A stretch of DNA of 64,000 nucleotides from Gracilaria domingensis (Eukaryota; Rhodophyta; Florideophyceae; Gracilariales; Gracilariaceae), in NCBI GenBank assembly GCA_022539475.1, contig VCMS01000114.1, positions 155,431 to 219,430 on the forward strand. Reading direction: 5' to 3'. Shown piece after piece: positions 1 to 64,000 of the stretch (position 1 is the stretch's first letter; each line of letters begins with the position of its first letter). The notes beneath the pieces were generated by a model. It did no database searches. It was not told the DNA's origin and saw only the letters and a program-made list of their open reading frames with translations. The translations under genes and the position numbers were made by a program.

Positions 1-1
1 G

Positions 2-202
2 CGACAATACATCATACAGGCAATGGGCGATGCGCCACAAGCGCTGCGCGAGCGCGTGAACCTAAGCGGCCAACGGAACGAGGAGGCCCTTTCTTCCTCC
101 GCGCCTCTAGCTAAATGCGCCAACAGTATCCGACCGTCGGGACTTCCTCAACCTCCCACCAGCGTGCCGCGTGCACGATCGTGGCAACGAAGGCGACGGT
201 GA
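2..202 (+). CDS. 3' end of an unrecognised reading frame (partial)
   Basis: An open frame runs in from the left edge and stops at a TGA at 200-202, giving about 66 codons. The first half looks like ordinary protein (NLSGQRNEEALSSSAPLAK); the end is rich in Pro, Ser and Arg. No family is recognised. It may be the C-terminus of a gene lying outside the window, or chance in a GC-rich stretch. Confidence 0.25.
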   Translation, partial: RQYIIQAMGDAPQALRERVNLSGQRNEEALSSSAPLAKCANSIRPSGLPQPPTSVPRARSWQRRRR

Positions 203-497
203 CGGAAATAACGACGGCAACGGCGAAGAACGCGACCACGCAGCAGCTGCTGGCGCTGCTGGAACATCTGTTCCGGGCAACTTCGTAGTCGACGACATCC
301 GGCGGACCTCGTGCAATTCTAACAGGTTGTAACTATCACCAATCTCGTTATTATAAATGTGACCTAGCCTACGGAGATTGTCTGCAGCACGTTTCTAGTT
401 GCAGATGCAACTGTGTACTGCGAATCCGGAGCAGAAATTCACATAACAAAGGTTACTCTGGGACGTGCGAAGTTCCTGAAAGGGATTGTGTTAATAA
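203..497. other. Gene-poor stretch before the first MITE
   Basis: No supported gene. One plus-strand frame from 289 into the MITE is strikingly cysteine-rich (ten Cys in about 65 codons), but it has no start codon and no recognisable domain, so I treat it as unassigned. Confidence 0.4.
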
Positions 498-744
498 CCC
501 TAACAAAACCCATTGTCATTGAATCATCATGCGCCGGTAAATGAAATTGATGCCTTTCAATAAAATGTAAGGACCTTTCGAGGAATTTAATTTTTTCAAA
601 AAATCACACTCATGGAAAAGTCAGTGAAACAAAAACTTACTTACTTTTCAATGACGTTGGTCATATTACCTTACTACACCAGTCATCTTGTCTGCAAGTC
701 TACTGAAAACCCTTTTAGTTCTCCCTTAACGAGTTTTGCCTGGG
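498..744 (+). mobile_element. MITE-248, copy 1 (TSD TAA)
   Basis: A 247-bp non-coding element starts CCCTAACAAAACCCATTG and ends with the reverse complement of CCCAGGCAAAACTCGTTAAG, so it has imperfect terminal inverted repeats. It is flanked by direct TAA repeats (495-497 and 745-747). The same sequence recurs at 6563-6810, 20358-20605 and 26230-26477. Ends of CCC...GGG plus a 3-bp target duplication fit a non-autonomous derivative of a CACTA-like transposon; the superfamily is inferred, while ends and duplication are seen directly. Confidence 0.9.
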
Positions 745-908
745 TAAATTTATCGCTATCAAGCAAGGACTTTGATCCTACTCGCAAAATCTTCAGTCAG
801 AAGGTCATCAATAAGGAATGTCGTACACTATCATGTTTGGAATCTGGTTGTATGTGTGATATCTCTCATGAGTCAATGGTGTGTTTCTGAGGCAACTCTA
901 CGGTAAAC

Positions 909-1560
909 GTGAATGCAAGAGACTCGTGTTTTCCCGCGCTATCAGTCGTGAACACAGTAATGCCTCTGAGACATGCTCAGCCCAAACCTCTGAGGGAGCT
1001 CATTTTCGGAGATGCTGTGATTCACGGTTCTGATCCAGTTGCTTCAGACGTGTTATTTTTCGGTCACAAGTCTGAGTCTCAATGGGCGCGTTATAGAAGG
1101 ATAACAGCTAAAAGCTACGAAACAGCTCAAGAACAGACATATACTTTGCATACTAGTGAATCACATTTTCTCCCAGTGGCCGGGCGTGGTGAAGTGCCAG
1201 CTTGTCTAGTAACTGTCGGTGACAAACGTTTCACTGATGATGGCAGTCTTGAACTCGGACTGGCCATTGAGGAGCATATGATGAAGGGATTGTAGTCCCC
1301 TATTACTATGTCAGGTTCTCTGTTAGTCGACGGCATCATTGTGTCTGTCTGTACAGATAGCACACCAAAGCCCATGACAGTAGCTATGATGTCACTGTTG
1401 CGTTCTTTGTACCAGCTCTCGAAATTTGGACGTTTTTCTGTTTTTTCTTCGAGTTTCTCAAGACCAAGCGAAAGCTCAACGAGGAAGACTATTTTACGTA
1501 TCGAGGCAAACAGATTGGATTCGGATTCTTCGTGTATTACAATATAACTTTCTTCACCGC
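909..1560 (+). pseudogene. Fragment of a second multi-pass membrane lipase (N-terminal part)
   Basis: Between about 1290 and 1560, one frame encodes hydrophobic segments followed by EFLKTKRKLNEEDYF and YRGKQIGFGFFVYYN. This matches the corresponding part of the membrane lipase at 3587-6235 (EYLKTKPKLEKAEYLKYR, then a related FLCFVYHN segment). The match ends near 1558, where sequence of an unrelated nuclease begins. A 128-codon frame upstream (909-1295) may be the preceding luminal region, but this is unproven. There is at least one stop and a change of frame, so this is a broken paralogue, not an active gene. Confidence 0.5.
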
Positions 1561-1589
1561 TGGCAGCTGACTCTCATTCTCTGGCGTGT

Positions 1590-2550
1590 GATGTTGCCAA
1601 TTTGAAAGCGAGCACCCGCCTGAAACGCCTTCTAATCAAGCTGGAAGGACCGATCGCCTCTAGTTCTATAATCTGCCTGCAGGAGGTTTCACTCGCTTGG
1701 ATTGGTCCGTTGCATACCTTTTTCGCAAACCGCGGCTTTCACCTCTTGCTTGCCTCTTACGAATCTTATTTCAATGGCGACATAGGAGAGGGCTTGGCCT
1801 TCCCGTTGGGTTTATACGAGGCTGTCTATCTTCACATTGAACGACTCACAGACTTTATTCGCTGGCCACAGGAGCCAAAACTCCTCGGCGTGCCTGCTCT
1901 GTTTTCAGAAGTGCGTGCGCAATTCGTAACTCGTAAAGGCCGTGCAAGCGGCCGGTCTCCCAAAGCCCTCTCGATATTCGAAGCAAGACCCATGATCACA
2001 CGCAAGAGGTCGACAAAACCGCTTCATCTTTGACCGCTTGCGCTGGCGCATCAACGGCGCGAAGATCTTCGTGGGGACGTATCACATGCCCTGCATTTAC
2101 TGCTCGCCACCCGTGATGATGATACATTCCGCGTTGGTCGTCAGTCACTTCCAGAAACTGTGCGGCGAGGACTACGGTGTGCTGGCGGATGAATTCCACA
2201 TCAAGCAAACCGATGAAACGTATGCAATTATTCTATGCGGCACGGTTGAAGAGGAACATCGCGACTTTCCTCCAAATGCGCCAGATGGATCTCCTGCGTC
2301 GTCGTGGCTCCCAAAATTGTTGGCACCGATGAAGAGTGCTTATAGGGAGGTTCTTGGAGATGAACGATATTTTACAAACTATGCCAAGGTAGACAGTCAA
2401 CCAACGTTTATCGAAACACTGGACTACCTGTTCTGCACGTCGGATGTAGACGTGGTGGACGTGATTCAACTGCCGAAGAGAGAAACAGTACAGGGTCCGT
2501 ATCCTGATGCGACGGAACCCTCTTACCATGTGATTATCGGCGCTAGCTGA
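1590..2550 (+). pseudogene. CCR4/nocturnin/Angel-type EEP nuclease, broken
   Basis: The frames at 1602-2033 and 2038-2550 together resemble an endonuclease/exonuclease/phosphatase (EEP) domain of the CCR4, nocturnin and Angel group, whose active members remove poly(A) tails or cleave related phosphodiesters. Visible family motifs are SSIICLQEVS with the metal-binding Glu, FNGDIGEGLAFPLGLYEA, VGTYHMPC, FTNYAKVDSQPTFIETLDYL and the C-terminal EPSYHVIIGA. A frameshift near 2033 joins the halves. Two catalytic positions are damaged: the family GDFN motif reads DEFH, and the terminal SDH reads SYH. The N-terminal start of the domain is missing, replaced by membrane-lipase sequence. A functional copy presumably lies elsewhere. 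Confidence 0.75.
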
Positions 2551-3586
2551 GACTACACGCGGCGTCCCGCCAGGCGCAAATAGAAAAAGAGAGCGTAGGC
2601 GCTGAAGCCTCTCAGGACGGATCTTGAGTGCTGCGCGGATGAGGGAGATGTGCTTGTTCCTAACTGTACATGACTGGTGACAAGAGTTAAAAGGGATGTA
2701 GAAGGGTTTGTGGCACAAGTGCGAAAAATTTTGGGAGTATCTGTCTAGTTCCTCCTTTCTTTTTAGTTTTTTGTCCTAGATGTAACCATAAGACTCAAAA
2801 TGCTCTATCAAAACGGGGGGCATTCGACTGGTTTGCTTGCGTAGTTGAAGTTGTGGAAGTCAAAAAACACGGTACGAAGCGGATCGGGCACGAAGCGAGG
2901 TGTGTGAAATCAAACCGCGAAGCGATTAAACATCGTTGGCATGCTTCGTTTCTCCTCCAACTCGTGCTTGATATGATGGTATTCAATGGTGTATCCGATA
3001 CCATCAATGGCGATTATGGCGTGTACGACAGGCGCAAAGCTATTTCCCTCGAAGTAAGTTCTTTGGTACCACTCGTAGAGCCTCATGAACTGACTGCGAT
3101 TGACGAGGATTCGCTCACGGAGCTGTGCGGCGACGTCCGGTCACCTTTGCTCCGCCGCTTATGGGGAGTTCGCACGGGTTGGGGGAGGGGCACGAAAGAG
3201 AGGGGTAGGGGCCAAGATGGGAAGGCCCTGCCGCGGGCGGGGTCGTGAAGTGGAGCGTTGGACGGGCGATGACATCAAACCGCTCGCAGTTGCGTGAAGA
3301 AGTGGCATCGTCTTATGTCATCTGTAATGCAGAATGTAACCTGGGGATTTTCAAAATGTTCCAAGTTTGATCCGTGAGCCTTAATCGATTGTTCCACACT
3401 GCGTGAGCCGCTCTGGGAAGCAGCCCTTTTTCCTACGAGTTGTGCTCTCTGCCCACCGCAAATGCCTGCTCAACATGTCACTTCGCACTCGCCTCACCCG
3501 TCGTCATCTCTCACTTCATTTATTTCATTCATCCAAGTCTTTACGAATCATATCGTACTCCCATATAATCAAATCAGCCGTAACAT
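2551..3586 (+). other. Weak coding traces, unassigned
   Basis: A 131-codon plus-strand frame at 2853-3248 contains protein-like stretches such as FNGVSDTINGDYGVYDRR and VEPHELTAIDEDSLTELC before running into GC-rich filler. No family is recognised. It may be another decayed gene fragment. The 300 bases before 3587 contain nothing identifiable. Confidence 0.3.
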
Positions 3587-6235
3587 ATGAACGCTCAGCA
3601 ACCCACAGACGTTCACCGCAGGCGCATGCGTCTTGATGACGCCCCAAACTCGTCGCTCATCTCTAGTGCTCGCTCTGTCGTTGCGCACATTTCGCGCAAA
3701 AGTAGCATGAGGGACAAGAACAACCAGAACGGAACGCACAACCACCCACTGCAACAAGAGCATCGTGCGTCGGATAGATATCGTGATGTATCCGAGGCTA
3801 CTGCGGCCGCCGTCAAGCTCAACAGTGAAGACCGTTTCTCGGCGCATTCCTCCGACCAAGACTATGATGATGTTGGCCTCACGCGTATGACCAATGCTGA
3901 GAAATTTTCTTTTGCCCTTCCTTTCAGGCAATTTACCAAGCTTAAAGTCGTCATCGCAAGAGAGATTGGACCCATTTTGCGATGGCATCACGTTTTTGTG
4001 GCCACTGGAGCGCTTTTCTCTTTGATTTTTGTCATTCTTGCCAACTCCGCTTATCTTTAGATTTTCGTCACCCGAAAGCATCAGGTATTCACTCATGATA
4101 TTCGCTGTTACAGACCGCCTTTAGGAATAATTTGGTTCAATCAGGTGCTTTTCTTGCCCCTGTTTTGCTATGTTTTGACGCTTAGTCTGGCGTTCTTCAC
4201 AAGGAAGTTTACTATGCAACCTACTGCGCGCACTAAGAAACAGTATTGGGTTGTGTTTCTGCTGTTAGCCACGGTACTTTTTCTGAATCCCATATTTGCT
4301 ATGACCAAGATCAATGACATCCTGATACATCGCAATGAGCCTTGGAAGCTGTGGTCCAATCATCATTGGTTTCAATGGGTACAAAAAATTTCTGGAGTGC
4401 TGACGTCAAATGGCTTTGCTGCGAGCACCATCTTTTATGTCTGGGCAAGTATGCCCTGGTACCGCATTCTTGAGTCAAATATCAACATAATGTTCTACTT
4501 ACCAAATATCATCGTATTGGCCATTTATGTTGCCGCAAAGATTGTGGTGCTCTTCACGCACAACATAGAATCACCAGAATTGATATTTGTCAGATTCTTT
4601 GGCATGATATCAGTGTATAGCAGGGCACAACGGTGGTACACCCCATGCGTAATGTTTGCTTCCTTATTGTTTGCATTCGAGCTCGGCATTGGTATTCGTT
4701 TGTTCGCCGAGTATCTCAAGACCAAGCCAAAGCTCGAGAAGGCAGAATATTTGAAGTATCGAAGCAAAGAGATTAGATTCCTATGCTTCGTGTATCACAA
4801 TATAATTTTCTTCAAGACCTTTACAATATTGTACATGATTCTTCTTCTTGGACTGCCCAACGGGACAAACGTTTTTCTCTTCTGTTGAGGAATATAGCAT
4901 CGCACTTCGAGATCCATGACTTGCTGCTGGGTACACCTATCCCTTTGTTGGCGTATTGCACTATAGAGGGCTACGTGAACTTACCAGCCGATACAGTTAG
5001 CTTCAAGGGCTGGTTTGCTCCTCAGTTACCAAGGGGACAAGGTGCTGAAACATCTGAACTAGAACCAATTACGTAGGAAGCGGAGGCCCCGTCCCTACAC
5101 GGAATAGTTTTAGACTTGAGAGTGAATTGCTTCGTGATGCAGAAGCACGTCACGTTATTTAATTTTGCATGGCTGGTGTACTACTGGAACACTCTAAAGG
5201 CGGATTACTTCAAGTTGACTCAGGATGTGTTTCAGTTTACAATAGCTGAGTACATCAAGGACAAGGAAACCGACACTCATATTCTTGTTGTGGATGGCCA
5301 GGATCGGATTGTGATCCTAATTAGGGAGACGATGTCCACAAAGAATTTGGAGACCGATGTGAACATGTCTTATTCAACTGCACGAGCCCTGTTGCCTACT
5401 AAACCGGGTTAAGAAGATCTACAAGGGGGTTAACAAGCCTGCGACAATCCCATACTGAAGACCAGAAATTGGCGTAATGCTAAGATTCACAAGGGTTTCG
5501 CAGTAGCATACAGTGCAGTGTCTTCTCGTCTTCTGTCCAACATGAAAAGGCTGCAAGACGAGAAGCGAAGATCAGTGTTTCTGACTTGCCATTCACGTGG
5601 TGGAGCTGTGGTAACAATCTGCAGTGTGGACCGTTTTCCCCGCCTTGGACTTACCAGGAAAGAGATTTTTGTATCTACTTCCGGAGCGCCACGAGTTAGA
5701 AACTGGTAGTTCTGGAACATGTATGACTAGAACGTTCCAATTCGTTGGCGCACTGTAGTCGGACCAGATGTGGCGGCAAAGTTGCCGAAGGTTGGGTATG
5801 TTCACGTGGGAAAAAAAGTGCTCTTGACTGTCGATGGGGACTTATTCATCGATCTAAACTCTCTTGAGTTGAACATATCGTCGGGATATGGGGCTCCGAT
5901 TCCTTATAACAGAAAAGTGTCTTATTTTCTTGCGATGCGGGTGTGGTGCGAGCGGCATCATGGCGACGAATACCTGCCAGAGTTTTGGTCCTTCCCGATG
6001 TCCAAAGATGACACGAAGAGATTCCAACACGTCATGGTTCGTAGTACGACCAGAAGCAAGCTGCTGGCTTGACCGCGACCAGTAGCAAATAGAAGGGCCA
6101 GAGTCATGTTGCTTGACGCTATGGTGTACGCTCTGGACGAAGGTGCACACTTTGTGCCGCGAGTTGTGGACGAATGATCCAGACTTGCAAAAGGGCTCAT
6201 CGAACTCGGTGCGGACGAGAACGTTGTATAGAGTT
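3587..6235 (+). pseudogene. Multi-pass membrane protein with a class-3 (DAGL-like) lipase domain, broken
   Basis: A long gene in pieces. It opens with a polar N-terminus (3587-4060), then hydrophobic segments (4145-4888) that look like six or more membrane passes, then a lipase_3 alpha/beta hydrolase domain (about 4900-6070). Lipase landmarks are the oxyanion-loop region VILIRETMSTKN (family: IRGT), the nucleophile elbow reading CHSRGGA instead of the usual GHSLGGA, then GAPRVRNW, a DVAAKLPKVGY segment with the likely catalytic Asp, and CERHHGDEY with the likely His. Several stops and at least four frame changes interrupt it (for example after 4060, 4888, 5412 and 5709). Related active proteins hydrolyse membrane acylglycerols. 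The altered elbow and the stops argue for a dead copy. A paralogous fragment lies at 909-1560. Confidence 0.75.
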
Positions 6236-6562
6236 GTTAGGTAAAATAGCACAGTCAAAGAGCATGTTCACCCTGGTAAAGAACATCAAATTAAAGTAGT
6301 TTCATTAGAAAGCAACACAGATTTCGACAAGTCAACAGGCAGAGAGGATATGAGAGCCATCAAAAACACTATAACGTTCAAGCTTGGAAATTATGTGAAG
6401 AACATGAAGCAGAAGCAGAAGCACTCGGAAGGTGCGCCATCTAGGACGAGTAACATAGTGAGGAGTAAGACATGTGTCGTGGGTTAGACAAGTTACAAGA
6501 ACTATTTGAGATTATGTCTCTTCTTCTCAGCTCGTTGCTTCCGCATTTGAACCAATCGACTT
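6236..6562. other. Region between lipase remnant and MITE copy 2
   Basis: Possible remains of the lipase C-terminal tail (protein-like fragments such as KLCEEHEAEAEALG near 6390-6430), but no continuous frame. Nothing else is recognisable. Confidence 0.35.
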
Positions 6563-6810
6563 CCCTAGCAGAACCCATTGTTATTGAATCATCATGCCGG
6601 GGTAAACGAAATTGATGCCTTTCAATAAAGTATAAGGGCACTTTCGAGGAATTTAATTTTTTCAAAAAATCACACTCATGGAAATGTCAGTGAGACAAAA
6701 ACTTACTTATCTTTTACTGACGTTGGTCACACTACCTTACCACACCATTCATTTTTTCTGCAGGTCTACTGAAACCCATTTTAGTCTTCCCTTAACGAGT
6801 TTTGCCTGGG
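6563..6810 (+). mobile_element. MITE-248, copy 2 (TSD CTT)
   Basis: A 248-bp copy starting CCCTAGCAGAACCCATTG and ending ACGAGTTTTGCCTGGG. Direct CTT repeats flank it at 6560-6562 and 6811-6813. Same orientation as copy 1. Confidence 0.9.
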
Positions 6811-6869
6811 CTTATAGGCGCTGTAGTTTTTGAATCGCTTTTATATCGGCTGGCATATTAGGAGAGATT

Positions 6870-7661
6870 CTAAGGTTCTGCGACCACCTTGTGACGCGAT
6901 CTTGGGGAGTTGACGGTGCGCATTAAAGCATTTGTGATACATGTGGTGACGTCATGCCTCGGGAAGAGTTGTGTCCGGTTTTGAGAGCGAGAATTGAAGG
7001 TTTCTTCGCGTAGTGCCACTGAATGAGAGCTTCTGGGGGGTGGTATTGATTGATTTGAGGTTTGATAGAGAGCAGTTCTATCGTTCTCTTTGGTGCACGG
7101 GCTGGAGATTGGACGCGGGCGACTGGTAGTCGACGGTCGTTTGTTCCCAACGTCCAACAGACTGCTCGCCTTTTGAATGGACAGTCGGCGAGGCATTTTG
7201 GTGGTGGACGACGAACATGAGGACGAAGTGGGGTCCATTTGAAGAGGTTGAGACTGCGGCACAATTTGATTGATACGAACAGCATGATACGCTAGAACGT
7301 GTATCCAACTTTGATTCCTTGTAGTCGTCGCCCGCGCCACGGTGCTGGTGCCAGCGCGATCGTGCCATACGCGAAGGCAGCAACAGTCCCACGTGCGGTG
7401 CTCCGAGTGAAATCGAAGCGCAAGTACCGTTGGAATCGGTGGTGTAGCGCGTATTGGAGTTTTCTGCGCGCGACGAGACGGGTTCCATCTCGTAGGTAAA
7501 GATATGCACAGCTCGGGTTGCCGGTCGCTTCGAACCGCGTCACTCACCCGTAGCAGGCTGCGACGACCGCGCGTGACGCGTCGTGCGTGCGACCGTACAG
7601 CATATAGCCAATGGTTGCCTCCTGTCAAGCGCAGCGCGCGCATGTGACACGAAAGGGCCAA
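6870..7661 (-). CDS. Hypothetical 263-codon ORF, doubtful
   Basis: The longest frame in this stretch, rich in Arg, Ser and Thr, with no domain, membrane segment or motif that I recognise. Two overlapping minus-strand frames of 143 and 120 codons have similar composition, so it is not clear which, if any, is coding. The region is GC-rich, where long chance frames are common. Confidence 0.2.
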   Translation of the reverse strand: MALSCHMRALRLTGGNHWLYAVRSHARRVTRGRRSLLRVSDAVRSDRQPELCISLPTRWNPSRRAQKTPIRATPPIPTVLALRFHSEHRTWDCCCLRVWHDRAGTSTVARATTTRNQSWIHVLAYHAVRINQIVPQSQPLQMDPTSSSCSSSTTKMPRRLSIQKASSLLDVGNKRPSTTSRPRPISSPCTKENDRTALYQTSNQSIPPPRSSHSVALREETFNSRSQNRTQLFPRHDVTTCITNALMRTVNSPRSRHKVVAEP

Positions 7662-7668
7662 GAAACGG

Positions 7669-8067
7669 ATGAGTTCCGAACTTCTGCATCTCGCGTTTAG
7701 AAAGGCCCCGGTGCTCCCCCGCCGCGCCTCCCGTTTCCCCCACGTTCCCTCTCCCTGGCGCGTCCACCAACATGTCGAAGACGACGACGACGACGGCCAC
7801 GGCCGACACCAAGGCCACCACTACACTGCTGCAGCTGCTGATGCCGCTGCTGCCGCTGCCAACGCCGGCGGCGGCGATGGCTGGCGATACGGAATTGCGT
7901 TCCTCATCCACGTGAACAATGCCACTTTGACGCAACTGCCGCGGCTGCCATCTGCAAATTTTCCCGCTTCCAGGCTGGGTAACCCACGGCACGCCACCAA
8001 CGAAACGTTTGTTTACGTGGTAGGAGCACATCTGGCGCGGGTCGCCACGAGAGCGCCGCGACCATAA
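7669..8067 (+). pseudogene. 5' fragment of a GT14-like glycosyltransferase
   Basis: The 132-codon frame contains an Ala-rich linker and then YGIAFLIHVNNATLTQLPRL, which matches the start of the catalytic domain of the GT14-like gene at 47.2 kb (ELAFFIQVSNVNLELLPRLL). Similarity stops straight after this motif, so only the first part of the domain is present. GT14 enzymes (core-2/I-branching GlcNAc-transferases and xylosyltransferase relatives) are Golgi type II membrane proteins. A truncated duplicate is the simplest reading. Confidence 0.5.
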
Positions 8068-9343
8068 TTACCAATTACGACTGGTTCTTTCCAGCGCACT
8101 CGCTAGGAGCGCCGGGTAAGTACGAATTACCATCCCAGCCTGCCGGTGCGCGGCGGGCGCCGTAACTTCGCGCAGGCCGCTGCCGGCCGCCGAATGCTCA
8201 CGTGGATATATTCACCCAGTGCCGGTGCGTTTCTGGACATTTCGTGACCTCCCCAGTTCATCTGCAACCCTCGCAGCACTCCCCTACACACTCCGTCAGC
8301 GTGCCGTTAGTATCCACCCCATCCGACCCTGACGCGTCCGATCCCTCCATCTATTCCGAGCCTCCAACCCCCCCTGTTTCCCACTTCCGTCCTCACCCTC
8401 CACGAGATCTACATGCCTGCCGCCACCCCGAACACCTAACCCTGCCGAGCCGTGCATATGAAACGCAGCGACTACTTCTCCCCCTCAATCGTTGCGATCT
8501 CGCTCCCTGGCTTTTGTCTTCCCTCCCCTGCCACTCCTGCACGTGTATTCCTCGCCGATCTACACTCTCTCGTTGCATCTCCCCCAGGCTCCGTACCAAG
8601 CCTCGAACTGTCACTACCGTACCAGCCCGCGCATCTCGCTGCTACTACCGATGCCGGTAGGGCGTGGCATGCGACTCCGCAGGCCGACGCGTGACCTTCC
8701 TCCCCCTCAGTCCTTGAGTTCAGCGATGAAGCCGAACCACCCACCTTTAGCACGCGTCGCAACAACATAGGTGTTAGCGTACGGCTCGCCGCCAATTAAG
8801 CCCGATACGGAGCGGAGTACGGCCTTGTCGCGTAAGCCCAGCGTGTACGGCTACTCCTCCAACGTGACCTCCGTCGCCTCGCTGTATTCCGTGCCTGCGT
8901 CGAACGCCAAGCATTCCCTGCAATCGCAGCCCACCATGGGCTCGTTCTCATCGATGTCGCCGACGAGCTCCATGACATTGCACATGTCGCGTACACCGTG
9001 TATGCCGTCGCTGCTGCAGTCAAATGATGCGCTGCCTCGCCAGCTATCACCAGCGCCCCAATTATCGTCACCGGAGAGCGGCAACATCGCATCGCCTTGC
9101 AGGACGTATTCTGTCTTATGGTTAGCCCATCGTGAAGCAAAAAAAACACCCTCATCAGGATGGTGGCCGCACGCTATGCTTCCCATCCAAAGTGACTCAC
9201 ATAAGCCACTTTGGGGCTGCTCACATCCTCGCAACAAATGAACATCAGGGTACGCATATATACTTTTGAATCACAAGGAGCATAATGAGGTTATCTAACA
9301 AGGAAATTACTTTTCTTTGTGACACCATTCACGGCAAGAAAAC
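8068..9343 (+). other. Ser/Pro-rich open frames, unassigned
   Basis: Frames at 8202-8660, 8452-8694 and 8771-9241 encode Ser-, Pro- and Thr-rich sequence such as MGSFSSMSPTSSM, without a domain. They could be the low-complexity part of a broken gene. The frame at 8771-9241 is the most protein-like (SRKPSVYGYSSNVTSVASLY). No start context or homology decides this. Confidence 0.25.
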
Positions 9344-9614
9344 GTGATTGTAGGCACTTGGGAATGTTTCGGTGAACGGTACGGATGTCATACTCGCCAC
9401 TCTCTTGTCTTCACTAGCATTAACGACTGCCTCCACAACTTCTATTTGTCAACGGCTTTCCAATACCACCACTTCTTCTGCGTAGACCTGCACGTTGTGG
9501 ACCAGAAGGGGAACGAGTGGTGTGTGATCCTATGGTACGTTGCCCATGTTGCGCACTGGTCTCCGCTGGCACAATTGTCTGGCTCTCAGTTGTTAACGTT
9601 CGTGTGCTGCTTTC

Positions 9615-10432
9615 TTACAAAACATTGTCTCTTGTATCATTTGTTACTGGAGTCCTATATGGTGGCACTGGACCAGGAAGAATTTTATCCATCTCTTCCG
9701 AAAGGTTCCGATCCGTAACATGCTCGGACCCCTGTTCCCTCGCAGGCGTTAATGACGCATTAGGCTCTGTAGCGTTTGTTGATAAGGTTTGACGAACTTC
9801 GTTGCGGTGTTCAGGAGTTGTCTCAGCGCCAATCTGCCTCTCATTTGGTTGCGTAGATGCACTGCCTCCGTACTTGCGATCACGACTGAGCGTTTTCTTT
9901 TTCAGCATGTTAGCAGCCCAATGAACTTCTGCCATACGCAATATTCGAAAATGGCGCTCTATCTTGGAGCGCAGATCGACGACAAGCTACGGATACTCCC
10001 GCACAAACGTCTTGTAAGTAAGCTTACCATCATCCGACACTTTGTGAACGGCGTATATGTACTCTCGAATGCATCTTATAGCTGCGCATACAAATTCCTC
10101 TCTCAAGGGAACGTTCTCAATGTACTGAAGGGTCTGAAAGTTTGCCATCTTGCCGTTGAATATGTCAGGCATTCTGCGCTGAGAACCTTTGTTTAAAGTG
10201 CCACTCTCATCGGAGCGGCAAAACTCAATCCGAGTTGAAATGGGAAGCACCCGCTCTTCGAAACGCGATGCATCGCCGCTATTTTTTGCAATAGAAGAAG
10301 TACTCTGTGTGGGAGGGTTCGTTGTAGGATAATGTTTGTAGAGTGGTTTTGCATGCAAAAGGTGATGGAAGAGGAGTAAACGGACTCCCAAAGTCGCAGT
10401 ATTGGTCGTGGGGATTTGGAAAGGGTGTTCAT
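9615..10432 (-). pseudogene. Decayed copy of the transposon accessory gene (ORF1-like)
   Basis: Read on the minus strand, the segment from about 10085 down to 9870 is one frame with a single in-frame TAG. It includes GKLTYKTFVREYP, then LVVDLRSKIERHFRILRMAE and VHWAANMLKKK. This aligns with residues about 141-202 of the intact accessory protein at 50243-51841 (GKRTFRSIKSEFG, then QNHWVITEFIKKA). It lies upstream of, and divergent from, a decayed Tnp2 transposase, exactly as in the intact element. A further frame (10193-10432) may be its N-terminus. The shared order makes common descent of the whole two-gene unit likely. Confidence 0.6.
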
Positions 10433-10439
10433 CCGAGGT

Positions 10440-13400
10440 AGACGGGGTCGAAGATGGGGTGATATCTAACCAAATTCGGCGGAGTACAGTTTCGTTTCGT
10501 TTTGGCGTGAATGATGATGTTCAGAGTCGGAACTGGATACTACCTGTAACTGACATATTGGCTTCGATGCCGACGCTATCAGATCATTGGCCAGCTTTAC
10601 CATCGGAGCAACATCATGTACTCCATATACCCAACCCTGTTGATCACAACAATGAAGATGCTAATATTGTCAGTGACCGGGCGGTAGACAACGGTAATCG
10701 ATGTGATGTACACGTCGAAGCAATTGAAAAAACGAAAACGGCTCCGTGTCCGCAGATGGAACACTGGATGATGCAGATCACCGTAATGTCGATATTTCGT
10801 CAGGGGAGTTGTGTTCTTCTGCGAACCAAAATAATGGAGAACGTTTAGAAAGTCATGGAAGTGATTGCTCAAAAGTTTCACGGCATCTTTCTTTAGCATC
10901 ATGGTAGCATTCGATTGGTACGGCGCAGACTCTCCCAGAGAGATGAATTGATGTCCGGATGATATCCCCAAGATAAGCCATATGAGAATTACGAAACCTG
11001 AAGATGTCCATATGATATACGTAAATGATGCTCAGATGATGCATAAAATATACCCAAATGATAACCGCCTGATACGCATATGATGTACGAAGAGATGTCC
11101 ATTGGATTTTGTGATGTCCAAATGATGCACCGTGGATTTCCGGACATCCATGGAACATATCTTGGTGCATCATATGAATATCTTTGAAATTGTTTTTGTA
11201 TATCCAAAAAACATGTCAAAGGCATCAACTAGGCGCATCCAAAGGGGTACCACGGCATATCATTCGGATATCCTGGATGCGCAGAAGATATCCAACTGAT
11301 ATCCTGCAGATGGACATCCATTGCGCATCACTTTATCTCACAGGGTCTCTCATATGCACTGACGGACTCTTTAAAAGAGACTGGAGCAAAAACGACTGCT
11401 GAAGTTACTGTTCATAGTTGAGAATGGAGGTCTATCTGAGAATCACGCTTGGAGACGTCCTGCCACCAATGTGATTTCGTCCAGATTTAGCTACGACTCT
11501 AGAATGAACTTCATCAGGAGAGGAACAGGCGTCAGACGGTTTTATGGAGTAATGGGCAGGGAATGACATGCTCCAGTTTTCGATAGAGATTTCAGTAATG
11601 TGTCCTGCCCTAGTAACACCTGTAGACTTTCGGTATCAGGCAGTCACAAATACTGGTACAGGCTAGTCTCCGACCAGATTGGAGCGCTATGTCGTTAAAA
11701 GGACACTTTTAACTCTATTCTGGACGGCTGCAGAGTGGCGTATCAAGCCGTTGGTGCTAATATAGTGAACTACACTGACCTGAACGACTACTACAATGGA
11801 CAATATTTCAGGGATCGACATCGAGAGCGCTTAAGAACATGGGATGCGGAAAAAAATTGTATGTCTTCCTATCCTTCTCTGCCGATGGCGTTGAAGTATT
11901 CAAAGAGCGAAGGATGAAAAGATCCTTGTGGCCGCTGATGTTTACTGTCCTGAACTACGGCCTCGATCGGCGCTTCAATGCATCAAACGTTATCTTGTGT
12001 GGCTTCGTTCCCAGATCTCATGACAATGGTATTTTTGACACATTTTGGATACCATTGGTGAATGATATAAAATGTTTGGAGAACGGAGTGAGGATGGAAT
12101 GATATGACGGGAAGGTGAGAACAGTGTTTGCCTACTTATTATTTGTTACAGCAGACTGGCATGCAGCGAGCAAGTTGCTGGGTGCGAAAGGACATAATGC
12201 CGAGTTTCCATGTAGAAGGTGCCATAAGCAGGCTCGTAGAGCGTCAGCAGCTGGCACGTATTAGTGGATGTTAAGTGAGGCCAGAAATCTTGACATAATT
12301 CGAACATCTCGTGCTCTTTCAAGCCCTCCTTCGAACTATATTGCATCAGAATGCCTCAGGCCCAGGACAGGTGCTCACACGGCACTCACTTGGAGCCAGA
12401 TCGAACTGGCACCGAGCAAGGCGAAGAAAGAGAGAATAATGCGAAACACAAGAATCAAACGGAGGCCATTACTGGCAGCGTTGGATATCGATGTTTTGAA
12501 ATGTTCTCCATACGATCCCATCTATCTATGGCTTCAAGGGTGGGTGAAGCATTTGGTATCTCTGTGCACAGGTTCTCACCCGAAGTATATTAATACTTCA
12601 TCTACCTATGTAGTAAGAGCGGAGGGCATGGCGGCCATAAACGGATCGCTGGCTACTGGATTTTACGGAATACCTTCATCATTGGGAAGGCCTCTTGAAT
12701 CATTTGCATATATTGGCGGGTACAAGGCGGAGGACTACATGAACTTTGCTTTGTATTATGGCACCACTGTTTTCAACAAAGAATCCATTGACCATAGAAT
12801 AACAACGTTGTGGTCTTTAACTCGGAAAGTGACGCATGTATTATTTCATACGAGCCCCACGATGGACGATGTCGGTCGCGTGTAACAGTGGTTCAGCACG
12901 GCACATTTTCTTCGCTCAGCTCTTCCATACCTGTGACGCTGAATCCTTTTGTCTCACCCCCACTACACATGCAATTCTGCATCTTCCGCAGATGATGCGA
13001 GAATGTGGGCCTCTTCGAAATATTTCCCCAGTTTCTGGTACAGCGGGTGGCAGATGTTGTGGCAGATATCAGGAGATCTCTACAGCACCCTGAAGCCAAT
13101 CTTTTCCACAAAACGCATACTATATTTGCATTTCACATGTTGAATGGTGGGTATAGAAGTGGTCAGCAGCAGACGTCAGCGGATGCAGAAGATCCATTTT
13201 TCAGTTCCAATCAGTACCGCACACATTCCATCGATTCCGGAATGGAGTCAGAATGTCTCTCTGTGTCACACTACGGCTCAACTCGAGTTGCCTCTTCCAC
13301 AGAACCACGTATAGGGCTGACTGTAGTTGGAAAGAGCACAGAGCGGGGCGGAACAGAACGAAAACATCAGAGTGTGCACTACGCTCAGTCGCTGCTGCCA

Positions 13401-13950
13401 ATAACATGCTATGATGTCAATGTCTCCAGGTTACTCTTGTTCCCATTGGCTACAATCAAGTGCAACAATAGTTCATTCGGAATCGAGAGTCATACTGAAT
13501 TTCAAATGCGAGTGCGACAAGAACTTCACAGGGCACGACAAAGGTGCTGGGTTGCAGCACATTTTGATCATGGAGGATCCAGTATCTCTCAGCGCTCTGG
13601 AACTTTACAGCATTCATTTGAACTGCGTGGACGAGATTTGGGAAGCACATATTCCTTATCGAAGACCGGGCGAACAGATACAGCTCCACAAGAAGCTTCC
13701 GTATGTGAGTGTACATTGGCAGTACGGACTCATCCTAGACTCCCAGAGTGGTCTTCCTTACAGTCGTCGACAACAGAATCAGCGCCGGGGAACATTGCGC
13801 GATACTCGCAGCAGCGTTGCGGATATATCGTGTATCAAGCGCCATGTAGGATACCTAGATTTCGACCTGCGTCGTGTCTTTCTTCATCCATTGCATTATC
13901 AATTCGCCACGTCGAGAAACGTATGAACTATTCTGGGTGGACTGCTCTGA
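10440..13950 (+). pseudogene. Decayed Tnp2-type (CACTA-like) transposase
   Basis: Pieces in different frames follow the 1019-residue transposase at 52384-55443 from end to end. Before the MITE the N-terminal part is polar and poorly conserved. After it come KYWYRLVSDQIGALC and LNDYYNGQYFRDRHRERL (intact copy: SFWFLKMSSALRGLC, DYYHSATFFRLHESTL), then SADGVEVF with RFNASNVILCGFVPRSHD, FVTADWHAASKLLG, a WLQGWVKHLVSLCTGSHPK segment, LTPTTHAILHLPQMMRECGP, and finally VHWQYGLILDS. Many stops and frame changes interrupt it, and a 412-bp MITE sits inside the coding part. Protein divergence from the intact copy is large, so it is an older or different subfamily. Confidence 0.85.
10934..11345. mobile_element. 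MITE-412 inside the decayed transposase (TSD TCT)
   Basis: The element starts CCCAGAGAGATGAATTGATG and ends with the reverse complement of CCCTGTGAGATAAAGTGATG. It is flanked by direct TCT repeats (10931-10933 and 11346-11348). Inside, short motifs of the type GATGTCC or GATGATATCC cluster in the left half and their inverses (GGACATCC, GCGCATC) in the right half, as expected for sub-terminal transposase-binding repeats. No coding capacity is seen. Transposase reading resumes on the right-hand side. Confidence 0.85.
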
Positions 13951-14189
13951 AGGACGTTTGCGGGATAGTTTCAAGATCTCTACTAATAACTAGACAGTGA
14001 TTAGGTTTGAAGTCACGATCACTTGCTGGTGTGACGGAAGAACAGGCAAGCTAAGATACATAGATATGGCAATACCATTACCATTGTAGTGGTTCCAATT
14101 TCGGATTCATTTACCACGGAGCGAAATAAAAAACACATTTCCAAATAGCAAACAGTATAGAATTTCACCAATAACCATTACATATATAG
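13951..14189. other. Tail of the decayed element
   Basis: AT-rich sequence between the end of transposase similarity and the sub-terminal repeat array. No gene is seen. Confidence 0.4.
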
Positions 14190-14496
14190 TATACAGATGT
14201 AAATATATCATTGGGATACCATAGGAACATCAATATGTAACAAATATGGATATATATGGAGCATCACACGGGCATAACTTCGTGCGCCATAGGAATATAT
14301 TCCGGGTATCTACTGGGTATATCACGCGCATTATTTGCGCATCATTTACAGACATCAATTGCGTATCACAAGTATAGTTTTGGCGCATCATCTGCGCATC
14401 TGTTAAACGCCCTGACAAGCCCAAGATATAGTGCAAAAATTATTTTACACCGGACATCATATGCATTTCAGTAGCATATCAAGATGCCTCACTGGG
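14190..14496. mobile_element. Sub-terminal repeat array and right end of a MITE-412-related element
   Basis: Repeated GCGCATCAT, GGGTATC and GGACATCAT motifs match those of the 412-bp MITE, and the array ends at 14496 with the reverse complement of CCCAGTGAGGCATCTTGATA. No matching left end or 3-bp duplication is found next to it. It could be the true right end of the decayed Tnp2 element at 9.6-14 kb, or a MITE whose left half is lost. Confidence 0.6.
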
Positions 14497-14842
14497 AAGT
14501 ATGTAATAGAGTGTTCATCAAGTGTTTCTTTCACGAGACTCACGAAAGGAGGAACGGTACTTGCAACAATTTTGTCAAGACTCGGGCCTTTTGTCCTTAC
14601 TTGAGAACAACTCTCTAAAAGAAGTCCATGTTTTTGAACTGGAAGTACTTGAAAAACAATGTTGGAAAGCTCGTGAAGTGAAATAAAGACCTCTAATTCT
14701 AAATCTGGGGAGCTGTGTGGAAGTTCCTGATAATCCTGTCAGGAGTACTTCCATAACATTGCTTTCTAACATGTCCGTGCTCAATGGAGCGAATAGTCTC
14801 CTCCCCCTCCGCGGACGTTTCTGTTCTTCTGGACGTTTATTT

Positions 14843-17183
14843 TTAGTGTCTCTTAAATAGCAGGTGTGCCTGTTCGTATATGCCTGCGTCGTAGTACTTG
14901 ATAGTTCTCAGATGGCAAATATCGTCCACGAGATGATCGAGAAGATGAAAATTCAGAGTTTCTAGTCTGGAGAGAGGAAAATCTGCGGGAGTCATTGTTA
15001 CGGAACGTTTGAAGGCTTCAATATGCTAACCAAGAGACAAGAGACAGCTTTCAGTCCAATACGGGTCATGATTGTATCTGAATATAGTCGAAAGCAAGTC
15101 AGAGTACTGAGAGGATATGGTTGGGATTAGAGCAACGTCCTGTTCTCCCAAACATATGTTAAAGAATGCTCCTATGAAGGAGAAGATCGTGTCAAGTGCT
15201 TTGTAGTTTTTGGCCTTAAGCATTCCACGGAGACCGTCTTTCGTGAAGATACCCTCCAAGGATGTGCCTTTCTCATGCATCGATAAATCGATATATAAAC
15301 CTTTGGCAGGGGAATCGCGTTCTATGGCAGCTAGAATTGCGTTTGCATTGTTCAGGAGGTGGGTGCGTATCGTTCGAAATGAACGCGATGCAGATGTTCC
15401 TATTGTGGTGCAGAGAGTGTCTGACTGCAGTCTCTCGATTGTGGCCTTTGTTATAATCTTCGAGATGCCGATATGCAAGATCAGAAGTTGGGTGCGTATC
15501 GTTCGAAATGAACGCGACGCAGATGTTCTTATCGTGGTGCACAAGGTGTCTGACTGCACTCTCTCGATTGTGGCCGTTTTTATCAGCTTCGAGACGCCGA
15601 GATGCAAGTTGTGTAACGGTTTAAATGAGGACAGACTGTATGGAGACAATCCCGGGATCATTCCGAAGCTCACGGCAGTTTCGAAGAACGAAGAAATAAG
15701 AGATATGGAATTTGAACGCATCAGAGTATCCGCCTGAGAAATCCTCTCCCTCGCACGACGTGGACGTCTTTTCGCCTCGTCTTTTCGTGCATGTTGTGAG
15801 ATAGATGTGTATGTCTTTCGAATGCTTTAGGTGTGCTTTTGAGGACGTCCGTTGAATGAAGTGGGAACATGACTGCATAAAGATGAGCGAGAGGCTTTGC
15901 ATCTATGACACGGGCTTTCCGTTTTGGTCCCATGAAGAATAGACAGAATGTCCTTAGCCTCAGAAATACCCGCAAAATAACTTGCAGAGGATGGCACACT
16001 CGACTTCGTTTGTCTTCGCCGATGACTGAAAACCTTTTTGCGTGAGATTTAGATTGGGCTCCGGGATTCGACGAAGAGATTCTTGAAGGATTTGCATCCT
16101 GGACTGGCGTAGAGACTTGCTAGAAACGAATGGCATCCCGTCTGCTTCAGATGCAGAAACCTCGACCAGTGTGATAAGAAAGTATGCCACTACTGTGAGG
16201 TCATCACGGACGCACTTATGACGTAGCTCGTCGGAGAGGTTGAGAAAGATGAGGTGATGAGGATAGGCAGTAACCGATGTTTGCTTTAAAGTTGTTGAAT
16301 AATTATCGGTGTATAACTACAGAAGACCTACGAAAAACTCACGATAACTTATTTCTTGGAAGTAACACACTATTCTACTATCCAAAGAGCCCATCACCAT
16401 TTCCTTAAGTTTTGAGGTGGCGTCTCTGGCGAGAGAGCCGGACATGGGGTGAGATATTCTCGTGGAGTGGTTCTGAGGTATAGGGTGGAGGAATGTGTTT
16501 TCGTTGTTAGCCAACTGGAACTGTTTCATAAGTGTCTGAACTGGGTCTCTCGTTTAGAGAGTGGCGTTGAACTTACATCCTTCTAGCGAGACAGTTTTTC
16601 GATTGAAACCGTCTTTTGAGGCGTATCGATCGGTAATGGCGTTCTTCAGTTCCGTACAGTGCTTGGAACTTGTTATAGTCTCGTCTAATTGCTTCTGTGA
16701 GAATCGCGGGTCCCGAAAGAGCCCAACTAGCTCGTCTGCTTCACGATGAACAAGGCTGGAAGCTACTAAAGCAAGACAAATGGTGAGATGGTCCATATGC
16801 AAATCACCCAGGGACTTCTCCGAAAGCACCGCGCGGGAATGGCTTCCGTGTTCTCGTTCCAATGTCGTGGGACCCGGGGAGAGAGAAAGACATTACAAAG
16901 TGTCTGGAATGAAAGGGACGCACAAAACTGGTTCAGAGAAGTACTCGGACACCGAAGGCTCGGGAAGACTACAAGGGGCAGTGACAGCTTCGGAGGATTC
17001 GGCAGTTGGCGCCCGTGCAGAAAGCTTGAGACGCTTGCTTCTTTGAATGTGCTGCCTAATATCATCTTCCAAGGCAGCACTCAGACGAAACCGACAATGG
17101 TTGACATTCTGTAGAAGAGATAACACCGCTCGGCGAGTAACAACGGACAACCACGCATCTTATGTGTACAGTAGTGAACAATG
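14843..17183 (-). pseudogene. Plavaka-like transposase, copy B, broken
   Basis: Minus-strand pieces parallel the element at 42.7-44.9 kb: an N-terminal zinc finger (CTHKMRGCPL), RSKRLKLSARAP, SLGDLHMDHLTICLALVASS, RDPRFSQKQLDETITSSKHC, HPMSGSLARDATSKLKEMVM, VEVSASEADGMPFVSSKSLR, and a C-terminal LNFHLLDHLVDDI followed by YDAGVYEQAHLLFKR. The zinc finger, the VVAYFP-type segment of copy A and the HLLDHLV motif are reminiscent of Plavaka/KDZ-type transposases known from fungi; the family assignment is inference. Stops and frameshifts occur throughout, and an in-frame 129-bp duplication lies at its 3' part. Confidence 0.7.
15362..15618 (-). repeat. 129-bp in-frame tandem duplication within copy B
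   Basis: The motif GGTGCGTATCGTTCGAAATG begins at 15362 and again at 15491, a period of 129 bp or 43 codons. The encoded peptide SDTLCTTIRTSASRSFRTI is present twice. The other element copy near 44.4-44.55 kb has this region once, so the duplication arose in this copy or its recent ancestor. Confidence 0.8.
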
Positions 17184-18049
17184 GGAAGAAGTAGTGAAAG
17201 AAAAACGTTAACAATGACGGAAGGAAGGTCGTCTGTAGAGGGAAGGAGGTCGAGCCGCAGTCACGATCGACTTGAAGCTGAGGACCGAGAATATATTTTG
17301 ATTTTAAATCGCGTGCTTTCGTTCAAAAAAGATTGTAGGTACACGTCGACCTCAACACAAGGGTGTACTTCTCGTATTGCCTACCAATTGTTATACAACT
17401 GTGGTTCCACAACGTTGTACGCTGCACACCTCTCCAATCTCGCCCAGAAACATAAATCCCTTCCCTTCGCCGCCGCCGCCGCCGCCCGTCTGACCTTCCG
17501 TTCCTATCGTGATCCATGCCGCCCACATCCTCGCATTTTACTCTGCTCCGTCGCCACTTACTACGATTTTCAGCCCTCGCACATGCTATGAAGAGAGGGC
17601 GGAGAAAGAGAATGAGGTACGCTTCACATGGAAACCTTCGTGAAGCGGACATCATCCTTATCTCACTGCATTAATCGTGGATGAGGTTCTATGCCGTGCA
17701 GTCTTTTCGTACGTTCTTCCTCAAGCTTCTATGTATCTTTGCTTTAAACGGACCCATCCTCACCACGTTCCTTTGCGCTATGCGACCTGTAAGCGGCAGG
17801 AAATAAGCTTTGGGTTCCCGTTTTCACCCTCCAATTCGTTATATTTGTTGAACTACGACGACGTTTCATCCTTTCACATCGCTTTCTTATGGTTGGTGTG
17901 GAATGGTTCTGCTCAGGATATGTTTCATGTTGTTTTACGTCTTTGCTACTCACATTGTCTTCCATGCTTCACATGGAATCACGGGCAGCCACTCCTTGAC
18001 GTGCGTCCCTTCTATTTTTTTCGACATTCACGACGTCAGTAAGTAGGCG
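17184..18049. mobile_element. 5' flank of Plavaka-like copy B, between leader and transposase
   Basis: Reverse-complement similarity to 42200-42740 runs through most of this stretch, including a conserved GTACACCCTTGTGTTGAGG block and a GGCGGCGGCG-type run. The segment holding CCCGTTTTCACCC is in opposite orientation relative to its neighbours in the two copies. No convincing gene is present; a 121-codon plus-strand frame at 17677-18042 lies wholly within repeat sequence. Confidence 0.5.
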
Positions 18050-19369
18050 ATCAATTTCATTTCATCTCGCAAGATCGATCTCTGACTGTTCGTGTAACCT
18101 ATCACGCTGTACTGCCGATCTTGGTTGACTTTGTCTCGCCATAGGCGTCTCTTGCTTCTCGCAGCTTGCATCACTTTTGCTTTGTTGGAAATCTTGGTTG
18201 ACTTTGTTGCGCCATAGAATCTTCTCTCTCTTCTCGCGTCTTGCGCTAATTTTAGTGTATTGGGGATATTGGCTGAATAGCTTGCGTGATAGATTCATCA
18301 ATGGCGATCTTGGTTGACTAAATTGCGCCAGAAAATCGTATCTCTCTTCTCGCGCCTTACGTTTATTTTGCAGTAGTGGCGATCTTGGTAGACTGGCTTG
18401 CGCTATAAGTTCATATTTTGCGTATTGTACCTCTATTCGGGCGTTAGCGATTCTGGTTGACTTGGTTGCGACATAGGCTGCTCTGCTGTTTATTGTATTT
18501 TTAGGTATTTTTGCCGCATGGGCATTCTTGGTTTCCTTGCTTGTGAGTTTTCACCTCGCCATCTTTCGCACTTTACGATGAATGGATTGTTGCTAATCTA
18601 CCCGATCCCCTTCCGTCTTCTTCTTTTGCCGATTTACTAGGTCTCTCGACTTTTCTAGGGCAACGTTTCTGTCTTGCTTTTTCAATAGTACGTTCCATCG
18701 CATTTGAAATGTATCCAATGGGGTCTTGACTAGCTTATGCATACTTCTGCTTGCGAATACAGATGAATGACTTCTGATGAGAACGAAGGGGTGCCAGCGA
18801 GTCGAACATGGGTAACAAAGCACGAGCGGACCTGAGTAACCGGAGTGCAGTCGCGTACGCAGTTGCGCATTGTTTGTCAACCACATGGGCGAGAGTATGA
18901 GGCGCTTCGCGCCTCATCCTCTCGGAGTGCGTATGTGTTCTACCGATACCGCGGCATCTGCCGCACATTGCACTGGTACATGCAACATAGCGCAATAGCT
19001 GTTAGAAAAGCGGTAGTTAGAAGAATAGATACGAATAAAACGGTACGAGTTCAGAATGGGCATCACCTGTACTAGCACCACTATTCCATGCGTTGCAGGG
19101 TACTATTCCGCAGAAGGTAACGTGTAATGTGCACCTTAATGGAAACTGAACCTAGAGCAAAATACCTTTCAAGTAGCCCTCGACTAAAGAACTAGCACGA
19201 GTGGAAAACCAACAAGTATTTACTACACAGCGATTCTGGACGACCCAAGCAAATATCACCAAATTTTGAAACAATTGATCTCGATATTTTTGCGAAAAGT
19301 TTACTGGGCGACCCTCGCCACTTTCTGGACGACCTGCGCCAAAATATAGCGTTTGCCAAAGACAGACGT
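18050..19369 (-). repeat. Leader repeat R1, copy B
   Basis: Inverted copy of the repeat at 40739-42180 and 48129-49270. It starts, on the minus strand at 19369, with ACGTCTGTCT, carries GGTCGTCCAG motifs, the hairpin at 18891-18921, and a frame with the peptide NVALEKSRDLV that recurs in all copies. It interrupts an unrelated minus-strand reading frame at 19370. It is followed by the Plavaka-like transposase in the same order and orientation as at 40.7-45 kb, so it is probably the 5' part of that element. Confidence 0.75.
18119..18560. repeat. Short tandem array within R1 copy B
   Basis: Six or seven diverged units begin with a GATCTTGGTTGACTTTGTTG-like core (near 18119, 18190, 18262, 18306, 18383 and 18449), spaced mostly 66-77 bp. 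The same core occurs once in copy C near 49105-49200, so copy B has expanded it. Confidence 0.65.
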
Positions 19370-20357
19370 GATAGTTTTCACAACGCACTTGGTGACGCCG
19401 TAGTACATGATGGACGGCACGACAAAGTTAAACTCTGGCTGCACTTCGGCCGTCCATTCCAAATAGGCAGTGACGAGCGCTTCGTATGCATCGGACACCA
19501 TGCGATACTTTCTCCCGAGCAGGACCTCAGCGAAAACTGGTGCTATCAGATTTATTCGAGTATAATAGGATCTTCATTTTTCGCTCGGTCAATTTTTATT
19601 AACCCAAATTGTGCGTCATTATGTCCTCGTTGCATCAAAATCTACAGAGAATCTACTGAAAGCAAGTTTTCTTAAAAAGCTCCATTGATTGAAAATGCCT
19701 TGAACATCTACAAAAGTTTGCATAGATACAGAAAAGTAAATGAATATTAAATGACGGAAACCTTTACCTGGGGACGAGTGTTATAGAGCCACTGGCACTG
19801 GGAAGTAGGCGGCAGTGATGCAGCTGGAAGGCGATATGTGGCACCCAGCGCTCTACATGGTACATGGATGAGGCGTGGACGGTGCGAAATCGCACATGAG
19901 ACAGATTTCGCAGGTAGAACGAGAAGCAGCCGTACGAAATCACTTCGAACAAATACAGACTGAGATGCAGAATGACTTGGAGTCCCTCGCGAGCGGCGGC
20001 AGTAATGTAGGCAAACAGGTCGCGCGAGACCTCGAAATGAGAGCAAAAGGCGGTTGGCTCATGATGCCCAAAACAAATCTAGAAGTGTAGGGGAACGGGC
20101 GCGGGTCAGGCACGTGTGTGGAAGGGATGGGGGTTGTGGTAAAGGAGAGTAGCGAGGTGATCAGGACGTACATATTTTGAGGGAGTTGAGGCTGGCGTGG
20201 CGGAAGGTGCAGAAGACGGCCGAACAGTTGTGGGGGTGCACGCAGACGTAATGAATGGCCCCGGAAAGGATGAAGAGCGGCTTTGCGGCGACATGGAGAG
20301 AGCAGCGATCAAAGGCGACGGCTTAGGGGAGCGAAATTCTCGGCGCGACTCAAGCAC
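19370..20357 (-). pseudogene. Unrecognised minus-strand gene remnant between R1 and MITE copy 3
   Basis: Protein-like minus-strand pieces include, from 19560 to 19370, PVFAEVLLGRKYRM, then VSDAYEALVTAYLEWTAEVQ and PSIMYYGVTKCVVK, which end exactly at the R1 insertion. From 20100 to 19760 there are hydrophobic stretches in shifting frames. A CAG/GTAAAG junction near 19770 followed by 200 AT-rich bases suggests an intron, but the reading phases do not join cleanly. I do not recognise the family; it may be a membrane protein. Both ends are cut by mobile elements. Confidence 0.4.
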
Positions 20358-20605
20358 CCCCGGCAAAACTTGTTAAGGGAAAACTAAAAGGGTTTTCAGT
20401 AGACTTGTATACAAGATGACTGGTGTAGTAAGGTAATATGACCAACGTCATTGAAAAATAAGTAAGTTTCTGTTTCACTGTCATTCCATGAGTGCTATTT
20501 TTTGAAAAAAATTAAATTCCTCGAAAGTGCCCTTACATTTTATTGAAAGGCATCAATTTCATTTACCTCATCATAATGATTCAATGACAATGAGTTTTGC
20601 TAGGG
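20358..20605 (-). mobile_element. MITE-248, copy 3 (TSD CAC)
   Basis: A 248-bp copy in inverted orientation, starting CCCCGGCAAAACTTGTTAAG and ending with the reverse complement of CCCTAGCAAAACTCATTGTC. Flanking CAC repeats lie at 20355-20357 and 20606-20608. It has the best preserved right-end repeat of the four. Confidence 0.92.
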
Positions 20606-20608
20606 CAC

Positions 20609-21715
20609 GATTATTCGGTCAAGTAGAAGAAGAACTTTGTAGAAGACAAAAGGAAGATTTCGAAACTGCTGTGTTTTGAAAGTATAAAGTCGTGGAGACG
20701 TATGGTAGAGAGTAGCTCCCTGCGTTCTTCCGTCACTAATGCTATTGCCAAGAATTTCCGGGCGCTATGTTTCTTGCCGCTTAGACGGAAACGACAGGGG
20801 ATGACAACGAAGATGGTTCAAAGCCAAAACTACTTTGCGGTGACGATCAGCCGAGAGAACGCAATGTGAATCAGCAAATATTGCAAGCTCAGACTGCACT
20901 AATGGTAAAGAACAAGGTCGATAGAAAACCAAAGCGTGAAAGAGTGTTTTCTAGGCAGCGGCGATAGCGACAGAGCCAGAGGAGCTTAGAGTAGTCTGCC
21001 GTTGGAAGTTATAACGGCTATTGTTAGGCCAACTAGAATCCGTTTGGTTCTATGCGGGCACGTTCAAATCCAATTCATTAATCTCAAGAATTCAGAGCAT
21101 GCCAGGCGGCCATCGCGCGTACATTGTTCGGCTCGTGAAGCAATTTGTTGGACATATTCGAGCCCTTCACAGTACAAAATTCGTCCAGAACGCTAGTTCA
21201 TAGGGCCAGAAAAGCGCTCTCAGGTAAAGATGTTATTAAAAGTATGAAGGGGGTCCGCAGGGCGATCTGTCTCTTGCTCGGATGATAGAACAGATTCATG
21301 GAATCCAAAAAGAGGCGCCTACAGAAGCTCCATTACAGTCTAGGTTCCCGGAAATTGAGAAAGCAGCGCTTCACCTTTTCGTATTCCAACACATCCTGCG
21401 GCAACGATAGTGATCTCATTCGAAAGGTCCCATTTTTCAGCCATTCAGGACCAAGGTAAGAGCACATATTTTAATATGCGGTATTTACTGATTGAACCCA
21501 GACGGATGAGTAGTGCGTTTGAGCGTAGGCAAGGGGGGTGTTCTTGCGCTGCAGGATATCGTATTTCTCTTACTGAGTCATATCGAGATTGAAATGAAAG
21601 TAATGCAGTTCAGCAATGCTCTGAATGTTGTTTCTGAAATTAAAATAAAATTAATGAGAAAAGAAGTCGTGCAGCGCGATTGGGATGCAATGAATAGGTA
21701 AGACATTTGGTAACG
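20609..21715 (+). pseudogene. Unrecognised plus-strand gene remnant(s)
   Basis: Protein-like plus-strand stretches appear in shifting frames: RLFGQVEEELCRRQKEDFET near 20610, QQILQAQTALM near 20875, SLISRIQSMPGGHRAYIVRL near 21080-21140, SLARMIEQIHGIQKEAPTEA near 21270, and HIEIEMKVMQFSNALNVVSE near 21580. They may belong to one or two decayed genes. I recognise no family and see no intact frame longer than 65 codons. Confidence 0.35.
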
Positions 21716-22014
21716 TAATCATAATTTTTTGATTTTCTAATTACTAAAGGTTTTGCATTGGTCAGACGAGGTTGCCATGTAATATTTGATTTATTGTAAA
21801 AGAATGAACTTAGGTAACTGCAAAAACTAGATAATTTCAGGGTTCTGAAAGTCAACTACGTCGTTTATATTTTCTACGGGAGCAAATGCATAACCAAATA
21901 GGCAATTCATAACAATTTTAAGTTCCATATCCAGAATAACTTTGAGAAACATTCGAAAGGGTTTTCTTTCTTCTTCCGTCTCCATGATCATGGGGTTCTA
22001 ATATACGTCTTGGG

Positions 22015-22959
22015 ATGATAGTAATTATGGAGAAACGTAGAAAACGTAGGATGATGATTTCCGCCAGTTTTTGTATGAGCTCATTATTTATCGCTTCTCT
22101 TTTGTTTTCAGGACCTCCGTGGAAGAGAAAGGAACAAAAGCGATTAATCATAGCGCTCTCTGGCCGCTTAGGGAATCAATTGTTTCAAGTTTCGGCATCC
22201 AAATATATTTCCAACCAGTTTAATGTGGATGAAACATATTTCTTACGAAATACATACTCAGATGAAACGGACTTCTCTAGGAATATATTCCGTTCGCTAA
22301 CTCATATTAATAATGTAAAAGAAATATGCGAAGATATCGATATTGTGCAATATAGTCAGAAAAGAATGGATTGTTCAAGAATCTCAATTGAGGGCGCACA
22401 CAAATGTGTAGTACTACATGGCTTATTTCAATGCCCTCATATGGCAAAAGAAGGATTGCCGGTGGTGAGAAAAATTATTGAACGTGAATCGGTCACTTCT
22501 AAAGCAAGGAAAAAATATTTGGAATACACAGAAAATGATCCGAAATCTGTGGTGATTTCTATTCATGTACGAAGAGGTGACTATCTAAAAAAATTTAATA
22601 AAGGGCTTTTAGAGCCCCTATCTTTGGATTACTATCGCCATGCATTAAAGAGAGTGCCAGACGATGGAATTTTTTTAATTTTTTCTGACGACCCGAAATG
22701 GTGCGAAGAAAATGTTTTTCGCGTCTTCTCAGGATATAGGAAGAGAATTATAACAGTAGTGCAAGAAAGAGACCCTGCTGTCGCTCTTCTCATGATGTCT
22801 CTTTCGGACCATTTCATTATCGCAAACAGTACGTTTAGTTGGTGGGCTGCATATCTGGGACAAAATCCAAAAAAGATTGTTATAGCTCCTAAGAACTGGT
22901 TTGGACCGAGAGTGAAGGTTGAGAATCAAATATATCCAAAAGAATGGATAATAGTATGA
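22015..22959 (+). CDS. GT11 alpha-1,2-fucosyltransferase-like protein
   Basis: An intact 314-codon frame. The N-terminus is basic and then hydrophobic (MISASFCMSSLFIASLLFSG, residues about 20-38), fitting a Golgi-type signal anchor. The catalytic domain shows GT11 hallmarks: SGRLGNQLFQ near residue 49, VVISIHVRRGDY near residue 180, FLIFSDDPKWCEEN, and SDHFIIANSTFSWWAAYLG near residue 265, followed by KIVIAPKNWFGP. GT11 enzymes transfer fucose from GDP-fucose to galactose in an alpha-1,2 linkage; the acceptor cannot be told. Its length is normal for the family, and it is the only clearly intact non-transposon gene in the window. Its codons are visibly AT-richer than neighbouring gene remnants, which suggests separate origin or transfer. 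Confidence 0.9.
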   Translation: MIVIMEKRRKRRMMISASFCMSSLFIASLLFSGPPWKRKEQKRLIIALSGRLGNQLFQVSASKYISNQFNVDETYFLRNTYSDETDFSRNIFRSLTHINNVKEICEDIDIVQYSQKRMDCSRISIEGAHKCVVLHGLFQCPHMAKEGLPVVRKIIERESVTSKARKKYLEYTENDPKSVVISIHVRRGDYLKKFNKGLLEPLSLDYYRHALKRVPDDGIFLIFSDDPKWCEENVFRVFSGYRKRIITVVQERDPAVALLMMSLSDHFIIANSTFSWWAAYLGQNPKKIVIAPKNWFGPRVKVENQIYPKEWIIV

Positions 22960-25339
22960 CATTCGTTTCGGGTTTCTAAGAAATGTAAAATGCTAGAGCA
23001 AGCTATAGAGGGATTAGAGTATTGGTGAAACATGTATATCTCTTTTTCATAGGATATTTCGATATCCCCCTATCTCTATCCATTTCCTTATTCTTCTTAT
23101 TTAACAATTTATTGTTATTGAATTAAAAGCAAAACGACAGGTAGGAAAGCAATGGCTCAAAATGTTCCTTCATCTTCCGAAACGAAAAAGTTGCAGATAC
23201 TAGAAGTATTAGAAACTTTTGATAGACGTATTCAAATCAGCTTGTGATTACGCTGTACTCTAATTAAAGTTTATAAGAGAGAAGCAGGAGGTTGATCCCA
23301 AACAGTACAACGGAGATGATTGAACCGAAAAACATAAAAGTACATCTACCTCTCAAAACCATCTACCTTTTTGATTTCGATGATATTACCGATACCACTT
23401 TCATAGTACTTCTCCTTCCGAGGGGAAAGGTATTTTTGGGGCTTAAGGTAAAATCCATTCCAAGCTCTCAGTTTTAGAAATGCGTTTTGGACTTCTTGGA
23501 AGTTTAACAAGCGCCATTGGTAAGAAATATGATACGATATTCATCGCTCCCATTGGTTCCGTCGCACCTGCGGTGCTGTGGAAGTTTAGGTGGTCAAATT
23601 TTCGCTCCAGGACATAATAAGGTAATAGAGAACTGTTAAAGTCAGTCTTGGTCATATTGTGGGACCTATATATGAGTTCTGGGAGAAATAAAAATGCTCC
23701 TTGATCGAAATGAACGCATAAAACATCCGCAAAGAAAATGAATACATAAAAATAGAGTCTTAAAATCTACATTAGTACCTTACTCGTAATATAAGATATA
23801 GCATATGCTTAAGCCCGTTTCAGCGTCGCCAAGTATGTGTTACATGTGAAGCAGACATGGGATTCTATTTATGTGCTTTACTTTGTTAAGACATCTTCAA
23901 AATACCTTTAGTCTTTTTCACAGCATTAATATACCAGGTTTGTTCACGATTGTGCCTCAACCTCGGCTAAAAAACTTAAACATTTTCTCACAGTTCGCAA
24001 AATTTGAGAAGAAGCATTACGTGGAAAACAATTGCGATTCAAATGAATCACAAATAGGGCAAATAGTTTAAGAAAACCATAAAGGTTTTATAATTATATC
24101 GAAATGTAACATATGTCATACGTCATTCTTGGGAAGTGTATTGGTTATATACAAATGGTGAGCAAATATATCAATCTTCCCTTCGAGAATTTTGGAAGCT
24201 ATATATTTCTTTTACTTCACTTTAGAAACTTGATAAAAGTGACGTACAACCCCGGAAGATATAAAGAAGGCTTATTCTCGCTGTGTACGATGTAATATGA
24301 GAAACAATGTGAATATACGTAATGCAAACCGAGTATTTTATTTTTTCTTCCACGTCTCGGGATTCAGGTCAAAGTGGACACATACTTTTCCTCTCTGGTC
24401 TCGAAGCCAAACAGAAATCTGAAGACTGTTCAGTATCGTACTCCAACACAATGAAGGATCTTTCTCCGAAGGCATGATATAAATGGTTTGCTTTTTACAT
24501 TTGATGGCACCCGATCATCATGGAAGCATCTTTATGGGCGTTACTTCTAAACTGCACTTCCATAGCGAATGGTGAGACATCAATGCGGGTTATCTTTTCG
24601 ATGCCGATAAAGAACAGGAACTACTGTCTGCTAGAATCGTTGGAAAAGAAACGCTCTGCAAGTGGGTAATGCGTCGTGTGTCAGCAAGTAGTGATGAAAA
24701 TAATTAACAATGGAAGCACAACATTTAAATCCCACATCGTAATCGCACGCACTAGAAGAACGACACGGGCCTGCATTTGATGTTTATAAGTGTATTTGGA
24801 AAGGTGGGTATTCAAAACTAAAATCTGCCCCGTGCACCATCCTTCCACACCTCGTTTTCAAACACATCATTCTTTAAATCAAGCCGGGAACACCCCGTGT
24901 TCACCCGACACCGAAATGATTCTACAAGGAGAGTAACGATCGCGGTTCCTAAATTCCTGTGGACTTACAAGTGGAAAGCAATCCACGATGTTTGTAAGAA
25001 CCCAAAGTCTGCAAAAATGATTCCGTGAGGGTCGATGTTGTGTAGCCGAATAGAAAAATGTCCATGATCATAATGGAATTTCCGGGAACTAGGAAGAATA
25101 TTTATTGGAATTTTGGGAGCAGCACTTTGAATCTTTGCTAGAGCAGCTTGCCGCCAAAAGCGTAACTACGGTAGCTTGGCAAGCCAACGCCTTGACGACA
25201 AGCAGTCTGCTCTCGACGATTTTTGATCCTTCGCGTTCCACTTTTGTTTTACAATTGGTTTGAGCTCTTTCCTTTTTACCTACCCATCCACACCCAAGGG
25301 ACATGTCGCACTCTCAAGGTGCTCGTGGAGCTCGACTAC
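22960..25339. other. AT-rich stretch with no supported gene
   Basis: Short frames of at most 70 codons occur (for example 23292-23477), plus a small ATG-started frame near 23480 reading MRFGLLGSLTSAIGKKYD, but none has a recognisable domain. No repeats of the families seen elsewhere were found here. Confidence 0.5.
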
Positions 25340-25347
25340 TATATAAG
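25340..25347 (+). promoter_or_regulatory. Candidate TATA box
   Basis: TATATAAG in the context ACTATATAAGCC, about 90 bp upstream of an ATG at 25438. The same TATATAAGCC string occurs at 29552. Good match to a eukaryotic TATA box; function is inferred. Confidence 0.4.
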
Positions 25348-25437
25348 CCAGCGGTGCTTGCAGTGTTAACTGCCGCACTGTTTTTCTCCCAAAACAGTAA
25401 AGAAAGCTCCTAAGAGCTGTGATACACATAGACAATA

Positions 25438-25695
25438 ATGATCCTTATTCCGCACTGTACGCAGGCCAGAACCTGTAGAGTTTACAAACGTTGGGAAAAC
25501 TTGGTTCGCGCGCCAAGTGTTTCTTTCGCCGAGGGAGAGCAACCAAATCTTCGTGAAATGGTTGCGGCGCAGCACCGGGCTGCGGCTGCGCATAAGTTTC
25601 TCTTTGCGCGTCCCATCCCACATGACGAGTTTGCTCTACTTGGCGTTGGTTCTGAAGTTGGAGCTCTGCCGGTAGCTCATGCGTTGCTTCAATAG
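25438..25695 (+). CDS. Small ORF downstream of a TATA-like box
   Basis: An 85-codon frame starting about 90 bp after a TATA-like sequence. Protein-like composition (NLREMVAAQHRAAAAHKFLF, then EFALLGVGSEVGALPV), no known domain. An antisense 85-codon frame overlaps it, so coding status is uncertain. It may be the beginning of a gene truncated by the neighbouring recombinase unit. Confidence 0.3.
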   Translation: MILIPHCTQARTCRVYKRWENLVRAPSVSFAEGEQPNLREMVAAQHRAAAAHKFLFARPIPHDEFALLGVGSEVGALPVAHALLQ

Positions 25696-25740
25696 GGTAT
25701 CGAAAGGGTTAGAAAACTGACATATAAGCTTTTGCGTTCT

Positions 25741-26835
25741 TTATGATGTTCGCATGCTTGTCACGGCTGCTCTGCCATTACTAAGATACCGCTGTAGAGA
25801 AGAAAATGATTTCCATCTGCAAATCATAGGGACCGTTTGCGCCGAAGAACTATCCAGATAGTCCAAGAGTGCTTCTCCGATTCGTGCAGAATGAGATGTG
25901 AAGCGATGAGAGTCTATTCCGAAAAATGTTGCGGCTTCTTCGAACAGACGGTTGTACTGGGGGTAAGACACGTGAAAGAGCCTCTCATTTAGAGATTGAG
26001 AAATGGAATCTACGTAGCTCTAAAGCAGTGAAACAATAGATTCTTCTCGCAAAGCCGTGAATTGCATTGGGCCAGTTTTCGAGCTCTCAATGTTGACCCC
26101 CGTGACATTCTTACCTTTATGGGCTATTCGAACGTCGCTGGGGAAGATCACATTGCGTATTCGTAAAGACAAAACCTCCGAATCTCTCATATACGCGCTC
26201 CATTGCACAACGTTGTGCAGTTACGCGAGCCCAGACAAAACTCGTTAAGGAAAAACTAAAAGGGTTTTCAGTAGACTTGTATACAAGATGACTGGTGTAG
26301 TAAGGTAATATGACCAACGTCATTGAAAAATATGTAAGTTTTTGTTTCACTCACATTTCCATGAGTGTGAGGTTTTGAAAAAATTAAATTCCTCGAAAGT
26401 GCCCTTACATTTTATTGAAAGGCATCAATCTCATTTACCGCTGCATGATGATTCAATGACAATGAGTTTTGATAGGGGAGACACAGTATCCCGTAAACGC
26501 ATGATTGAAGTTCCTCATCAGAGGCAGGGCAGAAACGGGAGGCACCGCATTATTCCATTCCTCAAGTGCCTTGCGAGATAACCCTAGACTGTTTCGGACA
26601 GATGGCCGGGCGCGGCACAGAAATGCGAATGCGTAGCACGCTTGCTGAAGGTGGCTCGCGGATGGGTCTTCGTAAAATGATTCATGAATATAGTCGGCGA
26701 AGCACTCGTCGAGTTCCTCCGATGAAGAAGGAATACGTCTGAGAGAGCGTTTAAATGCAGAGTACGCATTCCGATACAAATCCTCGGTCTTCAAAGATAC
26801 CGTTAACGATACTAAAGGAAAGCGGTTGAGGTAGG
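25741..26835 (-). pseudogene. Tyrosine recombinase (phage-integrase fold), split by a MITE
   Basis: Reading leftward, the core-binding domain comes first (about 26830-26480: TEDLYRNAYSAFKRSLRR, RKALEEWNNAVPP). After a 248-bp MITE the catalytic domain follows: YMRDSEVLSLRI with the first catalytic Arg, an ESSKTGPMQF strand, TSHSARIGEALLDYL with the H-x-x-R pair, and CRWKSFSSLQRYL with the Trp and the probable nucleophilic Tyr. One in-frame TAG lies at about 26023, and a frame change occurs near the MITE. HSxR-type recombinases of this kind are typical of eukaryotic Crypton or DIRS/Ngaro elements; no reverse transcriptase is visible nearby, so a Crypton-like or orphan unit is likelier, as inference. 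Confidence 0.78.
26230..26477 (-). mobile_element. MITE-248, copy 4, inserted in the recombinase (TSD GAG)
   Basis: A 248-bp inverted copy starting CCCAGACAAAACTCGTTAAG and ending with the reverse complement of CCCTATCAAAACTCATTG. GAG repeats lie at 26227-26229 and 26478-26480. It separates the core-binding and catalytic parts of the recombinase. Confidence 0.92.
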
Positions 26836-28200
26836 TTTAGTGAGGAAGCATAAATCTTCCCGTTTGCTTTGGGAGCGCGATCATAACATTTTTGCGAACC
26901 TGGGTAGGGAAGGCGCGCTGCTTGTGAACACCCGATCGCTGCGTGATCGATCTCTTCCATTGCCTTTCGAAAGCGGCGTCTGATTGGGAGACAAGAGAAA
27001 GCGGGGCATCGCATCGCATCCGGACTGACTGGTAACGTGAAGGCTTCAACCCGGATGAAGGACGTGGGTGACTCATGACTGCTCCACCTCTGGCCCTGGT
27101 CGTGACGGTCCTTCGACGGGCGTTGAAATTTGTTGCAACATGGAGAAGGAGTAATTAAAGGTCATGAGCAATACAAAGAGCTGCATAGCGACGACAAGGA
27201 AGACACAAGGAAGGTGATGAAGATCTACCTTTTCGAAAAGGTAGAAAAATGCGATAGCGAAACGACAAGAGGCACGGCAGGGGAGAAAACCACGGCGTTG
27301 AAGCGACGAAGACAGTTCTGCGGACGCTAGCTTTGCTCTTGGGAACTACCACGGCTTGGGTCGTAGGCTAGAGATTTCCAACAAAAAGAAGAGCGTTGAG
27401 ACACCGGCTGTGTGATCACCCCGCGCTGATCTCGCCTATGACCTCCCGTGTCACCCAGGAGTTTTGACTACCGAACATAACTCTTTCCGGAAAAGTGCAA
27501 CCCACGCAGTTCAGATCACACGAGGTTGCAGCGGAAATTACAGAGCTTTAAGTAACGACTAAGCCCCCCAAAGTGCCCAGTCGAGCAATGTCTTCCCAGA
27601 TATGACCTTACGAAATATGGCTGCTTCTTAGCCACGTCATGACATTTGTCGTCAAACATGCGTCCCGCTACCATTGGCTCCAATAAAACAACATACAATT
27701 AGTTCATGTTTTCTACCTTTCTCTGAAGTCTCTTGCTGCTGCGGGTTTCTTCCTTACCACTTCGCATTTCGCTACGTGCTTTGATTTGGAGGCCGTTGAC
27801 CAGCTCAGCACACCAAATTCGGGACCAATTTGTTACAGTATGAGACCCCCTAAGGTACTTTTTGCATATACGCTCAACTTCTTATCGGAGTCATCTTCAA
27901 GAGACTGGATGTACTTCTTCTCATCCTTTCGAATTGAAGCATTACTGGACTTTATAGCGGCGCTCATGAGAGCAGTGACATTTGGCTCTCAGTTGCATCA
28001 TATGTGTTCTTCTAGGGTCATCAATGACAATTGTTTTTGATAAGGTTTCTAGATGTTGTTCCAGCTCACAATTGAGATTCTTGCGCATTGCAGTAGCCGT
28101 GTAATAGGTCTCCCTAGAACAAAGAAAAACAATACTTTCACTATTGGCGCCCTAATGATATCGACTAGTTGCCTACAAAATATGCTGCTTAATTGATACC
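26836..28200. other. Upstream of the recombinase; no supported gene
   Basis: Minus-strand frames at 26837-27076 may be the recombinase N-terminus or its leader, with no recognised domain. Frames at 27130-27330 (rich in Lys and Glu) and 27786-28040 are unassigned. No repeat was recognised. Confidence 0.4.
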
Positions 28201-28204
28201 AACC

Positions 28205-29220
28205 TGCTACGCGTCGTTGCAACTGGCGTACGAGTGGAACACTTATCTCGATTTGTGCGTCCGCTGTTCCCTAGGAGCCTCACTCGAGTACGCCACATGT
28301 CAAAGTTGCGACGGTATCACACGCAAAAGATGGCTACAAATAGCGAACAACATTTTTCGCTAGTAGTGCAGTAACGCAGCTTTCCATGCCGCTACATAAA
28401 TTTTGCCCTTGGAAAAAAAGAAATAATAAATGGCGCATTAGATCATGCAAGAAGTAGTAAATCGTTAATAATTGTAATACATATTTTTATTAAATGCCCT
28501 GGATGCAAAAATATGATGCAACTGGCCTACTACCACCTTTGAATTTTTGACAAATGGCCTTCACATAGAGTACAGCTCTACTAATGAGTGTCGAACAATT
28601 CTAGGCTTTTCTGCCAGTTGTTCGCCATTTTTAGCCCAAAGTACGCCATTTGTTGAATTTAATACAAATGGCGTACAAATTCTGACCTACAGGTGCGCCA
28701 GGTGGGTAGATTTCGTGCAAAATGCTACCACTGGCGTACTCTCGGCTACAAATAGCGATCAAATGGCACACAGGCTCGAAGTTGTACGCCAGGTGTCGAA
28801 AGAATTGAATTTCATCAGAGCTCCACTTGTTACAAATTAAAATTGGTAGTACGTCAGTAGTAATGAATATTTTGTTCTAGGGATGGTGCGTAAAATCCAT
28901 AATAACCACCATCTATGGCTCTTTTAAATGTCATATAGCACAACTTCTACTCTAATTCTACAACTTCTCAAACATGGCGTATGAATAATAGATAATTCCT
29001 GAATGTCTCAAAAGAAGGAGCTATATATTCATACGCCATTTGTGCTCAATTTGTAAAACCTGCTAAGAATGGCGTGCAAATACTCTTACATTATGATACA
29101 AATGGCGTGCAAATGATGGTTTTCATGGATTTCATGCGCTATTGTTGAAAAAAAAAAATTTCGCAATAATCGGCCATTTCATACTTCTTGCGTTACCGAA
29201 TGCGTCATTTATAAACTAAT
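28205..29220. mobile_element. Array of short inverted and direct motifs, probable non-autonomous transposon
   Basis: About 17 copies of a core such as ACAAATGGCGTACAAAT, or its inverse TACGCCATTTGT, are scattered through 1 kb (examples at 28219, 28290, 28642, 28668, 28730, 28784, 28975, 29033, 29072 and 29099). Dense sub-terminal repeats of this kind are typical of CACTA-like or hAT-like elements, where transposase binds them. I could not identify paired terminal repeats or a target duplication, so boundaries are approximate. No coding sequence is present. Confidence 0.6.
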
Positions 29221-29551
29221 TTTTGCTTTGGAGAGCGGTCCACCGTTTGTTTGTAAGTCGGTCCATAATCATCAATGAACTGAATTCTAATGTAATGTTT
29301 GGTTGGAACCTCCTTCATGATCCACCTCGTTGTGATCTCTAGCATTGACTTGTTTCGAGGCTACAGTGAGGATATGTAGAAGAACAAGCCTTCAGAACAA
29401 AGAATATATCTTGAAGAATAGCATAAGCTGCATATGGCCATTTAAAGCTTTGAAAATTGGCGTAGCCGACAAGGATGAGCCTCACAGCGCGATAGTGGTT
29501 TGAGTTACTCGTCTCGAGCGCTTTGGTTGCTCACCACTGTGACGTTTTGAG
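29221..29551. other. Intergenic
   Basis: No gene or repeat recognised; it leads up to a TATA-like box. Confidence 0.4.
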
Positions 29552-29559
29552 TATATAAG
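29552..29559 (+). promoter_or_regulatory. Candidate TATA box
   Basis: TATATAAG followed by CCCACCC, matching the TATATAAGCC string at 25340. The first substantial plus-strand frame downstream begins at 29891, so any transcript would carry a long leader or an intron. Confidence 0.35.
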
Positions 29560-29890
29560 CCCACCCCTCTTGAGTGGACGTCACGCCTGAATACGCTTTC
29601 TGCGCAGACTTGTGTCCAAGATGGGATGAGACACATCTCTTCACCAAGCATTGAAGCCAGAGATCGACATTCGGACGACAAGTACGCAAGATCCTATTCC
29701 TGACCAGTGCTTCTTAAAGCAAGCCTTATAAGCATTTGAGATTTGAACGAAAATTGGGTTTCTAGCTGCGACGGAAAGAGCAGCAGAAACGAGAGAAACC
29801 TACGAGACAAGGAAAGTGCGGTCGAAGGGAGGGCGCTATAAAGCCTGCGGGTAGGAGTGGTGCGCACGCTGTGTCACTCAACGTAAAGTA

Positions 29891-30278
29891 ATGAATGGGA
29901 ACTACTTCTTCGATGATAGATCAACATCATTGCCCATGAGCCCTGCTGTGAATATCTTCAGCGAACGGCGGAAATATCGGTGCCAATCTGCCTTCAAGTC
30001 TCTTTACGCCGAAATCAAGAACTGTCCGCGAGTATTCATCATTTGCGCGTGCTGCTGACAATCAGCGCATTCTTTTGCCGGATTCGTTTCATATAGAAAG
30101 ACCACAGGCAAGCCATTCTGCTATTCTGATTCATCTTCGTCCTTTCTTGGTATTGCACACTGCATCTAAGCTCACTCGGGCCATGTTTGTTAATATGTTC
30201 CAGCGCTCCAGCAGAACGATATATGTTTATAAAGCACAGATGCGCACAAATCACGCTTGGACTTCATTTCCCGGCTAG
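29891..30278 (+). pseudogene. Unrecognised small gene remnant, frameshifted
   Basis: An ATG at 29891 opens a 56-codon frame (NIFSERRKYRCQSAFKSLYA, ending CACC and TGA at 30058). A second frame continues at once to 30278 (LPDSFHIERPQASHSAILIH). The two may be one coding sequence with a frameshift near 30055. No family is recognised. Confidence 0.3.
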
Positions 30279-31910
30279 AAAGCTTCCTTGAAATTTAGAA
30301 ACCTTGGAAAAGTTTTCGAAGAATGCTAGGCAAGTATTAGTCACCGCGACCTAGCCCTACAACAGCTAAAAGACGAAATTCGGTCTATGTCTTCGTTCAT
30401 CACCTGCTCACTGTCGCACAGGTCACATTTTCATCTGCTGGCCGTGGCCGTATGTCATCTAGCCCGTTTATCTCCTACAGATACTCTTTTTCTACGTCCA
30501 CCAAAAGAATCTCATTTGCTTTGATCTTGAAAACAGCTGTAGAGCTGGGGGTTGTCCAATATCTCGCCTTAAGTGCTGAAGTTGGACATATTTGAGTGAT
30601 AATGAAATTTGTAAGAGCTTCTGTGTGTTGAATATCCTTATCATTTCATGGAAAGCAGCTGCTGCTTCGATCGATTCACTCCTTAGTGGCGTGTTGGTTT
30701 GTTCGATTGAAGCGCCGGTCAGCAAAGCTACTTCATAATCTCTGCGTCGTATCTAGAATGCTCCCTCTTCATGACAGCAGTTCTAGGTCCCATTTTAGAA
30801 ATCCGAAAACGACTTGGTGCTCATCATGCGCCCAGGTAGATATTTGGGTGGTGTACGTATGCATGTCTAATTTAGGCTTTAAGGGGACTGCGCTATGACT
30901 GGGCTCGCAAAAAATGTGGTATATAAGTAATACCTTTATATCTATGTCAAGCATATGTCACGTGAGTGCCTAATGCATGTCTGATAACGGCCATTGTAAC
31001 GGAATAAAAAGACGTAATTTTTTGAAATTGCAACTGGGCCTGTTCCCTGCGAATATCGTTCACGAACCAACCCTATGCATAGCGCAGATATGAAAAAACA
31101 GGCGTGACTTCCTGTCATTAGCTTTCTAATCACATTTCTATAAGTAACGATATTTTGGTAGTGTTCCAATATTCTTTCAATGCCAATTTCACGTCAAACT
31201 TTTTGGCTTACCATCTCTCAATAGATATTCAAAATGGCGTTTTAATCAACCAGCAGAGAACCGTAAAATTCTTCTTTTAAGGGTGAATGAAATCTTAATG
31301 ACAGACGCAATCTTGGTTTTTCGGTGGGGCAACGATACGAAATAGATCATAGTTTGGTCCAGAAACAACACGAGGTAAACACTTGAGACCCTTCACGGGA
31401 GACAGAGAGTACATGGACCACCCAAATGATCACCAAGGGCCCGGAGATTCAAAGGACGGATCAAGATAAATATAGCCAAGCCACGCAGTGCGAGTACTAG
31501 TCAATCAAGTCATAGTTCTACAAGCAGCGTGGAGAAAGAAGACAGAGTGAACTCATTGACGCGTAGTGCGATGAGAAGGTACTCTGAAAATACTCTCGAA
31601 CTGCTAATGTAAGCTGCTTACCTGCTCACGAATTTGAGGTTGAATCCACTGCCATCCCGTATGCAATGCAGAAGGTAGCGTCACGAAAACGTTTCATAAG
31701 ATATTTTCGGACTAAAACCACAGTCTTAATGTGCATGAGTAACCATAGGAGCTTATGTAATCGCAGTCCAAAGCCACTTTTCGCTCATAAGTCATAGGTT
31801 GACAGCCATTTCGATTTCGAAAACGCGGCGCAAACAATCATGCACGAAAAAGCTAGATGTACGCCATAGCGACGTTCTGAAGAGGTTTCTAGTTTGAACT
31901 TGTAGCTCTG
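30279..31910. other. No supported gene
   Basis: Only short frames (at most 77 codons) without domains. No copy of the repeat families described elsewhere was noticed. Confidence 0.45.
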
Positions 31911-32369
31911 ATGCAACCTCTGCTCCATAATACGTATGGAAACCAAGAAAAACGTTGCCAATTCGTTACCACCTGCTGCAAGTTGAAGCAAGCTTCAGGT
32001 CCAATTCGCAATGACATACTTTATGCCGTGAGGAAGAATAGTCGTGAATCGAAACCTTGGGCAACTTACAACTACAATCGCCGTAAAAGAAAGAACTGAA
32101 TCCGCACCCAGATCCGCATTCGCAATTGGATAGCTCGCCCATGCACATCCGGTCTGCGTGCGCACTACCAAGATGATACCAACCATGAGAAGTCTGGCAA
32201 GAGTGTCTTGCCCAGCACGAAGTATGACCTTCGAAACAAGGCAGAGCTAATGTCATTGGCTTCGTGTGCGGAAGATGAAATGGTGGAAGAGCTAACAAGT
32301 AGAATGCTTCGAGATGCGCAGGCTTCGTCACGCGACTGCATCTTCTTAAACTTGAATCAAAAGAATTGA
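31911..32369 (+). pseudogene. Open frame with one internal TGA, unrecognised
   Basis: A single frame runs from an ATG at 31911 to a TGA at 32367-32369, interrupted only by TGA at 32097-32099. The second part is protein-like and charged (KYDLRNKAELMSLASCAEDE, then MVEELTSRMLRDAQASSRDC). No domain is recognised. Given the transposase remnant beginning 500 bp downstream on the other strand, it may belong to a mobile element. Confidence 0.35.
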
Positions 32370-32875
32370 GATTGATAGGTGCCTTTTTAGTCTAGACCCA
32401 AGAGAAATATGTGTGCTTCTGTTTTCCAAATATTAAACTTCTTCAATTGGGTTGAGTAGCCGAACCTCTCCCGGAACTTTATGGTCCTAATAGAGAAGAG
32501 CATCTTGTTTGGGAATATTTTTGAGAGTATCAGATGATTACATACTACGTCGGACGTCTTGGAAACACCCAAAGCGCCTGCGCATATATATATATATTTT
32601 TTCTAAACCCTCAGCCGTCACCAACTCTCCTCGAAGAAACATCATATGTACCAGTGCCGTCTCTTCCGTGAGGTCTTTGACAATTGTCTAAGCTCAAGAG
32701 ATACATCTTCTGGGAACCATCTGTTTCCAGGCGAGCCCTGGGAATGCCGAAGATCGTCAATGTAAGTTCTATAGCATGTGGAGGTGGTAGGTCGAGGATA
32801 CTCAGAACTTTTGATTTTCAACTGCATATCGAGCGTATACCTGCCCTTGTCTCCCAGTTGAAATGAACATGTCGC

Positions 32876-33745
32876 TTAGTCCGCAACCACAAGCTTGCCG
32901 GTAGTCACATTAAGAATGTGCTCGAAAAAAGCCACATCTTTACCATAGCACACGGTAGCAATTTGGGGATCGTCACGAAATACTCCTGAAAAGTAGCAAG
33001 ACTTTCGTTTCTTTCTCGATACGCCATGATAAGTCCACGACATAAGCACCATTGTCTTTTCATGATTCGCACGAAAAAAAACTGACACCCGTTCTTCATT
33101 CCGAAACGCATCCATGCCTTCATGTGTGGAGACTCCAAGAGCAGTATCATACTACCGAGCGAGGAGTGGCTTTAGATTGGGAAATGATTTCTGTTCCAAT
33201 GTAAGTGATGATTCCGATAAGGCGGAAGGAATTGAAATCTGCCCATATCAACATCATGGTATACCACTGGGATAACCTCCGCCTCTGGCATGTTAGAGTA
33301 TTCATTCTCTTCGTGGGCAACATGAGGAAGTAGAGTTCCGTACGTTAAAGCGTACAACAAAGCTGCAGCCTGGTACTTGACATTCTCATTCACAGATTGG
33401 GCAAGAAAATGCTTTTCATTCGTCACCCAGTTTAGTTGACCAATATAGTTCTCTGTGGTTCATTCCCTTAACAACGAATCTGGTCCACAATCACGGATAC
33501 ATTGATCTAGATGGGGAGCAAGTGATAGACGTATTTGCATGCATGGACCCCTTCTCGTTTGTTCTAGTAGTAATTCGTAACAAAATGGTTAAAGAACTCG
33601 CGAGCAAGTTGCTCAATATGACAAACAGGATCCTCCATGAGGATCCACTTACAAACTCCATGGAACAGTTGAACAAACAAGTACCATCCTTCCAGCGGGT
33701 TTTCTGGGGTCTATCCGTCGAAAACCACCAGGCTGGTTGAACTCA
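32876..33745 (-). pseudogene. C-terminal remnant of a Tnp2/Plavaka-type transposase
   Basis: Minus-strand pieces in shifting frames read AREFFNHFVTNYY, then HLDQCIRDCGPDSLLRE, TTENYIGQLNWVTNEKHFL, and a C-terminal RANHEKTMVLMSWTYHG with VCYGKDVAFFEHIL. The order (His-rich helix, GP motif, a W..E..IG.L motif, then a beta-rich tail) matches the C-terminal half of eukaryotic Tnp2/Plavaka transposases. It is not close to either of the other two transposase types here, so it is a third lineage. Frame changes and stops show that it is dead. Confidence 0.5.
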
Positions 33746-35497
33746 CAAAGAACTTCCACTCTGCTACCTTCCGAACTCCCTTTTTGTACAGTCTACGTGG
33801 TTCCCTGTAATACTGGGACCAAAACCTCTTCTGCAAGAGCGAAAATTCGCATCGACTGCCTCTTGTACCCTGAAAAAAGAGAGATATCATAGTTCTGGGT
33901 GGCGGTCAGAGTCTTTCATCCAAATTGAGATCATATCTTGAGCGACGTTTTCACGGAGAAGATATATTATGTCAGTACCATTCAGTGGCGCCAGTTTTCG
34001 GTCCTTTCCTTGCTTTAGCAGTTTTGCAGCTCGCGTCGGTGGCGCCATGTCCTCTCACGCTGCCATGGAGATCACGTCTGATATGTGGCAGATCATGGCC
34101 GCCATATCATTCGGTGCACTTGTCTCGTTTTTGTCGCTGCTCCCACTCTCCCGCCGTCACCAATCATGCCACCCACACAGTGCGCGAGCCGGAACCACTG
34201 GTGCTATGCAGGGCATTGAAGCGTAGTCCCTACTGGAAATCAAAGCTGGGAATGGGGGGCGAAAAGGAGGCGCTTCGCAGTTTTTTTTAAAATGTTGGCA
34301 AGAAGCGGAATGCCGGAGCTGTCGTACACTACCTTGGCGCTTTTCACTATGCAACACACGACTGCCGCAGTGAAGATGAGTGAAAAGTGGCACTATCTTC
34401 AAGCGCGATATCTTGAATGTGGATTGACCACTTCCCGCTCGTTGTTATCGCGAAGCCGCGTTTCACAATCTGTACAGGAACGAGCTAAGAGCCTTCCTGC
34501 TCTCCGTACCACCGCCTGTCAACCCTGTCACCCTGTCGCAACACCCGCTCTAAGCGCAACCGCTGCAGGACTTGCACACCGCAATGACAAATGGCGTTGA
34601 ATGTACGTCTCTTCAAGATTTGAGAAGAAATGGGCATGATGGAGATCGCTATATTGGCGAAGTTGGAGAGGCTTTCATGAGTTCACAAAATGGTTACGAT
34701 ACGCTTCAACGATAGGGTTCATTTTATTTTATTTTCTTATGCTATGGATGTTGAAGGTATTTCGTGCCATAACTGTTGCGCTTTTGTTCAAATGATATGT
34801 TTGTTGTAACAGGTTGTCATTCTTTGCAAGCGTTCCTCATCACGAGGAGCAATCGCGCAACGTCATTTATCGCCATCGATGACTCATAGCGTCCATGGCA
34901 AAATGAGAAGCGGTTGCGAGCCCACAGCGGCGTGCGCGCGTGCTGCTTTAAACAGTGCGTTGCTCTTATAATGCGCGCACCACCACGTGCACTTCATCCA
35001 CGCAGGCAGTTGCGCAAAGTATCTTCGCAATCGAAGTGTACTCCCGCCGCGCAGAATGTTCCATCGTGGCTCGCTACTCGTCGCATCGCAGGGATACGAT
35101 TTTATCGCCGTATCACATACTGCTGCTTCTGAGCTCCTAGTCGAGCCATGGCCGAGTACGTTGCGCCAGCACCGCTGTGACAGCTCCTTTGCAACCCCTA
35201 CTTGCCCTGCCTCTCCACGCGTGCAACCAGTACTCCTACGCTGCACTCGTACCTTCGGCTGCAAGAAAATAGGGAGGCGGCCAGGAAAAATATCCGCGGT
35301 TGGCACGCACCGCATCCTGCGCGCCCCTGGCCCGCGTGTCCAAGTGCTTGAATTATGGAAACTTTCGAGTGGAATAGCGACTCTGGTGTGATATTTGCGC
35401 ACTCTTTCAGAGTAGCGTACGGGATCACTTGGAACATCTGAGCCATCCCCGCCAAAAAGGTTGACGTTTCTCGTGCAAGCGGTGCCCACTAATCCGT
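33746..35497 (+). other. Weak ORFs, unassigned
   Basis: Plus-strand frames at 33925-34290 and 33969-34226 include a hydrophobic stretch (AAISFGALVSFLSLLPLS) that could be a membrane helix, and 34292-34600 is a 102-codon frame. A 213-codon minus-strand frame (34884-35525) overlaps competing plus frames in GC-rich DNA. None has a recognised domain. Confidence 0.25.
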
Positions 35498-37604
35498 TTG
35501 GCAAGAACTTCATCCCGCAGTGCAAATATGTGCGCCCTGCCCACGGTCACGCTCGATTCAGCTTCAGCTGCGGCAAAACAAGAATTCTCACGATGCAGGA
35601 CGGAGTTCGAGCACAAAAGGTGGCAACACATATATGAAACAGCAATGACCAAGAATAGGAAAGGTGTAGCGCGATTTCGAGATGACGTGGTTCAGTTATC
35701 CAGAAAGATAAAACGACGTAGGTCCCGTTTCAAGCATCCACCAATCGGTCCTTTTGCGCAATATGTGAAGTCGCAAGATTAATCATGGCATAGTGCGATT
35801 GAAGTAGCTATGGGAAGGAATCTCTTAATGATCTATATCGTTCATGATATGCAAGACGCAGCGCTGCTCAATGCAACTTTTCCAGGGAGGTTTAGGCCCA
35901 GCGTTTTGATTTCTGAATTGACTCAGAAAAGGTAGCGTGTTGGAGATAAGGATGTTCTTGCTTTACAAGAAAGTCGTTATCGGACAATACTCCAAACCAT
36001 GGACATCGAACATGATGCTGTGTTCAATGCATTGTTCTACATGGCGCAAATTGAGAAAGTGGTGCTCAGTACCGAGGAGGACATGAGGAAGTTGGCTTGG
36101 AAGAGAGTTCCTAATGTGCACACGCTTTGGAACAAGCGCGCGGACAGAGCATACATACGAAATGGGTCGAACACATTTCGCCATGCCCCCTATGGTGTTT
36201 GTGCGCGGTATCTAACGAAAGACATGGGGCCTTACTTGGCGGTATTGGCAAGAGATGCGAGTCAAGCTAATGAAGATGTGAGGAGAAGTGAAGACATGTT
36301 GGCGCATCGATCTGATGAACTCCGCGGCCTCCTGAAAAAATTGGAAGCAACTGTGAAGGACTTTTCTAGCAGCAGCAGGGCGAAGCTGAAAAACATGCAG
36401 AGACGAAAGGACACTATTGAAGATCACCTAAACCATGCAGAAAACGCGCTCAATCCTGAGCCGTCTGGGCGGGAAATTGCTGATCTTGAGTCGGCAATGA
36501 AGAATCTTGATCATCGTCGGGGCAAGGTCCAACAGGAAGCCAGACACCTCGAACAATCAAAAGCATCCCTGCAAGAAGAGCATCGAAAAGTGAGTGCGAA
36601 GAGCGAAGAATTTCGCAACGAGGCTGCTCATTTAATTGAATCACTAGAAAGTATAAACAAGGAGGTGGCGAGGGTGAAATCTAGACATCGAACTCTGAAG
36701 AAGGATTCAGAAAAGGCTTAAGAGAGGCAAAAGATGGCACGCAGAGAGGTGAACGTTCAACAAAACAAAGTTGTGGAATACACCGAGGCTGCAAGATCTC
36801 TAGATTCTAGTCCAAAAAACGTTTGATTGGTCCAAGGAGTCTTCCGAGAAGGCCCAAAGTAGAGTGAAAACGTTATAAGAACGACTTCGAACTGAACAGA
36901 AGCGACGGGGTAGAAAAAGTGCGCATGAAATTGAAACAGAGTATCTGCAGGCTGAAAAGGAGTACAAAGATAACCAGGAGAAACGAGCAAGGATTGCCCA
37001 CTATAAAAACTGCCTCTTAGTTGGGATTAAGAGACGAAGAGAAAAGCTATTCAAGCTGAGCAGAGTCTTAAGAACGTTGGTTCGCAATCACTTTCGTCAG
37101 TTCTTGGGTGCCAAAGGTCATACAGGTAATCTGCGGTTTCGCACCAACAGCAGTGGTGAGACCGAGCTTCGCATTACAACTCATATGCAACATCATGATA
37201 TGAAGGGAGAAGAACGACACACAATAGAACAACTCAGTTCCATGAGTGGTGGTGAACGAAGCTATACAACCCTGGCTTTTATTATTGCTCTCGCAGAAGT
37301 ATGCCAAATGCCAGTACGTGTGTTTGATGAAATTGATGTGTTCCAAGACGAAGCAACCAGACGAGTGACGTTCAGGAAGATGACAGACTTTTGCACACAC
37401 TACTTGTCAGACAGACAGATAATCATCATCACTCCTCAAAATCTGCCACATCTGGAAAGATCACCTTCTATTCGCATTCAAGTATTGGAACCTCCGAGAC
37501 CTGCCACGGACAGCTCCGGAAGAAGGCAAAGTACAATGGATGAGTTCACTGGAAACGCATGGATGTTTCTGGTCCTCTCGGTTGCTGAAACTTGCAGCTT
37601 ATGA
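35498..37604 (+). pseudogene. SMC6: SMC6, broken
   Basis: Mostly one frame, interrupted by stops near 35779, 35934, 36719 and 36830-36890. It covers the hinge and C-terminal half of SMC6, the DNA-repair SMC protein that pairs with SMC5. Seen in order: RFKHPPIGPFAQYVK (start of the hinge), EVAMGRNLL and SVLISELTQKR, then a coiled coil from about 36200 to 37070, then the ATPase C-terminal lobe with the ABC signature LSSMSGGERSYTTLAF and a Walker B reading VFDEIDVFQDEATRR, and the characteristic IIIITPQNLPHL. The N-terminal Walker A half is not found in the window. The order is intact but at least five stops rule out a normal protein. RRP9 lies convergently downstream. Confidence 0.85.
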
Positions 37605-37649
37605 CGTCAATTCGTGAGATATATGGCGGCACGAAGTATTGCAATCTCT

Positions 37650-38460
37650 TTAGTCGTAATTTGGTAAAGAAAAGAACTGAACCATGTTCTTAGAATTTTT
37701 GATCGATGCCCATCGCCCTAATCTTTGCTCTGTACCAACCGCAGTCGCCAAGATTCGATTTTGATGTCAGATTGCAATTCCATTAACAAACCCTGGATCA
37801 ACTTCCAAACTACCCACAGGTTGTAATTTCGGAACATCTTCACATTTCCAGAAACGAAGGAAGCCATCACCCGCTCCAGATACGGCTAGGTCTGTGTTTC
37901 GAAAGGCTGATACGGCAGAAATCCAGTTATCGCAGCCAAGACCGAAGCCGTGAGCGTGTTCGATGAAGTTGATAACGGCTTCTTCTTATTCATTTTCCAT
38001 AAGCAAACAGTCCCGTCGTCTCCTCCTGATACGAAACGATGCTCGCTAATCATGGCGACGGTATCCAATGAAATGGTGTCCGCAATGCGAAATACAAGTT
38101 GCGATCCCTCAACTACTTTGTACAACCGGAGCGTGCCGTCCCTTCTACAAGATAATGAGCGCTCCATTGACACATAACTAATAGCGTCAACATCACCTCC
38201 ATGACCGAACAGGGTCTCCACGTACGCCATTTCGTTGATATCTCATATCTTAACTGTCCGGTCAGCTGATGCTGAGAACAGCTGCCGCGAACCTGACCTA
38301 AAGGTAAGCCCAGTCACAGCGTGTTTATGGCCTCGAAAACTCTGTATTATATTCCCAGCACGAACATCCCAAATACGGATAAGACCGTCTTTGCCGCGCA
38401 GCACTTCTATCATCGGTGATTGCCACTGCCAGGATGTTACGATAAAGGCGGACACGCTGC
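37650..38460 (-). pseudogene. RRP9: RRP9 / U3-55K WD-repeat protein, broken
   Basis: Reading leftward: GKDGLIRIWDVRAGN, then RGHKHAVTGLTFRSGSRQLF and SASADRTVKI, MAYVETLFGHGGDVDAI, EGSQLVF, RFVSGGDDGTVCLWKMNKKK, then after a 1-base loss the strongly diagnostic GLGCDNWISAVSAFRNTDLA and SGAGDGFLRFWKCEDVPKL. After an in-frame TGA at 37767-37769 the frame goes on to ATAVGTEQRLGRW, the expected C-terminal strand, ending at 37650. RRP9 is the WD protein of the box C/D U3 snoRNP needed for 18S rRNA processing. Two compensating indels near 38410-38440 further break it. The N-terminal third is missing; at about 38460 it meets an unrelated plus-strand fragment. Confidence 0.85.
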
Positions 38461-38469
38461 GAGGAGAAA

Positions 38470-39031
38470 CAGGCAGCTTGTGAAGGAACTGCTTGCACGG
38501 TATCCGTGGAGAGAAGAGTGCGCTGACGACGCCAGAATGAAGTTGCCCAACTTTGAACAGATTGATGATTGGAGCCTGGCGAACTTTGTCCTGCTTGAGG
38601 CTGTCACGTGCGAACACTGCGACGAAGTGGTAGGACAAATGCTGAGCTTTGATGATTCGGATCCACAGCGATTGTCTGATGTGGTGGCACGGGACATGGC
38701 GACTCTGGAGCTAGAGACAGCAGTAATACCAGAACGCACCGATTGAAGCGACAGAGTTTCGGAATTGAAGAGTTTATTGAGCGAAGAGCAACAGAAACGG
38801 CTGGAATGCGAGCAACAAATCGACGCTTTGACGGACGCTTTAGATGGATGGCGAAGCGCCTGTGAGGATTTGAAGGAGAAGGTCTTGACGGTGAATGCCA
38901 AGCTGCACGAAGCACTGGCGGAAATCTGGCGGCTGAAGATTGCTGAACGTAGCGTTTTGCGGGATTGCGACGTGAGGAAAAGAGACTTTTACAACCGACA
39001 ACGCAGAGCAGTGCGGCGGTCAGGCGGCTGA
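38470..39031 (+). pseudogene. Coiled-coil protein fragment, unrecognised
   Basis: One plus-strand frame reads RQLVKELLARYPWREECADD, NFEQIDDWSLANFVLLEAVT and SDPQRLSDVVARDMATLELE, stops at TGA (38744-38746), and a following frame gives ELKSLLSEEQQKRLECEQQI with QIDALTDALDGWRSACEDLK and more heptad-rich sequence to 39031. The last 90 codons look like a coiled coil. No family is recognised. Its 5' part overlaps the antisense end of the RRP9 remnant, so one of the two ends there is spurious or marks a rearrangement junction. Confidence 0.4.
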
Positions 39032-39440
39032 CAATCGTACCTGTGGCATCCAGCCGCGTCGCACGCACCTAGCGCGTCGCCCACGCAGTGCGTGCTCTCC
39101 GTGAGCTTACCGACGACGAACGCCGCCCGCAAACAGCACAGAGTGCGCCCGCCGTCCCAGCATGCCTTAGAAGTAGTTTCGCCGCGCACCTCCTCGTCGA
39201 CAAAATCCCTGAGCCCTTGCACCCCTTCTCTCATTTGTCAACGTCCAACTACTATCTGAATCCCCTCCTGTGGCGCGCGTGCTCGCCCGCTCGCTCGCTC
39301 GTTTGCCCGCTGCCTAACCGCTTGTGCTCCGATTTCCGTGGCGATCGTAGCCAACGCTTTTACGCCGGCGTGTGACAGCTCCGTACTGGCGTGCGTGCGC
39401 CACTGGTTCACTTGTTTGCATCGTTCGATTGATTTTGATA

Positions 39441-39905
39441 ATGGCGGTTAAGCAAGGCCAGACCCCTGTCATGCATTCCTCGCTGCAGCAGGAGAAGGAA
39501 CATCCTGCGCTCACCCACGATTACCTTTCGAACGCCGTGGTTGCCAGCGTCATTGCCTTTAACTGCTTACTCGTGTACCGGAATTCTATCAGCAAACAAG
39601 CTTGTCCACGCCACAGCTTTGAGTACGGTACCTCATTCACCTTTATTCACTTCATAGGCGCCACTCTTGGGCTGCTGTTGCTTGTGTGTATTGGAGTTTT
39701 CATCACAAAACGACTTGATGTTCGAAAAGCATTGAAGTTTGCAATGGCTGGTATGGGTTTTGTCGTGTTCTCTAACCTTAGCTTGCAACATAATTCTATT
39801 CGTTTCTATCAGGTTATGAAACACATGACTGTTGTTGCTGCTGTCACAATTGAGGCCCGTGTGTTCGGCAAATACTTGCCCTACTCGTTTTTGGCTGGCA
39901 GCTGA
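39441..39905 (+). pseudogene. TPT/SLC35-type nucleotide-sugar transporter, truncated
   Basis: From the ATG at 39441, four or five hydrophobic segments follow: ALTHDYLSNAVVASVIAF, TFIHFIGATLGLLLLVCIGV, FAMAGMGFVVFSNLSL, and then QHNSIRFYQVMKHMTVVAAV. The last matches the conserved N-S-V/I-G/R-F-Y-Q-V-M-K motif of triose-phosphate/nucleotide-sugar transporters of the drug/metabolite superfamily (SLC35E-like), which carry sugar nucleotides across Golgi or ER membranes. Such proteins have about ten membrane helices; here similarity ends at 39905 and sequence of an unrelated minus-strand ORF follows. A 5' half interrupted by an insertion is the likeliest explanation. Confidence 0.65.
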
Positions 39906-39926
39906 AGCAGTTACAAATGCAGATAT

Positions 39927-40738
39927 TTATATTTTCTTTCTCATCTCTTTGTGTTCTGACAGGAACAACCTTCTTTCTTGTTCACGATCACTGTGTACGC
40001 GAAAAAATACCGCATCTTTGGGCTCGGATACACTGTGCTTCAATACATGAAACGATCGCCGTACTTCATAGATATCTGTGACAGTATGAACGTGATAATG
40101 GCCTTCAGATACTGGGAGAGAAGAAACCCCTTTTGGATCAAAATCTGTTGGCAGGAAGATTGCAGTACCAGGACCACTGTCAGCATTGATTTCTTCATTC
40201 ACGTTTTCATTATTCCCTGTCGTCTGCCGCTGCTTTCTTGCATGATACCGACCCCTTGCATTGCGATTATATTTCTCTCTGTGTTTTGCTCTGTATCGCT
40301 CACAATTCTCAGCGTTTTTTCGCTGCTTATGTACTTGAAGTCTGTTATCCCGACAAATCGCCTTTGTTCTCGCACCTGGTAATATAATCTGACTTCGTTC
40401 ACACGTAATGCGTTCCATCAACGGGTTTGACTCTGATGGGCATAGATAATACATGTCGTCAATGAATCTTCTGTTCACGGGCTTGTCAAAACTTTCCGTA
40501 TACTTGAAAACTTTTACACTCGTGAGAACTAAACTTCCAATCAGTTTAAACGATATATCATGACTTTGTTTTGGAGCCGCTCTTTCTCCTTGCACAACAA
40601 GGTTATGATGGCAGTCACTGCACAATGCCCCTCCGCTTGATCCTTCAATTGGATCATTCGGAGCGTAACGGCTTCTGATTTCAACGCTGGGCATTGTTCC
40701 ACATATGATATGGATTGCTTTTCGGCAGACAATGCAGC
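39927..40738 (-). CDS. Cys4 zinc-finger ORF of unknown mobile origin (5' end displaced by R1)
   Basis: A long minus-strand frame, about 271 codons before it enters the R1 repeat at 40739. Near its start is a Cys4 pattern (C-x2-C in CCIVCRKAIHI, then ALCSDCHHNLVVQ), followed by a Lys/Arg/Tyr-rich stretch (CERYRAKHREKYNRNARGRY) that could bind nucleic acid. I know no family for it. It abuts the truncated transporter on one side and the R1 insertion on the other, and probably belongs to a transposon that entered the transporter. The true start codon may have been lost with the R1 insertion. Confidence 0.45.
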
Positions 40739-42180
40739 ACGTCTGTCTCTTGCAGATGCTAGTTTTAGGCGAGGGTCGTCCAGAAAGTGGCAAGGGTCGT
40801 CCAGTAAATTTTTTGAAAAAATATCGAGATCAATTATTTTAAAATTTGGAGATAATTGCTTGGGTCGTCCAGAATCTCTGTGCAGTAAATACTGGTGGGT
40901 TTTCTACTCGTGCTAGTTCTTTAGTCGAGGGCTACCTGAACTGTATTTCGCGAAGTCTAGGTTCAGTTTCCATTAAGGTGCACATTACACGATACCTTCT
41001 GCGGAATGATACCCTGCAACGCATGGAATACTAGTGCTAGTACAGATGATGCCCATTCTGAAATCATACCGTTTTATTCGTATCTATTCTTCTATCGAAC
41101 GCTTTTGCTAACCACTACTTCGCTATATTACATGTACCATTTCCCCATAATGGAGCGGGTGTAGGCGCAATCTGCGGCAGATGCCGCAGAGGGCACCTCC
41201 ACCATCGGCTGTATCGGTAGAACACATACGCACTCCGAGAGGATGAGGCGCGAAGCGCCTCATCCTCTCCGTTCCTCATGTAGGGAACCATGCCCAGATG
41301 CATGGTTCCCTACTTGAGGAACCTGCACCTGCAACTCGTGAGCTACGTCCGCATCAAAAGTCATTTACCTGTATACGCAAGCAGAAATTATCCATAAGTT
41401 AGTCAATGATCCGTTAGATACATTTGAAATGCGATGGAACGTACCATTGATAAAACGAAACAGAAACGTTGCGCTAGAAAAGTCGAGGGACCTGGTAACT
41501 CGCAAACGGAAGAAGAAGCAGGAAAGGGATCGGTTAGATTACCAGCCCACCATATCATCGTAAACCGCGAAAGGTGTCGAAGCGAGAACTCACAAGCAAG
41601 GACACCGAGAATGCCCATGCAGCAAACATACCGCAAGACGCGATAAACGAGAATCTAGCCTATATCCCAAACAAGTACCAGAATCGCCTATCCCGAACAG
41701 TCAGACAGTAAAACGACCAATTTCATTTTGTCTCTCAAGATCGATGATGGATCTGGAGAGATGAAATAAAATTGGTCGTTTACCTGTATACGCAAGTAGA
41801 AAGTATCCATAAGTTAGTCAATGCTCCGTTGGAAACATTTGAATTGCGATGGAACGTACCATTGATAAAGCAAAACAGAAACGTTGCGCTAGAAAAGTCG
41901 AGGGACCTAGTAACTCGCAAAAGGAAGAAGAAGAAGGAAAGTGATCGGTTAGATTACCAGCAATCCATTCATCGTAAAACGCGAAAGGTCTCGAAGCAAG
42001 AACTCACAACCAAGGACACCAAGAATGCCCATGCAGCAAACATACCTCAAGATGCGATAAACGAGAGAGCAGCCTATGTCCCAACCAAGTACCAGAATCG
42101 CCTATCCCGAACAGGCAGAGCTAGAGCCTATGGCGCAACGAAATGAACTATTGGTCGCGTACTTACAGTCGTCGGTTTGG
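40739..42180 (+). repeat. Leader repeat R1, copy A
   Basis: Starts ACGTCTGTCTCTTGCAGATG. GGGTCGTCCAG motifs lie at 40773, 40794 and 40861. Two hairpins follow, a perfect 14-bp stem with GAA loop at 41238-41268 and a second at 41280-41313. Next is a small basic reading frame (FELRWNVPLIKQNRNVALEK, then a run of Lys and Arg), present twice because about 400 bp is tandemly duplicated (41365-41760 and 41775-42150). Copies occur at 48129-49270 and, inverted, at 18050-19369. The Plavaka-like transposase follows directly, as in copy B. Confidence 0.8.
41238..41313. other. Paired hairpins in R1
   Basis: AGAGGATGAGGCGC, loop GAA, then its exact complement, spans 41238-41268; GTAGGGAACCATGC with a short loop and its complement spans 41280-41313. 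Both recur in copy C (48629-48659 and 48671-48704). Copy B keeps only the first, at 18891-18921, with one mismatch. They may fold in RNA or single-stranded DNA. Confidence 0.7.
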
Positions 42181-42836
42181 GTTACCGAGTTCCCGTTTTC
42201 ACCCTTCAACTCGTTCTATATCTTGAACAAATAGAAGAAGTTGAGGGTGATTAGCTTATTTCCTGCCGTTTCCATGTCGCAGAGCGCGAAGAAACGCGGT
42301 GAGGATTGGTTAGTTTAGAGCAAAGATACGTGGAAGGATATGGAAGAACGTACGAAAAGACTGCACGGAATACATCCCTGAGATACGGATGACTCCGTCC
42401 TACTTTCTTCCGCCCTCTACTTTATGGAGCCTCCATAAAGTGGAGGGCGGGAAAAAGTACGACGGAGCAGAGTATAACGCGATGATATCGATGGCATGGC
42501 TCACGACGGTAACGGAAGTTCGGACGTCGGAGGCGCGGCGGCGGCGGCGAAGGGAAGAGATTTATTTTTCTGTGCGAGATTGGACAAGTGTACAGCGTAC
42601 AACGTTGGGAAACCACAGGTTTATAACCAGTGGTAGATAATACGAGAAGTACACCCTTGTGTTGAGGTCGACGTGTACCTACGTTCCTTTTTGAACGAAA
42701 GCACGTGATTTAAACTCAAAATATATTCTCCGTTCTCAGCATGACGTCGATCTTGACTGTCGCTCGACCTCCTTCTCCCTTCGGACGCCCTTCCCTTGCA
42801 GTCTTTGTCGTCGTTTCTCGTTCAGTTCTTCTTCCC
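42181..42836 (+). mobile_element. 5' flank of Plavaka-like copy A
   Basis: Counterpart of 17184-18049. It contains an inverted pair around 42195-42250 (CACCCTTCAACTCG and AAGTTGAGGGTG) and a second around TTTATGGAGCCTCCATAAAG at 42420. No gene is apparent apart from short frames. Confidence 0.5.
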
Positions 42837-44930
42837 ATGGTCTACTACTGTACACATAAGAAGCGTGGGTGCCCCTTCGTTACTCGTCGAGGAGTCTTAT
42901 CTCTTCAACAGCATGTCAACCATTGCCCGTTTCGTCTGAAAGCAGCGCTGGAAGACGACAATAGCCAGCCCATTCGGAGAAGCAAGCGTCTCAAGCTTTC
43001 CGCGCCGGCGCCCGCATCTTCCGAAACGGTCACTGCACTTTGTCGCCTTCCCGAGCTTCCGGTGTCCGAGGACATCGTTGACCCCACTCCGTGCGCCCCT
43101 TCCATTCCGCCCACTTCGTATTGTGTTTCTCCTTCCCCGGGTCCCGCGTCATTAGATCGAGAACAAGGAAGCAGTTCCCGCCCAGTGCCTTCTGAGGAGG
43201 CCCTCGGTGACTTGCATATGGATTATCTCACGGTTTGTCTGGCTTCAGTAGCTTCCAACCTTGGTCATCGTGAGGCAGAAGAGCTAATTGGGCTACTTCG
43301 GGACCCGCGATTCTCGCAAAAGCGATTCAACGAGACCATAACAAGTTCCAAGCGCTGTACAGAACTGAAGAACGCCATTTTCGAACGATACGCCTCAAAG
43401 GACGGTTTCAATCGCAGAACTGTCTCGCCAGAAGGATGTAAGTTCAGCGCCACCCTCTACACGAGAGACCCCGTTCAGACACTTTTGAAACAGCTCCAGT
43501 TGGCTAACAACGAAAACACATTCTTCCACCCTATGCCTCAGACCCATTCCACGAAAATATCTCACCCCATGTCCGGCTCTCTCGCAAGAGACGCCACCTC
43601 AAAACTTAGGGAAATGGTCATGGGCTCTTTGGATAGTAGAATAGTGTGGTACTCCCAAGAAATAAGATACAGTGAATCTTTCGTAGGTCTTCTGCAGGTA
43701 TACACCGATAAGTTTTCAACAACTTTAAAGCAGACATCGGCTACCGCCTATCATCTTCACCTCATATCTCTCAACTTCTTCGACGAGCTACGCCGTAAGT
43801 GCATCCGTGATGACCTTACAGTAGTGGCATACTTCCCTACCACACTGATCGAGGTTTCCGCATCTGAAGCAGACGCAATGCCATTCGTTTCTAGCAAGTC
43901 TCTACGTGAGTCCAGGATGCAAGTCCTTTATGAATCTCTTCGTTAAATTCTGCAGCCCATTCTAAATCTAATGCAGAAAGGTTTTCCGTTCGTTGGCGAA
44001 GACAAACTAAGTAAAGTGTGCCATCCTCTGCAAGTTTTTGTGCGGATTTTCTTGAGGTTAACAACATTCTGTCAATTCTTCTTGGGACCAAAACGGGGAG
44101 CCCCTTTCATATATTCAAGGACCCTCCCTCATCTTTATGCAGTAATATTCTTACCTCATTCATTGGACTCTCTCAAAAACACACCAAAGCGTTAGAAATA
44201 CATACTCATTTATTATAGAATATGCCAATAAAGACAAGGCAGGAAGACGTATATGTCCTACGAGGGAGAGTATATCCCAGGCGGATACTCTCATGCGTTC
44301 TGATTACATATCTCTTATTCTGTCGTTCATCGCAACCACCTTGACCGTAGGATTGATCCAGAGGTTGTTTCTATGCAGTATGTTGGGAACAAGGAGAGCT
44401 CCCTTCGAACAGTTACGCAACTTGCATCTCGGCATATTGAAGCTGATTAATACTCCGCAAAATCGAGAACCTGTAGTCAGAGACCCTAAGCACCGCAATA
44501 GAATTATCCGCGTCACGTCCATTTCGAACGATACGTACTCAACTCCTCAACTTCAAAAACGCAAATCTATCCCCCCTGCAATGCAATGTTTCTGCCAGAG
44601 GTTTGTATCTAGATTTGTCCACGCCGAAGAGAGGCAGGTCACTGAATGGAACCTTCACCAAAGTAGATCTCCTTGGAATGATGGAGGCCAAAGGATAAAA
44701 AGACCTTGACATGTTTTTTCTTTCATGACGGAAGTCTTCAAAATATGATGGGGAGCGCCGGATACGGCCCCGATGAGAACAATTCTCTGTCAGTACTCAG
44801 ACGCTGCTTGGACTATTTAAAGATGCAATCGTGACGCATGATGTAATCAAAGCTCTATTCCGTCTCTTCGATCGCAGATTGAAGCATTTAAACGCCCTTC
44901 GACAAAGACGTCGGCTGCAATTCAAAGCTC
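42837..44930 (+). pseudogene. Plavaka-like transposase, copy A (long N-terminal frame intact)
   Basis: From the ATG at 42837 (an upstream in-frame ATG is at 42741) the frame is open to a TAA at 43944-43946 and continues in the same frame to 44195. The N-terminus has a zinc-finger-like pattern (C-x7-C ... H-x3-C: YCTHKKRGCPFV, LSLQQHVNHCPF), then a basic RRSKRLKLSAP, a DLHMDYLTVCLASVASNL helix, HPMSGSLARDATSKLREM, and LRRKCIRDDLTVVAYFPTTL, which resembles the NIP..(I)RRKPSR..H..IAYLP region of Plavaka transposases. Downstream frames (44293-44709 and a short C-terminal stretch to 44930) are shifted. The fungal-type C-terminal motif HLLDHLV is kept only in copy B. One stop plus frameshifts leave only the first 370 codons potentially expressed. 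Confidence 0.7.
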
Positions 44931-45099
44931 CAGAAGTAGAACTCTGAAGTTCTATCACGGCTCTTGACAGGAGAAGAACTAACACCATTGGGTGCATGTG
45001 ACGGCATCTCCACAACAGTTCGACTTATGCCTTCTATTGTATTGTTGATGACTGGCCTTGGTAACGGAAGATAAATTGATACGATTTCAACATTGGAAC

Positions 45100-45694
45100 T
45101 ATTGTCATGTGCTACGAGCTGAAGAAAGCCGGGCTGAACAGTTTTCATGAGCACCATCTGTTTTGCTTTCAACTACGACTCTCGTCACCTTTTCCTTCCA
45201 TAGAGTTTTATGCTGAATGAATTGAGCATATTCGAGCTGTTGCAGCCCCCGTTCTCTATAGCGCTGAGGATAATAGAGTAGGTAGCCAATCAGGACTCTA
45301 TTTAGTTCTTTTTCGTGTTCGGCAGAGAGCTCCACTACCGCTATAAATCTGGTATTCTATGGTCGTTGAAGGCTTTCATCGCTGATTGCCAGCATGTTTG
45401 AACGAACCAATTAAATTTAGATATATGCAAGAAACGCCAGAGCCAGAGCGCTGATGCTATAAGATAATACGTCATCTTCATCATCGGTAGAATTTGTATC
45501 TTCACCGGAAACAATGGAGGTGAGTATTTAAGTAGCCAACTACTGTTGTCACTGTGGTTTTCTGCAGGTAATCTCGGTGCATTATCATTTTTGTGCGTGC
45601 GGGTCTGGAGGCGCTTTTTTATTTCGTTTCTTTGCTGCTTTGAGCAGTATGAATAGTGTACTGTGTCAGTAAGTACACAAATTGTAGCGAACAC
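45100..45694 (-). pseudogene. Unrecognised minus-strand frames
   Basis: Two frames join in sense: a hydrophobic piece (MTYYLIASALWLWRFLHISK) and, after a frame change near 45340, VVELSAEHEKELNRVLIGYL with YYPQRYRERGLQQLEYAQFI. A further frame (44888-45172) may extend it. It looks like real protein, but no family is recognised. It starts where similarity between the two Plavaka-like copies fades. Confidence 0.35.
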
Positions 45695-46062
45695 AAGTTT
45701 ATGTATTGTGTTACTAGTTGAGGAACAATTGGATGATAGAGACGAGTTGGAGCTTGCCTAATGGATGTTTAGTTAGCTCGTAAGAAAAGGACTGCAAGGA
45801 ATGGAGCATAGTGGGTTTTGGGAGGTGTTGGAATGCTGGAAAATGACCTGAAAATGTGCCCGCGATAGGTGTTTTTTACTAGATTTAGACTTATGAAAGC
45901 AATAATCGAGCTCTCCGGTCGTGCGTTTTGAAGCGTTTCTAATACTCAAGGCACATTCTCATTTGTCTACAGCCCTTTGCCTCCGCGCCAATCCACGTGG
46001 ACAGCGGTGCCAACGTGTTAGTGGGCGGGTGCATCGTAATGAGTGCGGGAAGTGTCGATGAA
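45695..46062. other. Intergenic with one stray half-unit of the palindromic array
   Basis: Near 45812-45880 the sequence GGTTTTGGGAGGTGTTGG, followed by AATGTGCCCGCG, resembles the outer arm of the array at 46063. Otherwise nothing is recognised. Confidence 0.45.
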
Positions 46063-46560
46063 GGTGTTTTGGGAGGTCTCGGCATGATGCCAAAATGTGG
46101 CGAGAACGTGTCCGCGGGCGGGGAGGGGGGTCGGTTGTGTTAGGGTGGCTACCCTAACACAACCAGACCACCCGCCCGCGGGCACGTTTTAGCCGATTTT
46201 TTAAAAAATGTGCTTTTTTATGCCCGCGGTCGGGGGGATCCGGTTGTGTTAGGGTACCTGCCCTAACACAACCGACCCCCCCCCCCCCCCCCCGCAAGCG
46301 GGCACGTTTTGGCCGATTTTTTGAAAAATGTGCGATTTTATGCCCGCGGGCGGGGGGGTCCGGTCGTGTTAGGGTACCTACCCTAACACGACCGAGCCCC
46401 CCCGCCCGCGGGCACGTTTTCGCCTCATTCTGGTAACGACCACACACCTCCCAAAACACACACCGCACGCAACGCCAGCCAAAAGGTAACGTGCCCGCGG
46501 GCAGGGTGGTCTAGTTGTGTTACGGTAGCGACCCTAACACAACTTGTTCTCGCTCACTGC
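46063..46560. repeat. Foldback array of palindromes with TTAGGG-type cores
   Basis: Three large palindromes are centred near 46147, 46259 and 46379. Each has a GTTGTGTTAGGGT arm, a 4-6-base centre and the inverse arm ACCCTAACACAAC, with outer CCCGCGGGC and GGGG or CCCC runs, including about 20 C in a row near 46275-46294. Linkers are nearly identical (CACGTTTTGGCCGATTTTTT). The whole block has outer inverted arms (GGTGTTTTGGGAGGT at 46063 and its inverse at 46446-46464). A fourth, weaker half lies near 46500-46550. Confidence 0.85.
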
Positions 46561-47189
46561 TAGTACGACAGAATGACATTATGACATGTTTGACGACGCG
46601 CGTCTGCAAATACCCGACGCAAGCGAACCTCCTTCCACGCGTTCGCGTTCCCACCGTGACGCCGCCACAAACCCCGTCCGCCACCGATTTACTCCCGCTG
46701 CTGCTTCCCGTCCCTCTCGTTTCGCCCACCACTCCCGCCTCTGTACCCCCCGCCCCACCGAGAACATCCGCGTCGTCGCCCGCGCAGACCGCCCGCATCG
46801 CTCCCTCACCCCTCGTTCCCGAAAGCGAACCAGGTCCAGCTCCCGGAGATCTCCAACCCCGCCTCCGCCCGCAGAGCCGCAAGCTCAGCCGCCTGCACAC
46901 CGACCTTCAAAGGTTTGCGTTATCAGTGGTCATAACGTTTTAGCTGTAACTCAGCCTCAGACTTCTCAGAACCGTGCGATCCGAATCTCATGCTCGACGA
47001 AGGGATAGCGCGAGCTGAATTCACAGTTTCTTCCAGTGCGCTGCAGACAGTGCAGAACAATTCAGGTTCAATGCACATCGAGTATTCCTTTCAGGTGTGA
47101 AAGACATCTCAAAACGCCACCGCGGCTGTACTTGAGAGAAACTCCGAGATTGACACGTCAACCATAATCGGCGGTAGCCACAGCGGCAG
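46561..47189 (+). other. Pro/Ser/Arg-rich frames before the GT14 gene
   Basis: Overlapping frames at 46515-46943 and 46586-47008 are rich in Pro, Ser, Arg and Ala in a GC-rich stretch, such as PSTRSRSHRDAATNPVRHR. They could be the stem or cytoplasmic region of the following glycosyltransferase, but no frame connects through 47100-47190 without a break. Confidence 0.3.
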
Positions 47190-48122
47190 CAGCAGCAGGA
47201 GAGACGGAACTGGCATTCTTCATCCAGGTGAGCAACGTCAATCTAGAGCTGCTGCCGCGGCTGCTGCGGAGCATCCACCACGCGCGCAACGTCTACGCCG
47301 TTCACATCGACGCCAAAGTGCCGCGCGCGGCGCGGTGGCGCGCGCACCCCGCGCTACTGGCGTGCAACGCGAGCTAGGCGCGCAACGTGCTGATCATACA
47401 CGCGCAGCCCGTGACGTACCGCCGCATCTCCATGGTGCTCAACACGCTCGGTGACATGCAGCTCCTGCTGGCGCGCCGCCGCCGCTGGCGCTTCCTCATC
47501 AATCTCAGCGCCGCCGACTACCCGCTGCTGCGCCCGCGCCCCATGCGCCGCGCGCTGGCGCCGTTCGCCCCGCGCCTGCTGTCGTTCCTCACGCCGAACG
47601 CGCGCGCGTCGTGGGCGCGCACGCGCGCCGCACGTTTGCACCGCTTGCACTTCGACCTCGCGCTGTCGTTCGACGCCGCCGCCGGCGCCGCGCCGCTGCG
47701 CGCGCTGCCCGGTGCGGTGAGCCCGGCCGCGCGCTGGAGCGGGCTGCCGTACGCGTCGGGCGAGGCGTGGATGGTGGCGTCGTGCCGGCTATGCGCCGTC
47801 CTTACTGCCACGGCGCTGGCGCGCCGGCTTCTGGCCCCGTTCGCCGTGTCGGCCGACGCCACCGAGCACTCCTTCAACACGCGGGCCATCGCGCACCCGG
47901 CGCTCCGGCGGCGCGTCGCGCCGCACGCGCTGCGCTCCGTGCTGTGGGCGCACGGCCGCCGCGCGCAGCACCCGCGCCGGGTGGACGGCGACGCGGCGGC
48001 GCGCCCGCCGTACCCGCCGCAGCGCGTCGCGCTACTGGCCGCGCGCAACCAGTTCATCTGCAACGCACGTAGGCGCGGTGGCCGCGCGGCTGGCCGCCGT
48101 CACCGCGCGCGCGCCCCGCTAA
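47190..48122 (+). pseudogene. GT14-like (core-2/I-branching or xylosyltransferase-like) glycosyltransferase, broken
   Basis: The frame starts ELAFFIQVSNVNLELLPRLL and IHHARNVYAVHIDAK, meets a TAG at 47375-47377, then continues as ARNVLIIHAQPVTYRRISMV, WRFLINLSAADYPLLRP (the GT14 hallmark), SGEAWMVASCRLCAVL, VSADATEHSFNTRAI and HPALRRRVAPHALRSVLWAH. A frame change near 48060 leads to a short tail (VGAVAARLAAVTARAPR) ending at TAA 48120-48122. GT14 enzymes are Golgi type II proteins adding GlcNAc or xylose to glycans; the acceptor is unknown. Very GC-rich, unlike the GT11 gene. The R1 repeat begins seven bases after its stop. A 5' fragment of a relative is at 7.9 kb. Confidence 0.8.
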
Positions 48123-48128
48123 TTACCA

Positions 48129-49270
48129 ACGTCTGTCTCTTGCAGATGCTAGTTTTTGGCGAGGGTCGTCCAGAAAGTGGCAAGGGTCGTCCAGTAAATT
48201 TTTTGAAAAAATATCGAGATCAATTATTTCAAAATTTGAAGATAATTGCTTGGGTCGTCCAGAATCGCTGTGCAGTAAATACTGGTGGGTTTTCCACTCG
48301 TGCTAGTTCTTTAGTCGAGGGCTACCTGAACGGTATTTCGCGAAGTCTAGGTTCAGTTTCCATTAAGGTGCACATTACACGATACCTTCTGCGGAATAAT
48401 ACCCTGCAACGCATGGAATACTGTTGCTAGTACAGATGATGTCCATTATGAAATCATACCGTTTTATTCGTATCTATTCTTCTATCGACCGTTTTTGCTA
48501 ACCACTACTTCGCTATATTACATATACCATTTCCCCATGATGAAGCCAATGTAGGCGCAATCTGCGGCAGATGCCGCAGAGGGCACCTCCACCGAAGTGC
48601 AGTATCGGTAGAACACATACGCACTCCGAGAGGATGAGGCGCGAAGCGCCTCATCCTCTCCGTTCCTCATGTAGGGAACCATGCCCAGATGCATGGTTCC
48701 CTACTTAAGGAACCTGCACCTGAAACTCGTGAGCTACGTCCGCATCAAAATTCGTTTACCTGTATACGCAAGCAGAAAGTATCCATAAGTTAGTCAAAGA
48801 TCCGTTGGATACATTTGAAATGCGATGGAACGTACCATTGATAAAACAAAACAGAAACATTGCGCTAGAAAAGTCGAGGGACCTAGTAACTCGCAAAAGG
48901 AAGAAGAAGAAGGAAAGGGATCGGTTAGATTACCAGCCCACCATCATCGTAAAGCGCAAAAGGTGTCGAAGCGAGAACTCACAAGCAAGGGCACCAAGAA
49001 TGCCCATGCAGCAAACATACCGCAAGATGCGATAAACGAAAGAGCAGCCTATGTCCCAACCAAGTACCAGAATCGTCTATCCCGAACAGTCGGAGATCCA
49101 AGATCGCCAAGGAACCAACTTGTTTTGTTGCGCTATAGGCTCTAGCTTCTCGCGTTTTGCGCTACTTTTGAAAAGTCGCGCAAGAGGCGAAACTAGAGCC
49201 TATGGCGCAACGAAATGAACCATTCGTCGCGTACTTACAGTCGTCGCTTTGGGTTACCAGGTTCCTGTTT
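48129..49270 (+). repeat. Leader repeat R1, copy C, cut by the Tnp2 element
   Basis: Matches copy A from ACGTCTGTCT through both hairpins (48629-48704) to TTTGGGTTACC. At 49270, after GTTCCTGTTT, similarity to copy A (42180-42200) stops abruptly and the Tnp2 element begins with CCCTGTG. The transposase part expected after R1 is not seen, so this copy is truncated or its remainder has been displaced. Confidence 0.8.
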
Positions 49271-50242
49271 CCCTGTGGGCCATTTTTGCGCCCTATATAT
49301 GGCCGAAATAGGACCACCATAAGGCCAACATGATACGTGTATATTTGGCTCAAAACATGGCCAAAATATGCCCCAAAAAGTGCCATTTAGATGAGTCCAA
49401 TAAATGGCCGCATAGGACAGGGCAGAAGATGGACGAAATGTGCACCAAATAGATCCTCAAAAAGGGGCCTAATGAAGCACAAGATGTGAACAAATAATGT
49501 TCGAGATGCCGTCCGTTTTTTGGGACAATGACTGCACGAGAAGAGTACGAAAGAAGTACTGAGAAGATCTCCCAAGACTGGTCAAAGACGGCACGTATTG
49601 TGACCAAAGCCTAGAGAGCATATGAGTCCAAAAGCAGTATAATTTCTGCCCTAGAGATGTCCAAGAGAGGCGTTCCGTACCCATCCCACGAAGGTCTTAT
49701 ACATGTCTTTCTTATAGTCCCCAAGCAGACAAAATCTGTTCGTAAACGAGACAGGAAACCGATATTTCTTGTCCAAGATGAGGGCTTATGTTGGCCATTT
49801 AGTACTATGAAAAGGTTCTAAAACACGTCTAAGAGAGTAAAATTAGTACAAACTTTATACCAATGTGTGTACCCTATAAGAGCAGGTACAGTACAAAGAA
49901 GTACTTTGAACAGTGCAAAATGAGATTGGAGTAAGGACAGATTGAAAGTTCTATGTTAGCCATTGGCTAACAATCCTGCCCCTAGTGCAGCGATGCATGG
50001 GATGGTCGGAATTATCTTAAAACTGCGGCAATACCATGAAGCAGCAGCACCGAGACCAACGAGCTTTGAGGTAACTGTACTTCTGGTAAACAAAGGGATG
50101 AAGGAATCATGAGATTTTGGCTGGTTAGAACGTTTCGAACACGCGCAGATCGTCGGGTAATAAGATGTGACTATCTAACTCACGAGAGAATTGCTCAACG
50201 ATGTGTCGGGGTGTTCGACGATGATAAGTGGAAATCTAACCA
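49271..50242. repeat. Left sub-terminal region of the Tnp2 element
   Basis: Recurring TATGGCC, AAGGCCAACA, CATGGCCAAAATATG, AAATGGCCG and GTTGGCCATTTAG motifs in both orientations occur between 49271 and 49805, and TTAGCCATTGGC at 49954. No gene is supported; minus-strand frames near 49162-49684 are repeat-derived. Confidence 0.55.
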
Positions 50243-51841
50243 TCAACGTTTTGGGTGTCGGCGGGCTCCAGTGCGATCTGCGCTTGAACTTCCACGACGT
50301 GGGTTTGTAAACTTTGTGGGACGTCCTTCCTCCGCTCGCTCAGCTCGACGACGTTGGTTTGGTGGGCTCACATCCTCGACGCCACTTTCTTCCGCGGAAA
50401 CCTCGACATCTCTCCTGCGCTTCCTACCCTTTCCCCGCCGGCGTCGGGCAGGTTCCTTCGATGACGGCTGACGGAAGCTTCTTCCGCCATGCTTGCGACC
50501 GCGCGTAGCAGAACGGGACGGAATAGACTCTACCGCTTTCTCCGTTTGATCTACCATCTTTCTCACAGTGGCAGATATATCAACGTGACCTTCCGATGAA
50601 CCTTCGCTAAGCACTTCTCCGTCATTTATGGATGAGGGACCATTGGACTCGGAATACTGATCAGAGCGCTCTCGTGTAACTGCCACGTCTTTCCCCCTTC
50701 GCGAAAGCATCCCATTAGATGCGATTGGAGCACGACTGATGCTCCCACCACTTGCAGCATAAGCTCTGTCCGAGAGATTTCCTTCAGATAAAACAAGTTG
50801 AAGCGTATCACCTGACACATTTGGCTCGTGGGCAACGGCGTCATTGCTCGCTTGATCAGTGGACTCACCAGTACTGCCGTGCTGATCAGTTCCATTGGAA
50901 GAATGTCTCTGCAATGGGACACGGAGAGCCCCACTGCCATGCCCGCCATCCTGTTCGTGACCCGCAGTTTCATCTTCCGCTTGACCCCTAGATCGAGCCC
51001 TTCTGTCTCCTTCGTTGCTGTTAACGGAGGGCGTGACTGTTGTCGAATTCAATCGCGGTTGGCGTTCAGGTTCAACAGGATTCGACGCTCTCTCACTGGA
51101 ATGTGCTGGCATCGCTGCTGTCAGGTTTGTGTTCGGATCAGTACCAACGCGACTCCTGTTCCCACCATCACCTAAAACTCTCTTTGTCCCGCGCTTCTGT
51201 TCCTCAGCCTTCGCCTTCTTATCTTGTTGTATAGCTTTTTTAATGAACTCTGTGATAACCCAGTGATTCTGAGCGGCGGCCAAAACGGGGAATGTGCACA
51301 CCAGGTTTCGCTTCAGCTGAAAGATTTGTGGGCCGAACTCACTCTTAATGGACCTGAACGTGCGCTTCCCACGCTCTAGCCCAAGACGGTGGTACATAAA
51401 CTGACGGATTCTGTCCTTTATCGCATTCGCTATCTCTGGATAGATAGGATAGTTGTCATCAACTGGGCGGTTGTCAGTCATTTTCTCCTGATACAGGCGG
51501 TTGAACACTACTCTCGCGGAGAGTAGTGCACCAGTCGGGAACCCAGGCCTGTCATTCTCTTTCATTTTGCGTTTCGAGGATGCGCCTGGAATACTCACCG
51601 AGTTTGCTTGAAGTACTTCGAGGTTGGCAGTCGGTGTTGGAACTCCAGAAGGAGTACTTGCCACACGTGCAACACGAGCCGTGGCATAGTGAGAAGCTCT
51701 CTCTGCACGAGATTGGACTTGTTGCTGCACCGAGTACGCATTTCTTTGGCCTCCGGCAGCATCCTCTCTCGGGCTCACCGAAGTGTGTTCACCGGCGAGG
51801 AGGCTGTCTGCGGTGACGTTGTTCAGCGTACGTGAACCCAT
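50243..51841 (-). CDS. Transposon accessory protein (ORF1), new family
   Basis: An intact 532-codon frame divergent from the transposase. The first 130 residues are polar. Residues about 131-205 form a conserved-looking globular part (YPEIANAIKDRIRQFMYHRL, FRSIKSEFGPQIFQLKRN, AAAQNHWVITEFIKKAIQQD). The middle is low-complexity and acidic/polar, and the last 100 residues are very basic (ARRRRGKGRKRRRD), suggesting nuclear localisation or DNA binding. The globular part recurs in a decayed gene placed the same way at 9.6-10.4 kb. By position and basicity it could play the role of TnpA in plant En/Spm elements, which binds sub-terminal repeats, but I see no sequence similarity to TnpA; the role is inference. 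Confidence 0.7.
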   Translation of the reverse strand: MGSRTLNNVTADSLLAGEHTSVSPREDAAGGQRNAYSVQQQVQSRAERASHYATARVARVASTPSGVPTPTANLEVLQANSVSIPGASSKRKMKENDRPGFPTGALLSARVVFNRLYQEKMTDNRPVDDNYPIYPEIANAIKDRIRQFMYHRLGLERGKRTFRSIKSEFGPQIFQLKRNLVCTFPVLAAAQNHWVITEFIKKAIQQDKKAKAEEQKRGTKRVLGDGGNRSRVGTDPNTNLTAAMPAHSSERASNPVEPERQPRLNSTTVTPSVNSNEGDRRARSRGQAEDETAGHEQDGGHGSGALRVPLQRHSSNGTDQHGSTGESTDQASNDAVAHEPNVSGDTLQLVLSEGNLSDRAYAASGGSISRAPIASNGMLSRRGKDVAVTRERSDQYSESNGPSSINDGEVLSEGSSEGHVDISATVRKMVDQTEKAVESIPSRSATRGRKHGGRSFRQPSSKEPARRRRGKGRKRRRDVEVSAEESGVEDVSPPNQRRRAERAEEGRPTKFTNPRRGSSSADRTGARRHPKR

Positions 51842-52383
51842 TCTGATAGAAACAAGCTTTTGAATGCAAAACCGAGCTCGTCGTCAGTTCCAATGACGCA
51901 CGAGAGGCACTTCTGACTCTTCCCGTGAAAGCTCGCGTGGTATGAAACGTACTCCAGGCGGGAAACTATGGGTATCCGCAGCTTGGGGATGTGCAAGGCG
52001 GAAGGATAGGGAGGAACAGTTGACGTATTCCTGGATGAGAAGGGGGACAACAAGCTGGTCACTTGAGCTGTCCAAGCTGTTCGTCGGAGGGGCGGAGCGG
52101 ATTCATTTGGAGAAAGCCGGGAGAGAGAAGACGGGGGAAGCTAAGTAGAGAGATGTATCGAAGAGCCCGCGCTCTCTTGAGCAGAATGAAATGGGTTGAA
52201 CCGAAACCTCCTCAAATAATTTTGAAAACCTAAAAGTTTTCATCGCTCTTTGAAGGCCGTGATTTTCCAAACTGATCAATAAAAGTTCTTAATGGGGGTA
52301 GTATCCCTCCCTTTTTCATTGCTCCAAGTACTCCCTGTTGCAAAAATTGCATAATCGTCGCGTTAAATCGGTAACCTCACGTC
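51842..52383. promoter_or_regulatory. Divergent promoter region between ORF1 and the transposase
   Basis: 541 bp between the two start codons, without other supported genes. It must hold the promoters for both. No clear TATA box was identified. Confidence 0.45.
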
Positions 52384-55300
52384 ATGTTTGCTGACGAACG
52401 GAGTAGACGCAAACGTTGTAGATGGGAGACCAGTGGTGATGACTTTGCTCCGTTTCAGTTGCACGAAGACTACAGCCCTACTCCATCCGAGCTGCAGGTA
52501 GCGCAAGAAGAAATACTGGAGCCAATAGTTCGAAGAAGATGCAGATGGGAGACGGTGAGCGTAGCACCAGTGATTTCTGAGAGGGAAATCGAAGTTCAAG
52601 AAACAGCGCCATCAGCCTGCGGCGAAGATCTTGGAAGAGATAACAGTCAGTACCTTCCTCGTACACAGAACGAGAGTGAAGCAGTACAAGATATGGTACA
52701 CAACTCCCCGTCTTCAGAATTCAGGTTTGTATCCATAGATCGAATTCATGACCAGAACAATGAACAGCTTGAAGGAGGTTCCATTGTGGAACACAATTCT
52801 AGAATCGTTGGATCCAGTGCTTTGGACGAGTACTCGATACGTTCAGTTGAGAACGTCGATGATCAAGATATCTGGAACATTTCGATTTTCGATAACGAGG
52901 AACACTATGCCAGTTCACATAGCAGCATGTACCCAAAGAGTGAGAAGCAAGAAGTTTTTGAAAGACTCGCGGCCTTCTTGTACACTGCAGAGATGTCGAA
53001 CGTTTCACAAAGGGCGCTTCAACGGTTGCTTAACATCAAACCCCTATCATACAAGTTTTCACTTAAGAGCCTCAACTCCTATTCAGTAAAAAAGTCGTTG
53101 CTGTGCAAGTCCAGAGCCGCAATGTGTCCTCATGGGCATGCTGCTCAATGTGGAAGCGCAAGGAAGATGAATTGCTGCCCAGTATGTAGTGAACCGTTCA
53201 AGAGAGAGTCGTTTTGGTTCTTGAAAATGTCTTCCGCACTAAGAGGTCTTTGCAATGCTAAGGAGACGTTCGAGCAACTCATGAATGGCTGTCGGCGAGC
53301 TTGGATCAGTATTTCAACTCCAAACGAACAAGACCCTCCTCATGATTACTACCACAGTGCCACCTTCTTCAGATTGCATGAGTCAACTTTACAGAATTGG
53401 AAAGAGAATGAGGAGATATTGGTATTCTTCACGCTTTCGACTGATGGTTTCGAGTGTGGAAAGCGGAGAGACGGCTCTGCATTCTCAACATGGCCAGTGG
53501 TCTCAACAATTTTGAACTTTGACCCAAAGGTACGAAGCAAAGCATCAAATGCAATCATTCATGCCGTTATTCCAGGTAGTCATGATTCAGAATACTTCGA
53601 CACTTTTCTTGAAGAACTTGTACAAGACATTCGGGAACTTGAAAATGGAATACGGATATCATGTTACGATCGCAAAGTGCGGACAATAAAGGCCTTTCTC
53701 TTGTATTTCACGGCAGATTGGCCAGCGGCTTCCAAGGTGTTTGGATACGTGGGGCACAACGGTACTATCTTCTGTCGCTTTTGTCTCAAGACAAAGACGT
53801 ATATAAGACAATGTAGAAATAACTGTGCCGTTCCTGAAATAAGACCTAGAGACATCAAGAACCTTTTCAGATCTGGTAACGCTCGAAACATTCGGAATTT
53901 CATTGAAATGGAGTGCGTAGGAAAACGCCAAAGCAAAGATGTGATGCTGACATGGCGCAGGATTTCGCAGAGACAGCTTGATACGAAAGAGAAAAGAAGC
54001 ATAATTGCAGAAAGTGGTATCAAGAGACGCTCGGTGTTATCCCATTTGAAGCTCGACTATGTGTTCTCCTTTCCATATGATGCGATGCATCTCGTTTTGC
54101 TGGGTTGGGTGAAACATGTTCTTCGTCTGGTGACAGGATCGCACTCTAAACTGGAAGGGGTCTCCCCAAAACCCAGTTATTGCATATCAGATGATACTTT
54201 GGAGAAGATCAACAAGTCTATGAGAGAATCGACCAATGCTGTACCCAGTTCATGGGGAAGATCAATTTTTTCTCTGGAGCACCTTTCCAAGTACAAAGCA
54301 GAAGATTTGCGGCGTCATGCTGAGATGTACTTAGTGCCATTTCTTCACCGATATAGGGTGCGAAAAGACGTGGTTCTTCTGGTGGCGGCGACAGCAAGGC
54401 TTGTATCGCTTTCTTTCTCGTATGATTGTGGACCCGAACAGGTACACGCTTTGAAATCTGCAGTTGAGGAGGCGTACGTTCGGTTTTGTAGCCTATTCTA
54501 TCAATCTGAGTCTGATTCATTTTGCTTCACACCAACCACGCACGCCATACTTCATCTGCCTGACCTTCTTAGAGAATGTGGACCACTTCCGCTCTCTTCG
54601 CAGTTCATTGTGGAGAGACTACTAGGCGAAGTTGGAAGAAGGGTACAGAGTAGTTGTCATATTAGCTCCCACATATTTCACAAGAGCTTTAGACTTCTCG
54701 CCCTCAAGCTTACGAACAATGGCATCGCACCAGAGGCAGAAAATGAGTATATGAGTAATGTCGACGACGAGTACTCTTCAAGTACAATACGAAACAGTGG
54801 GCCTATAATTAACGATATGGCTGCTGGTGTTCGATGCCACGGTGTTGGATCCCCATGTCGAAATATGTCACATGATTTGAGAGGAGCTCTGAATCGGTTC
54901 TTGTGGGAAAACTTCAACGTCCCACATTCGTCATTCACTATCAAGTCTTCAAAGATGTTCGGAAGTGCAACCGTACTGAGAGAGAGTGGAACTATTTCCT
55001 TGGACACAAGGGATAACTTCAACGCGCGTATTTCCAAGCAAAAGTGTGCCCGACAAAAGTACCATGTTGCTGCCCACTTTGTACCACAGGATGCACAACC
55101 TGACAGAGACATTCGGGAAAGAGATCTGTATTATGGTTTGGTGCACCAGATTTTCGAAGTCGTTCTGGAGCTTCATGAGAATAGCAGAGGAAGAACAATA
55201 AGAGCCGTGTTCATCGGTGTGTCATGGCAATATGGACTCATTGTCGACTCAACCAATGCAGTCATCTATACGGATGATCATCGACACACTGTGAGATCTG

Positions 55301-55443
55301 TGGAAAGTATTGGTTGTATTGATAGGGTCATAGCCGTGATAGATATTTTGAGACGGTATTACTTCGTAGACAGGAAGCCGAACGACTATACCACTCGGAA
55401 CGAAGTTCACGAGGTCCTTCAAGGCGTTCGAAAGAGAATATAA
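52384..55443 (+). CDS. Tnp2-type (CACTA/EnSpm-like, Transposase_21) transposase
   Basis: An intact 1019-codon frame. Residues 1-230 are acidic and polar with two CRWET repeats. Around residue 247 is a Cys/His cluster (CPHGHAAQCG ... NCCPVC), probably a zinc finger. The catalytic region starts near residue 350: LSTDGFECGKR, STWPVVSTILNFDPKVRS, IIHAVIPGSHDSEYFDTFLE, FLLYFTADWPAASKVFGYVG and FCRFCLKTKT, which follow the D...WP....N.P..R......P G pattern of Tnp2 proteins. Near residue 563 is FPYDAMHLVLLGWVKHVLRL, then CFTPTTHAILHLPDLLRECG with FIVERLLGEVG, and a C-terminal WQYGLIVDS. The enzyme would cut and rejoin element ends and leave 3-bp duplications. It looks capable of activity. Confidence 0.9.
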   Translation: MFADERSRRKRCRWETSGDDFAPFQLHEDYSPTPSELQVAQEEILEPIVRRRCRWETVSVAPVISEREIEVQETAPSACGEDLGRDNSQYLPRTQNESEAVQDMVHNSPSSEFRFVSIDRIHDQNNEQLEGGSIVEHNSRIVGSSALDEYSIRSVENVDDQDIWNISIFDNEEHYASSHSSMYPKSEKQEVFERLAAFLYTAEMSNVSQRALQRLLNIKPLSYKFSLKSLNSYSVKKSLLCKSRAAMCPHGHAAQCGSARKMNCCPVCSEPFKRESFWFLKMSSALRGLCNAKETFEQLMNGCRRAWISISTPNEQDPPHDYYHSATFFRLHESTLQNWKENEEILVFFTLSTDGFECGKRRDGSAFSTWPVVSTILNFDPKVRSKASNAIIHAVIPGSHDSEYFDTFLEELVQDIRELENGIRISCYDRKVRTIKAFLLYFTADWPAASKVFGYVGHNGTIFCRFCLKTKTYIRQCRNNCAVPEIRPRDIKNLFRSGNARNIRNFIEMECVGKRQSKDVMLTWRRISQRQLDTKEKRSIIAESGIKRRSVLSHLKLDYVFSFPYDAMHLVLLGWVKHVLRLVTGSHSKLEGVSPKPSYCISDDTLEKINKSMRESTNAVPSSWGRSIFSLEHLSKYKAEDLRRHAEMYLVPFLHRYRVRKDVVLLVAATARLVSLSFSYDCGPEQVHALKSAVEEAYVRFCSLFYQSESDSFCFTPTTHAILHLPDLLRECGPLPLSSQFIVERLLGEVGRRVQSSCHISSHIFHKSFRLLALKLTNNGIAPEAENEYMSNVDDEYSSSTIRNSGPIINDMAAGVRCHGVGSPCRNMSHDLRGALNRFLWENFNVPHSSFTIKSSKMFGSATVLRESGTISLDTRDNFNARISKQKCARQKYHVAAHFVPQDAQPDRDIRERDLYYGLVHQIFEVVLELHENSRGRTIRAVFIGVSWQYGLIVDSTNAVIYTDDHRHTVRSVESIGCIDRVIAVIDILRRYYFVDRKPNDYTTRNEVHEVLQGVRKRI

Positions 55444-56092
55444 GGAGGGGGACACGAATCCAGAACTAATGATCGATGTCGAAGCTAGGCGCGTTACGGG
55501 GAATCCAAAAGTAGTGAGAATCAAGTAGTGCAGTGCGGGCCGTGGATCCTAACCACGAAAACGACGAAATAGCCTTCATCATGAAGCTCGAGGTGTTAGA
55601 GTATGTTTTGTTCCGGTCTTCAGAAAGCGAAAGAGTAAATGCACGCCAAATTCCGGCGTTATTAAGCCCAAGTTACTTAGTGCCGCGTTTCACAGCTTCG
55701 CATACCGAACTGCGGCAAAGATAAGCGCCAAGGATGCTATCTCGTTCAAGAACAAGGCTTCTGGAACAAACTGTAGAAACAGAAGTCGCGGGTGGGTAGA
55801 GGGTATCCAAACCTTCACAGAGCCACGCACCACGAAGCAAAGACTCTAGGGAGTGCGTGCTGCGACTGCCGCGAACAACCGATGCAACCAGGTACTGGGT
55901 CCGGGGGTGGTGCGGCTCCCAGCGACGATGTCACGATCGACCTGCCGCAGCTCCAGCGACCGAAATAAATTCTCTTCTGCGTGCCTGGAAATTACATTCT
56001 TCACGCAGCGCCCATTAGTTCTCCTCCTGATAGAATTACAGTATCCCGCTACCCAGACATTCCAAGTGACACGCGTAAGAAACGCTTCCGTT
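55444..56092. other. Spacer between transposase and ORF3
   Basis: No supported gene; small plus-strand frames at 55533-55724 and 55853-56098 lack domains. It probably contains the transposase terminator and the ORF3 promoter. Confidence 0.45.
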
Positions 56093-56127
56093 TTGTAACA
56101 TGTCCCACACGATGGGACATGTTACAA
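56093..56127. promoter_or_regulatory. Perfect 15-bp inverted repeat upstream of ORF3
   Basis: TTGTAACATGTCCCA, loop CACGA, then the exact complement. It ends 50 bp before the preferred ORF3 start at 56178. It could be a protein-binding operator for an element-encoded protein, a hairpin in the ORF3 leader, or a terminator for the transposase gene. Confidence 0.6.
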
Positions 56128-56177
56128 GTTGGTGGAGATCAAGAAGAATCAGGTTGGAATTCTCATGCTGTGTGAAA

Positions 56178-57062
56178 ATGTCTTCGTCAGAAGAGGTATA
56201 CAAAGAATGGACCGTTCCCGACGAGGTCAGTTTTCTGATGAGGAAGATACTAATTCCAAAGCACACGAACAAGTTGGTGCTGGACAGTTCGACCATGAAA
56301 AACAGTTCGAGGATAATTGAGAAGCACGAACTTGCTGTCGGTCCGGGTAATATTGCAAAGCTCCCTGGCTCTGAAGCAACAAGAAAACGGCAGTGGCGGG
56401 AGAAAGGGCAGAATCGAGTCATGGAGAACAAAAAGCAACGCACGAGATACGCAAAACAGCGAGCATCAGAGTCCACAGAGGAAAGAGCAAATCGACTTAA
56501 GAAACGCCGTGAATGGTATGCCAAGAGAACGCAAATGATGAAGAAAGAGACATATAATCAGTGTGAAAACGAAGAGGAGCAGTCTGTTTGTAGTGCGCGA
56601 AGCTCGTCAGAGCTATCTGTGCAGTGCTCTGTGGAGGAAGATGACGCTTTTAACCATACGCAGAATGAAAGAGTGAAAGGCAAGATTTCTACAAGCGCAG
56701 TTTGTTCTAACACTTGCAGTGACGCAACAGTCAACAAGGATGGAGAATGTAGGCGAGAACGAGCTCCAGAGGGCCCAAACTTTCTGTATGAGATAATCGC
56801 GGAAACGCAGACTGTCCATGTTTTCCATCATCTGCTTCTTCCTGTTCCTCGAGTTACATCAGACTGCAATGTACTCGATATAACAGAACAACCCTTGAGT
56901 CAACCGGACATTGGCAACAATAATTCCCATCTGCGTGAAGATGGAGCACTGAACAAAAGCTCGATATCACAGATTTGTCGTGCTGCGCAAAATCGTAGCG
57001 CTGAGGCACAGCAGATATTGCATGATGTCTTCGGCGCCGATGTCTCGGACGACGAAATTTAA
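56178..57062 (+). CDS. Transposon ORF3, small basic protein with one STPR-like repeat
   Basis: The frame is open from 56100, but the ATG at 56178 gives a cleaner start (MSSSEEVYKEWTVPDEVSFL), because the first 26 codons would include the palindrome. Residues about 90-150 are strongly basic and helical, and RYAKQRASESTEERANRLKK resembles a single unit of the STPR repeat (a 23-residue Arg-rich unit seen in some mobile-element and DNA-binding proteins). The remainder is acidic and Ser-rich, and the tail has SISQICRAAQNRSAEAQQIL. A DNA-binding or regulatory role in the element is plausible but unproven. No counterpart was identified in the decayed copy. Confidence 0.6.
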   Translation: MSSSEEVYKEWTVPDEVSFLMRKILIPKHTNKLVLDSSTMKNSSRIIEKHELAVGPGNIAKLPGSEATRKRQWREKGQNRVMENKKQRTRYAKQRASESTEERANRLKKRREWYAKRTQMMKKETYNQCENEEEQSVCSARSSSELSVQCSVEEDDAFNHTQNERVKGKISTSAVCSNTCSDATVNKDGECRRERAPEGPNFLYEIIAETQTVHVFHHLLLPVPRVTSDCNVLDITEQPLSQPDIGNNNSHLREDGALNKSSISQICRAAQNRSAEAQQILHDVFGADVSDDEI

Positions 57063-57129
57063 CAGGTCATTTCAAGAACCTAATGTCAAAGCTTAACATA
57101 AACATGGCAACTGCACTCCTGTCTCCGAG

Positions 57130-57868
57130 CAAGGAATAGATACCCAGACATCTTCATTTTCATGGCGAACGTTCTGCTCGAAGAGATGCCGTTTTATCTA
57201 CGGTAGCGCTCTGCAACGTCGTGTCTGACGCCATGCTCTTCTTGGGGCTGTGGCACTGCTCTGGCTCCAAGTGTAACACCTCCCGCCTCTTCTCCTCTGT
57301 GTCGGCTTGCAGCCAATTCAACGCGTACCACACCTTGTTCATCAGGTTCAGCTCGTGGTGTTCAAAAAAACAAAACGTAAGCAGCGTTCTCTAACATAGA
57401 AATCAATGGAGTTCTGCGGTCTCTGCATATGTGTCGCAGAGTTCGTGGGATGCTCAAGATCGCAGGATGGTCTGCGACATGACGAATGGCGTCAATCGAT
57501 ACTGAATCAGGTGCTAGTGAGCTCTATCACGCTCAGAAGTCCTCAGCGGATGGAAGTCGAAGCTGCCTTGAAATTTCAAAAGCCCGAAAGGTATCCCAAT
57601 TGTTTGACCAGTCACCCTTCAAGAAAGCCAAAGCAAATCGAAGCGACAAAACCGCGCCCCGAAATTGCATGACAAGCCCATGAACTAAATCGCTTCTGGG
57701 ACATTCGGACTGTTCGATTTGGCTCAGAGCCGCCTTATATCAGCCCAGCAGTTTTGAAGCCATTTCAATAGAGAGGATTGGGTGATGGCGGAAGGAGATT
57801 GAATGAACGGTCCACATGAAAGAGTGTCCTAGAGAGGGCAACGCGGAGGCAGTTTCGACGTGATTTCT
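57130..57868 (-). pseudogene. Unassigned minus-strand remnant between element and RAV1-like gene
   Basis: Minus-strand protein-like pieces include VWYALNWLQADTEEKRREVL (57342-57240) and, further upstream, RFALAFLKGDWSNNWDTFRA (57640-57580). These might be the end of the RAV1-like gene or of another protein. No family is recognised, and stops interrupt all frames. Confidence 0.3.
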
Positions 57869-60800
57869 CTATTTCTTCTTCAGTTCCCGGCCTTTCTCCA
57901 CCTTGGAATCAAACAATTCAAGCGCTGCATATATTAGAGTGACAGCGTAATCCACCTGATTCTCTTTCACAGGCTCTAATACCGCACATTCTACAGCTTT
58001 CACCGTTCTTTCAAGCTTCAGAGGACTGTCCTTAAGGTCCTGCACATCAGATATGAATGGATCCTGAAGACTGCTTCCCGATGGTCCGGAACTACCCGCA
58101 CCAGCGTATGACACTGCCCTCGTTTAGAGCGTTTCAACGGTTGCTAGCAGCATCGCACCATGGGTTGTTCCAACATGACGCTTTGAAGACACTCTTCCTA
58201 CCTTCTGACCAGGCGCTTCGCCGTCGGTCCTTATGATATCAAAGCTTACCATGAGCGTGAACTGACTTCCGTTTCCGAGCAATGTACGAACCGCCTTGCA
58301 ACGACATTCCCGCAACAACAACTTCGCAGTCGATGTTACTCTCATTGGAGGCCGACTGCAGAGCGCATTTGCGTGAGCCATTGCGTGATCAACAGCAGGA
58401 ACTGAGCCAGAAAGCACTCTGTCCACATCTGAAAACTCCTTTCCTATCGGTACGTACTTGGCTTGGTTCGCACTTTTCAGCGCTGCTCCGTGCTGGCCAT
58501 TAAACCACTGAGCTAAACTCTTTTCATGATCATCTCCATTTTTCTGCGCCCCAGAGAAAATGCTTTGAACCGTGTTCTGCAGGTGTTCCCGGTCCTGAAT
58601 CATGCAAGCGAGAAATACCGCCAATTGATTGTCTTTCATTCGTGACCTGAAAAGGTTGAGTGCGCTTTGTACCTGCGAAAAGAGAAAGAAAAGTGCAGCA
58701 GCAATTTCCATTCGATGTTTCGACAGCAAAACAAAGACGTTCTTCCTAGCAGCTGGTTCTTTCTCTTCCGCGCAAGTGACGGGATAAGAACGGAGCCATA
58801 CGAGAGTTCTTTTGAGCCCTGTATAGAGCAGATAGAGTCCTTCTTCGGCCCGTAACGGTGCACCACAAGGCGGCGCCGTCAGGATTGCGGGTAGAGTTAA
58901 AATCAGTTCTTGCAATGCGCTCCGCTAACCGTTTACAACCGGATACCGTGCTCACTCACCAACCCCCGCCCAAAGCCTTTGCACTGTCCCACAAACTTGC
59001 CCTTTCCCTCGAAAAAGTTTGAGCAGCAGTACTTTGAGGAAGAAAGAAATCCAGAATTGCGTCAGATGACGACGAATGTACTGCATTTGACACAATTGAA
59101 AGTTGCAAAGAAGTGCCCCTTGAAAGCTCTCTGTAACAAGATGCCAAAACAGCAATCCTTGCGCCAAGAACATCCTAGGAACTTAGCATAGTCCGCACTG
59201 ATGTTATCGCTGTCGCAATAGCCGCCAAAACGCTCTGCTCCGAGCGAGACAAGCCAGCTAAAATCACTACTCGAAGTCTCGATGCAAGCTTTGACAAATC
59301 TGGCACGCCGTGCTCATCTTCAGCAAGGTCAACGTTTTCATCAGATTGAAACTCTCTCGCAAACTGAGCTTCTGACTTCTCCATTAATCTGGCGAACAAA
59401 TTCTGCGAGCTCTGAATACCAAACGGATTCGCGGAGAAACTGTTCCCATTCATTCAATGTCCTCTGTTGCAGGCGCACTTTCGCGATCAGAAGTTAGTGT
59501 AGATAAGGATGGAGGTGGGGCGACGAGGCTACGCCCTGCCCCGTACGACCTTTCCGACGCATTTCGCAAAAGCATGCTCCAAACAAACTCATGAAGGTCT
59601 TCTAGAGAGGACACAAGTTGCCACGCCCGACCTCCGGTTAGTAGTTGAGCAATCAGACCCTTCGCAGGACTGTATCCCGCAGCATTTGAGGTATAGTTAG
59701 CTGAATAAGTATCGTGCTTGGAGACACCTAAATCACAAAGACCTCTCCCTGAGGAAGCCACATAAACGCCCTTACCAATTTGTTTCAACGAGAACTTTTG
59801 AGAACCCAAATGGCCCAGAGAAACTTCATCTGCCTGTAGGCATTCCCAGGGAGAGCCGAGTTTGCGCCGGTATCGCTGAAAAGATCCGTCTCCTCTCGAA
59901 GTATTCAGTGAGAAATTAGTGTCTTGATCAAACCCAATGGAGGAAGTGAGGCCTGCCGATATGGCTCGTCCTCTTTTCCCCTGTCAGGGTCGCTTGGTAT
60001 TCGACATGCCATGTTACAGCCTCCAACGAGTCGCGGGACCACACACAGCTATTCCAGACTTGTGCAAGCTCATGATGCGAGAGCCCCCGTACAGAACTTC
60101 GACTTCCTTGACGGCACCCAGAGCCGAGGGCGGTTGAAGATGCGCAAGTTGCCGCAACCAGATCACGCTTTCGTCGGCTTCCTCTTCGTCGCTGTCTTCA
60201 TCTGCAAAACCATAAGAGGTTGCAATCTCAGATTCACCGGTGATGTAAATGAAAAGGCTGCCGTCCTCTCCACCAGTCACGAAAATATGATGGTCAATGT
60301 TTGTTAGTTCCCCCGTACTAATACAAGTTACGCAATCGTGCCTGCTGCCGCTAACACGGACTATGCAAGATTCAAGTTTGACCTCCCTTCGATGCCGTCG
60401 AACAGCACGCCACAAACAGAGGCGGCCATCTTCCCGAACCCTGAGAACAGCGCACTTGGCTGCAATCCCCAAGTCACCTTTACCCATCGGCATTGGGACA
60501 GATATCAAATGCGACACGGACTCTACAACACCGCGCGTTCTAGCGCGACACACTGCGATCTGTTTTCCGTACTGGACGTCCTGCCGGAGGTGAAATCGGT
60601 CTTGCTCACGAAATTGACAAACTGAAACAAGCGAAGAGACCCATGAGCTGCATCGCACGTAAAGACGCCCATCTCCATCGGTTGCGCGACGTGAACTTGA
60701 TAGGACAGAAAGCGACGGCTGTATGAGGTCCTGGAAGCGCCGCAATGGATGTCAGTGACTCCCATGCGCCAGAAGACACATTTGTGTGCCATATCAACAC

Positions 60801-62413
60801 GTCGCCGCTGCGACCGCGACTCGCAAGCCCACCCATTGCTGCTTAGCATGGTTGACGAGCACGGCTCCGTGGCGACGATGTCCACCACTGTCGACGTATG
60901 CCCAACTCCAACTCGGGCACGGCAAACGGCCGGCATATCAGATGTAGGGCAGATATCGTAGAGCGCGAGAAAGGGAATGCCATGCCGGACGGCCAGGACG
61001 AAGATGTCGACCAGGTTGGGCGGTTCCGGCGGTTCCGAACTACGCAAGCGGCGCTCCCGTTCGAAATGGCATACGACTTGACCAAGCCAATCTTCTCTTG
61101 GAGGAGGTAGTAAGAGGAATGGGCGCCACCGATTTCATAGCCGCCACAGCAACATCACGCAACGGGAAATCCGGCGGGTGAGCCTCAAAGTCGATCTCGG
61201 CCTCGAGGCCATTCATAGGGTCGCCATTCGCGGGTTCAAGGCATGCAAAGTAGGCGCGTGGACGTTCATCAAGTCCGCGAGCCCTCCACACACGCGCGTC
61301 ACTGCCCGCGATGCGCAAAACCCAGTGATAGCAGCGGCTGGGCTTGGGCGCCGTTCCTTCCGCCAGAAAGGGATGCGAAGCATTGGTGGCCATTGCATCG
61401 CCCTCGTAATCGGCCACGCCGCCGCCGCCCCACGACAGAAAGGCGGCGCCCGCGCGCGGGGTTCGCTCTACGTGCGGGCTGCGCGCAATCTCCTCGATCC
61501 ACGACTCGGGGCCGACGGACAGCGTTTCGCGCTCGTTGTACGGTTTGTTGCGCGTGGAGGCGCGCACCCAAATGCGGATGGTGCCGTCTCGGTCGGGGGT
61601 CATGAGCGCCTGGTTGCCGCCGCCGTGCTTCTTCCAGTCGGGGTTGGAGATGTCGAGCGGCCGTGCACAATCTCGGCGCACGGCGCGTGCGAGAGGCTGG
61701 TGGCGATGGCAAACACGTACGAGATGCGCGCGTAGAGGCAGGAGACGGCGATGTAGGAGGCGTCGGGCGACATGGCGGCGAGCGCGAGCGGCAGCGTGGG
61801 GATGCGCTCGCGCGGGACGTTGACGTGGGCGGTGTAGCGCACGGGGCGATACTCAAAGGCGAGCTTCCACACGAAGATGGAGTCGGCGACGGCGCACAGC
61901 ATATCGCCCGCGGCGCTCCACGACAGCGACACGATGGAGTCGGTGACGGGCGCCGGCAGCTGCTCGGGCGCGATGGTCACCTCCGGGCGGTGGCAGTCGT
62001 ACACAAAGCGCAGCTCGCGCGCCGAGGGCGACCAGCCGTCGTACACGACGACGCAGTCGCCAAACGCCACGGCCAGCGCGGCGTCGTGCGCGCGAAACGA
62101 GAGCGCGCTGACGACGCGCGGCGCGGGCGCAGGCGCGGCGCGGCGCGCAGGCGCGCAGCGCGTGCAGATCGGAGCCGCGCGCGACGACAACCTCGTCGGC
62201 TGGGGCGTACGCGACGAGCAGCACGCCGCGGAACAGCAGCGCGTCCAGGCAACCCGAGTGCGACGTGACGGCTGGCGGCAGGTGGTGCGCGACGGAGAGG
62301 CCGCGCGGCGGCGGGCGCAGCGCGGCGGCGAAGCGCTCGTCCTCCGCGTGCTCGCTGTGCGCCGCGGCGCTCAGCTGCGACGGGTAGGGCGGCGGCCGCT
62401 GCGCTGGCGCCAT
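57869..62413 (-). pseudogene. RAV1/DMXL (rabconnectin-3-like) WD protein, broken
   Basis: About 4.5 kb of minus-strand pieces in at least nine frame segments. N-terminal WD repeats: SALSFRAHDAALAVAFGDCV and VVVYDGWSP, SIVSLSWSAAGDMLCAVADS, then LMTPDRDGTIRIWV and YHWVLRIAGSDARVWRARGL. A middle part has HHIFVTGGEDGSLFIY. The C-terminal Rav1p_C domain shows KGLIAQLLTGGRAWQLVSSL, LSRSEQSVLAAIATAI, a WDSAKALGGGWWVS region, EGLYLLYTGLKRTLVWLRSY, KNVFVLLSKHRMEIAAALFF and MKDNQLAVFLACMIQDREHL. These match the RAVE/rabconnectin subunit that promotes V-ATPase assembly. The last frame (57869-58114) gives DSPLKLERTVKAVECAVLEP. Repeated frame changes show decay or sequence errors. Divergent from RAD9. 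Confidence 0.8.
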
Positions 62414-62590
62414 GTGCTGCTGCCGCGCGCGCGGATCGCTGCCGCGCGCGCGCGCCGCTCTTTGCGCCGTACTTTGCGGCGCGGCGCGCGGCTGACAGCT
62501 GCGCCGGCTGTAAGGCCGCCTCTCGCTTTAGCGCCAAGCACAAAGCGCAACGCGCGCGCGTCCGCGCGTTAGCGCACCGGCGGGCGGCGC
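62414..62590. promoter_or_regulatory. Short divergent intergenic region (RAV1-like / RAD9-like)
   Basis: 177 bp between the two apparent start codons, very GC-rich with many GCGCGC steps and no TATA box. It fits a bidirectional promoter of a compact genome. Confidence 0.5.
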
Positions 62591-63300
62591 ATGGATCTGC
62601 ACGCCTCGGACGCGGCGTGCGTGCGCGCGCTGGCACGCATCTTCCACGCCGCCGCCAAGCTGGGCGAGTTTGCGCAGCTGACGCCGACTGTGTCGGCGCT
62701 CGGGCTGCGCCTGCTCAACGCGTCGCAGACGCGTTCGCGTCCTTCCAGCTGAGCCCGCTTTCTTCTCGCATCGTCGCCTGCCGCCGGCCGCGCCGCCGGC
62801 GGGCGCTGCTGCCGCCGCTGCGCTCGCCTGCGTCCGTAGCGTCGCTGCGCATCCCCTCCGCGCCGACTCGCTCCATTTCGTCTTGCGCGTGCGCTCCGGC
62901 TGTGCAAGAAGTCTGCCTGCTGCTCGTCTACGCCGCGTCAGCACCGTGTCGCCGCAGCACCCCAGCTACAGTTTCCGGTGCAGTTCGCGCCTTTCCTCGA
63001 CATTCTCGTCAACTTTCACGTCAAGCTGGGAAGATTACGCTGGTGCTTACGACCGATGCGCTCAAGCTCACCTCCTTCGTCGACGACGACCCTCGCACGT
63101 CATTCTGCGCACCGAGATGACCGTCTCGTTTCCGAGCTCGAGCAGTACAACTTCCGTCGCACCAGCCGGCGCTCACCATCCCTGCCGTCTCTGCGCACGG
63201 CGCTCGATTTTTGCGATCCATTCACGCCCTCCATCACTTCACGCAACCAGGCGACCTGTCCCTCACTTCGACAGCGTAACTGACGATCAAACTCTCTTCC
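62591..63300 (+). pseudogene. RAD9: RAD9-like checkpoint clamp subunit, broken
   Basis: From the ATG at 62591: ACVRALARIFHAAAKLGEFA and LTPTVSALGLRLLNASQT match the first beta-alpha unit of RAD9. After a frameshift near 62733, FASFQLSP continues; then in further frames DSLHFVLRVRSG, FAPFLDILVNFHVKL, GKITLVLTTDALKLTSFVDD, VILRTEMTVSF and SELEQYNF, followed by pieces corresponding to a Phe-rich inhibitor-like loop and the last strand. RAD9 forms the 9-1-1 DNA-damage clamp with RAD1 and HUS1 in the nucleus. At least four frame changes break it. Confidence 0.7.
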
Positions 63301-64000
63301 ACACCCGTTTGTGTTTGCACCAGACAGGAGCAATCCGCAAACCCTCTGCAATCGCGTTGCGCTGCCACTCAGCTGCCTGCCATGAATGGTCCACAGCTAG
63401 CGTGCCCCTTCGCACAGCGATCAAATCACCACGACAATTCGCCAGCCCATCACAGTCCCATGCTGCAGCAGTCGTCTTCATCTAGCAACCACCGCACACC
63501 AATCTCGTCCTCTGCTACGTGTCCGCCACAATCACAACCAAATCAAAACGCTTACATGGAAACGCACAACGCGATCCGCTCCGCACCCTTCCAGACCCAA
63601 GCGGCTTTCGCCAATTATCCGCTCAGTGACAGCCTTGCCGCATCAAGAAGAAACGAAGACTGGAATATGTGGACGCACTCTTTCCGCCGTAGCTACCTCC
63701 CTTCTGCGCTTTAATCGATTTCAGCACACTTCCTCTAGCATTTCCTGCAATCGCCCGCTTCCCACGTCTTCATCAAGTGCTTTTGCAGATCGCGTCATGC
63801 TGCATCGCAAAACTTCGTCTCGAACTAGTCTCATCTTCGTCATCCAACACCTTTTGTCTCTCTCCGCGACTTTCATTGCAACACACACTGCAGATGACAA
63901 ACGAAATTAGCAGCGTTCGCCCAATGCCTGCACTGCATCAATGTTTTTCAACTACATGGTTCGTTTCGAACAAGTCCTAATTCAGTGTTCGACAAGTATC
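63301..64000 (+). other. Possible RAD9 C-terminal tail and flank
   Basis: A 110-codon frame (63382-63714) is rich in Ser, Gln, Asn and His (HHDNSPAHHSPMLQQSSSSS), like the disordered phosphorylated tails of RAD9 proteins. It could be the tail of the gene above or an unrelated frame. After 63714 nothing is recognised. Confidence 0.35.

Follow-up and report, generated by a model that had tools for sequence, protein, structure and literature searches.

Results

Organization of the locus

The window analysed here is a stretch of 64,000 nucleotides of the red alga Gracilaria domingensis (contig VCMS01000114.1), and it ends where the contig ends. From position 49271 onwards it contains an element for which a Tnp2-type transposase, a divergent accessory gene (ORF1), a downstream second accessory gene (ORF3), inverted CCCTGTG ends and repeats close to the left end are established. 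A RAV1/DMXL-like locus has also been copied into it, on the far side of ORF3 from the transposase and before the right end. The remains of a second, older element lie further upstream. The features are as follows:

9633..10118, minus strand: decayed ORF1 relative of the second element (tblastn E 4e-7 in a window-only search; profile E 5e-8)
11390..13944, plus strand: decayed Tnp2 gene belonging to that second element (matched by tblastn in pieces, the best with E 2.8e-67)
49271..49277, plus strand: left terminus, CCCTGTG, an exact breakpoint
49271..49520, no strand: subterminal region of the left end, in which GGCC motifs recur
50243..51841, minus strand: ORF1, accessory protein of 532 aa, open frame (81 genome matches, 75 merged sites)
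51176..51604, minus strand: conserved ORF1 domain, residues 80-222
51842..52383, no strand: 542-bp divergent intergenic region between ORF1 and the transposase, from their coordinates
52384..55443, plus strand: Tnp2 transposase of 1019 aa, open frame (Transposase_21)
56100..57062, plus strand: ORF3, second accessory gene, 320 aa with a basic middle, present in sister copies
57380..64000, no strand: cargo, a 90% identical copy of locus C133:68406-75209, continuing beyond the window end
58127..58924, minus strand: captured RAV1/DMXL-like gene, a part from its C-terminal region (Pfam Rav1p_C, E 3.4e-12)
59178..62714, minus strand: captured RAV1-like coding stretch, interrupted in the window copy

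Extent and ends of the element

The initial annotation had confined the element to positions 49271-57100. The left boundary is exact, base 49271 being the common start of five other copies (C53, C261, C237, C117, and C340) that are preceded by a different sequence in each case. The right boundary did not stand, and 57100 was ruled out as an end, since near-identical copies stay homologous to at least 63726 and past the window, outside which the right end lies. In a pattern search over seven contigs the right terminus reads CACAGGG in six of seven places and TACAGGG in C359, and homology between two copies is gone at the first point sampled, 0.5 kb beyond this terminus. The degenerate terminus pattern, which admits several families as well as the left end of the giant element itself, matched 106 times in forward and 101 times in reverse orientation, compared with 2 and 5 times for the control, and the places considered are among the first ~100 matches listed. 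Another candidate right end, CCCTATAAGAAATTTTTGCGG, was rejected as belonging to a separate short repeat family, with one copy near the right end of C246. One complete copy of the element measures 17.7 kb. Copies are 99.2–99.6% identical over the element part and, because several of them reach ~99% identity, the movement of the element must be recent. The sole copy with both flanks available, C246, is preceded by ATG and followed by ATC, which are not identical; as EnSpm/CACTA elements have target-site duplications of 2–5 bp, the lack of an exact one at this copy may count against a CACTA-type reading.

The first 250 bp of the element contain six GGCC motifs, whereas shuffled sequence contains 0.6 on average and not one of 5000 shuffles reaches six. 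Subterminal repeats, a property of EnSpm/CACTA elements, are hence present at the left end, and a motif is shared only in part by the right end and other families. A further motif defined post hoc, GGYCAYAT, is found three times in 250 bp of the right end but once in 300 bp of the left end and 0–2 times in 14 other ORF1 flanks of 1.0–1.5 kb, a distribution that counts against a reading in which the ends are bound.

The transposase

Both the transposase (1019 codons) and the minus-strand ORF1 (532 codons) have open frames, as expected from their earlier description as intact and divergent. The transposase matches Pfam Transposase_21/tnp2 with E 8.1e-15 and 55 bits (cut-off 28.6), and on its sequence it is of the known Tnp2/EnSpm type. 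Inspection by eye assigns D354, D445, C465/C468, H720/H724, and E744, with the cysteine and histidine pairs sitting between D445 and E744, the placement being the criterion given in the available part of PMC12730594. The ends of the element, CCCTGTG..CACAGGG, are neither of the 5'-CACTA type nor 5'-CA..TG-3', the latter being the termini "in most cases" for EnSpm/CACTA elements of the CMCT clade in the same available text (PMC12730594). Placement in the CMCT clade is therefore made by the transposase, and the element is kept apart from canonical CACTA elements. Plavaka membership was rejected, as the transposase matches Transposase_21 and Plavaka is absent from the Pfam matches listed for it.

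ORF1 and its association with Tnp2 genes

The conserved domain of ORF1, previously put at about 60 residues, measures ~140 residues in an alignment of nine members that are 55–61% identical to the window sequence, and it is followed by a loose tail with basic runs. The domain is under purifying selection, with pS of 0.86–0.92 versus pN of 0.23–0.28 in four comparisons, and dN/dS for the whole of ORF1 is 0.30 and 0.36 in two pairs (dS 0.53–0.63). Ten members searched against Pfam gave no significant match; the sub-threshold matches (CAF1-p150_N in 4/10, best E 0.021; HSR in 2/10, E 0.056; Rap1 Myb in 1/10, E 0.04) were taken as chance, as were two integrase entries (E 0.45 and 1.1) in a profile search of the PDB that returned nothing significant. 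Similarity to the domains of plant transposase partners, sought in Pfam, was absent, and scans of viral and prokaryote contigs found no relatives. An AlphaFold prediction for residues 68-229 from one sequence had a mean pLDDT of 48.5, too poor for use. The statement that ORF1 belongs to no described family thus holds within the Pfam and PDB searched, and a broad literature search, not specific to such a protein and covering mostly non-subscription papers, returned no paper visibly describing one.

A divergent Tnp2 gene lies 0.5–2.1 kb away (each within 2.08 kb) at 50 of the 75 merged ORF1 sites, against ~0.5 expected, although the sites are not independent because many are near-identical copies. 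Among the other 25, two (C340 and C444) carry transposase sequence and 23 have no detected transposase. The association recurs in a second ORF1 clade (28/33 sites beside Tnp2, one of them the query's own) and in a third, weakly matching clade (7/9), these counts being based on the 44 of 99 matches that fall outside clade-1 sites (42 once merged). Conversely, clade-1 ORF1 is present at 37 of 43 best-scored transposase sites, from the best 45 of 388 candidates scored; 43 of 50 matches were used, the seven left out being further pieces of the same genes. No ORF1-type gene was detected at 75 of 160 merged Tnp2 sites, which, like the 23 ORF1 sites lacking a detected transposase, counts against a TnpA-like reading. 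Furthermore, the spacing of 542 bp between ORF1 and the transposase is identical in four copies of 98–100% identity. The second element of the window shows the same divergent arrangement: the decayed minus-strand ORF1 relative reported beside a second Tnp2 gene is real, as seen with tblastn and with a profile built without that sequence, and one piece of the decayed Tnp2 gene matches Transposase_21 with E 8.9e-6, narrowly missing the cut-off of the family.

ORF1 belongs to Tnp2 elements. Its homologues are neither mostly unlinked to transposases nor clearly similar to any family of host genes. Tnp2 linkage in three clades and the selection acting on its domain lend good support to the initial suggestion that ORF1 is a conserved component with a function in the element.

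ORF3 and host-derived cargo

ORF3, absent from the earlier description of the element, is matched without interruption in C304, C53, and C261 and in two pieces in C237. Its residues 91-160 are 31% K/R, nothing convincing was found for it in Pfam or the PDB, and at 33 of its 62 merged genome sites a Tnp2 gene precedes it on the same strand.

About 7 kb of the element is copied from a host RAV1/DMXL-like locus; the cargo region also matches C28 and C98. The RAV1-like stretch is open over 1183-1184 aa in C261, C304, and C418, and the 1183-aa element ORF is 91% identical to the host protein. Since this ORF has no match of its own in Pfam or the PDB, its RAV1-like name rests on the adjoining Rav1p_C match, whose counterpart lies within a frame of 2768 aa on C133, and on the sharing of that frame.

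Discussion

We consider it reasonably probable (roughly 0.6) that the feature represents the left portion of a giant CACTA-type DNA transposon in which ORF1 takes the role of TnpA and TNP1, putatively through DNA binding. In this model, the transposase would cut at the short CCCTGTG ends, and ORF1, by means of its domain and its basic tail, would bind the subterminal repeats and pull both ends together or tune expression, like TnpA of En/Spm and as proposed for TNP1 of Tam1. ORF1 is thus probably a helper for transposition, and the host DNA would have been acquired as a copy in some previous round of transposition and carried along since. TnpA and TNP1 have the same ascribed role and no sequence similarity, according to the available part of PMC2613891, and it is therefore plausible that the role is filled here by a third protein related to neither. 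It is doubtful, on the sequences compared, that one may go further and have ORF1 found an undescribed superfamily, the obligatory second transposition protein of red-algal Tnp2 elements and a third, independent solution beside TnpA and TNP1, with the giant lineage also keeping the RAV1/DMXL-like ORF as a working cargo gene.

Several known systems share parts of this organization. En/Spm of maize (TnpD and TnpA) and Tam1 of Antirrhinum (TNP2 and TNP1; 17 kb) likewise combine a Tnp2-type transposase, a second protein, and subterminal repeats (PMC2613891, available part), but they end in CACTA and obtain the second protein from a spliced transcript of the transposase unit, whereas the red-algal ORF1 is a separate divergent gene. 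The same available text describes Tgmt* of soybean, a putatively autonomous CACTA element of 20.5 kb with a Tnp2 transposase and a second protein unlike maize TnpA, which is similarly giant but differs in gene arrangement and ends (PMC2613891). In Chondrus crispus, another red alga, enlarged En/Spm families of 16–20 kb with 4–5 ORFs are on record (Kojima, Bao and Jurka 2013, as cited in the available part of PMC6431247); by description, they are alike in host group, En/Spm type, size class, and number of ORFs. To single this element out as the best candidate for a novel system therefore goes too far, given a known transposase type, a second protein already known in the best-studied CACTA elements, and the Chondrus families. 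Pack-CACTA elements of Arabidopsis also mobilise captured host coding DNA in CACTA fashion, and the C133 segment between the ends conforms to them; they are, however, defined as non-autonomous in the text available (PMC8903248), whereas the red-algal element unites cargo with an open transposase. Plavaka elements of fungi, grouped with EnSpm in the CMCT clade, have published ends TGT..ACA and CATCA..TGATG that differ from those found here (PMC12730594, available part).

Other explanations of ORF1 can be weighed against its role as a helper. ORF1 could be dispensable for cutting and instead shield the element from silencing or regulate its expression, in the manner proposed for the TET/JBP genes of fungal transposons, which are thought to aid escape from methylation-based silencing (PMC12730594, available part). 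The divergent placement and the upstream region in common with the transposase agree with such a function, but no enzyme domain was found in ORF1 and the association across three clades suits a core transposition role at least equally, making this explanation unlikely. It is also rather improbable that ORF3, with its strongly basic middle and its frequent position downstream of Tnp2, is the TnpA-like DNA binder while ORF1 accompanies the transposase or carries it into the nucleus, because the linkage to Tnp2 is weaker for ORF3 (33/62) than for ORF1 (50/75). This difference is itself open to bias, as basic low-complexity sequence may inflate the ORF3 matches and other gene orders exist. A host-captured passenger without a role in the element would accord with the copied host DNA and with the 23 of 75 ORF1 sites that have no detected transposase, but it is largely disfavoured by linkage and selection that persist in diverged families. 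Finally, segmental duplication of a chromosomal region, which the ~7 kb of host-derived DNA common to the copies might suggest, is extremely improbable in view of the exact left ends with different flanks, the common right terminus, and the inverted CCCTGTG ends.

The transposases of CACTA elements are conserved, and their partner proteins are not. Red algae are a lineage on whose transposons little was found in the literature searched, and the giant copies combine, within a single mobile unit, an open Tnp2 gene with DNA copied from a host gene. In a genome where a single partner family forms three clades and accompanies scores of transposases, the co-evolution of partner proteins and element ends becomes testable.

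Linkage of ORF1 to Tnp2 Genes

The initial annotation had proposed an intact accessory gene, ORF1, beside an intact, divergent Tnp2 transposase gene, and both frames are indeed open:

50243-51841, minus strand: ORF1, open frame
52384-55443, plus strand: Tnp2 gene, open frame
56100-57062, plus strand: ORF3, third gene, after the Tnp2 gene
59178-62714, minus strand: captured RAV1/DMXL-like frame, open over 1183-1184 aa in the copies on contigs C261, C304 and C418

The window transposase matches Transposase_21 in a Pfam search (E 8.1e-15), and its residues D354, D445, C465/C468, H720/H724 and E744, assigned by eye, agree with the motif rule for CMCT transposases as outlined in PMC12730594.

ORF1 belongs to the element family. 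Its relatives in the genome amount to 81 tblastn matches, or 75 sites once merged, and a divergent Tnp2 gene lies at 50 of these, every time within 2,077 bp, against an expectation of about 0.5, which upholds on linkage the earlier suggestion that ORF1 is a functional part of the element. Two of the other 25 sites (C340 and C444) still carry transposase sequence; the remaining 23 may be relics, short contigs or missed genes. A query built from the decayed ORF1 copy of the window, with X placed at its stop, revealed a second clade linked to Tnp2 at 28 of 33 sites, the query's own included. Weaker ORF1-type matches (E 0.01-0.5) are linked at seven of nine sites, several near-identical to each other and so non-independent, with a near-constant spacing of 1.57-1.61 kb; such regularity of spacing, despite insignificant E-values, is good evidence that these matches are true relatives. 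Conversely, an ORF1-type gene accompanies 85 of 160 merged Tnp2 sites, none being detected at the other 75, and a clade-1 ORF1 (the clade of the window gene) is present at 37 of the 43 best-scored sites resembling the window transposase among the matches listed. The Pfam tnp2 search of the genome yielded 148 matches at E ≤ 0.01, nine of them under the family cut-off. At Tnp2 sites of another subfamily on C290, C470 and C263, a weak ORF1-type match lies 1.57-1.59 kb off, and beyond it, sharing its side and strand, stands an ORF3-like gene, a different gene order.

Selection on ORF1

Between subfamilies, the ORF1 domain shows pS of 0.86-0.92 and pN of 0.23-0.28 (four comparisons). Over the whole gene, dN/dS is 0.30 and 0.36 in two pairs with dS of 0.53-0.63, and 0.46-0.97 in ten closer pairs (dS 0.006-0.17). 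Split by region in two close pairs, it is 0.44 and 0.31 for the domain versus 0.83 and 0.98 for the C-terminal region, and from these regional dN/dS and pN/pS values we conclude that selection constrains the domain and leaves the tail (residues 226-532) loose. That tail has basic runs and many disorder-promoting residues. Ten members with 55-61% identity to the window sequence gave only sub-threshold matches in Pfam (best E 0.021) and no significant match in the PDB (best E 0.45); the structure model, too poor for use, only suggests helices.

Ends and Copies of the Element

Of the boundaries first assigned, 49271 and 57100, the left is exact, the same base starting the element in the window, C53, C261, C237, C117 and C340 with differing flanks; the right had to be abandoned, as homology among copies continues past it to at least 63726. 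The window closes with its contig, C114 (genome size, 77.9 Mb), and homology extends another 3 kb in C261, C304, C150 and C418, and until the contig ends in C53 and C237. Past those 3 kb, C304 and C150 are dissimilar at five matched sample points, the first 0.5 kb on. The right terminus ..TTCACAGGG, or a near variant, is present on C150, C200, C261, C304, C333, C359 and C418; the C261 copy spans 6302-24015 (17,714 bp) and the C359 copy about 18.1 kb. The inverted ends measure 7 bp (CCCTGTG), and GGCC occurs six times in the first 250 bp versus 0.6 in shuffles. A second subfamily with clade-1 ORF1 terminates in ..AGGG in three copies with differing flanks, so that CCCT ends are common to both subfamilies. 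The transposase is 99% identical in sister copies on C53, C261 and C237, in pieces on C304, and 90% identical with ten stops on C117; pairwise identity across the element part is 99.2-99.6% among the copies of the window, C53, C261 and C237.

Captured Host DNA

Window 57380-64000 is a copy of C133:68406-75209 (90% identity), and the copied locus extends on to C133:75443, about 7 kb in total. A Rav1p_C match at 58127-58924 (E 3.4e-12) has its counterpart inside a 2768-aa open frame on C133, which we take to be the host gene; that contig has no transposase, ORF1 or ORF3 match among the matches listed for those genome searches. Farther right, the element contains parts that are 89-92% identical (in one case 74%) to C28 and C98, possibly two further source loci. 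The cargo is rearranged in the old copies on C359 and C157.

Where open, the RAV1-like frame shares 91% identity over 53-1183 with the frame on C133. It has two stops in C150 and is interrupted in the window, C53, C237 and C200, small indels breaking the copies near contig ends; gap blocks against C261 number 14 in the window stretch, five in C53, six in C237 and none in C304. These interruptions fit assembly errors near contig ends, and could also be real decay. Comparisons with old copies over 172-175 codons give dN/dS of 0.44 (C359) and 0.41 (C157, one stop); among recent copies it is 0.68-1.16. Identity to the C133 protein is 81% for the neighbouring C-terminal piece; by our own estimate, neutral drift at 90% DNA identity would yield about as much. 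Given these dN/dS values and a C-terminal piece near neutral expectation, long-term constraint on the 1183-aa frame is possible.

Other Features of the Window and Genome

An open glycosyltransferase family 11 gene (22015-22959, plus strand; E 2.1e-26) is probably a host gene. A 401-aa ORF (42741-43946, plus strand) with a weak Plavaka match under the cut-off (E 0.022) is possibly another transposon relic. GC content is 65% around 46-48 kb, a 120-bp tandem repeat occupies 46171-46407 (two copies, 88% matching), and an ORF at 47432-48430 (plus strand), shortly before the insertion site, has a Core-2/I-branching enzyme match just under the cut-off (E 1.1e-4). A genome-wide short repeat family has the ends CCCTATAAGAAATTTTTGCGG; two copies of about 390 bp, in the genomic stretches L046 (about 3259-3650) and L062 (1144-1535), have 3-bp direct-repeat flanks (TAA, CAG). 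Phycobilisome linkers of the PF00427 type occur in red algae and cyanobacteria; 14 matches exceed the cut-off here, four of them on C680 (878-aa frame) and the others on eight ordinary contigs, and among 14 control genomes Synechococcus alone has a match. On this basis we take the host for a red alga.

Discussion

Enlarged En/Spm families of 16-20 kb with 4-5 ORFs are described from Chondrus (cited in PMC6431247); our element resembles them by that description, and we do not rate it as wholly new. En/Spm and Tam1, according to the account in PMC2613891, encode besides a Tnp2-type protein a distinct one that is not conserved and to which binding of the subterminal repeats is attributed. By analogy, we take ORF1 to be the partner protein of the Tnp2 transposase: in an element whose linkage, conservation, selection, ends and cargo are documented here, ORF1 would bind DNA, the element ends would be paired, and cargo may be picked up during transposition.
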